Assembly: GCA_022710975.1 (NCBI GenBank)
Contig: JAKLGA010000004.1
Coordinates: 1 to 64,000, forward strand
DNA length: 64,000 nt
Source of the DNA: Myxococcota bacterium
GTDB taxonomy: Bacteria; Myxococcota; B64-G9
Direction: 5' to 3'
The translations under genes and the position numbers were made by a program. Below, one piece after another: positions 1-64,000 of this stretch (positions within the stretch are counted from its first letter, which is position 1; each line of letters opens with the position of its first letter). Under the pieces are notes generated by a model. It searched no databases and had not been told where the DNA came from. It saw only the letters and a program-made list of their open reading frames with translations.

Positions 1-85
1 GGGGGAGCCGCAGGAGCCGGGGCGCGCGCGCCGCCTCCTGGTCGCCTTGCCGCCCCGCGGGCGAGGCGCTACAGTGCTCCAATAT

Positions 86-131
86 GCCGGGGTGGTGGAA
101 CGGGCAGACACAAGGGACTTAAAATCCCTGT
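86..131 (+). tRNA. Truncated tRNA-Leu(UAA), 5' part only
   Basis: The 7-nt acceptor strand GCCGGGG, the D arm and a perfect anticodon stem-loop (AGGGA, loop CTTAAAA, TCCCT; anticodon TAA) are all present. After position 131 the sequence has no long variable arm, no T arm and no complementary CCCCGGC. The gene is therefore cut just after the anticodon stem and cannot give a mature tRNA. This is probably an integration or deletion scar at a tRNA target. A matching 3' half was not found in the window. Confidence 0.75.
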
Positions 132-451
132 AAAAACCTAGGCGGTTCGGGCATTTAGGACTGCGGAACCGTTATCCGGCCGCTCCGGATTGGCAGCGTT
201 TTCAAGAAGTTGCGTGGGCAATGATAGCGATTTGGATGGTCTGAATCGCCTCCGGCCAAGACCAGGGAAGTCCAAGCGAGTTCGCCGACCCTTGGCCTCC
301 AGATGGGTGGAGTTCGTCTGCTTGCGCAGGCATTCCTGCACCAACGCGTCAGGCCGCCCGATAGCCATCTTGTGGTCCACGTAGACCTGGCCCAAGTGGT
401 GTCCGGCTTGTACTGATTGGTGAGCCGGTTGAGCTCGGTGACCTCCTACTG

Positions 452-721
452 TTGCCGAGGAGAAATCCGAAGTACAATGGCGCCTGCGAGGCCGGGAACG
501 GGACGCTCTCGGCCTACACGCACCACGAGTCGGCTCACCGGGGCTATCCGGGGGAGTGGACGAGCGATGACCTTGAGGGAGCCATACGCCGGGCGAACGA
601 GGTGGTCCGCTCTCGTGGGCCGCATGCGTCCACGGCCAAGGATCTCTGGTGGACCAGGACTCCCATCTGCGAGGCGGAGCGTGCCGCCTTCGGCGTGCGC
701 GTCGTCCGCCGCCGCGATTAA
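452..721 (+). pseudogene. Transposase remnant, C-terminal end of an rve-type integrase core
   Basis: The 89-aa reading frame has the C-terminal signature of DDE (rve) transposases: N-G-x-x-E-A-G-N-G near its start, then a TH..AHRGYPG.WTSDDLE stretch and an Arg-rich tail. The N-terminal half and the first two catalytic acidic residues are missing upstream, and no terminal inverted repeats were identified. The reading is family recognition by eye. It marks the left edge as IS debris. Confidence 0.6.
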
Positions 722-900
722 ACCTAGGCCGAAGTCGAGGAGGAGGTCGGCGTCTACGTCGGCCAGCGGGACCTGGGTACGACGAGACGCCGGCCGATCG
801 AGAGGGCCTGCGTGGAGGTCGTGATCCTGCATGTGCGCCAGTTTCCTACAAGAAATTTATACGGATTTAGTGAGGGCTGCAATCACTTGTCGGAGGGGTC

Positions 901-2130
901 ATGAATGAACCCCCAAAAAATACAATCCAATCGGTTGTGGAGATCTTCGAAGTCGTGGCAAAATATCTTGGTACTAGAATCTGCGAACTTGAATCCCGAG
1001 ATAGACAAGCCTCATATTACCGCTTTGAGTTGCGTTGCGCCATTTCTGCTCGCCAAGCAGTCGCTTCACTCGGCGCCTTTCTTGACTACCTTTCAGCGGC
1101 CAACGGTAAGGCGCCCGAACTCACATGGCTCAAGAGTATCACCGCCCGCGCACTGTGTCTATACAGTGCTAACGAATCGAGTGTTGGAGATTCGGAAACT
1201 AGGTTGGTTATACTGCGGCGAGACGCGAAGAAGTTGTTCGCTGAGATTAAGACGTTGTTTAATGAACACTCGAATCTGACTTATCAAACCGCATGTCTTC
1301 TTGAGTCAGCAACGATTGAGCGGGATCAACGGCTAAGCGAATACTACAAAGAGGTTTTTCAGCGCTTCGCTCCCAAAGAGGAATTGTCGGAGAAGGCGCA
1401 ACCTGAGGAGGCTAGTTCTCCGGAATTGTTGGGCAAAGACATTAAAGACCCGATCGCCCTCATAGATTCCCTTCTTTCGGGTTCTCATGCCTTTCCGTTC
1501 AATCGGCCTGTGCAGTATCGGGACAGCTCAACGTCAGATTCAGCCACTGAGCTTGTTGCTGAGGTTGATAGATTATTGGCGGACACTAATAGTTCAATCT
1601 TGGCTGCTGACGATCTCAACAAACAAGCGGTATCCATGATGTCGTCGTGGCCAACGGCACGTACGTATGAGCAGAGGGCGGTGGGGGTTCAACTTGAGCG
1701 AATAATCAACGAACTCCTCGAAGGGAAGGAGAAACTACAACAGCTTCATTGGAGGTTCAAGATCTATCGCTACGCATTTGGAGGTGGTCCTCATGTTGTG
1801 GCACTCGTCTTGAACCATTTACTAAAGTGCGTCGGCATTGAATTGGAAGAGCTTCTGTTGCACGGTGGAGCCATAATTATCGATCAGGAAATTGTTCACC
1901 CGCGACTGCATGATGTGGAAGAATCACGACGTAGAACGTTGCTCACTGCGAGTGCAAGAATTGCGTCTTTGTTCTACCTCCCTTTGTATGCTGTCCAGTG
2001 CACCTACATGCAGTTACTCGGGGAATTCTGGAAGGCTGAGATCTCCCAGATGAAGGAAAAACCTGTAGAGGACCCCTGGCTCGAGGCGGCGATAATGGAA
2101 ATCTATCGACGGATCAGATCTTCCCGATGA
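901..2130 (+). CDS. Hypothetical protein, 409 aa, mostly helical
   Basis: A clear Shine-Dalgarno (GGAGGGGTC) sits directly upstream of the ATG. The protein is rich in Leu, Glu, Ala and Ser with many heptad-like stretches, which suggests a soluble all-helical fold. There is no signal peptide, membrane segment or recognised motif. Its GC content is clearly lower than that of the operon further right, so it is likely a transferred accessory gene. It stands alone between two transposase remnants, and I do not recognise a family. Confidence 0.6.
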   Translation: MNEPPKNTIQSVVEIFEVVAKYLGTRICELESRDRQASYYRFELRCAISARQAVASLGAFLDYLSAANGKAPELTWLKSITARALCLYSANESSVGDSETRLVILRRDAKKLFAEIKTLFNEHSNLTYQTACLLESATIERDQRLSEYYKEVFQRFAPKEELSEKAQPEEASSPELLGKDIKDPIALIDSLLSGSHAFPFNRPVQYRDSSTSDSATELVAEVDRLLADTNSSILAADDLNKQAVSMMSSWPTARTYEQRAVGVQLERIINELLEGKEKLQQLHWRFKIYRYAFGGGPHVVALVLNHLLKCVGIELEELLLHGGAIIIDQEIVHPRLHDVEESRRRTLLTASARIASLFYLPLYAVQCTYMQLLGEFWKAEISQMKEKPVEDPWLEAAIMEIYRRIRSSR

Positions 2131-2319
2131 CGCGAAGAAGGCCGGAGAATCGACACATCGCTGCTTTTCGTGGTGGTAAACGACAAAGATCTGAGCGTCT
2201 TGATGGCCCTGGTACTATCCATCCGGGGCGGATTCATGTGCCATCGATAAAGCGACCGGCGCTGTCAAGCACAAGTCAAATGCGGTTCTTTTGTCCTTCT
2301 TCCGTGGCGTAACTGTCCA

Positions 2320-2412
2320 GCCAAGGAGGCCAAGCCCATCGTGGAGGGCTTCTTCACCTGGTGCGAGGCCGAGCAGCCGAAGTTCCTGCCGAGATGGGCC
2401 CGAGATCAACCG
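2320..2412 (+). pseudogene. IS66-type transposase fragment
   Basis: A short open stretch reads A-K-E-A-K-P-I-V-E-G-F-F-T-W-C-E-A-E. This matches the IS66 transposase segment normally written as S/A-R/K-P-I-V-x-x-F-F-x-W-C-E. Nothing else of the element is preserved on either side. Another degraded IS66 copy lies at 27.9-29.3 kb. Confidence 0.5.
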
Positions 2413-2468
2413 GAGTCGTGGAGAGACGAAGAAAGGGCTCCTCAGTATTTAGAGGAGACCCTCCAGGA

Positions 2469-2557
2469 CAGAGCCGAGGACAGGAATTGAACCTGCACTG
2501 GTGTTACCCAACTAGATGCGTATTCCGCCGATGTCACTAGACCCTGAATCTTCGGTG
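2469..2557 (-). other. tRNA-like relic with intact T arm and acceptor 3' strand
   Basis: Read leftward, the segment ends in a good T arm (stem GCAGG/CCTGT, loop TTCAATT) followed by CCTCGGC, which pairs at 5 of 7 positions with ACCGAAG at the other end. The D arm is weak and the presumed anticodon loop lacks the conserved T33. No CCA is encoded. It may be a decayed or phage-type tRNA. A covariance-model search would settle it. Confidence 0.3.
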
Positions 2558-2649
2558 AGGCGAACGATTTCGAACGGTTGCACGAACACTTTTTCCCTGG
2601 GTCCGGCGCAACGGTAGCACTTTCTGTCGGTTGGTTGAAGAAACAAGTT

Positions 2650-3957
2650 CTAGAAATCGCTGAGAGCTTGTCTTGGAAGTATTCCTTCGTTGACCAGTTT
2701 TGTTGAGACGACCATCTGAGAAACCTGGAACTCGTGTGCTACATACTCCTGGTTTTCGTCACTGAAGTCGTCGTTCAGCATTTGAAGCGCATGTTCGAAT
2801 GGGCACAACAATTCGCCAGCAAATGCTCGTTGGAGTTTCTGGCGGTAGGAATACGATCGAAGAACTGGAATCAGTGGCTCCAAGGTGGTATTCAAGATTC
2901 TGTCGCCCACCACACGGGCAAGGGCAAACCGACGGTTTGTGTTTATCGGCGACTTCAGCACTACTTTTGCTGTTGCCTCGTTTGCCCTCAGGGCGAACTG
3001 GAATACCGGTCCAGGCTGGGAATCGGTCAGCGTCTTCAAGCCAGTACCTGCCAGCTCCGCGAGCTTTTTATCCCGGAAAACTCCACCATTGAGGCCCATC
3101 TGCTTCCTGATAAGCCGAGCGGCGTTCTCTCCCACCTCCCAAGGGCTAGGACCGCATTGCACACAATTTGTGGTGATAAGGGGGATCGATCCAAGGTTGA
3201 TCTCGTATCCGACCGAAGCCGCCAACTCCTTGAGGTGGTTGGAACTCGGTACGGTCTGGTCGCCAGAAGAGCCCGCTGCTAGCTCAGCTACACCACTTCG
3301 TCCAAGCTCCTTTTCCTCGCCAATTAACGCGGTTAGAACCTGCTCGGAAGCTTCGTCTGGATCGCATCCTAATGCCGCTTCAAGCCTGCGATACCACGAG
3401 GATTCGGAGTCACGGCGTTCCTCTGTTACATGGGCCCAAATATTTTCGAGATTGGTACCATTGACTCCCTCTGTGCGGAGTTTCTCGAGTATGAAGCCAA
3501 TGTATCGTTCAATCTCTGCCTCGAACTCGAGCGCTGGTAGCACGACAGTCGTGTCTGCCAGATACCGGAGCGGCTCAGCCGGGCGGGGCTGGGTAGGAAG
3601 GGCCCTCATAAGGACCCGCTCACCATCGCTCGTGCAGGTGATGTTGGGCCAAACGTAGCCCCCCCCAATATTGGATAGATGATGGGCCATTCTCCATTCG
3701 AGTGATTCGCGGCTGGGCTCCCAGCGAAGACGCCACCAGTTCCAAGCAAGCCATTGAGCGAGCTGATAGCCAGAAAGATGGACCTTCTGCCTCACTCGAT
3801 TAACGAATGAATCGTGAGCCTCGCTTAACCATCTATTGCCGAATCGGATGCCAATCGCGCCGAAGGTTGCACGTTCCTCAGGGGGGCCTTGTTCAAGCCT
3901 CTCCCAATCAATCTCGATAACCATTCTGTCGAATTCGATGATAAAGCTACGGTTCAC
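2650..3957 (-). CDS. 435-aa protein with ImmA/IrrE-like C-terminal end
   Basis: The last 55 residues follow the usual C-terminus of ImmA/IrrE metallopeptidases: an R-A-F-A-G-E-L-L-C-P motif, then a short helix and an H-E-F-Q-V-S...V...K-L-V-N-E-G-I-L tail. The HExxH zinc site was not seen, so this may be an inactive or divergent relative. The N-terminal 300 residues are unrecognised. The ATG lies inside the end of the preceding gene (11-bp overlap), so the two are translationally coupled. ImmA/IrrE proteins usually cleave repressors or antitoxins, hence a toxin-antitoxin or mobile-element role is possible. Confidence 0.6.
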   Translation of the reverse strand: MNRSFIIEFDRMVIEIDWERLEQGPPEERATFGAIGIRFGNRWLSEAHDSFVNRVRQKVHLSGYQLAQWLAWNWWRLRWEPSRESLEWRMAHHLSNIGGGYVWPNITCTSDGERVLMRALPTQPRPAEPLRYLADTTVVLPALEFEAEIERYIGFILEKLRTEGVNGTNLENIWAHVTEERRDSESSWYRRLEAALGCDPDEASEQVLTALIGEEKELGRSGVAELAAGSSGDQTVPSSNHLKELAASVGYEINLGSIPLITTNCVQCGPSPWEVGENAARLIRKQMGLNGGVFRDKKLAELAGTGLKTLTDSQPGPVFQFALRANEATAKVVLKSPINTNRRFALARVVGDRILNTTLEPLIPVLRSYSYRQKLQRAFAGELLCPFEHALQMLNDDFSDENQEYVAHEFQVSQMVVSTKLVNEGILPRQALSDF

Positions 3958-4465
3958 GGCTGTTCCATTCCTCGAGTACTAGCTCACGAAAATCATCCTC
4001 AGCTGGCATCGGATAGCCATGGTAGTTGCCATCCGTTCCATGTTCGGCTTCGAAAGGTTCGCCTTCTACAGACACTGCCCAAATATTCTGGGGCCAGCCA
4101 TTGCGCAATTGCTCGCTAATCATCCCACGTTTGATTCCTTGGAGCAGGAGTTCCACAGCTTGCACTTTCGGAAACTCCTTTATCTCATCACACAGCGTTT
4201 TCCCTGGGCGTGGGTTGCATGGGGGAGTCAGGCCGTAGTCGTTTGGATGCATCTTGTGATGTCCGCTCCCGATGTAGCGTGCAGTCGTTGCAAGATGTGC
4301 CCTGGATTCTGCACTCGTCTGGTCTTGCGAACGTATTTTCCGCCTCGGGTTGAAGTGACCTTTTCGTCGATTCATCGCTTCACCCTGCTTCCACGAATCA
4401 CACGACTCAGAGGCATGCCTTTTCCCAACATGGTCTTCGTCATAGTAACCCTCATCAAACGCCAT
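3947..4465 (-). CDS. Small protein (172 aa) coupled to the ImmA-like gene
   Basis: The ATG at 4465 starts MAFDEGYYDED. The frame continues upstream only as antisense of the GC-rich broken gene next door, so I took this start. The sequence is charged and soluble. Its C-terminus has a W-A-V-S-V-E-G-E-x-F-E-A...Y-H-G-Y-P-M-P...F-R-E-L-V-L-E-x-W pattern that I have seen in small accessory proteins but cannot name. The 11-bp overlap with the downstream 435-aa gene suggests a stoichiometric pair, perhaps regulator or antitoxin first. Confidence 0.6.
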   Translation of the reverse strand: MAFDEGYYDEDHVGKRHASESCDSWKQGEAMNRRKGHFNPRRKIRSQDQTSAESRAHLATTARYIGSGHHKMHPNDYGLTPPCNPRPGKTLCDEIKEFPKVQAVELLLQGIKRGMISEQLRNGWPQNIWAVSVEGEPFEAEHGTDGNYHGYPMPAEDDFRELVLEEWNSREP

Positions 4466-4497
4466 TTCAACTGTCCCGACTAGTGGTGTTGTGAGCC

Positions 4498-6359
4498 TTG
4501 GTAGTTGGGTGGCGAACGGCCGCTCGCCGGGCTCGAGATCCGCCTGGGTGCAGCCGGGGTGGTGCGGGGCCGAGTGCTCGACCCGGAGGGGCGGCCCGCG
4601 CTGTACGCCTTCGTGTTCTCGGCGCCGCCGGTGAAGAACCCGAAGCGCATGGCCGGCTCGGGCGGCGGGGTGAGCTACGTGTTCGGGTACGCGGACGGGG
4701 CGGGTGACTTCGAGCTCCGCGGACTCCCGCGGGAGCGGGTGGCGCTCTCGGCCTCGGGCCCCGGGACCGTGTCCGAGGAGGTCGAGGTGGACCTCGGGCC
4801 CCGCGCCCGGGTCGAGGGCGTGGAGCTTCGACTCGCGCCCGGGGGGCGCATCGCGGGCAAGGTGGTCGACGGGCAGGGGGAGGGCGTGGCCGAGGCCGTG
4901 GTCTCGGCCATGGGTGACCTCGACGACGGCACAACACGAGAAGGCCATCGGCCGGGGCTCGGGCAAGCAGGTGATGACCGACGGCGGGGGCGGGTTCGAG
5001 ATCACCGGACTGGTCGAGGGCACCTACGAACTCCGCGCCACGCGGCACGCCGGGCGCATGGACTGGTACCGCATGAAGGTGGTCAAGGCGCGCCCAGGCG
5101 AGCTCGGGGTGATCCTGACGGTGCCCGGGGACGGCGGACTCCGGGGCCGGGCGAGCTTCCAGGACGGCTCGCATCCTTCGAGCTTCCATGTGGTCCTCGG
5201 GGCGATGGAGGACCTGCCCTTCGAGCCGCCGGACGGCGTGTTCGAGGTGGGTCATCTCCTGCCGGGTGAGGTCGAGGTGTCGGTGCGGGGGCTGGGCTTC
5301 GCGCCGCGGGCGCTGGGCAAGGTGAAGATCGAGGAGGGGAAGGTGACCGACCTGGCCGACATCCAGGTAGACCGGGGCAGGCGGGTAACGGGCCGGGTGA
5401 CGGGCGTGGACGGCCGGGCGGTCGAGGGCGCGCTGGTCCTGTGTGGGGAGTACCTCTCGGGGGACGGTCGTTACGCGTACTCGCCATCGTCCTTTGGAGC
5501 GGAGGAGACCGTGCGCCAGGGCCGGACGGGCCCTGGAGGGCGGTACGAGCTCGGGGGCCTCGGGGAGCAGGCGCTGGTGGTGGTTGCGGACCACCCAACC
5601 GAGGGGCGATCGCTGCCCGGAAAGGTGCCGGCCGGGGCCGGGAACGCGGTGGTCGATCTCGCGCTGGTCGGGGTGGGCTCGCTGAAAGGCTCGGTGCGGG
5701 TGAACGGCCAGCCCATGGGCGGATGCATGCTGGGTGTCTATCCCGAGAGGGCGGGGGAGAACACGCTCTACGTGGGGACCGGGGCAGACGGTGGGTACGA
5801 GTTGGCCCGGGTTCCGGCCGGGTCGTTGCGCGTGATGGTCAGGCTTCCGGGCGATCAACGGCAGACCGAAAGCAAGCAGATCGAACTCCGCGCGGGCGAA
5901 CGGGCCCGCCTGGACTTCGACATCTCCAGGGGGGACATCGCCTTGTTGCTACAGATCCGGCCACTTCCTGAGGCGGACTTCGACGCGGCCTGGGTGCTGC
6001 TCGTGCCGGGGCGCATCCTGGCCAGGACCATGGGAGAGGCGCGGGCGGCCATGAAGGCGAGGTCGGACGCGAAAGTGCAGATGAACGCCTGCCGGCCGAC
6101 CGGGCCGTGCCGGTACGCCGGGCTCACGGCCGGGGAGTACACGGCCTGCGGCATCCAGGTCGCGGATCATGATGACCAGGCGCTCATCGAGAAGCTCCAC
6201 GCGCACATCGACGAGCGGCGGGTGACTTGCCAGGCGGTGACGATTGCCCCGGCGCCGGAGGAGCAATCGGCGGTGCTCCTGCTTCACCTCGATGGAGCCG
6301 GCGCCATAGCGAGGAGTGGGGTATACTGCTGGCGGACTGCTGGTGAAGTTGGGTATTAG
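4498..6359 (+). pseudogene. Carboxypeptidase-regulatory-like repeat protein, 5'-truncated and frameshifted
   Basis: Repeated beta-sandwich units of the carboxypeptidase regulatory-like type are recognisable (patterns such as V-x-G-x-V-x-D...G-R-P-A and G-x-F-E-L-R-G-L-P...). The first units read in the frame open from about 4505. Near 4930-4980 the coherent protein continues in another frame (V-M-T-D-G-G-G-G-F-E-I-T-G) to a stop at 6359, so at least one indel splits it. The beginning of the gene and any signal peptide are missing. Such proteins are usually secreted or surface-exposed. The very high GC contrasts with the lower-GC genes to its left. Confidence 0.6.
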
Positions 6360-6393
6360 GGCCTCAGCCCGTGACAGACCCGGGCGGGAGAGT

Positions 6394-7446
6394 ATGGAGA
6401 GCATGATCCTGATCGCAATCGTGCCTGGCTGGGTTGAATGGCGCCTTTCTTTCGCTGCGGCTTCGGAGATCCCCCTGCCTGGCTACCCCGGATGGAGTCT
6501 TGTCACTCCGATTGGGCTTGCGCGTATGGGTAAGGCCTCCCTGCCCGCAGGCGAAATTTTTGCCAAGATGCCACTACCTGACGGGAGCATGCTTATAGGT
6601 ACCTCGTTCGTCGCGCTGCGGCCGCCGACGGAGACCTCAGTGGACGGTGTGGGCGAAGTGGCCAACGCCGTTCTGGCTCGCCTGCGTTACGTCGCCTGCC
6701 AAGCAACTCTTGCCCGGTCGGCAATAGCTATTGTTCCAACCAGTGCCTCGTCCAACGAAGTGGATCCTCGCGACGCGCTCGTCCCGGTCGGGTTGGAGGG
6801 GAATGCACGCAGGTACCTGATCACGACAGCCATCAGCGAGAGGCACCTTGAAGAGCTCGCGACGATGAGCCCCGACTTCACGGTACCCGTGCATGTCGAG
6901 GTGCTTCTGGACGGCATCGACGCCCACATTTGCGGGGATCATCGGAGGGCACTTCTCTACGCCGCGATCGCTGTAGAAGCACATGCCGCTGAGCGCCTTG
7001 AAGGCGCCTATCGTGAAGCCCTTGCTGAACGGGATGGGGCGCATCGCGTGATCACGCTTCCCGGCTCGGGAGGCGAAGTCGTGAAGGATCCTGTATACGA
7101 ATTGATCTCCGCCAACGATCACTTCTTACGGTTGCTCCACGAGCGGCCGCTGTACCTTCTCAAACGCTCACTCATGGTAGATGAGCCAGAGCTGTATCGA
7201 AAGGCATTACAACTGCGCGCGACACGCAACAAGATAGCACACGAGGGCGCCCCGCCAGCAGACCAACGTTACTTTGCACTCGACCACGCAGGCTCCGCCG
7301 AAGGGCTTGCTACCGCCTTGGCGGTCCTGCGTTGGTTCGGCGATTGCCGCGGATACGACGCGTCGGACGCCTTTGTCAGGATCCCTGAGGACATTCCTGC
7401 ACTCGACAACCATGAGGATGTTGATATTCAATCCCCTACCTTTTGA
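6394..7446 (+). CDS. HEPN-like protein, 350 aa
   Basis: The start chosen is the ATG at 6394, preceded by GGGCGGGAGAGT. The C-terminal third has a helical layout with the motif R-A-T-R-N-K-I-A-H-E-G (about residues 290-300), which fits the R...H signature of HEPN domains, often RNases or nucleotidyl-binding helices in defence and toxin systems. The N-terminal part is unrecognised. It is a single gene next to a broken surface protein and an IS remnant. Function is inference from one motif. Confidence 0.55.
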   Translation: MESMILIAIVPGWVEWRLSFAAASEIPLPGYPGWSLVTPIGLARMGKASLPAGEIFAKMPLPDGSMLIGTSFVALRPPTETSVDGVGEVANAVLARLRYVACQATLARSAIAIVPTSASSNEVDPRDALVPVGLEGNARRYLITTAISERHLEELATMSPDFTVPVHVEVLLDGIDAHICGDHRRALLYAAIAVEAHAAERLEGAYREALAERDGAHRVITLPGSGGEVVKDPVYELISANDHFLRLLHERPLYLLKRSLMVDEPELYRKALQLRATRNKIAHEGAPPADQRYFALDHAGSAEGLATALAVLRWFGDCRGYDASDAFVRIPEDIPALDNHEDVDIQSPTF

Positions 7447-7716
7447 GAGAGCACCTGATCAGCGGGCAGTCCTGGGCTGATCGCCAGGGCCTGTACTTGT
7501 TCCGCCGGCCTTCGGCCATCCGGCGGGCGCCGGACAGGATACCCAGGTCGTGCTGAACCTCGCCGCTCATGCCACGTGGCAGGTGAGGCTCTCCCCGCGT
7601 CCCCCGCAGTGGGAGCAGCGTGGCAGGACCGCCGCCTCTCCAAGGTACGTTCCAACGTGTCCATTCGTCCAATCGCGTTCCTGACATGAGCCATCCCGGG
7701 CCGTACCTTGGCCCGC

Positions 7717-7827
7717 ATGGCACGCACCTCCCGAGAGATCTGGCGTGAGCGGGTCCGGCAATGGCAGACGAGTGGACTGACGGCAGAGCGATTCGTCGCC
7801 AGCAGTAGGAACTCAGTTGATTGGATC
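7717..7827 (+). pseudogene. IS66-type accessory protein (TnpA-like) N-terminal fragment
   Basis: The frame starts M-A-R-T-S-R-E-I-W-R-E-R-V-R-Q-W and continues S-G-L-T-A-E-R-F-V-A-S. This is the conserved beginning of the small HTH protein encoded ahead of IS66 transposases. It then runs into unrelated sequence that is antisense to the neighbouring operon, so only about 35 codons survive. Confidence 0.5.
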
Positions 7828-7903
7828 GCCGTTGACGTAGCGGTGTCTCGGAGGCAGCCAGCTAAGTGCGGGCGGTCCATGTCAGGACCACTCGCACAGT
7901 CCT

Positions 7904-7996
7904 TCACTTCCTGCTCAACAGCCTCACCACCAGCACCGCCACCGCCTGCAGCGCGGCGCCCAGCGCGATCTCCCAGCCTTCATCCTGCCGGCTCAT
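7904..7996 (-). CDS. 30-aa hydrophobic miniprotein, last gene of leftward operon
   Basis: An ATG at 7996 follows a strong GAGGAGG Shine-Dalgarno with good spacing. It encodes MSRQDEGWEIA followed by about 15 small hydrophobic residues and a basic end (R-L-L-S-R-K), compatible with one short membrane or amphipathic helix. It lies 26 bp after the ViaA-like gene in the same direction. It is not recognised. The strong ribosome binding site is the main argument that it is real. Confidence 0.45.
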   Translation of the reverse strand: MSRQDEGWEIALGAALQAVAVLVVRLLSRK

Positions 7997-8022
7997 TCGT
8001 CCTCCTCTCTTCGGCTTGGGTT

Positions 8023-9444
8023 TCATCGGCCGTCCAGCCCAACCACAGGCAGCACAGCCTCGAGGTCCCCGACGTCCGTCACCCTGGTCATGGTCGTCGC
8101 GATGGGTCCCAGCGACGTCCCGCAGGTCTCGCCGCCCACCGGCCCCACGGCGACCACCATCCAGCTCACACCCTCGGTCTTGGACAGCGCATGCGCGGCC
8201 TCCACGGTCACCGGCTCGAGCTCGTCCTCGCCGTCGGTGATGGCCACCACGTCGGCCTTGGCCATGGTCCTGCTGCCACGGATGATGTCCACCGCGCGCA
8301 TGATCGGCGCGTTGAGATCAGTGCCGCCCGCGCACCGGCGGTCCAGGGCTTTCACGATGTCCGCCACGCTGGCCTTTCTGGGCTGGACCTCGATTTCGCG
8401 AACGATCGACCCGTTGAAGGCGATGAGGTGCCAGGCCCGCTTCTGCCGTGTGGCCGTGTCCAGCAGCGCCAGGGTCACGGCCTTGGACCACACGTCCTTG
8501 CCGTCCTCGGCCATGGAGCTACTCTCGTCCAGCAGCACGACTACCGGCCCGCGCCCCAGGGTCTCGTGGCTCTTCACGGCGTAACCCAACGCCTGGTGCT
8601 GGACGAGCCGGACCAGCATGCTCGTCCTGAGCTTCGGGTGGCACAGCGCCAGCAGCTCGGTGGGGAGCAGCCTGCCGATGTCGCCCGTGCGCTCGATGCC
8701 GTGGACTTCTCCCACGCCCGGCTTGACCTCGCTCTTGCGCTTGGCTGCAGCCAGGCGCTCGATGCGGCCGGCCAGCTCCGCGATGCGGCGGAGCTTGGGG
8801 TTCTTGGACAGGAGCCCGAAGGCCTCGCGGACCGCCTTCAGGTTCGCCGGGCCGCTGTCTGTGACCGTCAAGCTGCCCGGCGTGGACAGCCTCAGGCAGT
8901 GCCGAACACCATCGAGGGACTGCTCGGCGTCCTGGACGGCGTCTCGCGCAGCACGGGAGGCGGCCCGCAGGGCAGCCCGGATGTCGGCGTCGGAGGGCTT
9001 GGGCTGGTCTGGCTGTCCAGGCTTCCCCGGCGCCCCCGGCTGCCCCTGCTGCTTCTCGTCTCCTTCCTGGTCCTGCTGCCCGGGTTCCCCGGCCGGCTTG
9101 CCTTCCGGGGCATCGGGGACCAGCGGCAGCAGCTCGCGCAGCATCGCCTCGGCAGCGATTCCTGCCGCGAAGCCGTTTCGGCTGCACATGCTGCGCAGTC
9201 GGCCCCACTCGCCGAGCTCGGGCGCCAGGCGGTGGAGCCGCATGGCCCACTCGGGCGCGTCGGTCAGCTCGGCCGGGTCGCGAGGCAGGTAGAGCCGGGC
9301 GTGGATGTCGGCCGGGAATCCGGCGAATCCAGCGCCCTGCCTCTGGATGCCCGCCTGGACCAGCTCCAAGGCGGGCTCGGAGACCTCCAGGTGCTCCCGC
9401 CAGAGCATGTCCAGCCAGCGGCTGGTGTCGAAGCACATGCCCAT
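8023..9444 (-). CDS. VWA-domain protein, ViaA-like partner of the AAA+ ATPase
   Basis: The C-terminal third is a von Willebrand A domain with an intact metal-binding MIDAS site: D-E-S-S-S near residue 305, G-G-T-D, and I-T-D-G-E-D. The middle is charged and low in complexity (Pro, Gly, Gln, Lys around residues 130-170), probably a linker. The gene begins 16 bp after the RavA-like ATPase, the arrangement of RavA-ViaA and other MoxR-VWA pairs. In these systems the VWA protein links the ATPase to a substrate or metal-dependent target. Here the context is a mobile recombination operon, so the client may be a DNA-processing complex. A CobT-like assignment is the alternative. Confidence 0.8.
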   Translation of the reverse strand: MGMCFDTSRWLDMLWREHLEVSEPALELVQAGIQRQGAGFAGFPADIHARLYLPRDPAELTDAPEWAMRLHRLAPELGEWGRLRSMCSRNGFAAGIAAEAMLRELLPLVPDAPEGKPAGEPGQQDQEGDEKQQGQPGAPGKPGQPDQPKPSDADIRAALRAASRAARDAVQDAEQSLDGVRHCLRLSTPGSLTVTDSGPANLKAVREAFGLLSKNPKLRRIAELAGRIERLAAAKRKSEVKPGVGEVHGIERTGDIGRLLPTELLALCHPKLRTSMLVRLVQHQALGYAVKSHETLGRGPVVVLLDESSSMAEDGKDVWSKAVTLALLDTATRQKRAWHLIAFNGSIVREIEVQPRKASVADIVKALDRRCAGGTDLNAPIMRAVDIIRGSRTMAKADVVAITDGEDELEPVTVEAAHALSKTEGVSWMVVAVGPVGGETCGTSLGPIATTMTRVTDVGDLEAVLPVVGLDGR

Positions 9445-9460
9445 GGTCCACCCCCCTGGC

Positions 9461-10621
9461 TCAGGCCCCGCCGGGGGCGACGTGCAGCCGGCTGATGCTC
9501 TTCAGCGCCAGGCGGCCGAGCTCCCGGTGCCAGGTCTCGATACGGCCGAGGGCCTGCTTCGCCCGGAACGTCCGCCGCTCCGGCGCCTGGATGATGCGCT
9601 GCTCGAGCCGGGTGTGGATGTCCGCGAGCTGCCGGAGCAGCGGCTCCAGGGCCGGCGCCAGGTCGGCCTGGTCGGCCTTGGGGCGGGCGTCGTACAAGTC
9701 GCGGGCGGCGTCCTCGAGCTCGACGGCCTCGAGCGCCAGCGGGTTGGTGACCCTGCCCACCACCCGCTCCACGGTCCGGACCTGGGCCGGCTCGGACCAC
9801 AGGGCGTGGACCAGGATCTCGGCGTGGTCGCTGAGGGCCTCGTTCTCGCCTTCCAGCCAGGCCCGAGCCCTGACCAGCCGGGCACACGCCGCCCAGCGGC
9901 GGTCGCTGGCCTGGACACCCTCGGAGGCCAGCTCGTGCCGGAGGGTCAGCAGGGCGTCGCGGGCGTTCTGGCTCAGCGGCACCTTGCGGACCAGCTCCTG
10001 GGCGGCCTTGAGCTCCTCGATGGTGAGGCAGGCACCCGGTGCCTTGGGCTCCAGGTCGAGCAGAGCGGCGAAGCTGGCGTCGTCGGCGAGGTAGGGCAGC
10101 TGGACGCGGAGCAGGAACCGGTCGAACAGGGCGGCCAGCGAGCTGTCCTCGGGCAGCTCGTTGCTCGCGCCGACGAGGCTGAGCAGCGGCACGGGCTGCG
10201 CCTGGCCGTTCTCGTGGTAGACGCGCTCGTTCATCACGCCGAGCATGCAGTTCAGGATGCTCGAGTTGGCCTTGAACACCTCGTCCAGAAAGCCGATGTC
10301 CGCCTCGACCAGCGTGCCGCTGGTCACCCGGCGGTACTCGTCCCGCTCCAGTGCGCTGATGCTGAGCGGCCCGAACAGCTCCTCGGGCGTGCTGAACCGG
10401 GTCAGCAGCCGCTCGAAGTAGCGCCCACCCTCGATGCGGGCGCACAGGCCGCGGGCCAGCAGGCTCTTGGCCGTGCCGGGCGGGCCCAGGAACAGGATGT
10501 GCTCGCCGCAGAGCAGCGCCAGCAGGGCGGCCTGGATGGCCATCTCGCGCTCGAGCAGGCCGAAGGCCAGGTCGGTGGCCAGCGCTTGCAGCTTGGCCAG
10601 CAAGTTGTTCACCTTGGACAT
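9461..10621 (-). CDS. MoxR-family AAA+ ATPase, RavA-like
   Basis: Start taken at the ATG of M-S-K-V-N-N, preceded by AAAGGAC. Walker A G-P-P-G-T-A-K-S lies at residues 46-53, then F-S-T-P-E-E-L-F-G-P-L-S-I, Walker B with D-E at 113-114, sensor-1 A-S-N-E-L-P near 152-157 and an arginine in L-F-D-R-F. The F-S-T-P-E-E-x-F-G-P-L-S-I block is diagnostic of the RavA branch of MoxR ATPases. These form hexameric chaperone-like rings and act with a VWA partner, which is encoded next. The C-terminal 180 residues are helical. Related ATPases (called CobS-like) accompany recombination genes on integrative elements. Confidence 0.85.
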   Translation of the reverse strand: MSKVNNLLAKLQALATDLAFGLLEREMAIQAALLALLCGEHILFLGPPGTAKSLLARGLCARIEGGRYFERLLTRFSTPEELFGPLSISALERDEYRRVTSGTLVEADIGFLDEVFKANSSILNCMLGVMNERVYHENGQAQPVPLLSLVGASNELPEDSSLAALFDRFLLRVQLPYLADDASFAALLDLEPKAPGACLTIEELKAAQELVRKVPLSQNARDALLTLRHELASEGVQASDRRWAACARLVRARAWLEGENEALSDHAEILVHALWSEPAQVRTVERVVGRVTNPLALEAVELEDAARDLYDARPKADQADLAPALEPLLRQLADIHTRLEQRIIQAPERRTFRAKQALGRIETWHRELGRLALKSISRLHVAPGGA

Positions 10622-10739
10622 GGTCTTGTCCTTTCTGGAGTGAGCACCCCACGCAGCCGGAGACGGCCGAGTGCAGTGCCTCAAGGTTTGGGGGTCGAAC
10701 GAAGAACGGTGAGGACCGTGGGCCAGTGGGTCGCGGAAT

Positions 10740-11630
10740 CTACTTCGTCACGCGTATCGTACGCCAGCGTAGGGCACCCTTTCTCGGGATAGTCAGGACG
10801 CCGAAGGATGGAATCGCGCCGTCCATGCCGCCGGTCCTACCCATCATGTACGCCCGCGTGCTCTTCCCGACACGCCAGTTCCAGGGATCCCCACCGTTGG
10901 TGTGGATGTGCCCGCACAGAATCGCATCGAGGCCCACACCATCGGCGAGTCGGACGAGGCTCTTGAAGTCCGCAGAGGGGAACCCGAAGGAGATCTTCTG
11001 GTCGGCGCGAACCCTTCGCGCCTGCGTGATCAGGTTCTCTTCTTCGCCCTCGTCGGGCGGGTGATGGATGGCCAGAACTCGCCGCTGACAAGCATCAGCA
11101 AGGCCTCGGCGGACTGCTGCATCATCGGCCTTTCGCCAGTAGCCGATCGTCGAAGTCCAGGTGCTGTAGGACGTCGTGTCTGCGCCGACAAGGGTGACGT
11201 CGCCCAGGTCCTTCCGGAACGGGAACCTGTCGCCCTTTGCGAGGAGGTCATCTGCGTCGAGGAGATCATCGATCCAGTGGCAGAACATCTCGTAGTGGCG
11301 CTGGGCGCGGCGGCCGAGAGCCTTGAGAACTCGCCTGACCTTCCCCCACTCGGAGGACCGGCCTGCGAGGTGGAAAACGTCGTGGTTTCCGATCACGATG
11401 CTCAGGCGATCGCGGTGCCAGAGACCGAGCTTGCGTAGTGCCTGGCTCACCTTCTCCCGGTCGCGCACCATGACGCTGGCACCATCGAAGATGTCGCCGC
11501 AGATAACCACGTGATCGGCCTTGGTCTTGGCGGCGAGAGCGAACGCGCGTTTGGCAAGGTCCCAGGATGCCGGATGGTCCTTGAGGTCAACGTGCAGGTC
11601 GGAGAGTACAGCGAGCGTTGTGGCCTGCAT
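10740..11630 (-). CDS. Calcineurin-like metallophosphoesterase
   Basis: All five metal-binding blocks are visible: D-L-H (residues 11-13), G-D-I-F-D (45-49), G-N-H-D (81-84), H-H (189-190) and G-H-I-H (240-243). The protein therefore probably has a two-metal phosphoesterase site, acting on nucleic acids or nucleotides. Length (296 aa) fits a single-domain enzyme. It is encoded between the DUF6744-like gene and the RavA-like ATPase in the same direction. Substrate cannot be read from the sequence. SbcD/Mre11-like nucleases share these blocks, and the recombination setting makes a DNA substrate plausible, but there is no SbcC-like partner. Confidence 0.85.
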   Translation of the reverse strand: MQATTLAVLSDLHVDLKDHPASWDLAKRAFALAAKTKADHVVICGDIFDGASVMVRDREKVSQALRKLGLWHRDRLSIVIGNHDVFHLAGRSSEWGKVRRVLKALGRRAQRHYEMFCHWIDDLLDADDLLAKGDRFPFRKDLGDVTLVGADTTSYSTWTSTIGYWRKADDAAVRRGLADACQRRVLAIHHPPDEGEEENLITQARRVRADQKISFGFPSADFKSLVRLADGVGLDAILCGHIHTNGGDPWNWRVGKSTRAYMMGRTGGMDGAIPSFGVLTIPRKGALRWRTIRVTK

Positions 11631-11712
11631 GAGGGAGCCTCCAGAAGGTCTTTCAATGACCGCATGGGCAGGAGCAGCTTGTCAAAGCTCGGTGCTCCAT
11701 CAGGTTGCTGAG

Positions 11713-12630
11713 TCAAGTGGTGGTCGCGGTCTGCACCGGGTCGATTCGGGTGCGGGTGATGAAGCCATTGACGGCCCGGTGGACGACCGTCTGCAGGCGG
11801 ACGTCCAGGAGCCCCTGGACCTTGGCCTCCAGGGACGCCAGGACCGCCTGGGCGTTCTCGACGCCGACGCCGAGTGCGTCGCGGTACAGCGTCGCCCGCT
11901 CCCGGAGGCGCTGGTAGGTCTCCAGCCGCCGGGTGAACGTGGACGGTTTCTCCTTGCCGTCGAACGCCTCGGCCTCCGCCTGGAGCTGCTCGAGCTGGTC
12001 GGCCAGGCTGTCCGAGACGACCTCGTGGACGATGGTCCGGACCTCCGGCTCGAGCTCGCACAGCACCAGGTCGATCCCGACCTGACCGAGGAGCTCGCCG
12101 AGCTTGCGGATGTCCGCCAGCCGCTGGGGCGGAACCCAGTAGACCCTGCCGTCCTCGCGGACCCTGGCCGCGTCGTGGGCCTCCAGAAAGCCGCTGACGC
12201 TGCCCGACCAGTCCTCGGCCACGACCTTGCCTCGCAGCCCCGCGTAGGCCTGGGCGACCTCCTGGGCCACGATGTGGCTGCCCTGGACGACAGCCGGGTC
12301 GGGCTCGGCCGTCCAGCGGACCAGATCGAGCTGCTCGTGGTCGACCCGCTCGGTCAGGGAGTCCTTGCGCTCCCGGACGACTGCGTAGAGCACTTCCGAA
12401 GCCGTCCTGCGAAGGGGGCGGAGCAGGAAGCCCCGGCGCTGGAGGCCCCGTTCGGTCTGGGTGATGGCCCTGCCGATGGCCGCGCGGTCGCCGGCGTAGG
12501 CCGGGACGATGCCGGGGTCGAACCCGGCGGCCTTGGCCATGGCCCGGAGCTCCTCGGGCTCCTTGGGCTGGACGCCCTTGGCGCGGGTGAAGACAAAGGC
12601 GCCGGAGGCGAACTTCTTCTCCTTCATCAT
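11713..12630 (-). CDS. DUF6744-like protein, 305 aa
   Basis: A soluble helical protein with a central R-V-Y-W-V-P-P-Q-R motif (about residues 165-173) and long coiled-coil-prone helices from 200 to 275. The YWVP motif and layout recall DUF6744 or DUF3150 proteins found with MoxR and VWA genes on phages and integrative elements. The assignment is from memory of these families and is tentative. Its ATG overlaps the stop of the upstream 87-aa gene by 4 bp (ATGA), which shows coupling. Confidence 0.55.
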   Translation of the reverse strand: MMKEKKFASGAFVFTRAKGVQPKEPEELRAMAKAAGFDPGIVPAYAGDRAAIGRAITQTERGLQRRGFLLRPLRRTASEVLYAVVRERKDSLTERVDHEQLDLVRWTAEPDPAVVQGSHIVAQEVAQAYAGLRGKVVAEDWSGSVSGFLEAHDAARVREDGRVYWVPPQRLADIRKLGELLGQVGIDLVLCELEPEVRTIVHEVVSDSLADQLEQLQAEAEAFDGKEKPSTFTRRLETYQRLRERATLYRDALGVGVENAQAVLASLEAKVQGLLDVRLQTVVHRAVNGFITRTRIDPVQTATTT

Positions 12631-12890
12631 CGTGGGTCTCCTTTTTTGGCCTGGAACGAGAGGTAGGCCCAGGTCTCGTGTTCACGCTCCAGGATGTCGT
12701 TCTGGAGCAGTTTGGCCTCGGCCGGCTGCAGCTTCCTGAGGATCAGGAGGTCGCTGCCGGGGAAGCGCTCGAGGAGGTCTTCGAGGATCTGCTTGAGGGG
12801 CGGAACGCCCTCGGAGTCGTCGAGCGTGAAGTTCTCGATGACGTGGGGCTCCCCGTCCACCCAGCAGAAGGGTGAACCGGTGGTCTTCAT
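12627..12890 (-). CDS. Small hypothetical protein, 87 aa
   Basis: The ATG at 12890 starts M-K-T-T-G-S-P-F-C-W and is preceded by AAAGGGACATC. An upstream in-frame ATG lacks a ribosome binding site. The product is acidic with an amphipathic helix pair and no cysteine motif or membrane segment. It is translationally coupled (ATGA) to the DUF6744-like gene. No family is recognised. Confidence 0.6.
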   Translation of the reverse strand: MKTTGSPFCWVDGEPHVIENFTLDDSEGVPPLKQILEDLLERFPGSDLLILRKLQPAEAKLLQNDILEREHETWAYLSFQAKKGDPR

Positions 12891-13038
12891 GGTGATGTCC
12901 CTTTCGTTACGTGTGGGTAGGTCGGCACAGAGGGGCGCCACAGGGCCTGAAGGAGTATCGAGGGTTCGTGTCACCCCCCATTTGCTTGTTGCTGGTAAGC
13001 CCCAGGGCTATGCTTCTGGAGTACGGGAGGTCGCGGTA

Positions 13039-13281
13039 ATGGCCAGGGAGCAAGTCGAGGGGGAATTCGGGAACTCGTCGGCGGTAAGGGCGACGATCAT
13101 CCTCCAGATTGAGGCAGAGGACTTCCCTGGTGCCTGGGCGCAGGTGCTCAAATACATGCAGAGATTCCACGGGGTGAAAGACGAGGAGATCAAGTGCTTG
13201 AAGAAGACACGGGACTCGCGAGGCTCCTGGTGGATCGAGGTGGAACACCCCGCTTGGAGTGGTGACCTGATCGACTTCTAG
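13039..13281 (+). CDS. Small hypothetical protein, 80 aa, on the opposite strand
   Basis: An ATG at 13039 follows GGGAGGTCGCGG. The product alternates charged and hydrophobic residues with two Trp-rich beta-like segments at the end (S-W-W-I-E-V-E-H-P). Its stop overlaps the stop of the zinc-ribbon gene by 4 bp, tail to tail. It interrupts the otherwise leftward operon, so it is either an independent small gene or chance. Codon composition and the ribosome binding site favour a gene. Confidence 0.4.
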   Translation: MAREQVEGEFGNSSAVRATIILQIEAEDFPGAWAQVLKYMQRFHGVKDEEIKCLKKTRDSRGSWWIEVEHPAWSGDLIDF

Positions 13282-13478
13282 GTGTTCTCCGGCGTCTCAA
13301 CGCTCTCGACGCCTGTCAGCGTGTACACGTCGTGCCAGACCGCCTCGCACTTCAGGCATGTCACTTCCTGGGATGCCTCGCCGGCGCTGATGTCGACCGG
13401 GCCGCCCTCGATGTCGTCCCCATGGCAGAACGGACAGAACAGGCCGCCCGAGGCCAGGTAGCTCGCCTTGTGCTTCAT
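13278..13478 (-). CDS. Zinc-ribbon miniprotein, 66 aa
   Basis: Two CxxC pairs, C-P-F-C near residue 15 and C-L-K-C near residue 41, with about 25 residues between them, form a typical zinc ribbon. The C-terminal tail is acidic. It is encoded 13 bp after the sliding-clamp gene in the same direction. Such ribbons bind nucleic acid or act as adaptors. Its role here is unknown. Confidence 0.6.
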   Translation of the reverse strand: MKHKASYLASGGLFCPFCHGDDIEGGPVDISAGEASQEVTCLKCEAVWHDVYTLTGVESVETPENT

Positions 13479-13491
13479 GGTGAGCCTCGGG

Positions 13492-14562
13492 TCACAGCCT
13501 GACCGGCATGATCACGACCAGCCGGTTCCCCGGCAGGTCGATGCGGACCGGGTCGATGGCGTCGCCGAAGCCCAGGCGGACGGTCTCGTCCGCGCTGCCC
13601 AGGGCCTCGAGCAGGTAGGCCGGATTCAGGCCGGTCACCAGGTCCGGACCGATGTGCGAGTTCTCGAGCGTCTGGATGACCGCCACGGCCTGGTTGGCGT
13701 CGTGGTCCTGGATGGCCAGCGTGAGGCTACCGTTCAGCGTGACCCGGAGGTTGGCCTTGGGCGCCAGCCGCCTCAGGCGCTGCAGCTCCCGCCGGATGGG
13801 GGCAGTCGGCAGCAGGATGACGGAGGTGGCCTCGTTGGCGCCAGGGACGACCTGGGTGTAGTGCGGGTAGGTTCCGTCCATCTCCTTGGACATGAGCACC
13901 CAGTTGCCGCCCTCGAAGCGGCACCAGCCCTCGGCGCGGGCCAGGCACACCGGGCCATCGGAGGCGAGCTGGGCCAGGATGCTGGCTGCGGCGCCGGGCA
14001 GGAGGAGCGACTTGGGCAGCTTGGGCTCCAGGGCGTGCCAGTGCAACCGGTGCCCGTCGGTCGCGACCAGTCTCCCGGAATCGAAGTAGACGCCGCCCAG
14101 GTGCGGCCTGGTCTTGTCGTAGGAGATCGCGGGCAGCACGAAGTCGAGCGACTTCCGGAGCAGGTCACCGTCCCAGATCACGCACGGCTTGAAGTCCCCC
14201 GGAGCCAACGGCGAGCTGGGGTACTCGACCGGGTCGTAGCAGGCCACCCGGGACTCGGCGCCAGCCACCTCGATGCGGACCTGCTTGTCGCTGATGGAGT
14301 CGATGGCGACGAAGCCAGTCTTGCGGCTGGACTCCGGCTTGACCAGGTCGCGGGCCAGCTTGACCGGCAGGCAGGCCGTGAGCTCGCCCTCGGCGGGCAG
14401 ACGGAAGGTCAGACGGGTCTCGAGGTCGGTGCTGGTCAGCGTGGCCAGGCCGTTCCGGACCTCGATCAGCACCATGGTCAGGACGGTCAGGGCGTGCTTG
14501 ATGGGCACCACTCGGGTGAGCTCCTTCAAGGCCTCGTACAGCGGGCGTTGGGCGACTTTCAT
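13492..14562 (-). CDS. DNA polymerase III beta-type sliding clamp, element-borne
   Basis: 356 aa, close to the usual 366-380 aa of DnaN. The three-domain clamp pattern is seen: an N-terminal M-K-V-A-Q-R-P-L-Y-E-A-L start, a middle domain with the conserved V-A-T-D-G-H-R-L block, and a C-terminal hydrophobic end N-R-L-V-V-I-M-P-V-R-L as in the DnaN tail. The ATG overlaps the stop of the upstream gene (ATGA) and follows GGAGGAG. Clamps encircle DNA and tether polymerases, nucleases or MutS. Here it sits between recombination and AAA+ genes, not next to dnaA, recF or gyrB. It is therefore a second, accessory clamp. Confidence 0.85.
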   Translation of the reverse strand: MKVAQRPLYEALKELTRVVPIKHALTVLTMVLIEVRNGLATLTSTDLETRLTFRLPAEGELTACLPVKLARDLVKPESSRKTGFVAIDSISDKQVRIEVAGAESRVACYDPVEYPSSPLAPGDFKPCVIWDGDLLRKSLDFVLPAISYDKTRPHLGGVYFDSGRLVATDGHRLHWHALEPKLPKSLLLPGAAASILAQLASDGPVCLARAEGWCRFEGGNWVLMSKEMDGTYPHYTQVVPGANEATSVILLPTAPIRRELQRLRRLAPKANLRVTLNGSLTLAIQDHDANQAVAVIQTLENSHIGPDLVTGLNPAYLLEALGSADETVRLGFGDAIDPVRIDLPGNRLVVIMPVRL

Positions 14563-14960
14563 GGATTTTTCTCCTCCTCCGCTGCGCTCGTTGCCGCAGC
14601 GGGCTTGCTGGCGTTCTTCTTCTTCGGCTTGGACACGATGAACTCGGCGTAGCAGGCCTCGCCCCGGAAGTGCTGCTCGTACGGCAACTCCTCGAGGTAG
14701 GTGGCAGCCACCTCGACCTCGCAGAAGACGCCGTGAGCTGCCCAGACGGCCTGGGCGACGCGGTCGGCGAACTCTTCTTCGCTCTCGCCGCCGCACAGGT
14801 TCCCGGAGCCGGACGCCGTCAGGATGTTCGCGCTCTCCAGGCACTGGAAGTACCAGCCGTCGAACCCGGGCCACTCCTGCTCGGCGGCTCGCTGAACCTG
14901 CTTGCGCTTCCTGGACTCGACACCGCGGACGGTGATGGCCATGTCGTAGGCGCGGCTCAT
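14559..14960 (-). CDS. Hypothetical protein, 133 aa
   Basis: The ATG at 14960 overlaps the stop of the upstream gene and the stop overlaps the clamp ATG, so it is tightly embedded in the operon. The middle is acidic and Trp/Phe-rich. The C-terminus is a disordered Lys/Ala tail ending near a K-P-K-K-K stretch. It might be a clamp or DNA-binding accessory, but no family is recognised. Confidence 0.6.
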   Translation of the reverse strand: MSRAYDMAITVRGVESRKRKQVQRAAEQEWPGFDGWYFQCLESANILTASGSGNLCGGESEEEFADRVAQAVWAAHGVFCEVEVAATYLEELPYEQHFRGEACYAEFIVSKPKKKNASKPAAATSAAEEEKNP

Positions 14961-15502
14961 GCCATTGCCCTCTTCCTGGCCAGCTTCTTCGGCAGGGCCT
15001 GCTGCTTGGCCGCCTCGAACTTATTGCTCTGCTCATCGATGAAGTCCCAGGTCGTCTTCCACTCGATGCCCTTGGCCGTCACGAACACGGCACCACCGCC
15101 GAACTCGCCGACGCGCATCCTCGAGCAGGTGCCTGCCCAGGACAGGCCGAAGCAAGCGTCGGGGCGGAAGCGCACCAGGAAGCGCCTGATGATGCCGGCC
15201 AGGTACTCGAGGTTGGCGCTCTCGTCGGCGTAGAGCCAGGCCTCGGTGCCGCCGTTGACCGTCTTCTGGATCGCGAACTCGAACCCCGGCCAGCAGTCGA
15301 ACAGGTCCACGAAGCGGGCGCTCCCGTCCAGGTCGGTGATGCCGCGATCGTTGAACCAGCGCTTGGCGAAAGCCTCTTGCTGGTCCCTGTTGGTCATGTC
15401 GTTCGGGAACGGCGGGCCGTGGAGCTCCGCCTTGAGCCAGTCGACCTCTTCGGAGGTGAGGTTCCGTAGCGCTTCCGAGAACTGAACAAAGTTGTCGGCC
15501 AT
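14957..15502 (-). CDS. Hypothetical protein, 181 aa
   Basis: The start is decided by an excellent GGGAGGTGAAGCC ribosome binding site. The protein is rich in Trp, Phe and Asp with a globular alpha/beta look and ends in a basic helix (P-K-K-L-A-R-K-R-A). No known motif was found. It is coupled by 4-bp overlap to the 133-aa gene, so the two probably work together. Confidence 0.6.
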   Translation of the reverse strand: MADNFVQFSEALRNLTSEEVDWLKAELHGPPFPNDMTNRDQQEAFAKRWFNDRGITDLDGSARFVDLFDCWPGFEFAIQKTVNGGTEAWLYADESANLEYLAGIIRRFLVRFRPDACFGLSWAGTCSRMRVGEFGGGAVFVTAKGIEWKTTWDFIDEQSNKFEAAKQQALPKKLARKRAMA

Positions 15503-15506
15503 GGCT

Positions 15507-15596
15507 TCACCTCCCGGTGATCCAGCCAGCCAGCAGGACGAAGGCGACCTTGCCGGCCAGGTGGAGCAGGCCGAGCAGCAGGCGGACGAGCTTCAT
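15507..15596 (-). CDS. 29-aa membrane-helix miniprotein
   Basis: The frame M-K-L-V-R-L-L-L-G-L-L-H-L-A continues with G-K-V-A-F-V-L-L-A-G-W, a near-continuous hydrophobic helix long enough to cross a membrane. It fills the space between the nuclease gene and the 181-aa gene, ending 4 bp before the latter's ATG. The end of this frame supplies the ribosome binding site of the next gene. Coding status is inferred from position and composition. The upstream ribosome binding site is weak. Confidence 0.4.
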   Translation of the reverse strand: MKLVRLLLGLLHLAGKVAFVLLAGWITGR

Positions 15597-15638
15597 CTTC
15601 ACTGGGAACCTCGCTTTCTGAGATGGGTTGTGGTGGCT

Positions 15639-16451
15639 TCAGCCGGCCAGACAGGGCCCGGCGAAGACGCAAGACCTGCACTGCCAGCCCTTGATCGGGT
15701 AGAACGCGCCGGCGTCGACGGCCTTGAGGACCCCGCAGGCGACGCGCAGGAAGTCGCGCTGGTCCTGGTCGCTGCGGGTCAGCTTGTGGATGGCCATGGC
15801 CGGGGCCTTGGTCTTCAGCAAGACCTGGAGCTGGACGGATGCGTCGCCGAGGCCCATCGACGGCGCGGCCAGCGTGTACGCCGTGACCTGGTTGTCGTTG
15901 GCCAAGCGGTCCTCGGCCCAGCGCTTGCCGGCCGTCTTGTGCTCGATGATCACGTACTGGCCGTTCTCCTCCCGGGCCACCACGTCGAACGCGCCCACCA
16001 GCTTGACTGGCGGAACTTCCCCGGTCTCGGGGTCGTGAATCTCGACGGAGAACGGCTCTTCGACGCCGACCACCCGGTAGGGACGAGGGGCGGCTTCGTG
16101 GAAGACCTTGAGCAGGCTGGTGCCGGTCTCGAGCAGGCTGTCTTCGGTCTGGTCGTTGTCCAGCAGCACCGGCGGCGACTCGGCGAAGCTGCGCTTCAGG
16201 GCGGCGCTGAACGCGGCCTGGATGGCCTCCAGGCTGGGCTCGGGCTTCTTGTCGCGGAGCGCGATGTAGAACTGCGCCAGGGCCTCGTGGACAGCTCCAC
16301 CGAAGGCCAGCGGGCCCGGGCGGTGGGTGGGCTTGAGCTGCAGGATGTAGCGGAAGCGGTAGGCGGCCGGGCAGGTCAGGTAGGTCGTCAAAGCCGAGGC
16401 GGAGATGTGCCTCTCGGCCCTGAGCAGCGCCAGGGCAGACGATGCGGTCAT
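15639..16451 (-). CDS. RecB/Cas4-like PD-(D/E)XK nuclease with four-cysteine cluster
   Basis: 270 aa. The RecB-family motifs are complete: H55 in G-G-A-V-H-E-A-L, D156 in G-A-F-D-V-V, E170 and K172 in E-H-K-T-A, and Q188...Y192. One cysteine near the start (C27) and three near the end (C258, C261, C267) match the iron-sulfur cluster arrangement of Cas4 and AddB exonucleases. The protein probably resects DNA ends to give single strands for the Rad52-type annealing protein encoded just upstream. Exonuclease-annealase pairs are standard on phages and integrative elements. No CRISPR array or Cas1/Cas2 is present, so a Cas4 adaptation role is unlikely. Confidence 0.85.
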   Translation of the reverse strand: MTASSALALLRAERHISASALTTYLTCPAAYRFRYILQLKPTHRPGPLAFGGAVHEALAQFYIALRDKKPEPSLEAIQAAFSAALKRSFAESPPVLLDNDQTEDSLLETGTSLLKVFHEAAPRPYRVVGVEEPFSVEIHDPETGEVPPVKLVGAFDVVAREENGQYVIIEHKTAGKRWAEDRLANDNQVTAYTLAAPSMGLGDASVQLQVLLKTKAPAMAIHKLTRSDQDQRDFLRVACGVLKAVDAGAFYPIKGWQCRSCVFAGPCLAG

Positions 16452-16477
16452 GGCTTGGTTCTCCTCGTGGGTTGAGG

Positions 16478-17149
16478 TCAGACGGGGGCGCCGCCCAACT
16501 CATCGCTGAACTCGGAGATCAGCGTCGAGGCGTCGGAGCGGGAGAGGTGCTCGGGCTGGTTCTTGAAGAGCTGGACCGCGCGGTCGCGGATGTCGTCCGC
16601 GGTCATCTGGAGCTTCCTGCCGAGCGACCAGATCGCCGAAAGCTGTTTCTGCGTCAAGCGAGCGCCGTTGCCGCTTGAGCCGGGGCTGGTTTGGACGGTG
16701 CGGGCGTGGGTGCGGCCGTTGCCGTTGCCGCCGTTCTCGTTGCCATCGTTGCCGGAGGCCTTGGGCTGCTTGGCCTCGGGCGCGCTGTCGCTGTACAGAT
16801 ACAGCCCGACGCCCAGCAGGGTCGCCGCCTTCTTGAGCCCGTCGGTCGCGGCGGCCTTGAGATCGTCGGCCAAGGACAGGCGCTCGCCGGTCTCGGAGTG
16901 GACGGTGATGCTCGAGCCGCCAAAGGCCATCTTCGTCACGCTGCCCGCGCTGAGCCTGACGAGGACGACGACCTCGGCGTCGTGGATGGCGTGCTCGACG
17001 ATCTCGAAGCTCCACTCGCCGGCGAACACGTCGATCAGGCGCTTGAGGTACTCGTTGCCTTCCACATACTGAAGCTGCTTGCCGAAGTTGCCCTTGCGGG
17101 TCTTCAGCACGGACGCATCGAACGGGGCCTGCAAGGCAGACGTGTCCAT
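16478..17149 (-). CDS. Rad52/Rad22-type single-strand annealing protein
   Basis: The N-terminal 120 residues carry the Rad52 core: V-L-K-T-R-K-G near residue 14, L-Q-Y-V-E-G, and the strong D-D-L-K-A-A-A-T-D-G-L-K-K-A-A block with G-V-G-L-Y-L-Y at 95-119. A Gly/Asn-rich linker (about 130-150) leads to a helical C-terminal domain with L-T-Q-K-Q-L-S-A-I-W, as seen in other Rad52-like phage proteins. A strong AAGGAGG lies ahead of the ATG. It is the first gene of the leftward operon. It should anneal single strands made by the adjacent nuclease during element recombination. Confidence 0.8.
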   Translation of the reverse strand: MDTSALQAPFDASVLKTRKGNFGKQLQYVEGNEYLKRLIDVFAGEWSFEIVEHAIHDAEVVVLVRLSAGSVTKMAFGGSSITVHSETGERLSLADDLKAAATDGLKKAATLLGVGLYLYSDSAPEAKQPKASGNDGNENGGNGNGRTHARTVQTSPGSSGNGARLTQKQLSAIWSLGRKLQMTADDIRDRAVQLFKNQPEHLSRSDASTLISEFSDELGGAPV

Positions 17150-17413
17150 GGGGACCTCCTTGGAATGGGCACACGGGTAGCGTGCGCGTAGGGTTCGGGG
17201 TCTGGTTGGGGACAGGGGCTAAGGCGTTTGCAGCGAGGGTGCGAACGACGAACAGGGCCTGCTGGAGGGGATGGTCGCTTCCATCTTCTTATACCCGAAA
17301 TCAAGCCAGGATTTTGAAAGCGAGGCGGTTTGCGCCTGCCACGCCGCGCCAGGGCCTTGTGCTATGGGTTCCAAAGGGTGGATCATGTGACAGGCTCTCC
17401 AGGAGGGATGGGA

Positions 17414-18154
17414 ATGAAGCTCGGGTACGCCATCCTCGGGATCTTCCTCACTGGCCTGGTCGCGGGCTGCGAGCGGGGCTCCACGGAATCGACTGCACCC
17501 GACGTGGCCGGCCACGACCCCGCGCATCCACCCATCGACTGTCCGCTGGCCAAGGCGGGTGTTGATGCGAGTCACCTCCGCCCATTCGAGGACGTGGAGA
17601 AGTACATCGCGTTCCTGGAGCGGGCGGACCGCGCCGTGTGGCAGAAGCCCGACGAGGTGGTCGCGGCGCTCAAGCTCCAGGGGACTGAGACCGTTTTCGA
17701 TCTCGGGGCCGGCTCCGGCTACTTCAGCTTCCGCCTGGCAAGGGCTCTGCCCAGCGGGAAGGTCATTGCCGCCGACACCGAGCCCGAGATGGTCCGCCAC
17801 CTGCACCACAAGATCCTCGGCGATGGCCTCTCCAACATGGAGGCTGCCCTGATCCAGCCCGGCGACCCGGGCATCCCCGAGGACGCCGATCTGGTGTTCG
17901 TCTGCGACGTGCTCCACCACGTCACGGATCGGCCGACCTGGCTCGGCAAGCTGGTCTCCGAGATGAAGCCGGGCGCGCGTCTGGTGCTCATCGAGTTCAA
18001 GGAGGGCGACCTGCCCGAGGGGCCTCCCGAGTCGGTGAAGATCACCCGGGCGCAGTTGGTGGAGCTGGTTACTCGGGCCGGGCTGGCGCTCACCACCGAG
18101 CGCGTCGAGCTGCTTCCATATCAGACGTTCCTCGTCTTTCGGAAACCGGGCTGA
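17414..18154 (+). CDS. Lipoprotein with class I SAM methyltransferase fold
   Basis: Start at the ATG seven bases after AGGAGGG. An earlier ATG at 17408 is too close to it. The first 20 residues are a lipoprotein signal (hydrophobic stretch ending L-V-A-G-C). The mature part has SAM-binding motif I D-L-G-A-G-S-G-Y-F near residue 98, an acidic A-D-T-E end of strand 2, and C-D-V-L-H-H further on. A secreted or outer-membrane-facing methyltransferase is odd because SAM is cytosolic, yet such lipoprotein methyltransferases recur in myxobacterial-type genomes. Substrate is unknown. A hairpin terminator follows at once. Confidence 0.75.
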   Translation: MKLGYAILGIFLTGLVAGCERGSTESTAPDVAGHDPAHPPIDCPLAKAGVDASHLRPFEDVEKYIAFLERADRAVWQKPDEVVAALKLQGTETVFDLGAGSGYFSFRLARALPSGKVIAADTEPEMVRHLHHKILGDGLSNMEAALIQPGDPGIPEDADLVFVCDVLHHVTDRPTWLGKLVSEMKPGARLVLIEFKEGDLPEGPPESVKITRAQLVELVTRAGLALTTERVELLPYQTFLVFRKPG

Positions 18155-18182
18155 CAGCCAGCATTCTCGCTGGCTGTTTTTC
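18154..18182 (+). terminator. Rho-independent terminator
   Basis: A perfect 9-bp stem ACAGCCAGC/GCTGGCTGT with a 5-6 nt loop is followed by TTTTT. It starts at the methyltransferase stop codon and ends that transcript. Confidence 0.85.
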
Positions 18183-18298
18183 GGAACCCAAGCCCTACGC
18201 TCCGGGCCTGTCTCTACTGCACCGGCCTTGTGGATGGGGACCGGGTCTCGCCAGCAGGGAGAACCGTGGAAAGCGCCTGGGCTATGCGGAAGCCCACC

Positions 18299-18619
18299 TT
18301 ACGGAGCCAGTAGCCGCAGCGCCTGGATGACGGCCTTTCGCTTCTTTGCCGGCCACTTCTCAAGCAGCTCCTCGAGCTCCTGGGCGAACTGGCCAACGCC
18401 TGAAGCAGTGCGGGCGTCGAGAAGGGCGCCAAGCCGCACATGCAGGGCTGTCGCAAGGCGATCCAGAGCCTCCAGCGAGAGCGACTTCCTGCCGCATTCA
18501 ACTTGTGAGAGATAGGTAGGGTCCAGGTGTACCCGTTCGGCGAGCACGGCTTGGGTGAGGCCGAGCGCCTTGCGATGGCTTTGAATGCGGGCGCCGATTT
18601 CCTTGGAATCGATGGGCAT
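18299..18619 (-). CDS. XRE-family transcriptional regulator, 106 aa
   Basis: An N-terminal helix-turn-helix of the Cro/C1 type covers residues 8-65 (I-x-x-H-R-K-A-L-G-L-T-Q-A-V-L-A-E-R-V...Y-L-S-Q-V-E-C-G-R-K-S-L-S). A short helical C-terminal extension probably dimerises it. It is divergent from the membrane-protein gene at 18.7 kb, with about 110 bp between them, and may control both directions. It is probably an element repressor, but no operator repeat stood out. Confidence 0.8.
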   Translation of the reverse strand: MPIDSKEIGARIQSHRKALGLTQAVLAERVHLDPTYLSQVECGRKSLSLEALDRLATALHVRLGALLDARTASGVGQFAQELEELLEKWPAKKRKAVIQALRLLAP

Positions 18620-18730
18620 TGGTTCCCTCCAGTACCGCGGAGGGTGACAGCGGGGAAGGTACTGGTGGAACTAGTTGACCTAAAGCCGTGGGCCAAGTAA
18701 GATCCGCAGGGTAGGGCTGGGAGGTATCCT

Positions 18731-19054
18731 GTGAAAAACCTAGTGATACTCTCTGGTGCTCTGCTCATCGGATTCGGCGCTGTATCATGCGCCAACTCCT
18801 TTGAGGAATCGGTGTTGGGGCTGGTCTTGGCCGGCGCTTTTGTGGCTCTTGTTGCGACCTCATCGCGGGGTTCGTCGACGTTCGCAGAGCCGCGCCAGAC
18901 ACCCGCAGACATCTTCGCAAGCGTGTCGGACGCCGAGCTAGAAAGATGGTGTGACGAATACCGGGAAGAAGCACAACGTGGTCCATCAAGTATTCGTGCA
19001 TCATGGGTTCATTGGCAAAATGAACTCGACCGTCGCCGAAAGATGAAAAAGTAA
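18731..19054 (+). CDS. Small membrane or exported protein, 107 aa
   Basis: The ATG follows GGGAGGTATCCTG. Residues 4-45 are two hydrophobic segments (L-V-I-L-S-G-A-L-L-I-G-F and L-G-L-V-L-A-G-A-F-V-A-L-V-A), giving a signal anchor or a two-helix hairpin. The C-terminal half is soluble, charged and ends R-R-K-M-K-K. Not recognised. It is the first of three rightward genes with membrane segments. Confidence 0.5.
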   Translation: MKNLVILSGALLIGFGAVSCANSFEESVLGLVLAGAFVALVATSSRGSSTFAEPRQTPADIFASVSDAELERWCDEYREEAQRGPSSIRASWVHWQNELDRRRKMKK

Positions 19055-19144
19055 GTGGGGTGGGTGTGAGGTTTGCTCGCTGGGTTGAACCGGTAACGTC
19101 CCTTCGCAAGTCGTTGAGAAGGTCGACTGAAAGCGAGGCCTCCA

Positions 19145-19501
19145 ATGAACGTCCCGCTGGACAGGATTGTCGACAAGATCGTCGGGCTTGGTGTGCCTGG
19201 ACTGGTGCTATTGATCGCCGTCTACGTCGGTGGATATGCCGGCGGAGCAGCCTTGGTTGCTGCGCTGGCTGCCCTTGGCGGACCTCTGGGAATGATAGGT
19301 GGAATCGCACTTCTCGGCATCTTGGTTCTGATCTCCAAGGGAATTGCCGATTACGGTTTTGAAAGGATTCTGAGAGCGGCGCTCATGAAGATGCGCGCCA
19401 AGGGCAAGCAGAAGGCAGTGATAATCAGTGAACTCAGAGGCTATTGGTTCATCTCCTCGAAGCTCAAGGAGCGCATGGTCCGGTTCATCGAAGACGCTTG
19501 A
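19145..19501 (+). CDS. Small integral membrane protein, 118 aa
   Basis: Residues 10-65 are very hydrophobic and rich in Gly and Ala, enough for two membrane helices. The C-terminal 50 residues are basic and cytosolic-looking (A-L-M-K-M-R-A-K-G-K-Q-K). The ATG has a GCGAGG-type ribosome binding site. No family is recognised. A membrane effector or holin-like role is conceivable from size and Gly-rich helices but there is no direct support. Confidence 0.55.
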   Translation: MNVPLDRIVDKIVGLGVPGLVLLIAVYVGGYAGGAALVAALAALGGPLGMIGGIALLGILVLISKGIADYGFERILRAALMKMRAKGKQKAVIISELRGYWFISSKLKERMVRFIEDA

Positions 19502-19565
19502 GGAAGCACGGGTGTGGTTGGGAATTCTGAGTCCGGCCATTCATGCAAAATGAAAGGAGGGGATA

Positions 19566-20159
19566 TTGACTACTTCTGACCCTATCAAAGGCTCTGGCCA
19601 AGGCCGTACGCGTTTATGGGTGCGACTACTTGCACTCGGTGGTGTGTTTGCTCTGGCAGGAGGTGTCTTGCTGTATTTCATGACTTTTCGCGCACAAGAG
19701 GGAGAAGGATACGGAAAAGCAAGTTGGGGAATGACAATCGAAGTGATTCAGCAACTCTATCCGGGAGGAACCCTTCGCGCAGGGCGTGATGGGCCTGAGT
19801 ATACGGTGATCTCCGAGGTTTCTACTCGCCCGGCAATTGTTAGGTTTCTTTGCGATCAGAGGAGTGCACTCCATGGCGTTGTTGTAAACTTTCCTGAAAG
19901 CGACAATTGGACATCTAGCGAAGCGCCAGACAGGTTTTCAGCGGTATTTCGTGGACTGGAAATCAGGTATGGAAAACCAGATACTGAAGTGCTCCAAATG
20001 CGTCTTTGGAATGATATACACGGAAAGACTGCGATTCTTGCAGAATGCCCACCCTACCTTGGGGAGAATATGGGGCGTGAAGAACTTGGTTTGACAAAAT
20101 GCCACATTCTGTATTCGAGTAAGGTGTCATTAGAAGAAAATGTCACGCAGGGACTGTAA
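19566..20159 (+). CDS. Single-pass membrane protein, 197 aa, TTG start
   Basis: The TTG at 19566 is chosen because a strong AAAGGAGGGG precedes it. Residues 17-38 form one membrane helix (L-W-V-R-L-L-A-L-G-G-V-F). The rest is an extracytoplasmic alpha/beta domain of lower GC with no recognised motif. Its last 30 bases overlap the convergent zinc-ribbon gene on the other strand. Confidence 0.55.
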   Translation: MTTSDPIKGSGQGRTRLWVRLLALGGVFALAGGVLLYFMTFRAQEGEGYGKASWGMTIEVIQQLYPGGTLRAGRDGPEYTVISEVSTRPAIVRFLCDQRSALHGVVVNFPESDNWTSSEAPDRFSAVFRGLEIRYGKPDTEVLQMRLWNDIHGKTAILAECPPYLGENMGREELGLTKCHILYSSKVSLEENVTQGL

Positions 20160-20381
20160 TTGGGCATTACCGCTCAGTGGATTAGATTCCTGTGCTTCGT
20201 TCTTGGTGCTTCTCTTGGACGACTGGTGCACTTCAATCCAAACCCATATTGCCTGCCCTAATCGAAGCACCCTGCAGGTCAGCCCACAGGTTGGACAGGC
20301 GAAGAGCAGCACCTGGCCGCCCAGGATGCCTGGCTGGTTGACGATGTGAATTTGAGTTTCGCGGCTATCGGGAAGGAACAC
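20130..20381 (-). CDS. Small CxxC protein, 83 aa, GTG start
   Basis: Contains I-V-N-Q-P-G-I-L-G-G-Q-V-L-L-F-A-C-P-T-C-G. This parallels the segment V-K-K-P-G-V-L-G-G-T-Y-S-L-L-V-C-P-T-C-H of the protein encoded at 20948-21319. The second CxxC of that homologue is missing, so this looks like a divergent or shortened paralogue. It starts 12 bp after the preceding gene stops. A nucleic-acid-binding ribbon is the likely fold. Confidence 0.45.
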   Translation of the reverse strand: MFLPDSRETQIHIVNQPGILGGQVLLFACPTCGLTCRVLRLGQAIWVWIEVHQSSKRSTKNEAQESNPLSGNAQLQSLRDIFF

Positions 20382-20393
20382 GGTCGCCGCAGA

Positions 20394-20825
20394 TCACTCA
20401 CGCTGGATGCCGGACCAGAAGTGAGCCCATAGCGCGTACTCGCCGAGGAGCTTTTCTGTTCCGAACTTGCGGAGTATCCAGAATAGTAGGTGGGCTACGA
20501 GGATCGTGGCTAGCCGCTCTCTTGGAATCCCCGTTCGCTCATGGAGAAACTCGAACTCTTCGTGCATCGGCGAGAAAGCGCGGCGGGAGGCGCGCTCAGG
20601 ATCCGGAGTAGTGTTGTGATACTCAGGAATCAAGTCCACGATTTTCTCTGATTCTTCCTGGAGAAATCCAAACTCGGTTGTGAGGAATAGAACTTCCGCA
20701 GACCGGGTTTCCTGAGATCGCAGGGAATATCCGACCATGGCCGTATAATTTCCGTAGGATTCCAGCAGTTCGATATACTGCTCAGACAAGTAGAAATCTT
20801 GCGAAGCGATTTCTGTATTGGACAT
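20394..20825 (-). CDS. Hypothetical acidic protein, 143 aa
   Basis: The ATG at 20825 follows AAAAAGGAG. The longer upstream frame has no ribosome binding site. The product is acidic and helical, with a Trp/Phe-rich C-terminus (L-L-F-W-I-L-R-K-F-G...W-A-H-F-W-S-G). No family is recognised. It is part of a five-gene leftward accessory set downstream of the replication genes. Confidence 0.55.
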   Translation of the reverse strand: MSNTEIASQDFYLSEQYIELLESYGNYTAMVGYSLRSQETRSAEVLFLTTEFGFLQEESEKIVDLIPEYHNTTPDPERASRRAFSPMHEEFEFLHERTGIPRERLATILVAHLLFWILRKFGTEKLLGEYALWAHFWSGIQRE

Positions 20826-20947
20826 CGGAATCTCCTTTTTGCTGCCGACTGAACGAAGCTTGAATAGGGACCATTCACTACGCTTTTCAACGTCAATCTG
20901 GTTGGCGGACCATTCTAATCTTTCGTCGCAAGTCACCTCGATTCGTT

Positions 20948-21319
20948 TTAACGCAATTCGTTTTGCCTCGCCAACGCCCCGCCCCGACGTTGGCGCGCAA
21001 GAACCTGACTTCGGTATTTGAACTTGTAAATCGTTTGAAGGCACTTCACGCATGCAAGGCCAGGGTCGTAATCGATGACACGCAGAATCTTACTTGCGCG
21101 GTGGCACGTTGGGCAAACAAGAAGGGAGTACGTTCCCCCGAGGACTCCCGGCTTCTTCACCAGCTTGACCTCGAGCTCCCGGCCATCTGCAAGAAAAAGC
21201 GTGACACTGTTTGCCGCAGATAGCTTGCGCTTGCCTCCCAGGGTGCGCCTGACATCCTCGATCTTGACGTCCGGAAGGTCTTCGAAGAACTGGCGCTGGC
21301 TGTAGATAGCTGTGCTCAC
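20948..21319 (-). CDS. Zinc-ribbon protein, 123 aa, GTG start
   Basis: The GTG at 21319 overlaps the upstream stop as GTGA, which decides the start. It has C-P-T-C and C-V-K-C pairs spaced by about 20 residues (a zinc ribbon) after a beta-rich N-terminal part, and a basic Arg-rich C-terminus that could contact DNA or RNA. Paralogue of the 83-aa protein encoded at 20130. The family is not named with confidence. Confidence 0.55.
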   Translation of the reverse strand: MSTAIYSQRQFFEDLPDVKIEDVRRTLGGKRKLSAANSVTLFLADGRELEVKLVKKPGVLGGTYSLLVCPTCHRASKILRVIDYDPGLACVKCLQTIYKFKYRSQVLARQRRGGALARQNELR

Positions 21320-21810
21320 CTTGGAACCCCGCCGACTATAACCGCTGTTTGGTTGCTGACGTGGATCGCCGGCGCAGGCGAATCCAACCGCGCAAGGGCC
21401 TCCATAGATGCGAGCATTCGTCGATGCGCAGAACTCACTGCTCGCTCGAGTGCTTTGACCTGTTTCTCGCTCGCAGATCCATGACACACTCTACGAAGCA
21501 GGGATGTGAGTAGCGCTTCGTAGTAGCGTAGAAGCGTCTTCGCCGTCGCCACGTCGCCAGCCAGGATACGACGTGCAGCGGTACCGCGGCCTCCTTGGCG
21601 AGCAAGATCTCTCGCGGTTGATGCGATCTCTGCCTCGTCGTAGGTGAAGATCTCTGGTCTCGCCTTCACGAGCTTTGGATCGATTGCCAGGATAGCGATA
21701 CGATCCAGATTGTCTAGGGCCTCGGAATCAGATACGTCATCGTATACCTCGAGATGATTGTCGGCTTGAGGGCAAATAGGTGGAGACGGTTTGGCAACAG
21801 TTAGCGACAT
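21316..21810 (-). CDS. Hypothetical protein, 164 aa
   Basis: Soluble and mainly helical from residue 50 to 145, ending with an N-Q-T-A-V-I-V-G-G-V-P-R tail of the kind seen in phage-type small proteins. It is coupled to the zinc-ribbon gene by a GTGA overlap. A small-terminase-like layout is possible but no HTH was seen. Confidence 0.5.
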   Translation of the reverse strand: MSLTVAKPSPPICPQADNHLEVYDDVSDSEALDNLDRIAILAIDPKLVKARPEIFTYDEAEIASTARDLARQGGRGTAARRILAGDVATAKTLLRYYEALLTSLLRRVCHGSASEKQVKALERAVSSAHRRMLASMEALARLDSPAPAIHVSNQTAVIVGGVPR

Positions 21811-21834
21811 GATTACATTGTACTGCGGCGGCGA

Positions 21835-22014
21835 CTATTTGTCAGCAGTAGTTGTAGACACAGACGAGGTCTCTAGTGTTGGGCTCGAAGACGGACCTCT
21901 GGAGTTGCCTTGGTCTCCAACCAGCACGCCAGGCCGGGAGTTACTCCCGGGAGTCGGAGAGCTCCGTGGTTCGACGTTCTCGATCGCGAAAGGTCTGTCG
22001 TTGGGTGTGTTCAT
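21835..22014 (-). CDS. Small low-complexity protein, 59 aa
   Basis: The ATG at 22014 follows GAAGGAAAGGAAC. The sequence is rich in Ser, Thr and Pro and is probably disordered. It is the first gene after the ATGCA-repeat and palindrome region and lies 24 bp ahead of the 164-aa gene. Function unknown. Confidence 0.4.
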   Translation of the reverse strand: MNTPNDRPFAIENVEPRSSPTPGSNSRPGVLVGDQGNSRGPSSSPTLETSSVSTTTADK

Positions 22015-22038
22015 AGCCGTTCCTTTCCTTCGAGGGCT

Positions 22039-22238
22039 ATGCACGGCAGGTGGAAAATCCCCCCCCCATGAATAGCCTCAGTATTCAAGAATTATGCATA
22101 GTTTATGCACTTCGCGATTGTGTAACTCCTCATAAAGAAGAGGGAATACGTTCTACATATGCACCACCGATGCATGTTTCGATGCAGTTGGGCATGGGGC
22201 TATGCAGTATGCCACCCTATATAGGGGGCATACTGCAT
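22039..22238. repeat. Cluster of ATGCA/TGCAT motifs (iteron-like)
   Basis: At least nine ATGCA or TGCAT pentamers occur in 200 bp (for example at 22039, 22094, 22105, 22159, 22170, 22182, 22202 and, inverted, 22171 and 22234). Several are extended as (G)GCTATGCA or TTATGCA. The segment is AT-richer than its surroundings and lacks genes. It lies next to a primase-helicase gene, so an origin with iterons or a multi-site operator are both plausible. Confidence 0.55.
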
Positions 22239-22243
22239 AGCCC
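22197..22243. repeat. 47-bp near-perfect palindrome
   Basis: The left arm begins GGGCTATGCAGTATGCC and the right arm ends GGCATACTGCATAGCCC. The centre is CCC-TATATA-GGG, and one unpaired A at 214 is the only flaw. All other positions from 22197 to 22243 pair. No T-run follows on either side, so it is not a normal terminator. It could extrude a cruciform, bind a dimeric protein or mark an origin. Confidence 0.85.
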
Positions 22244-22328
22244 GGGCACTCAGCTCCAGCACCCAACCAGAAATGGGTCTCCCTAAGGACTTCTATTTTA
22301 TGGAAGGAATTCGTTGTGGCGCGGAGCA

Positions 22329-24350
22329 TCATTCTTCTCCATCTTTTAGTGGCCCGAAGTTGGGCTCTTTCGCTTCGTCAAGTTCGCAGGAATCATCCAG
22401 TATTTCTGGTGAATCACTTTTCAGCAGTTTTCCAAGGCTGTTTGCCTTCTTGAGTTGACGCGATATCTTCGACTGGCTCACTCCGAGAATTTCTCCGATC
22501 TTAGTCTGGGGATATCCCTGTTCTTTGAGATGATATATCTTACGCAGTTGGTCAACTGCAGGCAATGAAACATCCCAGTGAGATTTCGTGCAGTTTGTCG
22601 CATCAGTGACAAGGTGAGCCTGGAAGGTCTGGGCGTCATCGCCGAGAATGCCCCTCGCCTTGGTAAATTGGACGTCGAATCGGGCTCCCTGTCCGAAGAC
22701 ATAGTCATTCGGCTTTTTCAGAGCGATGCAGACATCCATCTGATCCTCGCGGCGCGAGGTTCCTCGTTGGTCCCCACTCTTGCCTTCATGGTGTACGAGT
22801 TCTACAGCGAGCCCATCTTTGCGGAGATGGCGGAGCCAAGCCTGAAAACCCTCATTCGAATCGCCTTCGTTTTCAATTAGGCCGCTTGACAATGTCGAGA
22901 GAGAATCAAAGATCACAACGTCTGCCCGATGGGCGTGGATCATTTCATCAACGAGCGTTTGGCCTTCTGGCGTGCCGATATTTGGCATTTCATCAGACGG
23001 TTGGCAGTCATACGCGACAATGCGGAAACGATCTTCCGGTTCACATGTTGGAAATGAGTTAGAAATGACGTTGAGAGCCCCGAGCAGGTAGTGGTGCGGT
23101 AGTTCGCCGTCCAGATACAACACCCTTGCTGGTGAATCTCCCGCGCGCCACCGAAGAAATGGTTGGCCAGTGGCCATTGCCAGGGCCATTCCTAGGTTGA
23201 ACATTGTTTTACCGACTCCACGCCAGGCGACCACCATCATCAGCATCGCAGAGCAAAGAACTGGATCAAGGAATACCCGTCGCTTGGGCACGACAAGGCT
23301 ACGAAACTCGGTCAGGGTCAGGGCCCTGATCTTGTCAACGTAGAGGCCTGGCGCTGGAGTACCTTCATCCTTGGCCTTTTGATCTGCTTCGAAGGCGGAA
23401 TTTGCCTGCGCGAGCAGTACTTCCTTGGTCAGCCCGGTCGCACACCAGTCCCTCAGGTCCTTCAAGCCCTCAGGCGGGAACAGCGTGATCACCTCGAACT
23501 TGGCTGCCGTCAGCGCGGCGTGAAGCTTTTCGGCCGACTTCTTGCCCGCCTCGTCGGCGTCGCCCACGACCACCACGCGTTCGGGCTTCCGGAGTAGGCA
23601 CACTGACACGACCAAATCGGTGCAGTTGCCGGCGCCGGGGATGCCGATGGCGGCCATGCCTAGGGAGAGGGCTGCCGCCGTGTCGCTTCCGCCCTCGCAG
23701 ATCAGAAGAAGGTCGAGCTTGGTGCCGAGATTGTCTGGAATTGTCAGCCCACGCTTACCTCCAGGCACCTGCTCGAAGCGCTTCGCGCCAGAAACAATTG
23801 GCTGCAGCGGCCGGAGAGTGATCGCGGTAACGCAATTGCCTCGGCGCTCTGGCCAAGTGGAGAACTTGTCCTTGGTGCCAACGCCAAGGTGTTCAAGCAT
23901 CGTGGTCTTGACCCCGAGATCTGTGGCTAACCGGTTGCGAACCTTCCCGGCGTTTTCATGGTGAAAGTACTGGTCAGCAAGTCCTCCAAGGTCGGGTAGG
24001 TTGTCACGTTCCTTCTCGGTAGGGGAGACCATCGGTCTGTTTGATGACCCCGCTGAGTGACTCGCCGGCTGATGCGTTTGCTCCGGGCCTGTGCGCTGGC
24101 GAGGTTTTTCTGCTCCGCCCCGAAAACCCGATTTCAGCGTTGCTGTGATTTCGGACTGCGTGAGCCCGATGTCGAGAGCAACTTCTTGGAGCTTACTCCG
24201 TACCTCGGCCTCCTCGAGGTCGCCGGAGTCGAACAGCTGGCTTAGGGCGAAGGCCGATCGGTTTAGGGCAATGTTACGTTCGAATTCTGGGGCTTCCTGC
24301 AGCTTTGCGAGCTCGCTTTGGAGCGCGGATTCTCCGTACCTGGTGGTCAT
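22329..24350 (-). CDS. Toprim primase fused to RecA-like replicative helicase
   Basis: 673 aa. Residues 20-80 are a small helical domain shared with the gene upstream. A Toprim domain follows with E219 in I-C-E-G-G-S-D and D264/D266 in G-D-A-D-E-A-G. A RepA/KaiC-like ATPase comes next with Walker A W-R-G-V-G-K-T at 376-382 and Walker B V-V-I-F-D-S-L-S near 470. A C-terminal HTH (T-K-I-G-E-I-L-G-V-S-Q-S-K-I-S-R) ends the protein. This is a typical phage or plasmid primase-helicase. Its ATG overlaps the stop of the HTH gene upstream (ATGA). It should start replication of the element, with the repeat-rich region downstream as candidate origin. Confidence 0.85.
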   Translation of the reverse strand: MTTRYGESALQSELAKLQEAPEFERNIALNRSAFALSQLFDSGDLEEAEVRSKLQEVALDIGLTQSEITATLKSGFRGGAEKPRQRTGPEQTHQPASHSAGSSNRPMVSPTEKERDNLPDLGGLADQYFHHENAGKVRNRLATDLGVKTTMLEHLGVGTKDKFSTWPERRGNCVTAITLRPLQPIVSGAKRFEQVPGGKRGLTIPDNLGTKLDLLLICEGGSDTAAALSLGMAAIGIPGAGNCTDLVVSVCLLRKPERVVVVGDADEAGKKSAEKLHAALTAAKFEVITLFPPEGLKDLRDWCATGLTKEVLLAQANSAFEADQKAKDEGTPAPGLYVDKIRALTLTEFRSLVVPKRRVFLDPVLCSAMLMMVVAWRGVGKTMFNLGMALAMATGQPFLRWRAGDSPARVLYLDGELPHHYLLGALNVISNSFPTCEPEDRFRIVAYDCQPSDEMPNIGTPEGQTLVDEMIHAHRADVVIFDSLSTLSSGLIENEGDSNEGFQAWLRHLRKDGLAVELVHHEGKSGDQRGTSRREDQMDVCIALKKPNDYVFGQGARFDVQFTKARGILGDDAQTFQAHLVTDATNCTKSHWDVSLPAVDQLRKIYHLKEQGYPQTKIGEILGVSQSKISRQLKKANSLGKLLKSDSPEILDDSCELDEAKEPNFGPLKDGEE

Positions 24351-24883
24351 GGCTGCTTCCGATGTCCGCTGGTCTTTGGCGTGCCATCGGGCTTTCCAGA
24401 AGTGTCAGGGCTCGCTTGCTCGCAGCCAGCCTTCATCCACGATTTCACCGCCGCCATGACTTCGGCTCTGCCAATTCCAGTGGCAATGCCAGCGTCGATG
24501 AGGGCATTTCGGACTTCTTTCACGTTGAGTGCGCCTCGGCCAACCAGGACGCCGAGAGAGAACGCGGCACGGTTGAGCGTTGTGTTCCTCTCGCCCTCTC
24601 GGGACTTTCGAATCTTGCCGAGCTCTTTCTTGAAGATGACCTTGGCAGGCGCGGCTTCCAGAACGTGTCCTTTTGGATTTGGTGGACTGCTGCCATTGGC
24701 CGTGGAGGTGCTGCGCCTCTCGAATTCCTCGACAGCCGCCTTGGAGATCCGAATCGTTCGTCCGAAGCGCGTTGTTGGTAGACGTCCGTCCTGAATCATG
24801 TGGCGAATGAGGCTGGCACTGACTCCCCAGCGGGACGCGGTTTCGCTAATAGTCAAGTGTGTTCGGTCTTCTGGATTATTCAT
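24347..24883 (-). CDS. Excisionase-like HTH protein with replication-associated domain
   Basis: The ATG at 24883 is preferred over 24886 because AAGGAG is then properly spaced. Residues 8-60 are an excisionase/MerR-like winged helix (L-T-I-S-E-T-A-S-R-W-G-V-S...R-F-G-R-T-I-R-I-S). Residues 95-160 (E-R-N-T-T-L-N-R-A-A-F-S-L-G...E-V-M-A-A-V-K-S) match the N-terminal domain of the primase-helicase that follows, so the domain was duplicated. It probably binds the origin or att region and regulates replication or excision. No integrase gene lies in the window. Confidence 0.7.
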   Translation of the reverse strand: MNNPEDRTHLTISETASRWGVSASLIRHMIQDGRLPTTRFGRTIRISKAAVEEFERRSTSTANGSSPPNPKGHVLEAAPAKVIFKKELGKIRKSREGERNTTLNRAAFSLGVLVGRGALNVKEVRNALIDAGIATGIGRAEVMAAVKSWMKAGCEQASPDTSGKPDGTPKTSGHRKQP

Positions 24884-26030
24884 CATCTGCTCCTTGCCCT
24901 TCGCTACGCGGGGCAAACTGAGTTCTCGCCGAGCGTTCGAGACCGCGAACCATGGCGACAGGGAGTTGTCCTGTCAGGACCACGTCACGCTCGAACGCGA
25001 CCTTCGACACGCATTTCAAATATTTTTTAGACCTTGAATACCTTGAAAAACTTGTAGGCGACGTAGACTTCTTCGACGGTAAGGATTCCGGGACCCGATC
25101 AGGCTGGCTGATCGGAATCGCCCTTGGAGTCGATCCCTCGGGCGAGTGGAAAAGAGCGCGAGCAGCTTGTCGGGATGCGGGTGTCAGTCCGCAACCGCTT
25201 GCCACCCATGTGACGGGCCCATGAAGGCGCCGCCGACAACGAGAGGTTAGGCCAGGACACTACACGATGTCAAGCATCATTTAGAAGTAAACAGGTGTAT
25301 CTGGGGATATTCGGTGTTTGAATGGAGTTTTAGTTTACGGCGTAAATACTGATGATGCTGAAGTGAGGATTGATAGCCCAAGATATCACAAAATTTAATT
25401 ACTGGTATGTTGAATTGATGCCGTGAAGACAACGACGCCAGACGTCGCGGCTCAGTATGGTAGAGTCCGTCAGAGCCCCAGAACTGCCATCGCGGCGTCC
25501 GGGAACCCTCGTCGAGATCATTCTGGCGTAGAAGAATGCTGGAGCGCTGGTTCAAACTGACGAGCGGGGGAACTCAGGCGATCGCCTGAGGGACGACGGA
25601 TGATCTGGTTCGCGGTGTTTCCCCTCGGATGCCAGGTCCTTCACTCCGTCGATGGAGGCGGCGAACTTGGCCCTGCTTGAACGCGTACCTTCTCGGTATG
25701 GGGATCCGGCCTTGTCCGGAAGGGGGCAAGCCTTCGACCTGCAGGGCTTTCGATACCAATTTGGGCACCGCAGAAAGACCAAGGCTACTCCCTTTCCAAA
25801 TGCACTTTCCGACCGCGGTTAACCTGGGAATGGAACCCCGGTAGCCCTTGTGCTACCCTCACGCTCGCGTTCTTGGCGTTCGTCCATTTAGCCCTTCGCC
25901 GCGGCATCCGGGACTGTCCCCCATCCCCCCACCCGGACGCGCGGCGAGGGGCGCTTTGTACTCCGCCTTGGCGATCTGGACTGCCGCTCCCATCCTCCCG
26001 GGAAGCAGTCATGCTAGGCTAGCTCCTGCA
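24884..26030. other. Long intergenic stretch without supported gene
   Basis: Some 1.1 kb between the HTH gene and the GNAT gene. The part at 25250-25450 is AT-rich, for example around 25300-25400. No reading frame has a good ribosome binding site plus a recognisable product, and no tRNA or IS end was found. The AT-rich part may hold the promoter of the leftward replication genes or an old integration boundary. Confidence 0.5.
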
Positions 26031-26549
26031 ATGACCGCGACTGAAAAGCACTCGATTCGCCGCGCCACGGCGGCCGACGCGGACGGAATCCTGAGCTGCC
26101 TTCTGGCCGCCTTCCGGGCCTACCGAGAGCGGTACACACCGAAGGCCTTCAGCGACACGGTCCTGGACCGCGCCAAGCTTGGTCGGCGTCTCGACGAGAT
26201 GACCGTGTTCATCGCCGTCACGGACGAGGGCGTGGTCCTGGGAACGATCGCCTGCGAGATCGTCGCTGTCGGTGAAGGCCGCCTGCGAGGCATGGCAGTG
26301 CGCCCCGCGTCGCAGGGCTATGGCATCGCCCAGCAGCTGCTGGCATGGGCCGAACGCACACTCCGGGAGCAGGGCTGCTCGCGGGTAACCCTGGGCACGA
26401 CGGAGCTGCTCGAGCGTGCCCGTGGCTTCTACGAGAAGAGCGGGTACCGCCTCTCGGGGCGAACTTCCGACTTCTACGGCATGAAGCTGCTCGAGTACGA
26501 GAAGATGCTGCCGCGGAGCGGGGAGCGCAAACCGGACGCCGGCGCCTAG
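26031..26549 (+). CDS. GNAT-family N-acetyltransferase, 172 aa
   Basis: The start at 26031 begins M-T-A-T-E-K-H-S-I-R-R-A-T. The acetyl-CoA loop motif A is R-G-M-A-V-R-P-A-S-Q-G-Y-G-I-A near residues 85-100 and motif B is G-F-Y-E-K-S-G-Y-R near 125-135, both standard for GNAT enzymes. The length is normal. It stands alone. The substrate is not predictable and could be a small molecule, antibiotic or protein terminus. Confidence 0.8.
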   Translation: MTATEKHSIRRATAADADGILSCLLAAFRAYRERYTPKAFSDTVLDRAKLGRRLDEMTVFIAVTDEGVVLGTIACEIVAVGEGRLRGMAVRPASQGYGIAQQLLAWAERTLREQGCSRVTLGTTELLERARGFYEKSGYRLSGRTSDFYGMKLLEYEKMLPRSGERKPDAGA

Positions 26550-26871
26550 ACCGTCCGCAACGCCTACCAGGACGTTCGCCGCGCGGCGGGAAGCATTGTG
26601 CTCCTGTGGCACCTCCACGTCCTGAGTACACGGCGAGCCTCGAGCTCTCGGTTGGTTCTTCGTCTTGGCATAGCTCTTGCGTTGAGCACAGCTTGTTCCT
26701 GGGAACAGCGGTCTCATTAGAACGCTCTTGCCTTCCTGGGTGAGTTTCTGCAAGGCTTGACCCTAAGGGGATTCGAAGCAGGTACTTGCCTGCAGGCTTG
26801 CCCGGCATGGGAACAGGAAAGTCGGGGAAGAGAAGGGCCGGGATTGGTGCAGGGGAGAAAGGGGACCCTTC
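26550..26871. other. Intergenic region before the response regulator
   Basis: About 320 bp without a supported gene. The last part holds the likely ribosome binding region (GGGGAGAAAGGGG) of the regulator gene. No clear -35/-10 pair or terminator was seen. Confidence 0.4.
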
Positions 26872-27627
26872 ATGTCGGACCAATGGAAGGAACGGATTCT
26901 GGTGGTCGAGGATGAGCCGACCATCGCGCAGCACTTCGTGAATATTCTCAAGAGAACTGGACGGTACGAGGTGGACTTCGAGATGGATGGGGACCGAGCA
27001 ACTGAGCGGATCCCTGCCGAGAACCCCGATTTAGTGCTCCTGGACCTTGGACTCCCTGGCAAAGACGGTATCGACATTATTCGCGAGGTCAGGGAGAAGT
27101 ACTTCAACCCGATCGTCATTGTGACCGCAAAAAGCGAACTGGAGGTCCATGCGCTCGGACTGAACCTCGGGGCGAGCGATTTTCTGAAGAAGCCGGTCAG
27201 AGATGACGTTCTTCTTGCTCACGTGGAATGTAGACTCCGGGAGAGAGGTCGAACCACAAGCCAGAAAGCCGGGGTTACCCCTGTGAGGCCGGCGATTGCT
27301 GAGGCAGCTCGACTGCCTGGGCCGGTCCTTGAAATCGATCTCGCGCAGCGGAAGGCCTTCCTGGATGGCAGAGACCTCGAGCTGTGGGAGTCGGAACTCG
27401 GGCTCCTCGTGGTCCTGGCAAGCAGGCCGAGTGAAACCGTTCCTAAGAAAAAGCTGTCGGAGCGACTGAAAGGAGTTGGACCCGCGGACGAAAGCAGGGT
27501 GGTCGAGATGGCGATCCATAGGTTGAGAGGGAAGCTTGGCGAGGCGGGAAAGGACCTCCTGCAGACGGTCCGAAACGGAGGCTACCGCCTGTCTCCGCTT
27601 GTAATGGTGAGGGTTGCGAGAAAGTAG
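26872..27627 (+). CDS. Orphan OmpR-family response regulator, 251 aa
   Basis: The receiver domain has acidic residues E13-D14-E15, the phospho-acceptor D58 in L-L-D-L-G-L-P-G, T85 and the conserved Lys in F-L-K-K-P-V at about 107. A linker leads to a winged-helix output domain from residue 150 with R-V-V-E-M-A-I-H-R-L-R-G-K-L and V-R-N-G-G-Y-R-L. All signature residues are present, so it should work as a phosphorylation-controlled transcription factor. No histidine kinase is encoded nearby. The next gene is a dead IS66 transposase, which may have separated it from its partner. Confidence 0.85.
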   Translation: MSDQWKERILVVEDEPTIAQHFVNILKRTGRYEVDFEMDGDRATERIPAENPDLVLLDLGLPGKDGIDIIREVREKYFNPIVIVTAKSELEVHALGLNLGASDFLKKPVRDDVLLAHVECRLRERGRTTSQKAGVTPVRPAIAEAARLPGPVLEIDLAQRKAFLDGRDLELWESELGLLVVLASRPSETVPKKKLSERLKGVGPADESRVVEMAIHRLRGKLGEAGKDLLQTVRNGGYRLSPLVMVRVARK

Positions 27628-27885
27628 CTACAGGAGTCTATTGGTCCTGAGTTGAGTTACATTTAGTTACAAAAATATATACAAATTGCATATTGACAGA
27701 ATCCATTCCAGTGTAGTTCACTCTTGTCAAGGATTAGGGTAACCGTTCAGTTTCCTCCGACTGTCTGAAGGCCGGAGGAGAGGGGAAGGAGCCCGAAACG
27801 CCAATGCTGGCCGGCCGGAATACTGTTGTGCCGCCCATGCAGAAAAGGCTGTGTCTCGGACCCAACATGTGTTTCATTCTGGGTG

Positions 27886-29256
27886 ATGGAGGGCCAAGAC
27901 GACAAGCCGATCCAACTCCCTACGCTAACCCGCGAGCAGTTCGAGCAGCTCTCCAAGTCGTAGCTGGTCGACTTCGTCCTCCTGCTTCAGGATCGGATCC
28001 GGGTCCTCGAGGAGCGGAGCCAGAAGCTCGCAGCGCGTATCGCGGAGCTGGAGCGACAGCTCGGGCAGAACTCGTCCAACTCATCGAAGCCTTCATCCAG
28101 CGATCCGCCCTGGCTCCCGAGCAAAAAGAAGCCCAAGACCGGCCACAAACCCGGCGGTCAGCCGGGCCACGAGGGACACCACCGCGAGTTGGTGGACGCG
28201 GACCAGGTTGGCGACCTCAGGAAGGTCTTTCCGGTCCAGAGCTGCGACTGCGGGGCCAAGCTACCGCGCGACGAGTCCGATCCCAGGCGCTACCAGTGGC
28301 TGGAGCTGCACGAGGTCGTCGAGCCCGAGTTCCACGAGGTCCAGCTCTTCTCGAGCGTTTGCCCGAGGTGCGGCAAGGTGCATGTCGCGACGCTGCCCTA
28401 GGGCACTTCGAACGGGGCCTTCGGACCCAGGGTGCATGCGCTGGCGCCGCTGCTGACGTGGGTCTACCAGCTCAGCAAGCGCAAGGCGCGAGCACTGCTG
28501 CTGGACCTCTTTCGTCTGGACATCAGCCTGGATTCCATTGCGGTCTGCGAGGCCGAGGTCAGCCGGGCGGACGAGAAGACCGTCGGAGAAGCCCAAGCGC
28601 ATTTCTAGCTGGCGGGCATGCTGCACGCCGACGAAACCGGCCGGCACCAGGACAGCCAGAAGGCTTGGCTGAGGGTGGCCGCGACCGCCCTGGTGGCGGC
28701 ATTCTTCATCCACCTGAGGTGGAGCGACGAGGTCGCCAGGAAGCTCCTGGGGGCCTTCATTGGAGTCTTGATCACCGACCACTGAAGCGCCTACGGCTTC
28801 TACGCCGGGTCGCACCAATTCTGTTGGGCTCACCTGGCACGGTACTTCCAGGGGTTCGCCGAACTGAGCGCGAAGGCCGGGCAGATCTGTCAGCAGCTCG
28901 CAGAGAAGGCCCAGCTGTTTTTCAAGTGTTGGCACCAGGTCCGGGACGGAATGCACGAGCGGGGGGCCCTCCAGACGCTGCTGCCCGGACTGCAGATCGA
29001 GCCCAAAGATCTCTTGATCGATGGGGAGGCGTTCGGCCCCAGGAAGATGGCAGCCACATGCCACGACTTCCTGCCGATGACGACCCAACTTTGGACGTTC
29101 GTGAAGGAGCACGGTGTCGAGTTGACGAACAACGCGGCGGAGCAAGCGGTGCGGCGCGCGGTCTTCCAGTGGAAGGTGAGTTTCGGGACCCACAGCGCGG
29201 GCAGCAGCCTGTACGTGGAGCGGGTGCTGATCGCGGCTACGATCTGCGGCCAGTAG
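27886..29256 (+). pseudogene. IS66-family transposase with four in-frame stop codons
   Basis: One uninterrupted frame reads through an IS66 transposase: coiled N-terminus, N-S-S-N-S-S-K-P-S-S, K-P-G-G-Q-P-G-H-E-G, a C-P-R-C-G zinc motif, H-A-D-E-T-G with the first catalytic Asp, C-W-A-H-L-A-R-Y-F and the C-terminal L-T-N-N-A-A-E-Q-A-V-R. Stops occur at 27961 (TAG), 28399 (TAG), 28606 (TAG) and 28783 (TGA). At the last the family normally has Trp. There are no frameshifts, so decay is by point mutation only. The C-terminal end is also close to complete. Confidence 0.85.
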
Positions 29257-29539
29257 CGGCGGAATGCGCCTACTTGTTTCACGACGTATTGTACCGAAAG
29301 ACTCTATCACACTGCCGCGCTCACGCTTCTACCTCAAAATGCAGTCATTACAGCCTAAACGGTTGCCAACTCATGCCAATTCAATATTTTCGGCGAATAT
29401 TTCCTGGCGAAATAGATGCGCATCTGCTTAGAACGTATTGCGGAGTAGTGGCATCTAATATTAATCTTCTATACGATTACTACTTCGTGAAAGCTCTCAA
29501 CTATACAATACATAACGTTCACTACTAAGGAGGCCGCTC

Positions 29540-31099
29540 ATGTTATCTCGAATAGCCTTCGTTGCATTCATCGGTACTCTACTTCTATCATTCTCTGCTT
29601 CTAGCCAGTCAGGCGAATCCATTCAGATCGGCAACAGCAGCTATAATCTTGAGGATTCCTTCTACCTCTATGAACTTCAGTCGGTCCATGCGCTTGGATT
29701 TGCAGAATGGTTCCCTACCTACAAATTTGAGATCTACGGAGCTCATTCGCCGACCGCTAGCCCAGGGGAGATCGCTTTTGGCAACCATGCAACGTCTGTT
29801 ACTTCGGGCACAGTACTTGGAAGAATACTGTTTCTTACTCAAGATTCTTCGGTCGGAGCAAAAGGTCTCGTTGCGTCAATTCAAGCCATTGCTTCCGGGG
29901 AGCATTCTACCACCTTTCATCGTTCTGATCTTGTATTCTACACATCGAATGAGGTAGACGAATTTGGTATCGAAAACATGCGATTGCACTACGATGGCAA
30001 CTTGTCAATTGGGACATCGACTCATTTCGCCTACAGACTCTATATCAGTGATGAGTTCCGCGCCAATGGCATCAGAACGGAATATGCCTCAATTCCCAAT
30101 TATGTTGGAGGTGCTGTTGGCAACACCTTTACTTCAGGTAACTATGGCGTGGTTATTGCTGGAGGTGGTGGCGGAAGCGGTTATGAGCACGAAGTAAATG
30201 GCAACTATGCCACTATTGGAGGTGGATATAGCAATAGCGCAGTAGGCAACTATTCTGTGGTCGCGGGTGGCTACAGCAATTCCTTGGACTCAACAGCCGC
30301 GGTAGTATCTGGCGGAAGTAGCAACGAAATCGCGACTGGCTCAAGCTATGCAGTACTCTCCGGAGGTCTTTCAAATAGCATCGGAAGCAACTCTGATTTC
30401 TCTTTCATTGGTGGCGGTTCGGGTAATCATCTAAGTGGTGATCAAACGCACGAAGTAATAGCAGGTGGTTATGGAAATGGAATGCATGCGGCAGGAGCTT
30501 CGAGTTACAACGTTATAGGGGGAGGATATATCAATTCCATGTCTGGTGCGTTTGGAAGTGTAATTTCTGGAGGAGTTGCTAATACTGCACTTCTAGACAC
30601 TCCCGTTGATACGTCAATTCTTGGCGGATACAATAACGCAATCGAGGCAGACTATACCCTTGCCGCAGGGTATTGGGCAATTGCATCCAATAGTGGTTCG
30701 TTTGTATGGTCGAATTACTATGATGGAAGTGGTATGTGCCAATCTGATACATCGAACCAGTTCAGAGTCTGCGCAACCAGTGGAACCTGGTTTTCTAGTA
30801 ATGTTTCTGCAGCATCATTTACCGATAGAACGCCATTTCCATACGACCTAGAGACTGCCTACAACGCAGTACTGTCGATGCATAGGCTATCAGATGATCA
30901 ATACGATCCGGAGGATATCGGAAGCCAACTCGATCACGAGAGTCTCAGTCATTTTGTAGTTGCCATTGAGCCAGATGGTACAAGTTCGCGTAATCTTTCT
31001 GCAACTGTCTCCGCCCAAAACGAAGTCATAAAGAGTCTGGTCGAACGAGCAATGGCGCTTGAGGCTGAGATTTCCGCACTGAAAGCCAAGGTGCGCTGA
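29540..31099 (+). CDS. Secreted glycine-rich repeat protein A, 519 aa
   Basis: A signal peptide covers residues 1-22 (ending S-A-S-S-Q). The middle (about 190-370) has repeated G-G-G-Y-S-N-S and S-V-V-A-G-G-Y units of the kind seen in YadA-like heads and tail-fibre beta-rolls. The C-terminus has F-T-D-R-T-P-F-P-Y-D-L-E-T-A-Y followed by a coiled coil (residues 490-519), similar in layout to intramolecular-chaperone tails of fibre proteins. It is probably an extracellular, trimeric structural or adhesive protein. RBS AAGGAGG. GC is much lower than most of the window. A paralogue follows at once. Confidence 0.65.
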   Translation: MLSRIAFVAFIGTLLLSFSASSQSGESIQIGNSSYNLEDSFYLYELQSVHALGFAEWFPTYKFEIYGAHSPTASPGEIAFGNHATSVTSGTVLGRILFLTQDSSVGAKGLVASIQAIASGEHSTTFHRSDLVFYTSNEVDEFGIENMRLHYDGNLSIGTSTHFAYRLYISDEFRANGIRTEYASIPNYVGGAVGNTFTSGNYGVVIAGGGGGSGYEHEVNGNYATIGGGYSNSAVGNYSVVAGGYSNSLDSTAAVVSGGSSNEIATGSSYAVLSGGLSNSIGSNSDFSFIGGGSGNHLSGDQTHEVIAGGYGNGMHAAGASSYNVIGGGYINSMSGAFGSVISGGVANTALLDTPVDTSILGGYNNAIEADYTLAAGYWAIASNSGSFVWSNYYDGSGMCQSDTSNQFRVCATSGTWFSSNVSAASFTDRTPFPYDLETAYNAVLSMHRLSDDQYDPEDIGSQLDHESLSHFVVAIEPDGTSSRNLSATVSAQNEVIKSLVERAMALEAEISALKAKVR

Positions 31100-31166
31100 T
31101 GTTGTCAATAGAACACGGGATTCATCACTTGCGACACGCCACTGTTTCCTACTAAGGAGGCATTCA

Positions 31167-32717
31167 ATGTATTCTCGCTTATCCATTGTGGTCCTGTTCT
31201 CTTGCATGCTTCTACCAGCAGCTGTACTTGGACAAACAGGCAAGTACATCCAGGTCGGTGATAATGGTGACAGCCTTCAGGATTCGTTCTGGCTTTTTGA
31301 GTTGCAATCCACTCATGCAATAGGTTTTGCAGAACTGCTACCAACCTACAAATTTGAAATCTACGGAGCTTGGTCGCCTACCAGTAGTCCAGGAGAAATT
31401 GCGTTTGGAAACCATTCAAGCGCTGTCACTACTGGTACAGTACTTGGTAGGTTGCTATTTCTCAGTCGAGATACCTCAGCAGGAGCAGAAGGTCTTGTTG
31501 CAGCGATCGAAGCAGTTGCATCTGGTGAACATTCAACAACGTATCATAGAACCGATCTCGTCTTCAAGACATCCAATGAGGTAGAAGACTTTGGCATCGA
31601 GAACATGAGACTGCACTATGATGGCAACCTGACCATTGGAACATCGACACATTACAATTACAAGCTCTTTGTCAATGGCGAATTCAGAGCCAATGGCATA
31701 AGAACGGAATCTGCGTCGGTTCCCAACGTCATCGGAGGTGCGGCCGGTAACTCGTTCACATCTGGGAACTATGGAGTAGTTATCGGGGGAGGAGGAGCCG
31801 GAAGTGGCTACGAGCATACAGTGAATGGCAATTATGCAGCTATTGGTGGAGGATACAGTAATGATCTGGTAGGAAGTTACTCAGTTGTAGCGGGTGGTTA
31901 CTCAAACTCTCTGGACTCTGTCGCTGCGGTAATTTCTGGAGGGTATAGCAATGTAATCGCGACAGGTTCGAGTTATGCAGTGATTTCGGGAGGTATTTCG
32001 AACGAAATTGGTAGCAATTCGGACTACTCCTTTATTGGTGGAGGACAAGACAATTACCTCTATAGTGACTTGAACTACGAAGTAATTGGCGGCGGACGAG
32101 AGAATGGAATGACAGCTCAAGGAACGTCGTCCTATAATGTAATCGGAGGCGGTTACTCCAACTACATGACAGGAAGCTTCGGCAATGTGATTGCTGGTGG
32201 AATCGATAACTACACATTTGGATCCTATTCGGTGATTCCTGGTGGTTACCAGAATAGCACATTGGATAACTACACTTTCGCTGCTGGCTATCGCGCCGAG
32301 GCAGATGAGGAGGGATCATTCGTATGGTCAAGCTACAACGGTGGGAGTGGAACTTGCTCATCGGATGCCGAAAACCAATTCAAGGTGTGCGCAGTCGGGG
32401 GCGCCTGGTTTTCCAACAATGTATCGGCTGCTTCTTTTACCGATAGAACTCCATATCCATATGATCTAGAAACTGCCTACAGCGCAGTATTGTCAATGCG
32501 AAGGCTGCCAGATGGCCAGTACAATCCAGATGATATGGGAAGTCAGCTTGACCATGAAAGCCTTCATCCATTCGTTACCTCTGTTGAGGCAGATGGCACA
32601 AAATCCAGGAACCTTTCTGCCACCGTTTCTGCACAAAATGAGGTCATTAAGAGCCTAATTGAACGCGTAACTGTGCTGGAATTGGAGGTCACGGCGATCA
32701 AGGCCAAAGTACGTTGA
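31167..32717 (+). CDS. Secreted glycine-rich repeat protein B, 516 aa, paralogue of A
   Basis: The same layout as the preceding gene: signal peptide, beta domain, repeats such as I-G-G-G-Y-S-N and V-V-A-G-G-Y-S-N-S-L-D-S, the F-T-D-R-T-P-Y-P-Y-D-L-E-T-A-Y block and a C-terminal coiled coil. Identity to A is high along the whole length, so this is a tandem duplication. Divergence is strongest in the last repeats and near the coil. Start supported by TAAGGAGG. The two may form hetero- or homo-oligomers on the cell surface. Confidence 0.65.
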   Translation: MYSRLSIVVLFSCMLLPAAVLGQTGKYIQVGDNGDSLQDSFWLFELQSTHAIGFAELLPTYKFEIYGAWSPTSSPGEIAFGNHSSAVTTGTVLGRLLFLSRDTSAGAEGLVAAIEAVASGEHSTTYHRTDLVFKTSNEVEDFGIENMRLHYDGNLTIGTSTHYNYKLFVNGEFRANGIRTESASVPNVIGGAAGNSFTSGNYGVVIGGGGAGSGYEHTVNGNYAAIGGGYSNDLVGSYSVVAGGYSNSLDSVAAVISGGYSNVIATGSSYAVISGGISNEIGSNSDYSFIGGGQDNYLYSDLNYEVIGGGRENGMTAQGTSSYNVIGGGYSNYMTGSFGNVIAGGIDNYTFGSYSVIPGGYQNSTLDNYTFAAGYRAEADEEGSFVWSSYNGGSGTCSSDAENQFKVCAVGGAWFSNNVSAASFTDRTPYPYDLETAYSAVLSMRRLPDGQYNPDDMGSQLDHESLHPFVTSVEADGTKSRNLSATVSAQNEVIKSLIERVTVLELEVTAIKAKVR

Positions 32718-32798
32718 CCCAATAGGTTGGATTGTTTACTCTTTATGGCTACTAATGATCCTTGTTCCTACGGTCAGACTGTGCGTTAAGCTTGAGCC

Positions 32799-33521
32799 AT
32801 GCCAAGACAAGGAACCAACCAAGAGCTCGAGGCTCGCCGGGTGCTTTTGGTGCGCATGCTAAGGCGGGAAGAAGGCATCGGTGAAGTGGCGGACAAGCTC
32901 GGGGTAACGCACGGTGCCGTCATCCGATAGGGGCAAAATATTAAACGAGGTGGGCATCGAGGGTCCCAGGCTGCGTCGGCACCCCGGCGGCATCTCTCGG
33001 CTGTCCGAGGAGCAGAAGGAGAAACTCGCCGAGATGGTCGTCGCAGGCGCCCTTGTGCACGGCTTCGACACCGACCTCTGGACGCTGCCCAGGGTGGCCG
33101 AGATGATCCGCCTCAAGTTCGGCATCGAGAACGAGAGCTTGCAAGTCTCGCGGATCCTGAAGCGCCTTGAGTTCAGCTCGCAGAAGCCGACGAAGAAGGC
33201 GCGGGAGCAGGACGAAGAGGCCGTGGCGCAGTGGCGGAACGAGGAGTGGGCGCGGATCATAATAAAGCCCTGAGAGAGGGCCGGAGAATCGTGTTCAACA
33301 ATGAAAGCGGCTTCATGCTCCAGCCGCTCGTTCGCCGGACCTAGGCACCGCGAGGGAAGACGCCAGTGTTGAGGAGCTTGGACAGGAACGATCGGCTGAA
33401 CGTCATTTCGGCGATTACGCTGTCGCCGAAGCTGCGGCGAGCTGGTCTCTATTTCAATGCGCAGCGGTGGAACGTGAAGGTCGACAATGTCTGCTGGCTC
33501 CTTCAGCAGGTGAGGAAGTAG
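32799..33521 (+). pseudogene. IS630-family transposase remnant
   Basis: The opening reads M-P-R-Q-G-T-N-Q-E-L-E-A-R-R with an HTH (G-E-V-A-D-K-L-G-V-T-H-G-A-V-I-R) and then a stop at 32928. A second frame from 32914 continues with L-S-E-E-Q-K-E-K-L, F-D-T-D-L-W-T-L-P-R-V and ends at 33273. The catalytic part survives in another frame as V-F-N-N-E-S-G-F with a stop after V-R-R-T, where IS630 normally has Trp. The catalytic D-E-S-G reads N-E-S-G. Internal deletions and stops make it non-functional. Confidence 0.75.
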
Positions 33522-33570
33522 TTGGGTGGCCGGATCGCTGTTTGACTGCTATTTGTTGAAGAGGACGGAC

Positions 33571-35499
33571 ATGATGAAGCCACATGCACTGAAAATACTG
33601 CGACTATTCCTGATCCTTGAGGTAGCTGGTCAGAGTTCATGTCAGTGCGACACACAGGAATCTGGATCGTGTAGTAGCCAACTTGATTGTCGAGCATGCG
33701 CTGTGTGTCTTTCTGGGCATTGCGTGTCAGGAATAGATCTGTGTGACGACATACTCGACAACGACTGCGATGGAACCACGAATGAGGGATGTGATACCAC
33801 TTGCGGAGGAAAGGAATGCGATTCTCCGCCGCATAGATTCTGCGATGATAGTAATCGAGTGACCTACTTCGCCGTTCCAGGCGTGTGTATTGAAGGCACA
33901 TGTAAGTATCGTGAAGTTGAATCGATCTGTCCACAAGGTTGCCAGAATGACGCCTGCATCGGAGATTCCTGTATTGGCATTACGTGTTCTGAGGACGGCA
34001 ACCCTTGCACGGACGATGGTTGCGACCCGGTCACCGGCTGCACCCACACCCCGAACACCGCCCCCTGCGAGGACGGCGACCTGTGCACCGGCCAGGACGT
34101 GTGCCGCGGGGGCATGTGCGTGGTGGGTGGGGGGCGCGACTGCGACGACGGGCTCGCCTGCACCTCGGAGCGGTGCGACCCGGCGCTCGGCTGCGTGATC
34201 ACCCCCGACGACCTGGCCTGCGAGGACCTGGATCCCTGCACCGACGACCGCTGCGACGCGAGCGCGGGCTGCGTGTTCCCGCTCAACGCCGCGGCCTGCG
34301 ACGACGGCGACCCGTGCACCATGGAGGACACCTGCGCCCTGGGTGCCTGCACGGGTGTGCCGAGAGACCTCGACCACGATGGCTTCGTCGCGTTCGGCTG
34401 CGGGGGCGACGACTGCAATGACAATGAGGAGTGGATCAATCCGGATGCCGAAGAGGTATGTGATGGGTACGACAACGATTGCGACGGGCTGACTGATATC
34501 CTGGGTACAGATCTCTGCCATTACACGGCCATCTGCCACCGCGGGGCGATGACAGAGTGCCCCGCAGGCCCGGGCCCTACGATGGTGGCCTCGGTTATCG
34601 ACCAAGACAACGTATGGTGCAGCACGGGCTCACCGTTCATGTTAGGACAGAACACCACAATTCTCGCCGACTCGACTGTTACAATTGGCCCATGTCTTGA
34701 GGTTCTTGCGAGTGCTGGAACCGTACTTCGGATCCGGGGAGGGTTCAGCGTGAACGCGAAGCCCTTGAATCCTGCTGTTTTTCGTTCCGATTTGGCTAAC
34801 CCACAGAGAAATTCGTGGGTTGGCCTGTTTGTGGAAAACTCAGAGGCAGCCACTGTCTCCCTCCGGGGAGCAGTCATTAAGCATGCGCAGGACGGACTCC
34901 ATTTCTTCGATGGAATGGTCGGCATTCCTGTCACTCTTCGTGGCTTGCGGTTCGAGACTAATGGGACTGGCCTGAGCGGTTATATGGCGGGGACAATCGA
35001 CGTACAATACGTAGACTTTGTTGACAACGATTGTGGAGTTGAAGGAGGTCGCAGTAGGCTAACTGACTGTACGTTTACGGGAAATGAGAAAGGACTATGC
35101 AGATCTGAAGCATACGTGGCTGACAGCATCATCTCGGGCAACATGGTTGGAATCGAAGGCTATACAGCTTCTCTGCATAACTGCGAGATCACAGACAACG
35201 ATATTGGCGTTGTTCCATTGGAACCGTATGGTGGTCCAGAACTATTCCAATGCGATATTCAGAGAAACAGGATTGGTATTCTTGTTTCTAGTGATGGGAT
35301 GCATTCTCTTAATGGTTCGACTTTGTGTGGAAACACCGAGAGCGACATCCGCTTGACTGGGCCCAATGACATCGACGCCACCAACAACTGGTGGTGCACG
35401 ACAGATCCAGAGGAAATTTCGTCTCGAATCTATGATGTATATGATGACAATGCACTTGGACGGATTGTTTTCGAGCCGTTCCTCACCGAGGAGCCATAG
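33571..35499 (+). CDS. Secreted Cys-rich metal-binding-repeat protein with beta-helix, 642 aa
   Basis: The ATG at 33571 begins M-M-K-P-H-A-L-K and a signal peptide follows. Residues 20-330 are Cys-rich, with repeats of the form C-x-D-G-x-x-C-T-x-x-x-C-D-P and Asp-rich D-N-D-C-D-G loops like those of putative metal-binding (MopR/PF11617-type) repeats common in myxobacterial secreted proteins. Residues 400-620 are short beta-strand turns of a right-handed parallel beta-helix ending in T-N-N-W-W-C. It is probably exported and calcium-bound. The segment 34000-34420 is far GC-richer than both flanks, so the gene looks mosaic. Confidence 0.7.
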   Translation: MMKPHALKILRLFLILEVAGQSSCQCDTQESGSCSSQLDCRACAVCLSGHCVSGIDLCDDILDNDCDGTTNEGCDTTCGGKECDSPPHRFCDDSNRVTYFAVPGVCIEGTCKYREVESICPQGCQNDACIGDSCIGITCSEDGNPCTDDGCDPVTGCTHTPNTAPCEDGDLCTGQDVCRGGMCVVGGGRDCDDGLACTSERCDPALGCVITPDDLACEDLDPCTDDRCDASAGCVFPLNAAACDDGDPCTMEDTCALGACTGVPRDLDHDGFVAFGCGGDDCNDNEEWINPDAEEVCDGYDNDCDGLTDILGTDLCHYTAICHRGAMTECPAGPGPTMVASVIDQDNVWCSTGSPFMLGQNTTILADSTVTIGPCLEVLASAGTVLRIRGGFSVNAKPLNPAVFRSDLANPQRNSWVGLFVENSEAATVSLRGAVIKHAQDGLHFFDGMVGIPVTLRGLRFETNGTGLSGYMAGTIDVQYVDFVDNDCGVEGGRSRLTDCTFTGNEKGLCRSEAYVADSIISGNMVGIEGYTASLHNCEITDNDIGVVPLEPYGGPELFQCDIQRNRIGILVSSDGMHSLNGSTLCGNTESDIRLTGPNDIDATNNWWCTTDPEEISSRIYDVYDDNALGRIVFEPFLTEEP

Positions 35500-35886
35500 G
35501 GACATCGTATCCGTTCATCGCATCCGATCTGCCAATCGCGTCCGGTGATCGAGTCGGGCAGACAGTTTGCTGACGAGGAGTCTACAGGGTGATCTGCTGC
35601 GAGACCGGGGCGCCCATGCTGGCTTGGCGGCAGACGTTGGCCGGGAGCGGGCGATGGGTCTCCGGGTCTGCAAGGGGCTGCTGCCAGTTCGCCGACGCAA
35701 GCTCCAGCGACCCGAACATTGGCCAGGAAAGCAGCAACAAGATGAAGGGATCCCGCAGGTAGCCCAGCGGAACGATCTCTTGGAGCTGACAGCTCGCTTC
35801 CAACGTCCAGGTGATAGCCGTTTTCAGAGCTGCGACAAAGACCTTCTGTACTTGATGACTGTGAGACGGCGACAAGGAGGCTTGGG
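35500..35886. other. Intergenic region, possible transposase relic
   Basis: No supported gene. On the minus strand around 35750-35850 a short open stretch (F-V-A-A-L-K-T-A-I-T...P-L-G-Y-L-R-D) faintly resembles the C-terminal end of IS66 transposases. This is too weak to call. Confidence 0.3.
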
Positions 35887-37059
35887 ATGGGACGGCTTGC
35901 TGGTCACGATCAGGGGCAGGGTGCAATCGTCAGAGTCGGTTCATTGGCGCTTGCGGTCGTGATGACCTTTGGCCTGGGACTCGGGTGGGAGACCTATCCC
36001 CAGGCCGAGGCAGCCGAAGCCAACCAGGCCGCGCCAGCCCCGACCCCCGCCGAGGAACGCGCCGCGGCCATGCGCGGGCGCATCCAGGTGCTGAACCCCA
36101 TGGGGGACGACCCGGGGCGCGCGAAGGCCATCGCGCAGGCCACCGAGGCCTGCACAGCCTGATTCCAGATTCGGGTGACCGCGCTGATGACCCTCGAGCC
36201 GCGCTGGGGCGGACGCTACGAGGCCATGTGCAAGCTTGCGCTCGCGGCCCAGGCCGAGAAGAATCCCAGGTTCCGCCTACTACCTGGGTACATCGTTATG
36301 GACCAGACCGACCGGCTCCATGACGAGAAGCGCGACGACGAGGCGCTGGCCGCGGCGAACCAAGCCTGCGCCTTCGGCGACCACTGGGAATACCTGGCCA
36401 ATCGCGGCCTGGTCCGCTACCTCCGCAAGGAGTATGACGCCGCGCTTGTGGATCTCGACCGGGCCGACGCGCTCCGGCCCGGGCTGCCCGACGTGCTCTA
36501 CCTGCGGGTCGGCGTGAAGTTCAGGCGCAAGCGCACCAAGGAGGCCGCCCAGGACCTGCTGGCCGCGCTCCGGGTAGCGCCCACCCACCACCGCGCGGCC
36601 AAGGTGCACGGGCGGGTGGTGAAGCAGCTCGTGTTCGAGGGCTGGGAGCTCGCCCAGGCCAAGCGGACGGCGGACGCGGAGCGGCTCTACGACCTGGCGC
36701 TGGAGCTCGACGCCTCCAACAAGGAGGTGGAGCAGCGCCGCTCCATCATTCTTGCCGGAGGCAAGCGGCCAGATGCGGCGCGGGTGGCGGAGATGGAGGC
36801 GCTCATCGCCGAGCACCCCGACGACCCACTGGTGATCCGCCAGTTCGAGTACGCGCTGGCCTTCTCCATGCGGAACTTCCAGCGGCCGGCCGAGCTGTGG
36901 ACGGCCTACCTGGCCAGGCACCCGGACGACGGGCGGGCGCTCATCGAGCGCGCGGGCGCCTACTACAACCTGGGCCGCTCGGCAGAAGCGCAGGCGGACG
37001 CCAGGCGCGCCTGTGAACTCGGCTTTAGCGAGGCATGCGCGATCCCGGGTAGGATATGA
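35887..37059 (+). pseudogene. TPR-repeat protein broken by one in-frame stop
   Basis: The frame opens with a signal-like hydrophobic segment and an Ala/Pro-rich linker, stops at TGA 36160-36162, and continues in the same frame through a full set of tetratricopeptide repeats (for example A-L-V-D-L-D-R-A-D-A-L-R-P-G). The two halves are one protein of about 390 residues. The stop could be a Trp-to-TGA mutation. The second half might be translated alone from the ATG at 36187. TPR proteins mediate protein contacts; nothing more specific is visible. Confidence 0.7.
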
Positions 37060-37280
37060 AAGAGCATGCACACGCTGTAGAACTCAAGGAGGATATAAGA
37101 CTGAAGGAGAAGGGAGGCAGAGCGAGCATCACTATATGCGTATGTAAATGGCACAGGAGAAAGGAGATCGGTGGTACGATCCCACATAGGATATGGTTTC
37201 AATAGTAAAGCCAAGTCACTGACGCACTCGCGATGTCTGAGAGACATCAGAAGTGGCAGCAAGTGAAAGAAGGTGGGCAC

Positions 37281-37637
37281 ATGGGCGCAATCACTAATCA
37301 GAAGAAGGTCGGAGAATTCAGGGAGTGGAGATTTCGGCTTGAAGGTAGAAGCAAATATTCCTTCAGGTTATCGACGAATAACCAAATTCAGTGTATCTCA
37401 GTCGTGGATGGAATCGACCCAAGGATTCTGATATTGAAGTACGATCCAAGGAGCAACAGCGATTCAACTCAGAAGTTACAAACGCGTGGCGATCGAGATA
37501 TCAGGATTTTTGTTCAGACGGATCTTCCGAATCAGATTCCCAAGCAAGTTGCTACGCCGATGGGCGATGAATCGGCTGGAATGAATACTTTTACCTTTAG
37601 TCTGTCTGGCAACGACGCAAGTGTAGTTGTCACCTAG
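37281..37637 (+). CDS. Hypothetical protein, 118 aa
   Basis: The ATG at 37281 follows AAGAAGGTGGG. The in-frame ATG at 37233 has no ribosome binding site. The product looks all-beta with alternating hydrophobics (R-F-R-L-E-G-R-S-K-Y-S-F-R-L) and is lower in GC than its neighbours. No signal peptide. Its stop overlaps the convergent fusion pseudogene by 4 bp. Not recognised. Confidence 0.5.
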   Translation: MGAITNQKKVGEFREWRFRLEGRSKYSFRLSTNNQIQCISVVDGIDPRILILKYDPRSNSDSTQKLQTRGDRDIRIFVQTDLPNQIPKQVATPMGDESAGMNTFTFSLSGNDASVVVT

Positions 37638-38718
37638 GGGATTTCAAAGAAAACTGCATCCGCCAACGGGTTCTCGCGGTAACCCGGTATCTCCTTGAAG
37701 CCCATCGCTCGGTACAGGCCCGCGGCCGGGGTCATGCGCGCCAGGGTGTCCAGCCGAACCCTGCGGTAGCCGAGCGCCCTCGCCGCGCGCAGCGCCTCCT
37801 CGCCCAGCCGACGGCCGAAGCCCCGTCCCCGGACGGCGGGCCGCAGGTACATGCGCTTGAGCTCGCCCACCTCCGACTCGAGCCTGCGCACCCCGACGCA
37901 GCCGAGGATCTCGCCGGCCAGCTCCAGCAGCAGCAGGCAGCCATGCGGTGGTCCGAACACGGTCGACAGGGACTCGAGCTCGGTCGCGAAGCCCTGGAAG
38001 CACAGGTCAAACCCGAGATGCCGGGCGTACTCCTCGAAGAGCCCCCGAGCCCCACGATAGTCCGCCTCGGTCCAGGCAAGCCTGATGACAGCATCGCCGA
38101 CGGGGCTCCCGAGGCGCTGGACGTGGAAACGCTTGTCCTGCGGCAGCGGCACCTCACGCGGAGCGCCGGCCATCAGACCGGAACGCTCGGCCGCGGACAG
38201 GAGAGACTCCGGAGGAACAAGTCGCATGATCGCGGCGAGCTTGCGCAGGCTCTCGAGGCGCGTGGGCGTGACCGCGGCGGCGGCTTCACTGGGGAGCTGC
38301 AGCACCACCTCGCACGCTCCGCCCGGCGCCAGCCATCCAGCCACCCGCTCGACTCGAAGATCAGCCCGGCGAAGACCAGGTCCTGGCTCTGGGGCGGCTG
38401 CACCAGGTCCTCGATGTCGGTGCCGATGAGCTCCAGGCGCCCAAACCAGGAGGCCGCGTACCGGGCGCGAGCCAGAGCCAAGTACTCTGGGTTCAGGTCC
38501 ACGCCGATGAGCCAGTCGGTGACCTTCGGATCGACCCGATCGAAACCGTTCCCTGTGGCGCAACCGAGCACCAGGACTCGCCTGGGCTGGAGCTCCTGAC
38601 AGGCCTGGCCCAAGAGGTCGGCGAGGACAGCGAGCTGCCCGACGCCCTCGGGGCCCATGTGCCCCTCGTAGTCCGCGGCCGGGATGCTCAGCCAGGGGTT
38701 GTCGTCGAGATCGACCAT
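37634..38718 (-). pseudogene. SAM methyltransferase-GNAT acetyltransferase fusion, frameshifted
   Basis: From 38718 the frame reads a class I methyltransferase N-terminus with motif I V-L-V-L-G-C-A-T-G-N-G. Near 38350 the coherent sequence moves to another frame (R-V-A-G-W-L-A-P-G-G). That frame runs without stop into a GNAT domain with R-M-Y-L-R-P-A-V-R-G-R-G-F-G-R-R and L-D-T-L-A-R-M, to a stop at 37634. So one gene encoded methyltransferase then acetyltransferase in a single chain, and a small indel now splits the first domain. The GNAT half could still be made if an internal start is used. Confidence 0.65.
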
Positions 38719-39110
38719 AGGTGTCAGGATACGACTGGTCAGGATGCGGGGAAAGGGGTGGATACCTCAGTTGGGGGCCTGCGCGGGCGGCGCGTCCTCG
38801 ACCAGGCGCTCGGGCAACCTGGGCCAGTCGTAGTGGTCCCCGAAATCGGCGCCAGGCGGTGGAAACGACACGAGATTCTAACCATGATTCGGCGGGCTTG
38901 ACACCCAGCGGTTTCTCACTTACCGTTTCCCCGATGAGTCAGGGAGCCCAAGGTTAGATTGCTCCCGGTCGGGTTTTCAAAAAATCGTCGTCGCACGCGC
39001 CGCTATTGAGAATGGTGCGTTCCGAAGCGCGACGGCGAGCGGAGTTCTGCTTCGAAGCCATCGCGTCTCGGACGCCCTGCTTGGCGCATTTCTGCGCAAG
39101 GAGGCGTGCG
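38719..39110. other. Intergenic region upstream of the DUF3631 operon
   Basis: About 390 bp without a supported gene. The only notable feature is an AT-rich run near 38970 (TTTTCAAAAAATCG) that could belong to the promoter of the rightward replication operon. Confidence 0.35.
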
Positions 39111-39311
39111 ATGAGTGCGATGGTATCCCCCAGACCACAAACCCACTTCCCTAAGATCGACTCCGATCTGAACTTCCGCCTCTGGGCTGGGGTTCTGCGT
39201 CACCGGTTGGTGCCCGAAAGGCGCGTCCAGCAGGTCGACGTGAAGCGGAGCAACCGCGAGAAGATGGCAGCAGCCGCGCTTGCCCAGCACGCGCGAGTGA
39301 GGACAGCATGA
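39111..39311 (+). CDS. Small basic protein, 66 aa, upstream of DUF3631 gene
   Basis: The ATG at 39111 follows AAGGAGGCGTGCG and the stop overlaps the next ATG (ATGA). The product has a central W-A-G-V-L-R-H-R-L-V-P-E-R-R-V and a basic C-terminal helix. It is probably an accessory of the replication gene. No family is recognised. Confidence 0.55.
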   Translation: MSAMVSPRPQTHFPKIDSDLNFRLWAGVLRHRLVPERRVQQVDVKRSNREKMAAAALAQHARVRTA

Positions 39312-40873
39312 CTGACCTTATCGACATGAAGTTCGAGCATCGCCGAGAGAGTCGGCGCAGGGTGACCCTGACTGCAACGGTTGGGGGCAGGGTGCTCCAC
39401 ATGGACAACATCAACCCGAGCTCCTCCAAGGCCCGCGCCTCCTTCGTGAAAACCCTCGTCAAGAACTACCCCGGGGCCGATCGCCAGGCTGTGGAGACCG
39501 AGATCCTCCAGCTGGCGGATTTCTGTTCGAAGGCGCCCATCCCGGATGAGTCCGAGACCAGCAGTTCAGGCAGCTCGTCGATCGCTTTTGCTTCGCTGAA
39601 GCCATGGCCTGAGGCGGTGGATGGGGCCATCCTGCTCAGCGACATCATGGCTACGCTCCATCGGTACGCGGTCCTGCCGGCCAACGCTGCCGAGGCCATG
39701 GCCCTCTGGGCGCTGTTCGCGCATGTCCACGACGCCTTTTTCGTCTCACCGATCTTGCTGCTCTCCAGCCCCTTCAAGCGCTGTGGGAAGTCTCGGGTGC
39801 TCGAGTTGTTGTCGGGCATGGTGCCGCGTCCCCTGCCCACTTCAAACATCACACCCGCCGGTCTTTTCCGGACCGTAGAGAAGTACTGTCCGACCCTACT
39901 GATCGATGAATTCGATTCGCAGTACCGGAAGGGCCAGGACTACAAGAGCATCTTGAACAGCGGTTGGCTGCGATCCTTTGCCCGTGTAATGCGCACCGAG
40001 AACGGTGAGCCCCGGGCGTTCTCGACCTGGTGTCCGAAGGCGATCGCTGGAATTGGAATGCCTTGGGATACAATCCAGGACCGCTCGATCATCATTCGAA
40101 TTCAGCGCAAGGGGCACGGCGATAAGGTGGAGCGCTGGCGTGCGGACCGCGCGGCGGCCATCCTGGAACCGCTTGCTCGGCGAGCAGCACGCTGGGCGGA
40201 GGATCATCTTGACGACCTCAGGGACGCGGACCCGATCATGCCACACATCGCCTCCGACAGGGCAGCCGACAACTGGCGGCCTCTCATCGCCGTCGCTGAC
40301 GCGGTGGGTGGGCTGTGGCCCGAGTTGGCCAGGACCGCGGCTGCGGCACTGTCGGCGATCCCGGAGGACGATGACAGCCCATGCCTCGTACTCCTTGCAG
40401 ACCTGCGGACTCTATTCGCTGCGCGTGGCGTCGATCGGCTTTCATCTGACGAAGTAGCTAAACACCTGGCCCAGATCGAGGAGCATCCCTGGTCGGAGTA
40501 CAAGAGGGGTAGACCGATCTCCATGTGCCAGGTGGCCCACCTTCTCAAACTCGTCGACGTTCATTCCGGCAGCATCCGTTTGCCGTTGGGAAAGACGTCC
40601 AAGGGCTACATGCTCAGCGACTTGGAGCCAGTGTTCCAGCGATACCTTCCGGCTCCCGTCCACCAAAGCGGCACAACGGCACAAGCCCGAAATGATTCTG
40701 AAATTCAGTCGAATGAAGACGATGGATGTGTCGTCCTGAAATCGCCAGTAACCGAGCAAGATCGGGCGTGTGCCGCTGTGCCGGCTGAAGCAAGGGAACA
40801 GGCGGGGTTCAGGCCGCAACATGCAGTTCAGTTCGCCCTCGAAGCTGAGGAGGAGGGTCGCACGCAGTCCTGA
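39308..40873 (+). CDS. DUF3631-type replicative helicase/primase-associated ATPase
   Basis: 521 aa. A Walker A-like F-K-R-C-G-K-S lies at 156-162 and Walker B L-L-I-D-E-F-D at 197-203, followed by F-S-T-W-C-P-K-A-I-A-G-I-G and I-I-I-R-I-Q-R-K, the usual order of DUF3631 proteins. These are found on phages, plasmids and integrated elements, often as the ATPase half of a primase-helicase. The C-terminus (450-521) is variable and polar. The ATG is coupled to the 66-aa gene. It is a second, unrelated replication module besides the one at 22-25 kb, so at least two elements contributed to the region. Confidence 0.75.
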   Translation: MTDLIDMKFEHRRESRRRVTLTATVGGRVLHMDNINPSSSKARASFVKTLVKNYPGADRQAVETEILQLADFCSKAPIPDESETSSSGSSSIAFASLKPWPEAVDGAILLSDIMATLHRYAVLPANAAEAMALWALFAHVHDAFFVSPILLLSSPFKRCGKSRVLELLSGMVPRPLPTSNITPAGLFRTVEKYCPTLLIDEFDSQYRKGQDYKSILNSGWLRSFARVMRTENGEPRAFSTWCPKAIAGIGMPWDTIQDRSIIIRIQRKGHGDKVERWRADRAAAILEPLARRAARWAEDHLDDLRDADPIMPHIASDRAADNWRPLIAVADAVGGLWPELARTAAAALSAIPEDDDSPCLVLLADLRTLFAARGVDRLSSDEVAKHLAQIEEHPWSEYKRGRPISMCQVAHLLKLVDVHSGSIRLPLGKTSKGYMLSDLEPVFQRYLPAPVHQSGTTAQARNDSEIQSNEDDGCVVLKSPVTEQDRACAAVPAEAREQAGFRPQHAVQFALEAEEEGRTQS

Positions 40874-41171
40874 TCCTACAGGTCTGCTGGCCAAGCTGAC
40901 TTCTGTAGGCCTCTGCGTGGAGCTCGGGATCTCGAGCGCCCTGGAGGTGGTGGGCGACGTCCAACCGCCAGCCGACTTGCTGGCGGACCTCCAACGTCGC
41001 CACAAGGACCTGGCCGTGGCCCTTTGGCAGCGGCAGGTGCTCGATGATCGGGCGGACGCCCGCTTCCCATCATCAAGATCTTCTGCCCAGCCTTGGCTGG
41101 CTGGGCAGAAAGAACTGTCTTCCTGCTTTCTTTGGGACCGTCCATCAATGAGCGCATCCGTGACGCCGTAA
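40821..41171 (+). CDS. TubC_N-like small protein, 116 aa
   Basis: The frame starts inside the end of the DUF3631 gene. Residues 21-65 (L-L-A-K-L-T-S-V-G-L-C-V-E-L...L-L-A-D-L-Q-R-R-H-K-D-L) follow the TubC_N docking-domain pattern that is often encoded after phage-type primases. The C-terminal 45 residues look non-coding-like and contain a long inverted repeat, so the true end may be earlier or the gene may be damaged. Confidence 0.45.
   Translation: MQFSSPSKLRRRVARSPDPTGLLAKLTSVGLCVELGISSALEVVGDVQPPADLLADLQRRHKDLAVALWQRQVLDDRADARFPSSRSSAQPWLAGQKELSSCFLWDRPSMSASVTP
41081..41110. repeat. 12-bp inverted repeat, terminator-like
   Basis: TTCTGCCCAGCC and GGCTGGGCAGAA pair perfectly around a 6-nt loop. 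A weak A/T tail follows on each side. It may end transcription of the DUF3631 operon before the AT-hook gene. Confidence 0.55.
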
Positions 41172-41229
41172 ATCACCCGTGCTATCCTTCCGGCGGTTCA
41201 CCATCCAACATCATTTCGGAGGCCCCCGC

Positions 41230-41955
41230 ATGAGCGAAGAAGCCAAGGTCCCTGAGGCGGCTGTGAAGCCCGAGCCGAAGCCCGCGGTCAAGCCACCTGT
41301 CGCCAAAGAAGCGGCCAAGAAGGCCGTGGCGGCGGTCAAGGAATCCATGCCTAAGCCCAAGAAGAAGGCTGGGAAGCCGGCCCTGGGCAAGCCCAAGAAG
41401 GCCGCGAAGAAGGCCGCGAAGAAGATCACGAGGAAGACCAAGAAGGCCACGAAGGCACCCTCCAAGCCCACCCCGAAGCGCGCCAAGAAGGCCTCCAAGA
41501 AGGCCCCGAAGCCCGGCCGTCGCCTGGGTCGCCGTGGTGTCGGCGCGGCCAAGCGGACGCGGGTCGTGGAGAAGTTCCGTGCGCTGATCGACGCCGGCGC
41601 CTCGAGGCAGGAGGCGGCGAAGCAGGTCAAGTTCGCCGACCTGACCCTGCGGCGCTGGGAAGCCGCCATGGGCCTGAAGCCCGCCAGCTCGCGCGGGAAG
41701 GGTGGGGGCAAGAAGGCCAAGGTCACCAAGGCCAGGAAGCCCGGTCGGCCGAAGGGCAAGGTGGCCAAGAAGCGTGGGCGGCCCCGGGGCCAGCCGGCGT
41801 CCAAGCCGGTGGGCAGGCCTCGCGGTCGGCCGCGGAAGGCGCGTCCCGCCGACGAGCACCCCGCCGGCGGGCTCGTGGTGGTGAGCCCGAGTGGGCTCCG
41901 GCTGGAGGGGATTCAGCTTGGGGATCTGCTCATGGTGCTGCGGGCACTGAAGTAG
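41230..41955 (+). CDS. Histone-H1-like AT-hook protein, 241 aa
   Basis: The start follows CGGAGG. Residues 15-115 are an Ala/Lys/Pro tail of the H1 type. Residues 118-150 look like a helix-turn-helix (F-R-A-L-I-D-A-G-A-S-R-Q-E-A-A-K-Q-V). Then come several AT-hook cores (G-R-P-K-G-K, R-G-R-P-R-G, G-R-P-R-G-R-P-R-K). The C-terminus ends L-R-L-E-G-I-Q-L-G-D-L-L-M-V-L-R-A-L, similar to the last residues of IS66 accessory proteins. It should bind DNA, probably AT-rich minor groove, and could compact or silence foreign DNA. It is a single-gene unit. Confidence 0.75.
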   Translation: MSEEAKVPEAAVKPEPKPAVKPPVAKEAAKKAVAAVKESMPKPKKKAGKPALGKPKKAAKKAAKKITRKTKKATKAPSKPTPKRAKKASKKAPKPGRRLGRRGVGAAKRTRVVEKFRALIDAGASRQEAAKQVKFADLTLRRWEAAMGLKPASSRGKGGGKKAKVTKARKPGRPKGKVAKKRGRPRGQPASKPVGRPRGRPRKARPADEHPAGGLVVVSPSGLRLEGIQLGDLLMVLRALK

Positions 41956-42076
41956 CGCTTGAAGGTTCTGGGGCGCCTGGCAGTAGAAGGTGCTTTGCCA
42001 TCCGCTGGACGTCACTCCTGGGCGATGCCTTGAGCGTTCTCGTTGTGCGATACTTGCGCCATCACGGAGGTGGAAG

Positions 42077-42937
42077 GTGGAATTCCAAGTCGCAGGTCGA
42101 GAGCTCGGCCAGGTCACTGGAGTGGAGTTTCAGGGTCGGAAAGCTCTGGGGTGCTACCGACTGGAGGTCGCTGTCACTTTCAGGATCAATGAGTATCCCA
42201 AGGCCGACCATGGTCGTGGCCTCTTCTTGGGCGGGGGGGATCTCCACTTTTTCGATGTGCTGGTAGGGAGACTTACTCCGGACACGAATTCAACATGCGC
42301 TGTGGCTGGGCGAAGCCATCCGGAGGCACGATTCCACCTATCATGCGAGCTCGACGGACGGCGGATCGAAGCCATAGAGGAGAAGCGGTCCGGGCAAGGA
42401 GTCCCGGCTCGGCTCGACCTCGTCGGCATCGTGAACGAGAAGGATGGTTTTCGGACCTCGTCCCTGCAGGAGCATGTGACCATCAGCCAGAGTGATTGGC
42501 TGGCCACCTTGCAGGGTATGGGATATCAAGACTACCTGCTGATCGAGGTTCCTTTGGGCCCCAAGGAGGAATCTGCTCAACTCAACGAGGCGATGAGGCA
42601 ACTCCGGGATGCGCAGAATCTGCTGATGAAGGGATACTACGACCAAGTCGTTGCGACCTGCAGGAAGGCCGCTGAGGCCTTGGAAAAAGACCTTGGCCTC
42701 AAGAAGTTCGAGAAGAAAGAGCTGGATGCCTACTTCGATAACCAACGGGCCTTGGATAAACACGATCGCGCCAGGTTCCTGCTGCGTTCACTACAGGTAT
42801 TCTGCCATCCCTCGCATCACGCTGACAAGGTCTCCAGAGATATCACCTGGACCAGGGCGGACGCGGTGTTGGCCATGACCGAGGCCGCACAGCTCGTTGC
42901 TTGGTTTGGCAATTCAAGCGGCCAAGTGGGGCCATAG
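42077..42937 (+). CDS. HEPN-like protein, 286 aa, GTG start
   Basis: The GTG at 42077 is set by GGAGG six bases upstream. The N-terminal 150 residues are beta-rich and unrecognised. The C-terminal 100 residues (R-Q-L-R-D-A-Q-N-L-L-M-K-G-Y-Y-D-Q-V-V-A-T-C-R-K then F-C-H-P-S-H-H) have the helical HEPN layout with a Cys/His-rich end. It is possibly a toxin-like or abortive-infection effector. It is a separate unit next to the SEC-C gene and the defence island. Confidence 0.55.
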   Translation: MEFQVAGRELGQVTGVEFQGRKALGCYRLEVAVTFRINEYPKADHGRGLFLGGGDLHFFDVLVGRLTPDTNSTCAVAGRSHPEARFHLSCELDGRRIEAIEEKRSGQGVPARLDLVGIVNEKDGFRTSSLQEHVTISQSDWLATLQGMGYQDYLLIEVPLGPKEESAQLNEAMRQLRDAQNLLMKGYYDQVVATCRKAAEALEKDLGLKKFEKKELDAYFDNQRALDKHDRARFLLRSLQVFCHPSHHADKVSRDITWTRADAVLAMTEAAQLVAWFGNSSGQVGP

Positions 42938-42987
42938 AAGGACCGATGCCGCCCGGCTGACCGAGGGCGCGGGGCGTCCAAGGCGCG

Positions 42988-43896
42988 CTATCGGTTTATT
43001 GTGATGTGGATCGCCGTACCAAGAGATGGGTCATTCCATGAAATCTCGATGATGCCGCGCTTTGCATTGAAGTCCAGCCATCTTGGACGATACTCTGTAT
43101 GTTCGAAGATGCCGGCATTGGCCTCCGCTGGGGCGCCCACGAAAGGGAGGACGAACGAATAGGCCCACATGGAAAGCTGACAGGCGATCAGTTGACCTGT
43201 TTCAAGGTATGTGACTGGAGCAAACGTCAACCGGCGTTCGATTTTCAAGGTTTCATAAGGGGGCGCCTTGAAGTAGAGTCCGCACCTCGGAGGCATGGAC
43301 CGACCAAGGAACAGCATCTCGAGTTCCCGAAGGGACGGCCTCCATTCGATCTTGGTGCCACCGGACCGCCCGGCACTTCCAGAATAGGTCACTCCGACCG
43401 TTACCTTCAGCAGCCATCGCTCAATCGCCTCACCCGAGAAGAGGCTGTAGAACCTGAACGAAGGGTCTTCGAAGTTATCGGATTTCATGGATTCGAGCGC
43501 AGAGAAGAACCTTCCAGCCTCTTCGTCCAATGGGCTGAGCATTTCGTTGTGACGCTTGCACAGGATTCTCGACGCGATGGCATCCAGCGGAAGCAACTTC
43601 TCCCTGCCTGCCAACCAAGGAGTTCCCGTGAGGCGTATCTTCTTGCCGAGCAGCTTCAGGACCGACTCTGAGAAGTAGTGCTCTCGGCTCATTTCGTGGC
43701 TGCAGTCGTTCAAGATCCCTGCGTAGCATTGGGAGTTCGAGAACGCAGGTCCAGGCTGCTTCAATGGCTGTATCCGGATGTCACGTTGAAGCTTGCCAGA
43801 AGGGAGCAGGCAACATTTCTTGGCCTTCTTGCCGCTGCCACATGGGCAGCGCTGGTTGCGTTCGACCTTTGGGGGGTTCCAGTGTGGATTTGGCAT
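42988..43896 (-). CDS. SEC-C motif protein with HNH-like zinc region, 302 aa
   Basis: The start at 43896 gives M-P-N-P-H-W-N-P-P-K. Residues 13-27 hold the SEC-C zinc motif C-P-C-G-S-G-K-K-A-K-K-C-C. Residues 47-130 have C...C-S-H-E-M-S-R-E-H-Y-F and L-C-K-R-H-N-E-M-L-S, the pattern of an HNH-type zinc nuclease-like fold. The C-terminal half is beta-rich. Proteins of this kind are found in defence neighbourhoods, and the first DrmD-type promoter lies about 190 bp away on the other strand. Function is unknown and nuclease activity is inferred. Confidence 0.6.
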   Translation of the reverse strand: MPNPHWNPPKVERNQRCPCGSGKKAKKCCLLPSGKLQRDIRIQPLKQPGPAFSNSQCYAGILNDCSHEMSREHYFSESVLKLLGKKIRLTGTPWLAGREKLLPLDAIASRILCKRHNEMLSPLDEEAGRFFSALESMKSDNFEDPSFRFYSLFSGEAIERWLLKVTVGVTYSGSAGRSGGTKIEWRPSLRELEMLFLGRSMPPRCGLYFKAPPYETLKIERRLTFAPVTYLETGQLIACQLSMWAYSFVLPFVGAPAEANAGIFEHTEYRPRWLDFNAKRGIIEISWNDPSLGTAIHITINR

Positions 43897-44086
43897 CAGC
43901 GTTGTCCCTGGGCCTGGTTCCTCGTCCGACGGTCCCCTGACGTTACCACAGTCCGCTGAAACCCGACGCTTCGGGCCAGGTGTGCTCCGAGGCGGACCCA
44001 AGCGATGACGCCTCACCCCGCCACGGCGACTGCCGTTTTTGATCTTGGTGAGCACTCGAGAACTGGCTCAACGACCATAGGAGGGT

Positions 44087-44172
44087 GGGTCCTGTCGTAC
44101 CCACCTGGTACCCTGGTTTTCGGCACGCAGGCGTTGAATTTCGGCCCCAGGTCTGATTACGATGCCCTGGCG
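44087..44172 (+). promoter_or_regulatory. Defence-operon promoter, copy 1
   Basis: About 86 bp that recur with high identity at 47495-47580. A sigma70-type promoter is visible: -35 TTGAAT (44134-44139), 18-bp spacer, -10 TACGAT (44158-44163). Upstream, GTGGGT and ACCCAC form an inverted repeat (44086-44104). It drives the truncated drmD-like gene and, through it, the nuclease-like gene. Confidence 0.7.
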
Positions 44173-44213
44173 GCAGTGACACGATGGACCTCTCGTTCGA
44201 GCAGGGGAGTGGG

Positions 44214-44690
44214 ATGGCGCAGACACAGCCTCAGCCGGTCCCCGAGCAGGGTCAGCTGGTCAAGGTCCGGGGACGCCACTTCCTGGTCCAGGACGTGTCC
44301 CCGGGCTCGGCTGAGCCCAGCCTGCCGCCCATGCACCGGGTGCGCCTGGAGGCCCTGGACGACGACCAGCTCGGCGAGAGCCTGGACGTGGTCTGGGAGC
44401 ACGAGGTCCACCCTGAGGTCCACGATGCCCTCAACCTCCCCCGGCCCGAGTCCTGGGATCCTCTCCCGTGCTTCGACGCCTTCTTGCTGGCCTCCCGCTG
44501 GTCGCTGACCTCCGTCCTGGACGGGCTGCCGCTCCAGGCGCCGTTCCGCGGGGCCATCCAGATCGAGGAGTTCCAGCTCGAGCCCGTGGTCCGGGCGCTC
44601 CGGATGCCTCGCGTCAACCTGCTCATCGCGGACGACATGGGCCTCGGAAATTCACTGAAGATGTATCATTGCCGGGAGCACTTGAGTTGA
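44214..44690 (+). pseudogene. drmD: Truncated DrmD-like SNF2 helicase, N-terminal fragment
   Basis: The frame reads G-Q-L-V-K-V-R-G-R-H-F-L-V-Q-D-V and later F-R-G-A-I-Q-I-E-E-F-Q-L-E-P-V-V-R-A-L-R-M-P-R-V-N, then L-L-I-A-D-D-M-G-L-G, which is the region just before Walker A of DISARM DrmD proteins. At 44646 it breaks off: the expected G-K-T is replaced by N-S-L-K and a stop follows at 44690. The start may be the ATG at 44184 or 44214 (the latter has GGGGAGTGGG). Only the first 150 of about 950 residues remain. The intact relative is encoded at 52.8-55.7 kb. Confidence 0.75.
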
Positions 44691-46354
44691 GAATAATAAC
44701 AACGGAAACAGAGGTGTTCCGAGGTTGGGATTCGATTGCGAATGCTTGTATCGCTATGGGCCCCAAGAGAGTTCTTCGGTCGGTCACCATCGGTGCATAT
44801 CTATCCCAGAATGACAACGGAGGCCTATTCCTGGGTGGCCAATGCCATAACTACTGTAATCATCACTTGCTTGTAAGAATCTTAGCCAGATCATGGCTCG
44901 ACAATCCGACTATAGAAGACAGCGGAGTTACCTTACAGAACGACGAAATTTCGATTCTGCAGAGTATTCTTAGGCAGATCAATGAGTTGGTAGGACACAA
45001 ATTGGAACTCGGTTCAGACCTTATCGCCTCTGTAGACAGTTTTGAGAGAAGAAGGAATAAGGCACTTCCAATTCTGTTAGAGATGTACCTCACGCTTAGG
45101 CGGCGAATTGATCCGATTAGAAGCAACGTGGCCAGAGCATGGTATTTCATTCACACTGGACAACAATCAACAGACGTTAGAATCAAGCAGTCAGTTATGG
45201 CTCTTGGGCGTCCTTTGATGGATACGGTTTTCCACTCAATCGAGCGCTATCTGTTTCACTATCTGGCAATGTTTGTCTCTCGAGGATGGATTGATGATGT
45301 CTACACGAAATTCTCTTCAGTCGGAACTCGTGAACAAATCGAAGCTCTGTTGGGGTGGTACTGTAAGGACATGGATTCGGTAGTCGGCGATTGGGAATCA
45401 ATCAGAGCATTTCCGTTTCGTGGCCTTGAGAGTCCGTTTTCACGAGAACCAATATGCAGAATGGGGGACGTGCTAGTTGCCCCTGACCCAGGCGCTCTGT
45501 TCTCCGGCCTGTTGGAGAGAATGATACTCGAACTATCGTGCGAATTTTCTGGGGATACCAAGAAGGAGAGCATTGCGAGGACGCTTGTTGGGTATCTTCT
45601 GGAGGACTATGTCGGAATGCTGTTGGGGAACATCCAGTCGGAATCCGATGGACCCGCTGTCCTGAGGAGTTTTCAATACCAGGACGGGAATGATACTCTG
45701 GATTCGCCCGATTTCTTTGTGATAGATGGTGGCATCGTGGTGATTGAGGTCAAGGCAAGCCGAATGCCTTTTCCTATCCCACTGCTAGACGTGGAGGGAT
45801 TATACAAAGAATGGCTCAGAGAGGTTTGTGGCGCGCGAGCCGACAGGAGACCACTGCGTCAGTTCCATAAGTTTATCCGATCCTGGGCAAGAAACAACTC
45901 CGAAATACGAAGTCAGGTGGGATCATTCCCTGGTCTTGACCGTTTGGTCTATCTGATTGTCTGTCCTGAAGACGTGCCATTTTTTACGAATAGTCTGTAT
46001 TTCCGACATGGAAGATTGCCTGATGGGTTTGAGACCGGCGTGTCTGGAATTGCAGGCAGGACGCTTGTGGTTTCGATGCATGATCTGGAGGTCCTTTGTC
46101 GAGTAGCTATGCTTGGAAGACGTGGAGGTGGGGTTTTCCATTTGGTTGATGACTATACTGGGTATTTGAGAGATAGCAATGGGTTGACAATGAATGGAGA
46201 TACAGATGCGAAGGCTGTTCTCCCGAGATTGGCGGAGTACCTGACCGCGCGGTTTCCAGAGCATGCAGAGGTGAAGCCCGACTTGCTTTCCGATGTATTC
46301 AAAGAAGCCACTGACAGGGCCATTAGGGAAGTCTTCAGAAGGGACGAGGTGTGA
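44687..46354 (+). CDS. PD-(D/E)XK-like nuclease candidate, 555 aa, TTG start
   Basis: The TTG at 44687 overlaps the stop of the drmD fragment (TTGA) and has GGGAG upstream. Downstream ATG 44756 is an alternative without a ribosome binding site. Near residues 330-365 the acidic/Lys pattern S-P-D-F-F-V...V-V-I-E-V-K-A-S matches a PD-(D/E)XK core, with an E (L-E-D-Y) before it. The rest is helical and unrecognised. GC is much lower than the drmD fragment, so the gene was joined to the drmD promoter by recombination. It may be a defence effector nuclease under drmD-type control. Confidence 0.6.
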   Translation: MRIITTETEVFRGWDSIANACIAMGPKRVLRSVTIGAYLSQNDNGGLFLGGQCHNYCNHHLLVRILARSWLDNPTIEDSGVTLQNDEISILQSILRQINELVGHKLELGSDLIASVDSFERRRNKALPILLEMYLTLRRRIDPIRSNVARAWYFIHTGQQSTDVRIKQSVMALGRPLMDTVFHSIERYLFHYLAMFVSRGWIDDVYTKFSSVGTREQIEALLGWYCKDMDSVVGDWESIRAFPFRGLESPFSREPICRMGDVLVAPDPGALFSGLLERMILELSCEFSGDTKKESIARTLVGYLLEDYVGMLLGNIQSESDGPAVLRSFQYQDGNDTLDSPDFFVIDGGIVVIEVKASRMPFPIPLLDVEGLYKEWLREVCGARADRRPLRQFHKFIRSWARNNSEIRSQVGSFPGLDRLVYLIVCPEDVPFFTNSLYFRHGRLPDGFETGVSGIAGRTLVVSMHDLEVLCRVAMLGRRGGGVFHLVDDYTGYLRDSNGLTMNGDTDAKAVLPRLAEYLTARFPEHAEVKPDLLSDVFKEATDRAIREVFRRDEV

Positions 46355-46557
46355 ATTGTTGGACTGCTGCTAGTGCTGCTGACGGCTCACAGAGCCTACG
46401 ATGTTGTCGGTTGGGTATTTTACGACAAGATGGTCTACTTGCTCTGTTTCCGATTGCGCAGGATGCTGGAGCATCGGAAGAACTCTGACTGACATCTGCC
46501 TAGAGCGACCGATGGCATTCGCCACGGAGCGGTATGTTCTGGGTGAAGGGAACAGTG

Positions 46558-46594
46558 CCCCGGACAACTCGGTGAAGCAACGGGTTGTCCGGGG
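46558..46594. terminator. 11-bp stem hairpin downstream of the small Cys-rich gene
   Basis: CCCCGGACAAC and GTTGTCCGGGG pair perfectly around a 15-nt loop. It lies immediately beyond the stop of the leftward gene at 46604 and about 200 bp after the nuclease-like gene, so it could stop transcripts from both sides. It has no T-run. Confidence 0.5.
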
Positions 46595-46603
46595 CGGGAT
46601 CAC

Positions 46604-46798
46604 TTATTTGGTCGGCATTCTCATGTTACATCGACAGCAGAAATACAGGAGCGTGCTGTTCTTGTCGTCAAGTTCAGACTCTTGGATGATTTCTTCGTAT
46701 TCCGCGTCTTTTTCTTCCTCGGTAGTGGCGCAATTCGTGCAGACAACATCGTCATTGAGACGGTATCCAACGATTTCTTCGGAATTCACGCAAGGCAT
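46604..46798 (-). CDS. Small Cys-rich protein, 64 aa
   Basis: The ATG at 46798 follows GAAAGGACACTCTG. Cysteines occur as C-T-N-C near residue 21 and C-C-R-C near residue 57, separated by a very acidic stretch, so a zinc-bound mini-domain is likely. It is the only gene between the nuclease-like gene and the XRE regulator and is low in GC. Function unknown. An anti-repressor or regulator role would fit the place but is speculation. Confidence 0.5.
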   Translation of the reverse strand: MPCVNSEEIVGYRLNDDVVCTNCATTEEEKDAEYEEIIQESELDDKNSTLLYFCCRCNMRMPTK

Positions 46799-46943
46799 CA
46801 GAGTGTCCTTTCGGCTTGGTGTTTCTTGAAGTTTACCCATATTGTAGTTGCCAAAGAATAGATGGATTCACTGGCATGGCGATCGAAGCTGAAAAGGACA
46901 ACTGGAGTGATATGGCCTCTGTCTGGATTGCCTCCTTGAGAAG

Positions 46944-47255
46944 TTACTGTTTATCTTCACTGAATGCTGCCTTAAGTAGGAAGTAGAGAGCTATCCCGAC
47001 ACCGGCACCAACCAATAGGCCGATCGCGATCTTGCCGATGTTGGACTGCCTCTTCATGGCCTTTCTGAACGAATCAAGCAGTGCTTCCTGGTGGGGCGTT
47101 GGGGTCAGGTGACCACGTTCCCACTTTGAGACCGTAAGAGGATGTACGCCAAGCAACTGCCCCAGATGAGTCTGGGTCATCTCGAGTCCGTTGCGGATAG
47201 CGGCTATCTCTTTACCGGTCATTCTTCCTAGCCTCTCAGGTCGAGCCTCACTCAT
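46944..47255 (-). CDS. XRE-family regulator with C-terminal membrane helix, 103 aa
   Basis: The HTH covers residues 12-65 (M-T-G-K-E-I-A-A-I-R-N-G-L-E-M-T-Q...V-S-K-W-E-R-G-H). A hydrophobic segment at about 78-96 (I-A-I-G-L-L-V-G-A-G-V-G-I-A-L-Y-F-L-L) would anchor it in the membrane, which is unusual for this family. It is divergent from the helicase operon and has repeats over its own start region, so it probably controls itself and perhaps the defence operon. Confidence 0.75.
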   Translation of the reverse strand: MSEARPERLGRMTGKEIAAIRNGLEMTQTHLGQLLGVHPLTVSKWERGHLTPTPHQEALLDSFRKAMKRQSNIGKIAIGLLVGAGVGIALYFLLKAAFSEDKQ

Positions 47256-47292
47256 TGGGTTCAGGGATAACCCAAGAGATGACCCAAGAGAT
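47255..47292. promoter_or_regulatory. Likely operator of the XRE regulator
   Basis: TTGGGTT (47255-47261) and AACCCAA (47269-47275) form a 7-bp inverted repeat touching the ATG. The unit [AG]ACCCAAGAGAT then repeats directly at 47269-47280 and 47281-47292. This is the usual look of an autoregulatory Cro/C1-type operator. Confidence 0.55.
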
Positions 47293-47494
47293 AAGCCAAG
47301 GCTAAGAGTGTGTCAAGAAGAAAATTTGGGATGCTCCCATTCTTGAGTGCGAGGGGTTCTGGATCGGTGTTGAAGGTAGGTATCAAACTCGTGCCGGCTG
47401 CGAATACGCTTCAGCCAGCGACTAGAAGTGCGTGATGGTCGTTTGGATGAGCATTTGGGATGGCACGCCGGCCACAGTTCCCCTGAATCTGCCA

Positions 47495-47580
47495 GGGTCC
47501 TGTCGTACCCACCTGCTACCCTGGTTTTTGGCACTTGAGCGTTGAGTTTTGGCCCCGGGTCTGGGTACGATGCCTGGGCG
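47495..47580 (+). promoter_or_regulatory. Defence-operon promoter, copy 2
   Basis: Near-copy of 44087-44172. -35 TTGAGT (47542-47547), 18-bp spacer, -10 TACGAT (47566-47571). An inverted repeat CCAGGGT (47492-47498) and ACCCTGG (47518-47524) lies just upstream of the -35 box and could bind a regulator. It starts the six-gene defence operon, whose first ATG is at 47655. Confidence 0.7.
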
Positions 47581-47654
47581 TCATGAAAGCCAGCGTGAGG
47601 TAGGGCTCGGGAAAGGGATGCTGCCAGCACAGCCTCAGCGAGAAGGAGTCGGCG

Positions 47655-50600
47655 ATGGACGTGTTCGAGCTCCGCAAGAAGCTGGTCAAGGACTACGCCA
47701 ACTACGTCCAGAGCTTCATCCAGATCGCCGACCCACGCATCCAGCACCACGTCCAGGACGAGCTCGAGCGCGGGGTCCTGTGGCCCGAACCGCTCATCCA
47801 GCTGAATCCAGCCTTCGAGCCGGGCGACTGGATCGACGAGCTGGCCGCAAGCGGCGTTCTTCACGAGGAGTGCAAGCGGATCTTCCGCATCAAGCCGGAA
47901 CTCACCGGGGACGGGAAGCCGCTCCGCCTCCACAAGCACCAGGCTGACGCTGTTCGCACGGCCCGGACAGGCGCCAACTACGTGCTCACCACCGGCACCG
48001 GCTCCGGGAAGAGCCTGGCCTACATCATCCCCGCGGTGGACCTGGTGCTCCGAGAAGGCCCGGGCAAAGGCATCAAGGCCATCATCGTCTACCCCATGAA
48101 CGCCCTGGCCAACAGCCAGATCGGCGAGCTCCAGAAGTTCCTGGGCCATGGCTACCCGGACGGCAAGGGCCCGATTACCTTTGCCCGCTACACCGGACAG
48201 GAGAAGGACGAAGAGAAGAACGCCATCTGCGCCAATCCGCCGGACATCCTGCTCACCAACTTCGTCATGCTCGAGCTCATCATGACGCGTCCTGCGGAGA
48301 AGAACCTTATCAAGGCCGCCCAGGGGCTGCGTTTCCTGGTACTGGACGAGCTCCACACCTACCGCGGCCGGCAGGGCGCGGACGTGGCCATGCTCATCCG
48401 CCGCACCCGCGACAGGCTGGCGGCCACCAAGCTCCAGTGCGTGGGCACCTCGGCGACGTTGGCTGGCCCCGGGTCCCTCGAGGAGCAAAGGGCCGAGGTG
48501 GCTCGGGTGGCCGGGTTGCTCTTCGGCGCCAAGGTGGAACCGGAGCACGTGATCGGGGAGACCCTGCGCCGGCTGACCCCCGAGCGGGACGCCAAGGATC
48601 CCGCCTTCGTGCAGGAGCTCGCCGCCCGAGTTGGCAATCCCGAGCGGAAGCCCCCCGCGGAGTTCGCCGCGTTCATCAAGGACCCGCTTTCGAGCTGGAT
48701 CGAGAGCACCTTCGGCCTGGCCCAGGAGAACGTCACTGGACGCCTCGTCCGCAGCAAGCCTCGCAGCGTGTCCAGCGCAGACGGCGCGGGCAGAGATCTC
48801 CACGAGCTCACGAAGGTCCCGCTGGATCGCTGCATCGCGGCCATCCAGGAGGGGCTGCTCGGTGGGTACACCTGCTCTCCGAACCCGGAGACCGGTTTCC
48901 CGGCCTTCGCCTTCCGCCTGCACCAGTTCATCAGCCGCGGGGACGCGGTCTACGCCTCGCTCGAGGCCGAGGACAAGCGCCACATCACCCTGCAGGGCCA
49001 GCAGTTCGTGCCTGGCGACCGCGAGCGCATCCTCCTGCCCACGGTCTTCTGCCGCGAATGCGGCCAGGAGTACTACAGCGTCCGGATGCGCCGGGACCCC
49101 AAGACCGGCAAGCGGTCCTTCGAACAGCGCGACCTGACCGACAGGCGCAAGGACGACCAGAGCGAGCCCGGCTACCTTCACCTGAGCTCGACCAGACCCT
49201 GGCCCTCGGCGCTCGATGAGGTCATCGAGCGAATTCCCGAGGACTGGGTCGAAGAGCACCGCGGAGCTCTGCGGGTGCGCAAGGACCGGCGCGAGGACCT
49301 ACCCCAGCCCATCCGGGTCAGCGCGGACGGCCTGGAGGCGGAGACCGGCCTCGACGGCCACTACTTGCGCGCACCTTTCCGCTTCTGCCTCCAGTGCGGG
49401 GTAGCCTATGGCCACAGGCAGCGCTCCGACTTCGGCAAGCTGTCCTCGCTCGGTTCCGAAGGCCGCAGCACCGCCACCACCATCCTGAGCCTGTCCGCGG
49501 TGCGCCAGCTCCGGGCCATCAGCTCGCTGCCCAAGAAGGCCCGGAAGCTCCTGAGCTTCACCGACAACCGCCAGGACGCCTCCCTGCAGGCAGGCCACTT
49601 CAACGACTTCGTCGAGATCGGGCTGCTGCGCTCGGCGCTCTACAAGGCCTGCGCAACGGCCGGAAAGGAAGGGTTGCGCCACGAGGACCTGCCTCAGCAG
49701 CTCTTCACGGCCCTGAACCTGCCCCTCGAGATGTACGCCAGCGACGCCGCGGTGCGCTTCCAGCCGCTCGAGGACACGAAGCGCGCCCTGCGCTACGTCC
49801 TCGAGTACCGCATCTACCGTGACCTGCAGCGCGGCTGGCGTGTCACGGCGCCGAACCTCGAACAGTGCGGGTTGCTGACCATCGACTACCTCTCCCTCGA
49901 AGACCTCTGCAAGGCAGAGGATGTCTGGAACCCGTGTCACGCTGCGCTGGCGACCGCCACGCCGGCGAGGCGGGTCGAGGTGTGCAGGACGCTCCTCGAC
50001 TTCATGCGGCGCAGCCTGGCCATCAAGGCGGCTGTGCTCACCCGGGAGATGCAGGAGAAGATCCGCAGCCTGAGCAGCCAGCGACTGAGAGGCTCCTGGG
50101 CCATCGACGATCAGGAGAGCATGGAGTACGCGGCCGTGCTCTTCCCCCGTGGCACCCGTGGCGGCAAGGACCACGGGGGCTGGGTGTTCCTGTCGCCCCG
50201 CGGCGGCTTCGGGCAGTACCTCCGGCGGGCCTCGACCTTCAAGGAGTATGGCCAGAAGATCTCCCTCGACGAGACGCAGGTCATCTGCGTCCAGCTCCTC
50301 GAGGCCTTGCGTGTGGCGGGACTCGTGGAGGTGGCCGCGCCGGCCGAGAAAGAAGAGGACGTACCCGGCTACCAGTTGCTGGCCGCAGGGATGGTCTGGC
50401 GGGCAGGAGAAGGGACCACGGCCTACCACGATCCGATCCGCATCCCACGGCCCGCCGTGGGGGGCGGACGGACCAACCAGTTTTTCCTGGAGTTCTACAA
50501 GGCCATGGCCGAGACGGTGCTCGGCGTCGAGGCCCGCGAGCACACGGCCCAGGTCCAGGCCAAGGAACGAGAGTTCAGAGAACAGGAGTTCCGCGAGGGG

Positions 50601-52832
50601 CGCCTGCCGATCCTGTACTGCTCGCCCACCATGGAGCTGGGCGTCGACATCGCCGAGCTGAACGCGGTCAACCTGCGCAACATCCCGCCAACCCCGGCCA
50701 ACTACGCACAGCGCAGCGGCCGAGCAGGCCGGAGCGGCCAGCCGGCCCTGGTCTTCTCGTACTGCTCGACCGGCAGCTCGCACGATCAGTACTTCTTCAA
50801 GCGCCCGGGCCTGATGGTGGGCGGTGCAGTGAGCCCGCCGCGCATGGACCTGGCCAACGAGGACCTGATCCGCGCCCACCTGCACGCCATCTGGCTGGCA
50901 GAGACCGGCCTTCCGCTCGGGAACTCACTCAAGGAGATCCTGGAGGTCGACGGAGACGCGCCCACGCTGGCTTTGAAGGAGCATGTCATCATCGACGTGA
51001 AGTCCCTCAACCCACGCGATCGGACTCTGATGAGGTTCCTGCGGGTGTTGGGCGGCCTGGAGTCCAATCTCGTCGAGGGTGGGTGGTACACCCCAGATTG
51101 GGCGAGCGCGGAGCTGGCCAAGGTCAACCTGAGCTTCGACCAGGCCTGCAATCGCTGGCGGAGCCTGTACCGCTCGGCTTTGAGCCAGTTCGATTCGCAG
51201 AACAAGGTGATCGCCGACGCCTCGCGGAGCCAGACCGACAAATCGCTGGCCAAGCGGCTGCGCAACGAGGCCGAGGCGCAGCTCCAGCTCCTGACCGATT
51301 CCCAGAACCTCTACCAGGCTGACTTCTACAGCTACCGGTACTTCGCCAGCGAGGGCTTCCTGCCTGGCTACAACTTCCCGCGCCTGCCCCTCTCGGCCTT
51401 CATCCCGGGTCGGAACCGGCTCAGGGACGAGTACCTGTCCCGCCCACGGTTCCTGGCCATCTCCGAGTTCGGCCCTCGCGCGCTCGTCTACCACGAGGGC
51501 TCGAAGTACATCATCAACCGCGTCATCATGCCTGTGCGCGAAGAGTCAGACTTGCTCACCTCGACGGCCAAGCGCTGCGAGAGCTGCGGTTATCTCCACC
51601 CGGTGCAGGCCGGTCCGGCGCCGGATCTTTGCCAGCGCTGCAAGCAGCCCCTGCCTCCGGCCTACACCAACCTGTTCCGGCTCCAGAACGTGGCCACCCG
51701 GCGGCGCGACAAGATCAACTCCGACGAGGAGGAGCGCCTGCGCCTGGGCTACGACATCCTCACCGGGGTGCGCTTCGCCGAGCAGCAGGGCAGCCTGGTG
51801 CTCAGGACGGGCGAGCTGGTCCAGGGCGGCGCGGTCGTCGGGCACCTCTCCTACGGCCACGCCTCGACCCTGTGGCGCATGAACCTGGGCTGGGCCCGGC
51901 GGGGTGCACAGACCCAGCCTGGCTTCCTGCTGGATGTGGAGCGCGGCTACTGGGCCAAGGACAACCAGGGCGAGGAAGACGGCGAGGACGACCCGCTGAG
52001 CCCCAGGCAGGCCCGGGTCATCCCGTTCGTGGAGGACCGCCGCAACAGCCTGCTGCTGGAGTTCAACGGCCAGCTCCCGGTGGCCGTGGTGGCCTCGCTC
52101 GAGGCGGCGCTGAAGAGCGCCATCCAGATCGAGTACCAGCTCGAGGACAACGAGCTGGCGGTCGAGGCCCTGCCCAAGCCCGAGGACCGGCGGCTGATCC
52201 TGCTCTATGAGTCCTCCGAGGGTGGAGCCGGGGTGCTCCGTCGCCTGGTCGACGACCCCGGCGCTTTCGCCCAGGTCGCTCGCCGGGCCCTGGAGGTGTG
52301 CCACTTCAACCCCGAGACCGGGGAAGACCTGCACCGGGCTCCGGGTGCCCGGGAGGACTGCGAGGCGGCCTGCTACGACTGCTTGATGAGCTACTCCAAC
52401 CAGCCGGACCACCGCCTGCTCGATCGCAAGGCCATCCGGGCCCTCCTGCAGAGTTTCGCCGGCTCCGAGGTCAAGGCCTCTCCGAGCGCCCTGCCGCGAA
52501 CCGAGCACCTGGCCAGGCTCCTCAAGCTGGCCGGCTCGAAGCTGGAGGAGAGCTGGCTGCACTTCATCGACGAGCTCGATCTCAAGCTCCCGTCCCGCGG
52601 CCAGGTGTTCATCGCGGACGGCAAGACCCGGCCCGACTTCCTGTACGACGACTGCCTTGCGGCCATCTACGTGGACGGCCCTCCCCACGACTTCCCGGAG
52701 CGGCACCAGCGCGACAAGCAGCAGGAGGCCGTCCTGAAGAACCTCGGCTACCAGGTGATCCGGTTCCATCACCAGGACGACTGGCAGGCGATCGTCGACA
52801 AGTACCCCAGCGTGTTCGGGAGCAAGAAATGA
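47655..52832 (+). CDS. DEAD/DEAH-type SF2 helicase with DUF1998-like region and C-terminal nuclease-like domain
   Basis: 1725 aa. Walker A T-G-T-G-S-G-K-S at 113-120, Walker B D-E-L-H at 231-234, S-A-T-L near 265. The second RecA domain has M-E-L-G-V-D-I-A-E near 990 and Q-R-S-G-R-A-G-R near 1018. Zinc-type CxxC pairs occur near 470, 575, 1310 and, as the DUF1998/MZB-like cluster C-E-A-A-C-Y-D-C, near 1568. The last 75 residues (R-P-D-F-L-Y...A-I-Y-V-D-G-P...G-Y-Q-V-I-R-F) look like a Vsr/DUF559-type PD-(D/E)XK fold. In DISARM the helicase DrmA and the DUF1998 protein DrmB are separate; here the functions appear fused. DruE of Druantia is another comparable giant. RBS AAGGAG. Its stop overlaps the next ATG. 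Confidence 0.8.
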   Translation: MDVFELRKKLVKDYANYVQSFIQIADPRIQHHVQDELERGVLWPEPLIQLNPAFEPGDWIDELAASGVLHEECKRIFRIKPELTGDGKPLRLHKHQADAVRTARTGANYVLTTGTGSGKSLAYIIPAVDLVLREGPGKGIKAIIVYPMNALANSQIGELQKFLGHGYPDGKGPITFARYTGQEKDEEKNAICANPPDILLTNFVMLELIMTRPAEKNLIKAAQGLRFLVLDELHTYRGRQGADVAMLIRRTRDRLAATKLQCVGTSATLAGPGSLEEQRAEVARVAGLLFGAKVEPEHVIGETLRRLTPERDAKDPAFVQELAARVGNPERKPPAEFAAFIKDPLSSWIESTFGLAQENVTGRLVRSKPRSVSSADGAGRDLHELTKVPLDRCIAAIQEGLLGGYTCSPNPETGFPAFAFRLHQFISRGDAVYASLEAEDKRHITLQGQQFVPGDRERILLPTVFCRECGQEYYSVRMRRDPKTGKRSFEQRDLTDRRKDDQSEPGYLHLSSTRPWPSALDEVIERIPEDWVEEHRGALRVRKDRREDLPQPIRVSADGLEAETGLDGHYLRAPFRFCLQCGVAYGHRQRSDFGKLSSLGSEGRSTATTILSLSAVRQLRAISSLPKKARKLLSFTDNRQDASLQAGHFNDFVEIGLLRSALYKACATAGKEGLRHEDLPQQLFTALNLPLEMYASDAAVRFQPLEDTKRALRYVLEYRIYRDLQRGWRVTAPNLEQCGLLTIDYLSLEDLCKAEDVWNPCHAALATATPARRVEVCRTLLDFMRRSLAIKAAVLTREMQEKIRSLSSQRLRGSWAIDDQESMEYAAVLFPRGTRGGKDHGGWVFLSPRGGFGQYLRRASTFKEYGQKISLDETQVICVQLLEALRVAGLVEVAAPAEKEEDVPGYQLLAAGMVWRAGEGTTAYHDPIRIPRPAVGGGRTNQFFLEFYKAMAETVLGVEAREHTAQVQAKEREFREQEFREGRLPILYCSPTMELGVDIAELNAVNLRNIPPTPANYAQRSGRAGRSGQPALVFSYCSTGSSHDQYFFKRPGLMVGGAVSPPRMDLANEDLIRAHLHAIWLAETGLPLGNSLKEILEVDGDAPTLALKEHVIIDVKSLNPRDRTLMRFLRVLGGLESNLVEGGWYTPDWASAELAKVNLSFDQACNRWRSLYRSALSQFDSQNKVIADASRSQTDKSLAKRLRNEAEAQLQLLTDSQNLYQADFYSYRYFASEGFLPGYNFPRLPLSAFIPGRNRLRDEYLSRPRFLAISEFGPRALVYHEGSKYIINRVIMPVREESDLLTSTAKRCESCGYLHPVQAGPAPDLCQRCKQPLPPAYTNLFRLQNVATRRRDKINSDEEERLRLGYDILTGVRFAEQQGSLVLRTGELVQGGAVVGHLSYGHASTLWRMNLGWARRGAQTQPGFLLDVERGYWAKDNQGEEDGEDDPLSPRQARVIPFVEDRRNSLLLEFNGQLPVAVVASLEAALKSAIQIEYQLEDNELAVEALPKPEDRRLILLYESSEGGAGVLRRLVDDPGAFAQVARRALEVCHFNPETGEDLHRAPGAREDCEAACYDCLMSYSNQPDHRLLDRKAIRALLQSFAGSEVKASPSALPRTEHLARLLKLAGSKLEESWLHFIDELDLKLPSRGQVFIADGKTRPDFLYDDCLAAIYVDGPPHDFPERHQRDKQQEAVLKNLGYQVIRFHHQDDWQAIVDKYPSVFGSKK

Positions 52833-55651
52833 AGTTCGCGGTCGGCTCCATCGTGCGGGCCCGGGGGCGCGAGTGGGTGGTCCAGCCCGAGTCCCAGGAC
52901 GACATCTTCCTGCTAAGACCCCTGGGCGGCACGGAAGGGGAGATCGCCGGCGTGCTCCCAGCTCTCGAGTCCGTGGAACCCGCCGCCTTCGACCTGCCGG
53001 ACCCGTCCAAGCTCGGCGACCACCTGTCTTGCCGCTTGCTCCGGGACGCCGTGCGCCTCGGCTTTCGCTCCAGCGCCGGCCCGTTCCGATCGTTCGGGCA
53101 CTTGGCATTCGAGCCACGGCCGTACCAGTTGGTGCCCCTCTTGCTCGGCCTCAGGCAGAGCCCCGTGCGGCTGCTCATCGCCGACGACGTGGGCATTGGC
53201 AAGACCATCGAGGCTTGTCTGGTGGTGCGAGAACTCCTGGATCGGGGCGAGATCTGCCGTTTCGCGGTCCTGTGCCCGCCGCAGCTCGCCGAGCAGTGGC
53301 AGGCCGAGCTCAAGCGGAAGTTCAACTTGGACGTGGAGCTGGTGCTGCCCAGCACGGCCACCCGCCTGGAGCGCGGCTGTCGGATGGGGCAGTCCCTGTT
53401 CGAGGTCTACCCCCACGTGGTGGTGTCCACGGACTTCATCAAGTCCGATCGCCGGCGGGACGACTTCCTGCGCACCTGCCCGGAGCTGGTGGTGGTGGAC
53501 GAGGCCCACACTTGCGCCTTCGACGCGGGCGCCCGATCCAGCCGGCACCAGCGCCACCAGCTCATCCAGGGCCTGGTCGCGGACGAGAAGCGACACGTGG
53601 TCCTGGTGACCGCCACCCCGCACAGCGGGAATCCGGAGACCTTCCGCTCCCTGGTCACCCTCCTCGACCCCAGCCTGGCGGACCTGCCCCTGGATCTCGC
53701 CGGCAAGCAGAACGAGGCCCACCGCCGGCGGCTGGCCCAGTTCTTCGTCCAGCGCCGCAGGGGTGATCTCCGCCACTTCATGCAGGCGGACACACCCTTT
53801 CCCGAGCGCGAGGAGAAGGAAGTCACCTACAAGCTCTCGGCCGAGTACAAGAAGCTCTTCGAGAAGGTGTTGGCCTACGCCCGCGAGACCGTGTGCGACG
53901 CGGAAGGTGGCGCGCACCATCAGCGGGTGCGCTGGTGGTCGGCCCTCGCGCTCCTGCGCTCCCTTGCCTCGAGCCCGGCAGCGGCTGCGGCGACCCTGCG
54001 GACCCGGGCGGGTGCGGGAGACACCGACCAGCCCGAGGAGGCCGACCTGCTCGGCCAGCGCGCGGTCCTGGATCTCGAGGAGGGCGAGGCGAGCGAGAGT
54101 CCGGACGTGGCCCCTGGCGGGGACGCGACGGAGTTCTCGACCGACGCCAAGCGCAACCGCGAGCGGCTCATGGAGATGGCCCGCGACGCAGAGGCCCTGA
54201 AGGGGAACTTGGACGAGAAGCTCCTGAAGGCGGTCGCCCAGGTGAAGGAGCTCCTCGCCCAGGGCTTCCGGCCCATCGTGTTCTGCCGCTTCATCCCCAC
54301 CGCGGAATACCTGGCCGCGGAGCTCCGTTCGCGCCTCCCCAAGAAAGTCGAGGTCGCCGCGGTGACCGGTGACCTGCCTCCGGCCGACCGGGAGCAGCGG
54401 ATCGGGGAGCTGCACGCCAAGCCGGACCGGGTGCTGGTGTGCACCGACTGCCTGAGCGAGGGCATCAACCTCCAGGAGCACTTCGACGCGGTCGTGCACT
54501 ACGACCTGTCCTGGAACCCGACCCGCCACGAGCAGCGGGAAGGCCGGGTGGACCGCTTCGGCCAGCGCAAGGGGACCGTGCGGGTGGTGACCTGCTGGGG
54601 GCTGGACAACCAGATCGACGGCATCGTGCTGGACGTGCTCATCCAGAAGCACAAGAAGATCCGCAACGCGCTGGGCATCTCGGTGCCCGTGCCGGTCAAC
54701 ACCAACCAGCTCATCGAGGCCATCTTCGAGGGGCTGCTGTTGAAGAGCCGGCCCGGCAACGCAGAGCAGCAGCTCCTGATGTTCGAGGAGTACTTCAAGC
54801 CCAAGCGCGAGGTGCTGCACACCGAGTGGGAGGTCTCCGCAGAGCGCGAGAAGCGCTCACGGACCATGTTCGCCCAGGAAGGCATCAAGGCCGATGAGGT
54901 CGCCCGCGAGCTGCAGGCGGTTCGGGCGGCCATCGGCTCCGGGGTGGACGTGGGCCGCTTCTGGCGTGAGTCCATGATTGCCCACCGGGCGGTGGTCGCC
55001 GGCGAGGACCCGGTCCAGGTCGAGCTCTCGGAGTGTCCCCGCGCGCTCCGCGAGGCTTTCGGGGAGCGGAAATCCCTCAGCGTCCGCTTCTCGCTGCCGG
55101 TCCAGGAGGGGGTTGAGCCCCTCGACCGCACCCATCCCTGGGTCGAGAGCCTGGCCGGGTACGTCATGGACACGGCCCTGGACATGCAGGTTGAAGCCGT
55201 GGCCAGGCGCTGTGGGGTCATCCGCACGAAGCAGGTGGCCCAACGCACGACCGTGCTCCTGCTCCGCTTCCGCTACCACATCCTCACCCGCAGGGGCGAA
55301 GCGGAGATCCCGCTGCTGGCCGAGGACTGCCTGGTGGCGGCCTTCGTGGGCTCGCCCGATGCACCGACCTGGCTCGACGAGGCGGAGGCGGAGAAGCTGC
55401 TCGCCGCGAGCCCGGACGCCAACATCAGCCCGGACCAGGCCAGGGACTTCCTCCAGGAGGTGGTTGCTGGCCACGCCGCGCTGCTCTCCAGGCTGAACGA
55501 GCTCGGCCAGCAGCGTGGGACGGCGCTGCTCGGAGCCCACCAGCGCGTGCGCCAGGCCGTTCAACTGAAGGGCATCAAGGAGCGGGTGGAGCCCATCCTG
55601 CCCCCGGATCTCCTGGGCATCTTCGTCTACCTGCCTGCAGGGGCGAGGTAA
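52829..55651 (+). CDS. drmD: DrmD-like SNF2 helicase, 940 aa
   Basis: The ATG overlaps the helicase stop (ATGA). An N-terminal G-S-I-V-R-A-R-G-R-E-W-V-V-Q domain precedes Walker A D-D-V-G-I-G-K-T (119-126), D-E-A-H (224-227) and V-T-A-T-P-H-S-G. The C-terminal helicase half has I-V-F-C-R-F, C-T-D-C-L-S-E-G-I-N-L-Q near 535 and R-E-G-R-V-D-R-F-G-Q near 567. The architecture and N-terminal sequence match DrmD of class 1 DISARM. As a SNF2 ATPase it probably translocates on duplex DNA to probe or remodel incoming phage DNA. The truncated fragment at 44.2 kb is a close relative. Confidence 0.85.
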   Translation: MKFAVGSIVRARGREWVVQPESQDDIFLLRPLGGTEGEIAGVLPALESVEPAAFDLPDPSKLGDHLSCRLLRDAVRLGFRSSAGPFRSFGHLAFEPRPYQLVPLLLGLRQSPVRLLIADDVGIGKTIEACLVVRELLDRGEICRFAVLCPPQLAEQWQAELKRKFNLDVELVLPSTATRLERGCRMGQSLFEVYPHVVVSTDFIKSDRRRDDFLRTCPELVVVDEAHTCAFDAGARSSRHQRHQLIQGLVADEKRHVVLVTATPHSGNPETFRSLVTLLDPSLADLPLDLAGKQNEAHRRRLAQFFVQRRRGDLRHFMQADTPFPEREEKEVTYKLSAEYKKLFEKVLAYARETVCDAEGGAHHQRVRWWSALALLRSLASSPAAAAATLRTRAGAGDTDQPEEADLLGQRAVLDLEEGEASESPDVAPGGDATEFSTDAKRNRERLMEMARDAEALKGNLDEKLLKAVAQVKELLAQGFRPIVFCRFIPTAEYLAAELRSRLPKKVEVAAVTGDLPPADREQRIGELHAKPDRVLVCTDCLSEGINLQEHFDAVVHYDLSWNPTRHEQREGRVDRFGQRKGTVRVVTCWGLDNQIDGIVLDVLIQKHKKIRNALGISVPVPVNTNQLIEAIFEGLLLKSRPGNAEQQLLMFEEYFKPKREVLHTEWEVSAEREKRSRTMFAQEGIKADEVARELQAVRAAIGSGVDVGRFWRESMIAHRAVVAGEDPVQVELSECPRALREAFGERKSLSVRFSLPVQEGVEPLDRTHPWVESLAGYVMDTALDMQVEAVARRCGVIRTKQVAQRTTVLLLRFRYHILTRRGEAEIPLLAEDCLVAAFVGSPDAPTWLDEAEAEKLLAASPDANISPDQARDFLQEVVAGHAALLSRLNELGQQRGTALLGAHQRVRQAVQLKGIKERVEPILPPDLLGIFVYLPAGAR

Positions 55652-55656
55652 GCGCC

Positions 55657-58600
55657 ATGCAGACCCGGCACCGCGACCTCTTCACCACCGTCACCACCGA
55701 GGGCGCCATCCTGCCCGTGGACCTGCTCCAGCGCATCGCCCACGGTGACCGCGACATCGAGGGGCTCCGGCCCGAGGACTACCACCTCTCCGGCGAGAAG
55801 ATCAGCGAGGCCACCAGCCGCTCCTGGAACCGGCTGCTCGGGGCCTGGCAAGCGTTCCAGGCCGCTGCGGCCAAGCTTCCGGAGACCGATACGGGCACCA
55901 CGGCCGCGCGCGAGCGCTGGCTGCTGCCGCTCTTCCAGGAGCTGGGCTACGGGCGGCTCATCACCGTGCCCGCGGCCGAGATCGACGGCAAGGCCTACCC
56001 CATCTCCCACGGCTGGCAGCACGCGCCCATCCACCTGGTCGGCTTCCGGGTGGACATCAGCGATCGCACCCAGGGGGTCAAGGGTGCATCCCGCGCCAGC
56101 CCGCACAGTTTGGTCCAGGAGTTCCTGAACCGCTCAAAGGCTCACCTGTGGGGCTTCGTGTCCAACGGCCTCAGGCTCCGCATCCTGCGGGACAACGTCA
56201 GCCTGACCCGCCAGGCCTATGTCGAGTTCGACCTCGAGGCCATGATGCGGGGCGAGGTGTACTCGGACTTCGTGCTCCTCTGGCTCCTGTGCCACCAGTC
56301 CAGGGTGGAGGCCGAGAAGCCCGAGCAGTGCTGGCTGGAGAAATGGTCGAAGCTGGCCGCCGAGCGCGGCACCCGTGCCCTGGACCAGCTCAGGGTAGGT
56401 GTCGAGCAGGCCATCACGGCCCTCGGCCAGGGCTTCCTGAGTCACCCGGCCAACAAGGCGCTCCGCGAGAAGCTGAAGTCCGGCGAGCTACCTGCCCAGG
56501 ACTACTACCGGCAGCTCCTGCGCCTGGTGTACCGGCTGCTCTTCCTGTTCGTGGCCGAGGATCGGGGCCTGCTGCTCGACCCCGCGGCCAGCGACCAGGT
56601 CAGGGGGCGCTACCTCCGCTACTACTCCGCAGCCCGGCTGCGACGTCTCGCCGAGCGGAGAGGTTCCAAGCATCCGGACGCCTACCGGGCGCTCGACCTG
56701 GTCATGTGCAAGCTCGAGGCCGGCTGCCCGGAGCTCGGGCTCCCAGCTCTGGGGAGCTTCCTGTGGTCCAAGTCGGCCATCCCGGCGCTCGTGGGCTGCG
56801 ACCTCGCGAACCACGACCTCCTGGACGCCGTGCGTGCGCTTGCCTTCACGGTGGACGGCAAGGTGCTCCGGCCGGTGGACTACAAGAACCTCGGCTCCGA
56901 GGAGCTGGGGAGCGTGTACGAGTCCCTGCTCGAGCTGCACCCGGAGCTCAACACGGATGCCGGCACCTTCAAGCTGGAGACCTCGGGTGGCCACGAGCGA
57001 AAGACCACGGGCTCCTACTACACGCCCACCAGCCTGATCACCTGCTTGCTCGACTCGGCGCTGGACCCGGTCGTGGCCGAGGCGGTAAAGAAGCCGGAGC
57101 CTGAGCAGGCTCTGCTGGCGTTGAAGGTCTGCGACCCGGCCTGTGGGAGCGGGCACTTCCTGATCGCCGCGGCGCACCGGTTGGCCAAGCGGTTGGCGGC
57201 GCTCCGCACCGGCGACCCTGAGCCCGCCCCGGAGCCCATCCGGACGGCCCTCCGGGACGTGATCGGCCGCTGCATCTACGGGGTGGACATCAACCCCATG
57301 GCTGTCGAGCTCTGCAAGGTGAGCCTGTGGATGGAGGCCCTGGAGCCGGGAAAGCCGCTCTCGTTCCTCGACCACCGCATCCAGTGCGGCAACAGCCTGC
57401 TCGGGGTGACCCCGGCGTTGCTCGCCAAGGGCATCCCGGATGCGGCCTTCACGCCCATCGAGGGCGACGACAAGAAGTACTGCTCCGAATGGAAGAAGCG
57501 GAACAAGAAAGAGCGGGAGGCCGACCAGGGAACCCTGTTCGATGCTGCCGGGGCGCCATGGGAGAAGCTCGGGAACCTCGCGGCTTCAATGGCCAACATG
57601 GACGGCATCGATGATGGCACACTGGAAGGGGTGAAGAAGCGGCAGGAGATGTACGAGAGCGTGGTGAAGTCGAGCGGGTACCTGTTCGGGCACCTGCTGG
57701 CGGATGCTTGGTGCGCAGCGTTCGTATGGAAGAAGACCAAGGACGAGAGCCTGCCGTACCCGATCACCGAGGACGTGTTCAGGAAGATCGAGGAGAGCCC
57801 GTTCGCGGTGGACAAGTGGATGAAGGACGAGATCCAGCGGCTGGCCAGGCAGTACCAGTTCTTCCACTGGCACCTGGCGTTCCCGGATGTGTTCAAGGCG
57901 GTAGGCCACGGAAAGAAAGCTGAAAACGAGCAGATGGGGTGGAATGGCGGATTCGACGTTGTGCTAGGGAATCCTCCATGGGAGCACATCGAGCTAAAGG
58001 AGGAGGAGTGGTTTGCGCAGCGGCGTCCGGACATCGCTGGAGCAATGAATGCAGCGGCAAGAAAGCGGCTGATTGAGAAGCTCGCGACGACCGAACCACA
58101 ACTGTTCTGTGAGTTCAAGGCAGCTCTGCGTCAGCTAGATGGAGAGAATCAACTGATTCGGCTGACCAACCGATTCCCTCTGTGCGCGCGGGGCAGAATC
58201 AACACCTATGCAATCTTCGCCGAGCACAACCTCAGCGTGCTCGGGCCTCTTGGGCGGGCCGGGTTTATCGTGCCGAGTGGGATTGCAACGGACGACACGA
58301 CAAAGGACTACTTCGAGGATGTTGTTACGCGAAGACATCTCGTCGCCTTCTACGGATTCGAGAATGAGGCGAAGCTCTTCAAGGGCATCGACCACCGTGT
58401 CAATTTCTCTCTGTTCCTTGTGTCTCGTGTTGAGATTTCCGCGCCAGAGTTCTCTGCGTTCGTTCGGCATCCTGAATTACTTCGAGAGTCAGAGCGGGTC
58501 TATCGGCTTACGGCTACAGACATAGCTCTTCTCAATCCGAACTCAAAAACATGCCCCGTCTTTAGGTGTCGCCGCGACGCCGATATCAACCTTGCGATTT

Positions 58601-59670
58601 ACCGCCGTTCGGGCATTCTTTGGCGTGAGAGCGATGAGGCGAACGGAAATCCTTGGGGCTTGAGATTCCTTCAGGGAATCTTCAACATGGCTTCCGACTC
58701 GAACCTGTTTCGGACACGAATGGAGCTGGAATCAGAGGGCTGCCGCCTAGTCGGCAACCGCTTTATCGGGAAGCTGGGGAAGTTCCTGCCCCTTATCGAG
58801 GCGAAGATGGTCTATCTGTTCAACCATCGCTTCGGTGACTTCGCACTGTTGTCGCCCGGAGAACGCGAGCACATTCTTCCCCAAACCCCGGACGAGAAGC
58901 TCGCCTCAGCCGAATACCTTACGCGGCCACGCTACTGGGTACTAGAATCGGAAATCGATGCTCGCCTGAACAGGTTTTGGTCACGCCAATGGCTGTTGGG
59001 TTGGCGTGATATTACCGACGCCCGATCCAGCGTACGGACCGTTGTTGCCTCATTGATTCCGCGGGCTGCAACAGGCGATACATTCTTGATTGCGATGCCT
59101 CAAGTTGAGCCAGCTTTGGCTGCATGCTTGTATGCATCTCTCTGTTGCTTTGCTCTCGACTACGTTGCGAGGCAAAAAGTCGGGGGCACTCACCTGAAAT
59201 ACCACATTTTCAAGCAACTTGCTGTACTTACCCCCATGACCTACACAGTTGATACGCCATGGCATCATGAGATGAAAATCCGAGCTTGGCTTCTTCCGCG
59301 CGTTCTCGAACTTACCTTCACGGCCTGGGATCTCGAGCTTTTCGCGCTCGACGTGGGCTTCGATGGGCCGCCTTTCCGCTGGGACCCTGATAGGCGCTTC
59401 TTGATTCGCTGCGAACTCGACGCCGCGTTCTTCCACCTTTACGGCATCACCCGTGACGACACGGCCTACATCATGGACACCTTCCCCATCGTCCGGAAGA
59501 ACGACGAGAAGGCCCACGGCGAGTACCGCACCAAGCGCGTCATCATGGAGATCTACGACGAGATGGCCGAGGCCACTCGGACAGGCAAACCCTACCAGAC
59601 CCGCCTCGACCCGCCGCCAGCGGATCCGAGATGCTGCCATTCGCCAGGAAGTAGTGGGGAATGCAAATGA
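55657..59670 (+). CDS. Eco57I/PglX-like N6-adenine DNA methyltransferase, 1337 aa
   Basis: SAM motif I D-P-A-C-G-S-G at 493-499 and catalytic N-P-P-W at 772-775 define an adenine-N6 methyltransferase. The 490 residues before motif I are a helical domain usual in type IIG/PglX-like enzymes. The region after NPPW (about residues 760-1225) would carry target recognition. No clear nuclease motif was found, so modification alone is likely, as for DrmMI in DISARM. The DNA from about 57930 to 59320 is clearly lower in GC than both sides. This suggests a swapped recognition domain. The start lies 5 bp after the DrmD-like stop. Confidence 0.8.
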   Translation: MQTRHRDLFTTVTTEGAILPVDLLQRIAHGDRDIEGLRPEDYHLSGEKISEATSRSWNRLLGAWQAFQAAAAKLPETDTGTTAARERWLLPLFQELGYGRLITVPAAEIDGKAYPISHGWQHAPIHLVGFRVDISDRTQGVKGASRASPHSLVQEFLNRSKAHLWGFVSNGLRLRILRDNVSLTRQAYVEFDLEAMMRGEVYSDFVLLWLLCHQSRVEAEKPEQCWLEKWSKLAAERGTRALDQLRVGVEQAITALGQGFLSHPANKALREKLKSGELPAQDYYRQLLRLVYRLLFLFVAEDRGLLLDPAASDQVRGRYLRYYSAARLRRLAERRGSKHPDAYRALDLVMCKLEAGCPELGLPALGSFLWSKSAIPALVGCDLANHDLLDAVRALAFTVDGKVLRPVDYKNLGSEELGSVYESLLELHPELNTDAGTFKLETSGGHERKTTGSYYTPTSLITCLLDSALDPVVAEAVKKPEPEQALLALKVCDPACGSGHFLIAAAHRLAKRLAALRTGDPEPAPEPIRTALRDVIGRCIYGVDINPMAVELCKVSLWMEALEPGKPLSFLDHRIQCGNSLLGVTPALLAKGIPDAAFTPIEGDDKKYCSEWKKRNKKEREADQGTLFDAAGAPWEKLGNLAASMANMDGIDDGTLEGVKKRQEMYESVVKSSGYLFGHLLADAWCAAFVWKKTKDESLPYPITEDVFRKIEESPFAVDKWMKDEIQRLARQYQFFHWHLAFPDVFKAVGHGKKAENEQMGWNGGFDVVLGNPPWEHIELKEEEWFAQRRPDIAGAMNAAARKRLIEKLATTEPQLFCEFKAALRQLDGENQLIRLTNRFPLCARGRINTYAIFAEHNLSVLGPLGRAGFIVPSGIATDDTTKDYFEDVVTRRHLVAFYGFENEAKLFKGIDHRVNFSLFLVSRVEISAPEFSAFVRHPELLRESERVYRLTATDIALLNPNSKTCPVFRCRRDADINLAIYRRSGILWRESDEANGNPWGLRFLQGIFNMASDSNLFRTRMELESEGCRLVGNRFIGKLGKFLPLIEAKMVYLFNHRFGDFALLSPGEREHILPQTPDEKLASAEYLTRPRYWVLESEIDARLNRFWSRQWLLGWRDITDARSSVRTVVASLIPRAATGDTFLIAMPQVEPALAACLYASLCCFALDYVARQKVGGTHLKYHIFKQLAVLTPMTYTVDTPWHHEMKIRAWLLPRVLELTFTAWDLELFALDVGFDGPPFRWDPDRRFLIRCELDAAFFHLYGITRDDTAYIMDTFPIVRKNDEKAHGEYRTKRVIMEIYDEMAEATRTGKPYQTRLDPPPADPRCCHSPGSSGECK

Positions 59671-60491
59671 ATAGCGCACACTTGGCGCCTTCTGAGATCA
59701 TCGCTCTTATTGATGCTTTCAGCGATGCACCGAAGAGAGAAGACGAGGGTGGAGAGAGGTTCCCTTTCCAGCTAGACATTTCTCTCTATGGCGGTGTAAT
59801 CCAAGCAATCATCGACCTAGTCGACAGAATCCCCAAGGCAATGCTGCCGACAGACGCAGAAACTTTGAAGGATCTGTATCTTAGCATTGGAGAGATCCGC
59901 TACAGGATAGAGTGCTGGAGGTACGGACGGGGAAGGGATTCAATTGTAAGACAGCCCCACACCAAAGACATGACAGCACTTGGGCTTCTCAGGAGTGTAT
60001 TGCGGAAGTGTAGTGAAACATACATTCCCGAGTGGATTGATGAGTTGAGGTTTGTTGAAAACCTTGATCTGCGAGAGGATATTCGGAACGATGTCGCCTG
60101 CGCCCATTCCAGTGTGGACTCTGGAAACTGGAAGGCTGCGTGTGTATTGGCTGGCTCGGCTGTCGAGGCGCTGATATTGGACAACCATTCGGCTCGGCTT
60201 CCAGAGGTGACGGCAATGATCGCTGGGAAAAATCTCGGCTTGAGTGTTGAGAAGATTAACTATTGGGGTCTCGCTTCTCATCTCGATATAGCGAAGCATC
60301 TTGGCGCGCTGAGAGATAATACCGTAAGATCATGTGACGTACTGCGTGACTTCCGTAATCTGGTACATCCCGGACGCTCTGAGAGATTGAAGGAGAGGGC
60401 AACGCGCGGGAAAGCTCTGCATAGTGTGGGCGCATTGGTGGAAACAATCGAGGACCTGTCTGCATACAGTGTTGCAAAAAAGGTGGTCTAA
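59667..60491 (+). CDS. HEPN-like protein, 274 aa, inserted in the defence operon
   Basis: ATG 59667 overlaps the methyltransferase stop (ATGA) and has GGGGA at the right distance. A second ATG at 59661 is too close to it. The C-terminal half is a helical domain with A-C-V-L-A-G-S-A-V-E-A-L-I-L and F-R-N-L-V-H-P-G-R, the R...H signature of HEPN-type proteins (often RNases). The N-terminal half is unrecognised. The gene is much lower in GC than those around it, so it was probably acquired separately. It may add an abortive-infection output to the system. Confidence 0.6.
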   Translation: MNSAHLAPSEIIALIDAFSDAPKREDEGGERFPFQLDISLYGGVIQAIIDLVDRIPKAMLPTDAETLKDLYLSIGEIRYRIECWRYGRGRDSIVRQPHTKDMTALGLLRSVLRKCSETYIPEWIDELRFVENLDLREDIRNDVACAHSSVDSGNWKAACVLAGSAVEALILDNHSARLPEVTAMIAGKNLGLSVEKINYWGLASHLDIAKHLGALRDNTVRSCDVLRDFRNLVHPGRSERLKERATRGKALHSVGALVETIEDLSAYSVAKKVV

Positions 60492-60526
60492 GCATCAGCC
60501 GGCCAGTAGTGAGCCGGAGACATTGA

Positions 60527-61858
60527 ATGAGTACAACTACATTTCTCTCTTGCTTTGACCCCAGTGACCTCCCGGGCTCCAGTGTGGACCCGATGGGCTT
60601 CGAGCGGGGGTACCTGTTCCTTGCCGACCAGATCCTGCCCGGCCTGACCAACGTGGCCAACCAGCCCCGCTACCTGTCCCTCCTGTGCGCTGGTGTTTCG
60701 CTCGCCGAGGTGGAACAGGGCGAGGCGCCACGGAACGCCCGCGCCATGCGACGGGAGACCGCGCTCCGGTTCGAGCGCTTCTGGGCCCTGGCCAACGTGC
60801 TGGCGGCTGGACGTAGGAAGGAGGAATGCAGCGGGCTCCGGGGTGTGACCTACGCGCTCGCCGAGGCCGAGTCTCTGGACCGCCGCTCGGCCACGAGCTG
60901 CTCTTCGAAGTTCCGGCTGCTCTCTAGACAGGAGCCCTACGGCGCCCTCGGCATTTACGGTGCCGTGGCAGAGCAGATGCGGCTCCTGGAGAGAACTGCC
61001 TACGGGCTCACCCCGGACTCCGGCGAGAGGCTCGCCGAGGCTTTTCTCGGAGAGTCCCAGGCACCCGACTCACTCAAGCGCGCCGTGCGGGAAAATGGGG
61101 AAGTAGGGCTTGCTACCCTTGCGAAATGGGGAGAGAAGGCCTTTCTGACCGCTGCCCCTGGCCCGGTCGAAGGACGCTTGCTCGGGGACGCCCTGTTCGA
61201 CGAGCGGGAGATGAACAGGGGGCGGACCGCGAGACTCCTGCAGAAGTACCCCCTGAAGCAGAAGGAGCGCGAGCTCGAGTGGTTCGAGAGGGTTTCGGGC
61301 AGACTGTCGGACAAGGGTGAAGACGCGGATCTACGGGCCGCCATGCGCGCCATCCTGGCCTACGAGCGCTGCTACCGCCTCACCCTGATGGCCTTCGAGC
61401 GCATCCTCGTGAGCTGCCGCCAGGCCCCCACCGGCCTGGCCTGCGCCGAAGACCTGGCCAAGGACGATGCCCTCGGCCAGGCGCGAAGGAAGCTGCCGGC
61501 TGAGATCCAGAACCTCACGCGCACCCTGGACGAGCTCCAGAAGTACCTGCAGGCCGGCGGGGAGTGGCTGCGCATCCAGGACACCCGAGGATTCCTGGAT
61601 TCCCTGAGCGCGGCCTGCGATTCCGGGCCTAGCTTCATCGATGCCCTCATCGACCGACACTCCGAGATCCAGAGCGGCAAGTGGGATGGCGGGCACAAGA
61701 AGTCCTCGTGGGTCAAGCGTGACGACAAGGGCTTGAGCCTGACCATGCTCCGGGTGGGACGCTGGCAGCGTGAGGTGACTGCGCCGGAATACATCCCGGC
61801 CCACGAGTACCGCCTCTGGTCGGCGCTGGCCCTGCTCGAAGCGTCGAGGTCAGCATGA
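60527..61858 (+). CDS. Unknown defence-operon protein, 443 aa
   Basis: The ATG follows GCCGGAG. The N-terminus has L-F-L-A-D-Q-I-L-P-G-L-T-N-V-A-N-Q-P-R-Y-L-S-L-L, which resembles the opening of DUF6361-type proteins that co-occur with PLD genes, but I am not certain of the family. The remainder is helical, with a C-terminal R-H-S-E-I-Q...R-V-G-R-W-Q. No catalytic motif. Coupled to the PLD gene by a 4-bp overlap, so it probably forms a complex with it or recruits it. Confidence 0.55.
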   Translation: MSTTTFLSCFDPSDLPGSSVDPMGFERGYLFLADQILPGLTNVANQPRYLSLLCAGVSLAEVEQGEAPRNARAMRRETALRFERFWALANVLAAGRRKEECSGLRGVTYALAEAESLDRRSATSCSSKFRLLSRQEPYGALGIYGAVAEQMRLLERTAYGLTPDSGERLAEAFLGESQAPDSLKRAVRENGEVGLATLAKWGEKAFLTAAPGPVEGRLLGDALFDEREMNRGRTARLLQKYPLKQKERELEWFERVSGRLSDKGEDADLRAAMRAILAYERCYRLTLMAFERILVSCRQAPTGLACAEDLAKDDALGQARRKLPAEIQNLTRTLDELQKYLQAGGEWLRIQDTRGFLDSLSAACDSGPSFIDALIDRHSEIQSGKWDGGHKKSSWVKRDDKGLSLTMLRVGRWQREVTAPEYIPAHEYRLWSALALLEASRSA

Positions 61859-63981
61859 AGCCCAAGGACCAGAGCATCGAGGCCCGGAAGCTCGTGGACC
61901 GGCTGGTGCCCGGGGCCGAGCACGGCCCGCTTGAGGGCCTGCTCGCCACTACCTACGAGCTGCAGCCCGACTTCTTCGACACGGACTTCCTGCCCTCGGT
62001 GCTGGGGTTGGGCGCCTGGGACGACCGCAGCCGAACGAGCCAGGTCGCCCTGATCGGGAAGCTGGCCGAGCTCGTCAGTGCCTCGGTGCTCATGGAAGCC
62101 ACCCGCTACCATGGCCGACCCAGCCACATCCACATCAACTTGCGGCCCGTGGGCCTGCCGCAGGGCCGGCTCCACGCCAAGGTGCTGCTCCTGGTGCATC
62201 GCGAGGCGGTCCGCCTCTTTGTGGGCAGCGCCAACCTGACCCAACCGGGCTACCGCACCAACCGCGAAGTGGCCGCCTGGATCGAGGCCGGTCCCAAGCA
62301 GATCGAGTCCGCTTCACTCCTGCTCTCGGCCATCGACGGCCTGGACGAGGTCCTCGGGCGCTGGCTCGACAGATCGGACCGCCAGGTCCTCCAGGATGCA
62401 GGGGACAAGCTGCGCACCTGGCGGGCGGCCCGGCTAGTTCGTGCCGACAGACCAGAGGACACCTTCCTGTGGTCCGGCGCGGGCCGGCCGCTGTGGAGGA
62501 GCTTCCTGGAACGCTGGCCCGCCGGCGAGCCGGTGGAGCGAATCGCCATCGTGTCGCCCTTCTGGTCCAAGGGCCACGCAGCCTCCACCCTGGGGACCTT
62601 CCTGGGCGAGCTCCGACGCCGGGAATGCCTGGCCTCCGGCGCCCAGGTCGAGCTCTACTGCTCCGGCTTCGCCGCCACCCAGCATGGGCTCGTTCCACTG
62701 CTGCCAGAGGACCACTGGCGCTTCGACCTGGCTGCCCTGGGCGCGACCGGAACAGCCCGGGCCGTGAGGCTTGTGCCCGATAGCGGCGAGGCACCCGACA
62801 TCGAAGACTACCAGGGCGTGCGACCGCTCCATGCCAAGGTGGTGCTGCTCACGGGCAAGTCCTCGTCGCTGGCCTACCTGGGCTCGGCCAACTTCACGCT
62901 TCGCGGCTGGGGCTTCGGCCTGCCTCATGTCGTACCCAACGTGGAAGCCGGGGTGGCGTTGCTCCGCCAGGGCAAGGACAGGGAGTCGCTCTCGGCGCTA
63001 TTGCCTCCCTTCGAAGGCGAGAAGCTGACGATCGGCCCGTCGGCATCGAAGGCCGTGGCCGAGTACGAGATCGAGGTGAAGGAGGAAGACGCGCCCTGCT
63101 GGCCCATGTTCCTGCGCGAGGCGCGGCTCGAACCTTGCTCGCCCGGGACGCAGGACCTCCGCCTCGTCCTGGTGACCGAGCCTGACAAGCAGCCCGCCTC
63201 CTGGACGGCCTCCGTCGGTGGGGACGGTGGTCCCGACACCCTCTTGCTCGAGGTGAGCGGCAAGTCTGCCCTTGCCGAGCACGCTGTCGCCCTGGACAAG
63301 GACCTGCGCCGGAGGCTCCTCGCCCAGAAGCAGGTGCTGGTGGCCTGGCCCGCGGCCCCGGCGCCGGTGGCCTTCCCGGTCAACCTCTCGGAGGAGGGTC
63401 GGCTGGAGCTGCCCCTCGGCGAGCTGCGCGACGATCTCAGCGAGGCGAGCCTCCTGGACTACTTCCGGGGCCGGATCTCCTGGGAGGAGGCCGTGGCTGG
63501 AAGCGAGGAGGAGCGGTCGCCTCTGAGCCTCCAGCCCATGACCGAGAGCGAGGTCGATAAGTCCCGCATCCAGTCCTACCAGGTCCGGGAATTCGTCGAG
63601 GCCTTGCCGGGCGTCCGCGCTGTCCTGGCGGATTCCAGGTTGATCGCCAACAGGATGCGGATTGCCCTGCTCGGCCCGCTGAGCCCGCTTGCGCTTGCAC
63701 GGAAAGCTCTCGAGGCGGTGAAGGCCGGGCGCCGGACCGCGGTGGCGGGGGCGTTCGAGGTGGTCGAGCTCATGGCCTGCGTGCGCGAGGTTCTCCAGGC
63801 CGCGGACCAGGTCGACGCAGGCAAGGTCTGGCGCGAGCACGCCCAGGAGGCCCTGCGGCAGCTCGAACAGGTGCTGGCCGAGCTCCAGGGAGGCCGGGCC
63901 GAGTTCGGCGGGCGAAGCGCCTTCCGTAAGTACCAGAACATGGTGGCCAGCCTGCGCGGAGACGAGGAGGTGGGTTCGTGA
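61855..63981 (+). CDS. PLD-fold nuclease-like protein, 708 aa
   Basis: Two phospholipase-D half-sites: H107-A-K109 with G-S-A-N (124-127), and H326-A-K328 with G-S-A-N (343-346). The His and Lys of each HKD motif are present, but the position of the Asp is Val in the first and Thr in the second. The C-terminal 300 residues are helical and unrecognised. DISARM encodes a PLD protein, DrmC, of only about 250 aa, so this one is much longer. It is the likely effector or an accessory of the operon. Its stop overlaps the start of another gene. Confidence 0.75.
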   Translation: MKPKDQSIEARKLVDRLVPGAEHGPLEGLLATTYELQPDFFDTDFLPSVLGLGAWDDRSRTSQVALIGKLAELVSASVLMEATRYHGRPSHIHINLRPVGLPQGRLHAKVLLLVHREAVRLFVGSANLTQPGYRTNREVAAWIEAGPKQIESASLLLSAIDGLDEVLGRWLDRSDRQVLQDAGDKLRTWRAARLVRADRPEDTFLWSGAGRPLWRSFLERWPAGEPVERIAIVSPFWSKGHAASTLGTFLGELRRRECLASGAQVELYCSGFAATQHGLVPLLPEDHWRFDLAALGATGTARAVRLVPDSGEAPDIEDYQGVRPLHAKVVLLTGKSSSLAYLGSANFTLRGWGFGLPHVVPNVEAGVALLRQGKDRESLSALLPPFEGEKLTIGPSASKAVAEYEIEVKEEDAPCWPMFLREARLEPCSPGTQDLRLVLVTEPDKQPASWTASVGGDGGPDTLLLEVSGKSALAEHAVALDKDLRRRLLAQKQVLVAWPAAPAPVAFPVNLSEEGRLELPLGELRDDLSEASLLDYFRGRISWEEAVAGSEEERSPLSLQPMTESEVDKSRIQSYQVREFVEALPGVRAVLADSRLIANRMRIALLGPLSPLALARKALEAVKAGRRTAVAGAFEVVELMACVREVLQAADQVDAGKVWREHAQEALRQLEQVLAELQGGRAEFGGRSAFRKYQNMVASLRGDEEVGS

Positions 63982-64000
63982 TCGCCTTCTCGGACCAGAT
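63978..64000 (+). CDS. Start of the next operon gene, cut by the window end
   Basis: A GTG at 63978 overlaps the PLD stop as GTGA. Only the first codons (M-I-A-F-S-D-Q) are visible, so nothing can be said of function. The overlap shows that the operon continues past the window. Confidence 0.5.

Follow-up and report, generated by a model that had tools for sequence, protein, structure and literature searches.

Positions 22034-22243 of the window analysed here, the whole stretch of 64 kb, are probably the replication origin of a mobile element, with iterons that would be bound by the element's own primase-helicase through its C-terminal helix-turn-helix (HTH). Short words phased on the helix and a palindrome are placed directly behind the helicase gene, and this pattern recurs across the helicase family. 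The origin reading is the best supported one because iterons and a converging palindrome 3' of the helicase gene recur in most relatives, and because the proven origins of SaPI and PICI elements are organised in this way; the possible origin proposed in the initial annotation thus gains support from sequence comparison. The site consists of the following unstranded features:

22034-22043: outer iteron GGGCTATGCA, inverted with respect to the last 10 bp of the palindrome (repeat search)
22094-22109: iteron set B, made up of ATGCAT at 22094 and, 11 bp on, ATGCA at 22105
22110-22158: iteron-free spacer of about 50 bp between sets A and B, 50% AT
22159-22186: iteron set A, ATGCA at 22159, 22170 and 22182, 11-12 bp apart
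22197-22243: palindrome whose arms each have two converging TATGC words (TATGCAGTATGCC) and flank CCCTATATAGGG; it folds as a 20-bp stem and has a layout shared with relatives

Seven copies of ATGCA start at 22039, 22094, 22105, 22159, 22170, 22182 and 22202, and TGCAT is found at 22095, 22171 and 22234. Since ATGCAT scores twice, these ten word matches represent eight separate sites; nine or more motifs had first been reported. The window holds no denser ATGCA cluster than that at 22039-22243, and the maximum per 201-bp span was only 2-6 over 25 kb of simulated sequence. In the 350 bp 3' of the helicase stop the word count was 10, while 2000 dinucleotide shuffles gave a mean of 1.41 and a maximum of 9, none of them reaching 10; the same 350 bp contain six copies of TATGCA (p = 2.8e-8). 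The spacings between direct ATGCA copies (55, 11, 54, 11, 12 and 20 bp) fall into one helical phase of 10.9 bp, with p about 2e-4 when the period was scanned. Both iterons of set B resemble DnaA boxes with one mismatch each (TTATGCATA, TTATGCACT), and the set lies in the 60-bp stretch from 22082 that has the highest AT content of the gap (67%).

The palindrome at 22197-22243 has the arms GGGCTATGCAGTATGCC and GGCATACTGCATAGCCC and the inner sequence CCCTATATAGGG, with a centre of the short form CTATATAG. Described at the outset as a near-perfect palindrome of 47 bp, it is a perfect 46-bp palindrome with one A inserted at 22214, and in a one-mismatch scan its arms were the longest of the window. 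The arms do share the repeat word, as had been noticed: GCTATGCA occurs at both 22036 and 22199, and TGCATAGC at 22234. Inverted 10-bp ends at 22034 and 22243 would also suit a small MITE-like insertion with GGGCTATGCA as terminal inverted repeats. Such an insertion, or repeats arisen by chance, is hardly credible: the palindrome is a single copy in the 7.1-Mb genome, at odds with a MITE or other repeat family, 194 other genomes of the phylum lack the sequence, no target-site duplication was seen, and chance is opposed by the simulation and shuffle statistics and by the recurrence across the family.

Words and palindrome lie in a gap that is non-coding and adjoins the primase-helicase gene, just as the initial annotation had it. 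The helicase reading frame stops at 22329; on the minus strand the next likely gene, preceded by a good ribosome-binding site, begins at 22014. The palindrome begins 85 bp past the helicase stop codon, and read as RNA it would give a strong 20-bp stem 86 nt past the stop on the coding strand, as expected of a terminator or an mRNA stabiliser acting after the primase-helicase. We consider this very improbable, since no T-run follows, the terminator scan made no call, Rfam returned no match, and an RNA stem leaves unexplained both the phased direct copies outside it and the CTA/TAG centre common to the family; an intrinsic terminator and a known RNA were rejected accordingly. GC-skew analysis, suggested earlier as a check, gave no clear change at the site and is confounded by the co-oriented genes.

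The genes next to the site are:

24347-24883, minus strand: HTH_17 (excisionase-like) protein, its C-terminal domain related to the primase N-terminus, in an operon shared with the primase-helicase
22329-24350, minus strand: primase-helicase of 673 aa with Toprim (215-300), AAA_25 RepA-like helicase (355-527) and C-terminal HTH (Pfam, AlphaFold model, Foldseek)
22437-22562, minus strand: the primase-helicase's C-terminal HTH (approximately residues 597-638), modelled as three helices and weakly matched by Sigma70_r4 at 606-636 (Pfam)
21316-21810, minus strand: function-unassigned gene downstream of the putative origin, with a 46% identical homologue in a sister element on contig C1

All element genes near the site are on the minus strand, the operon of the HTH_17 protein and the primase-helicase lies upstream of the repeats and palindrome, and the window is AT-richer between about 18.5 and 25 kb. 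The Toprim and Walker motifs of the primase-helicase appear intact. The AlphaFold model of its helicase half (mean pLDDT 86) shows three C-terminal helices and matched RSF1010 RepA (1g8y) in Foldseek with a TM of 0.76 on the target; RadA and KaiC also match. No close copy of the protein was found elsewhere in the host phylum. Small putative zinc proteins (CPTC...CxxC) with the common motif RPGVLGG-LFACPTCGR are encoded at 20130-20381, 20948-21325 and L037:13603-13941, the copy at 20130 having the appearance of a truncated duplicate.

Other parts of the window hold a tandem pair of similar surface-type proteins (29540-32717; 519 and 516 aa) in which GGG/SNS-rich blocks are repeated and the first of which had no Pfam match, and a DUF3631 protein (39308-40873), of a family often found beside phage or plasmid primases, which suggests a second element remnant. 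A large defence island at 47655-63981 encodes a DruE-like (Druantia) DEAD/MZB helicase, a methyltransferase of DrmMI/type IIG-like kind (55657-59670) and a PLD protein resembling ZacB/DrmC; no single named system accounts for this combination.

Relatives were collected by similarity of the helicase protein alone, without regard to the DNA behind the gene. No helicase relatives came from protein scans with a single sequence. Nine loci were found with an alignment of two rows, the helicase end and a fragment from a Nitrobacter plasmid, and a ten-row alignment then gave 72 loci from viral contigs. That fragment (L053:8037-8486, Nitrobacter plasmid 2) is 150 aa long, 43-60% identical to relatives, and has a CBASS locus on one side and a restriction-type locus on the other; it is likely the relic of an inserted element. 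Nearly all of the first nine loci, which include an 11-kb element with a tyrosine integrase, a Toprim protein, the helicase and a phage capsid (L085), have, right behind the helicase stop, a short word that forms converging tandem pairs and occurs in additional copies. This word is TGTCCC in L085, L086, L089, L090 and L091, TTGCG in L087 and GAAAC in L092 and L093; across the family every element has a word of its own (GTTGCG, TGGGACA, TGAATCA; TATGCA in the window). Many have in common with the window a layout of two converging copies, a CCTNAGG- or CTATAG-like centre, two diverging copies and direct copies about 11 bp apart.

This regularity was measured over the 350 bp that follow the helicase stop in a non-redundant set of 55 loci, which are still related by descent beyond the duplicates removed and so are not fully independent. 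The top 6-mer ranked above all control windows of the same contig, which were mostly coding, in 38 of the 55 loci (2.57 expected) and in 29 of 46 when the nine discovery loci were left out. It reached p < 1e-8 in 28 of 55 loci against 6 of 1231 control windows, and beat all 200 dinucleotide shuffles in 33 of 55. For the best inverted repeat behind the stop, 25 of 67 loci exceeded all controls, against 2.65 expected. Distances between words on the same strand have maxima at 8-9, 11-12 and 22-23 bp, the period for the family as a whole is 11.0-11.1 bp, and a CTA/TAG core occurs in 20 of 33 spacers between converging words (6.8 expected), as CCTAGG, CCTTAGG, CTATAC or, here, CCCTATATAGGG. Seventeen of the 55 relatives have no clear array, and the window's own array is among the shorter ones of the family. 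L111, L115, L116, L119 and L136 have very regular iteron arrays, with as many as 13 copies at intervals of about 11 bp and with stretches rich in AT; they are better experimental models than the window.

The words might instead be operator sites of the HTH_17 protein, of another HTH protein of the element (18299-18619) or of an autorepressing helicase HTH, controlling the genes at 22014 and 21810 with the palindrome as a double operator. The position 5' of minus-strand genes and the HTH proteins encoded in the element agree with this, and iteron origins often double as operators. We nevertheless regard a regulatory role as unlikely, given that the relevant strand has just one good sigma-70-like promoter (21845-21817), which lies away from the words, that the arrays follow the helicase gene even in relatives with different downstream genes, and that up to 16 copies over 300 bp exceed the needs of an ordinary operator.

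Under the origin reading, the words are likely read by the C-terminal HTH of the helicase, and not by the separate HTH protein at 24347-24883 that the initial annotation had named as the binder, because of a presence-absence association and the SaPI precedent. A C-terminal extension of at least 60 aa was present on the helicase in 32 of 32 loci with strong arrays versus 11 of 17 without arrays (Fisher p 9e-4). Word and HTH also covary (Mantel r 0.36, p 2e-4), but with the partial Mantel test r fell to 0.16 (p 0.003), and to 0.03 without the closest pairs. Covariation thus mostly tracks ancestry and does not single out the HTH as the reader, and it was not counted as proof.

A sister element on contig C1 was reached through conserved neighbour modules (MoxR-vWA-Rad52-PDDEXK), although those modules did not lead to the origin. 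It is 88-89% identical to 8-18.7 kb of the window's element (vWA, MoxR, SbcD-like phosphatase, DnaN, PD-(D/E)XK nuclease, Rad52). Its helicase, found by profile search, is a Prim-Pol/AAA_25 protein (L036:15299-17320, minus strand), and the palindrome TGGTTGGTCTGCACCCCTTAAGGGGGGGTGCAGACCTACCA with the centre CCCTTAAGGGG lies 24 bp past the stop of this gene. This palindrome had been listed before its helicase context was known and was unmatched in 61 control windows; no word enrichment was found around it. Among relatives in the host phylum, tandem-word palindromes follow the stop at a distance of 0-31 bp in L172, L173 and L179, and no such palindrome was present behind the stop in L169, L174 and L177. 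No DNA-level relatives of the 22034-22243 region were found in plasmids and phages, and no exact copy of the dyad in viral contigs; the word changes between elements. Absence of the motif from sister elements, which had been offered as a refutation, is therefore too strict a measure: the layout stays but the word does not.

DUF6744, a MoxR ATPase, a vWA protein, Rad52 and a PD-(D/E)XK nuclease form a module (7912-17149 and relatives L039-L052) that recurs across many host-phylum families, often without DnaN or primase. Beside the C1 sister (L037:14902-20000 and L038:1-5400; G000:C1 about 834.9-845.4 kb) lie Csb1/Csb2-like genes and genes for a Cas3-like helicase and an apparent Cas4-Cas1 fusion, and after these comes a CRISPR-like repeat array.

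The different primases of these elements bear on a further reading, in which the primase reads the hairpin as a single-strand initiation site like ssiA/ssiB of RSF1010, or a partition or recombination protein binds the iterons as a centromere or resolution site. RSF1010 uses palindromic ssi sites and the helicase resembles its RepA, and short phased repeats occur in centromeres too. Yet the same layout is kept with Toprim here and in L085 and with Prim-Pol in the C1 sister, neither ParA nor ParB was found among the element genes scanned, and the genome has no telomere resolvase, so that we hold this group of roles to be quite improbable. A telomere of a linear plasmid or phage (TelN site) was likewise rejected, there being no ResT-TelK_cat match in the genome.

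Known replicons provide precedents for an origin at this place. SaPI Rep recognises iterons directly downstream of its own gene via its C-terminal domain (PMC7581432), and a cloned rep-ori of a Gram-negative PICI drives autonomous replication (PMC6092414). The rep-ori of SaPIbov1 and EcCICFT073 shares with the site an origin directly 3' of the initiator helicase gene, multiple short element-private iterons in sets split by a spacer, and a C-terminal DNA-binding domain on the helicase, putative here (PMC6092414, PMC7581432). SaPI Rep proteins differ in having DUF927 or D5/Primase_Cterm helicases (PMC7581432), whereas the helicase here is AAA_25/RSF1010-RepA-like with a fused Toprim; the primases of SaPIbov1 and SaPI5 are AEPs, and many members of the window's family add a converging-word palindrome with a CCTNAGG-like centre. 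Where a PICI has an AT-rich spacer, the spacer of about 50 bp here is 50% AT and the most AT-rich 60 bp (67%) overlap set B. PICIs further have an AlpA or Stl/Rpr regulator and phage-dependent induction; an HTH_17 protein is encoded in the element (Pfam). No integrase is encoded within the window, at whose first base the contig starts; the nearest on the same contig is at C24:92885, and that of the C1 sister is at C1:812614. We take the site to work probably like a PICI origin but do not class the element as a PICI, because its helicase is of another family and the window, with which the contig begins, contained no integrase.

SCCmec Cch2 is alike in its 5-nt iterons and in the repeats, both direct and inverted, that follow the helicase gene, and its isolated C-terminal domain binds the putative origin; it is unlike the present case in its D5-type helicase, in having only three iterons and in inverted repeats that are dispensable for binding (PMC7581432). 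The RepA fold of the helicase domain, by model, is that of RSF1010 RepA, which is a hexamer. In RSF1010 a separate RepC reads 20-bp iterons and RepB' reads the ssi palindromes; here, by contrast, the HTH is fused to the helicase and the words are 5-7 bp, and the consensus around the 5-6 bp word revealed no extended identity of the kind expected for RSF1010-like 20-bp iterons in the window. The alpha protein of phage P4 is also a primase-helicase with a C-terminal origin-binding domain, acting on ori/crr. In sequence, P4 alpha differs from PICI Pri-Rep proteins (PMC6092414).

From this analysis we infer HTH binding, melting, self-loading and origin activity in the following way. The C-terminal HTH of the primase-helicase would read the ATGCA/TATGC words as iterons, about 11 bp apart on one face of the helix, and the converging pairs of the palindrome together with the direct copies on one side would gather several helicase subunits. 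An AT-richer stretch between the iteron sets would then melt, possibly, by analogy with PICI origins, the spacer at 22110-22158, though it is 50% AT here. The RepA-like ring may load itself onto the opened DNA, where the fused Toprim domain would prime.

Beyond this element, the chances are about even that the family forms a large, previously unrecognised class of self-loading replicons, common to temperate phages, small capsid-carrying elements and chromosomal elements of several bacterial phyla. Its members would combine RSF1010-RepA-type helicases and an exchangeable C-terminal HTH with a private 5-7 bp word, set directly behind the gene in an iteron array with a converging-word palindrome of CCTNAGG-like centre, and word and HTH would co-evolve as an incompatibility code. 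No description of arrays behind AAA_25 helicases was found in the limited set of literature searched, and the regularity of the arrays across the family may itself be new. Origins would become predictable from sequence in many phages, satellites and integrated elements as the most enriched 6-mer behind an AAA_25 helicase gene, and a layout of SaPI/PICI type on a different helicase family would mean either spread or repeated emergence of this layout. Private words paired with variable C-terminal HTHs would make the evolution of origin specificity readily testable, and may yield small replicons for hosts with few plasmid tools.
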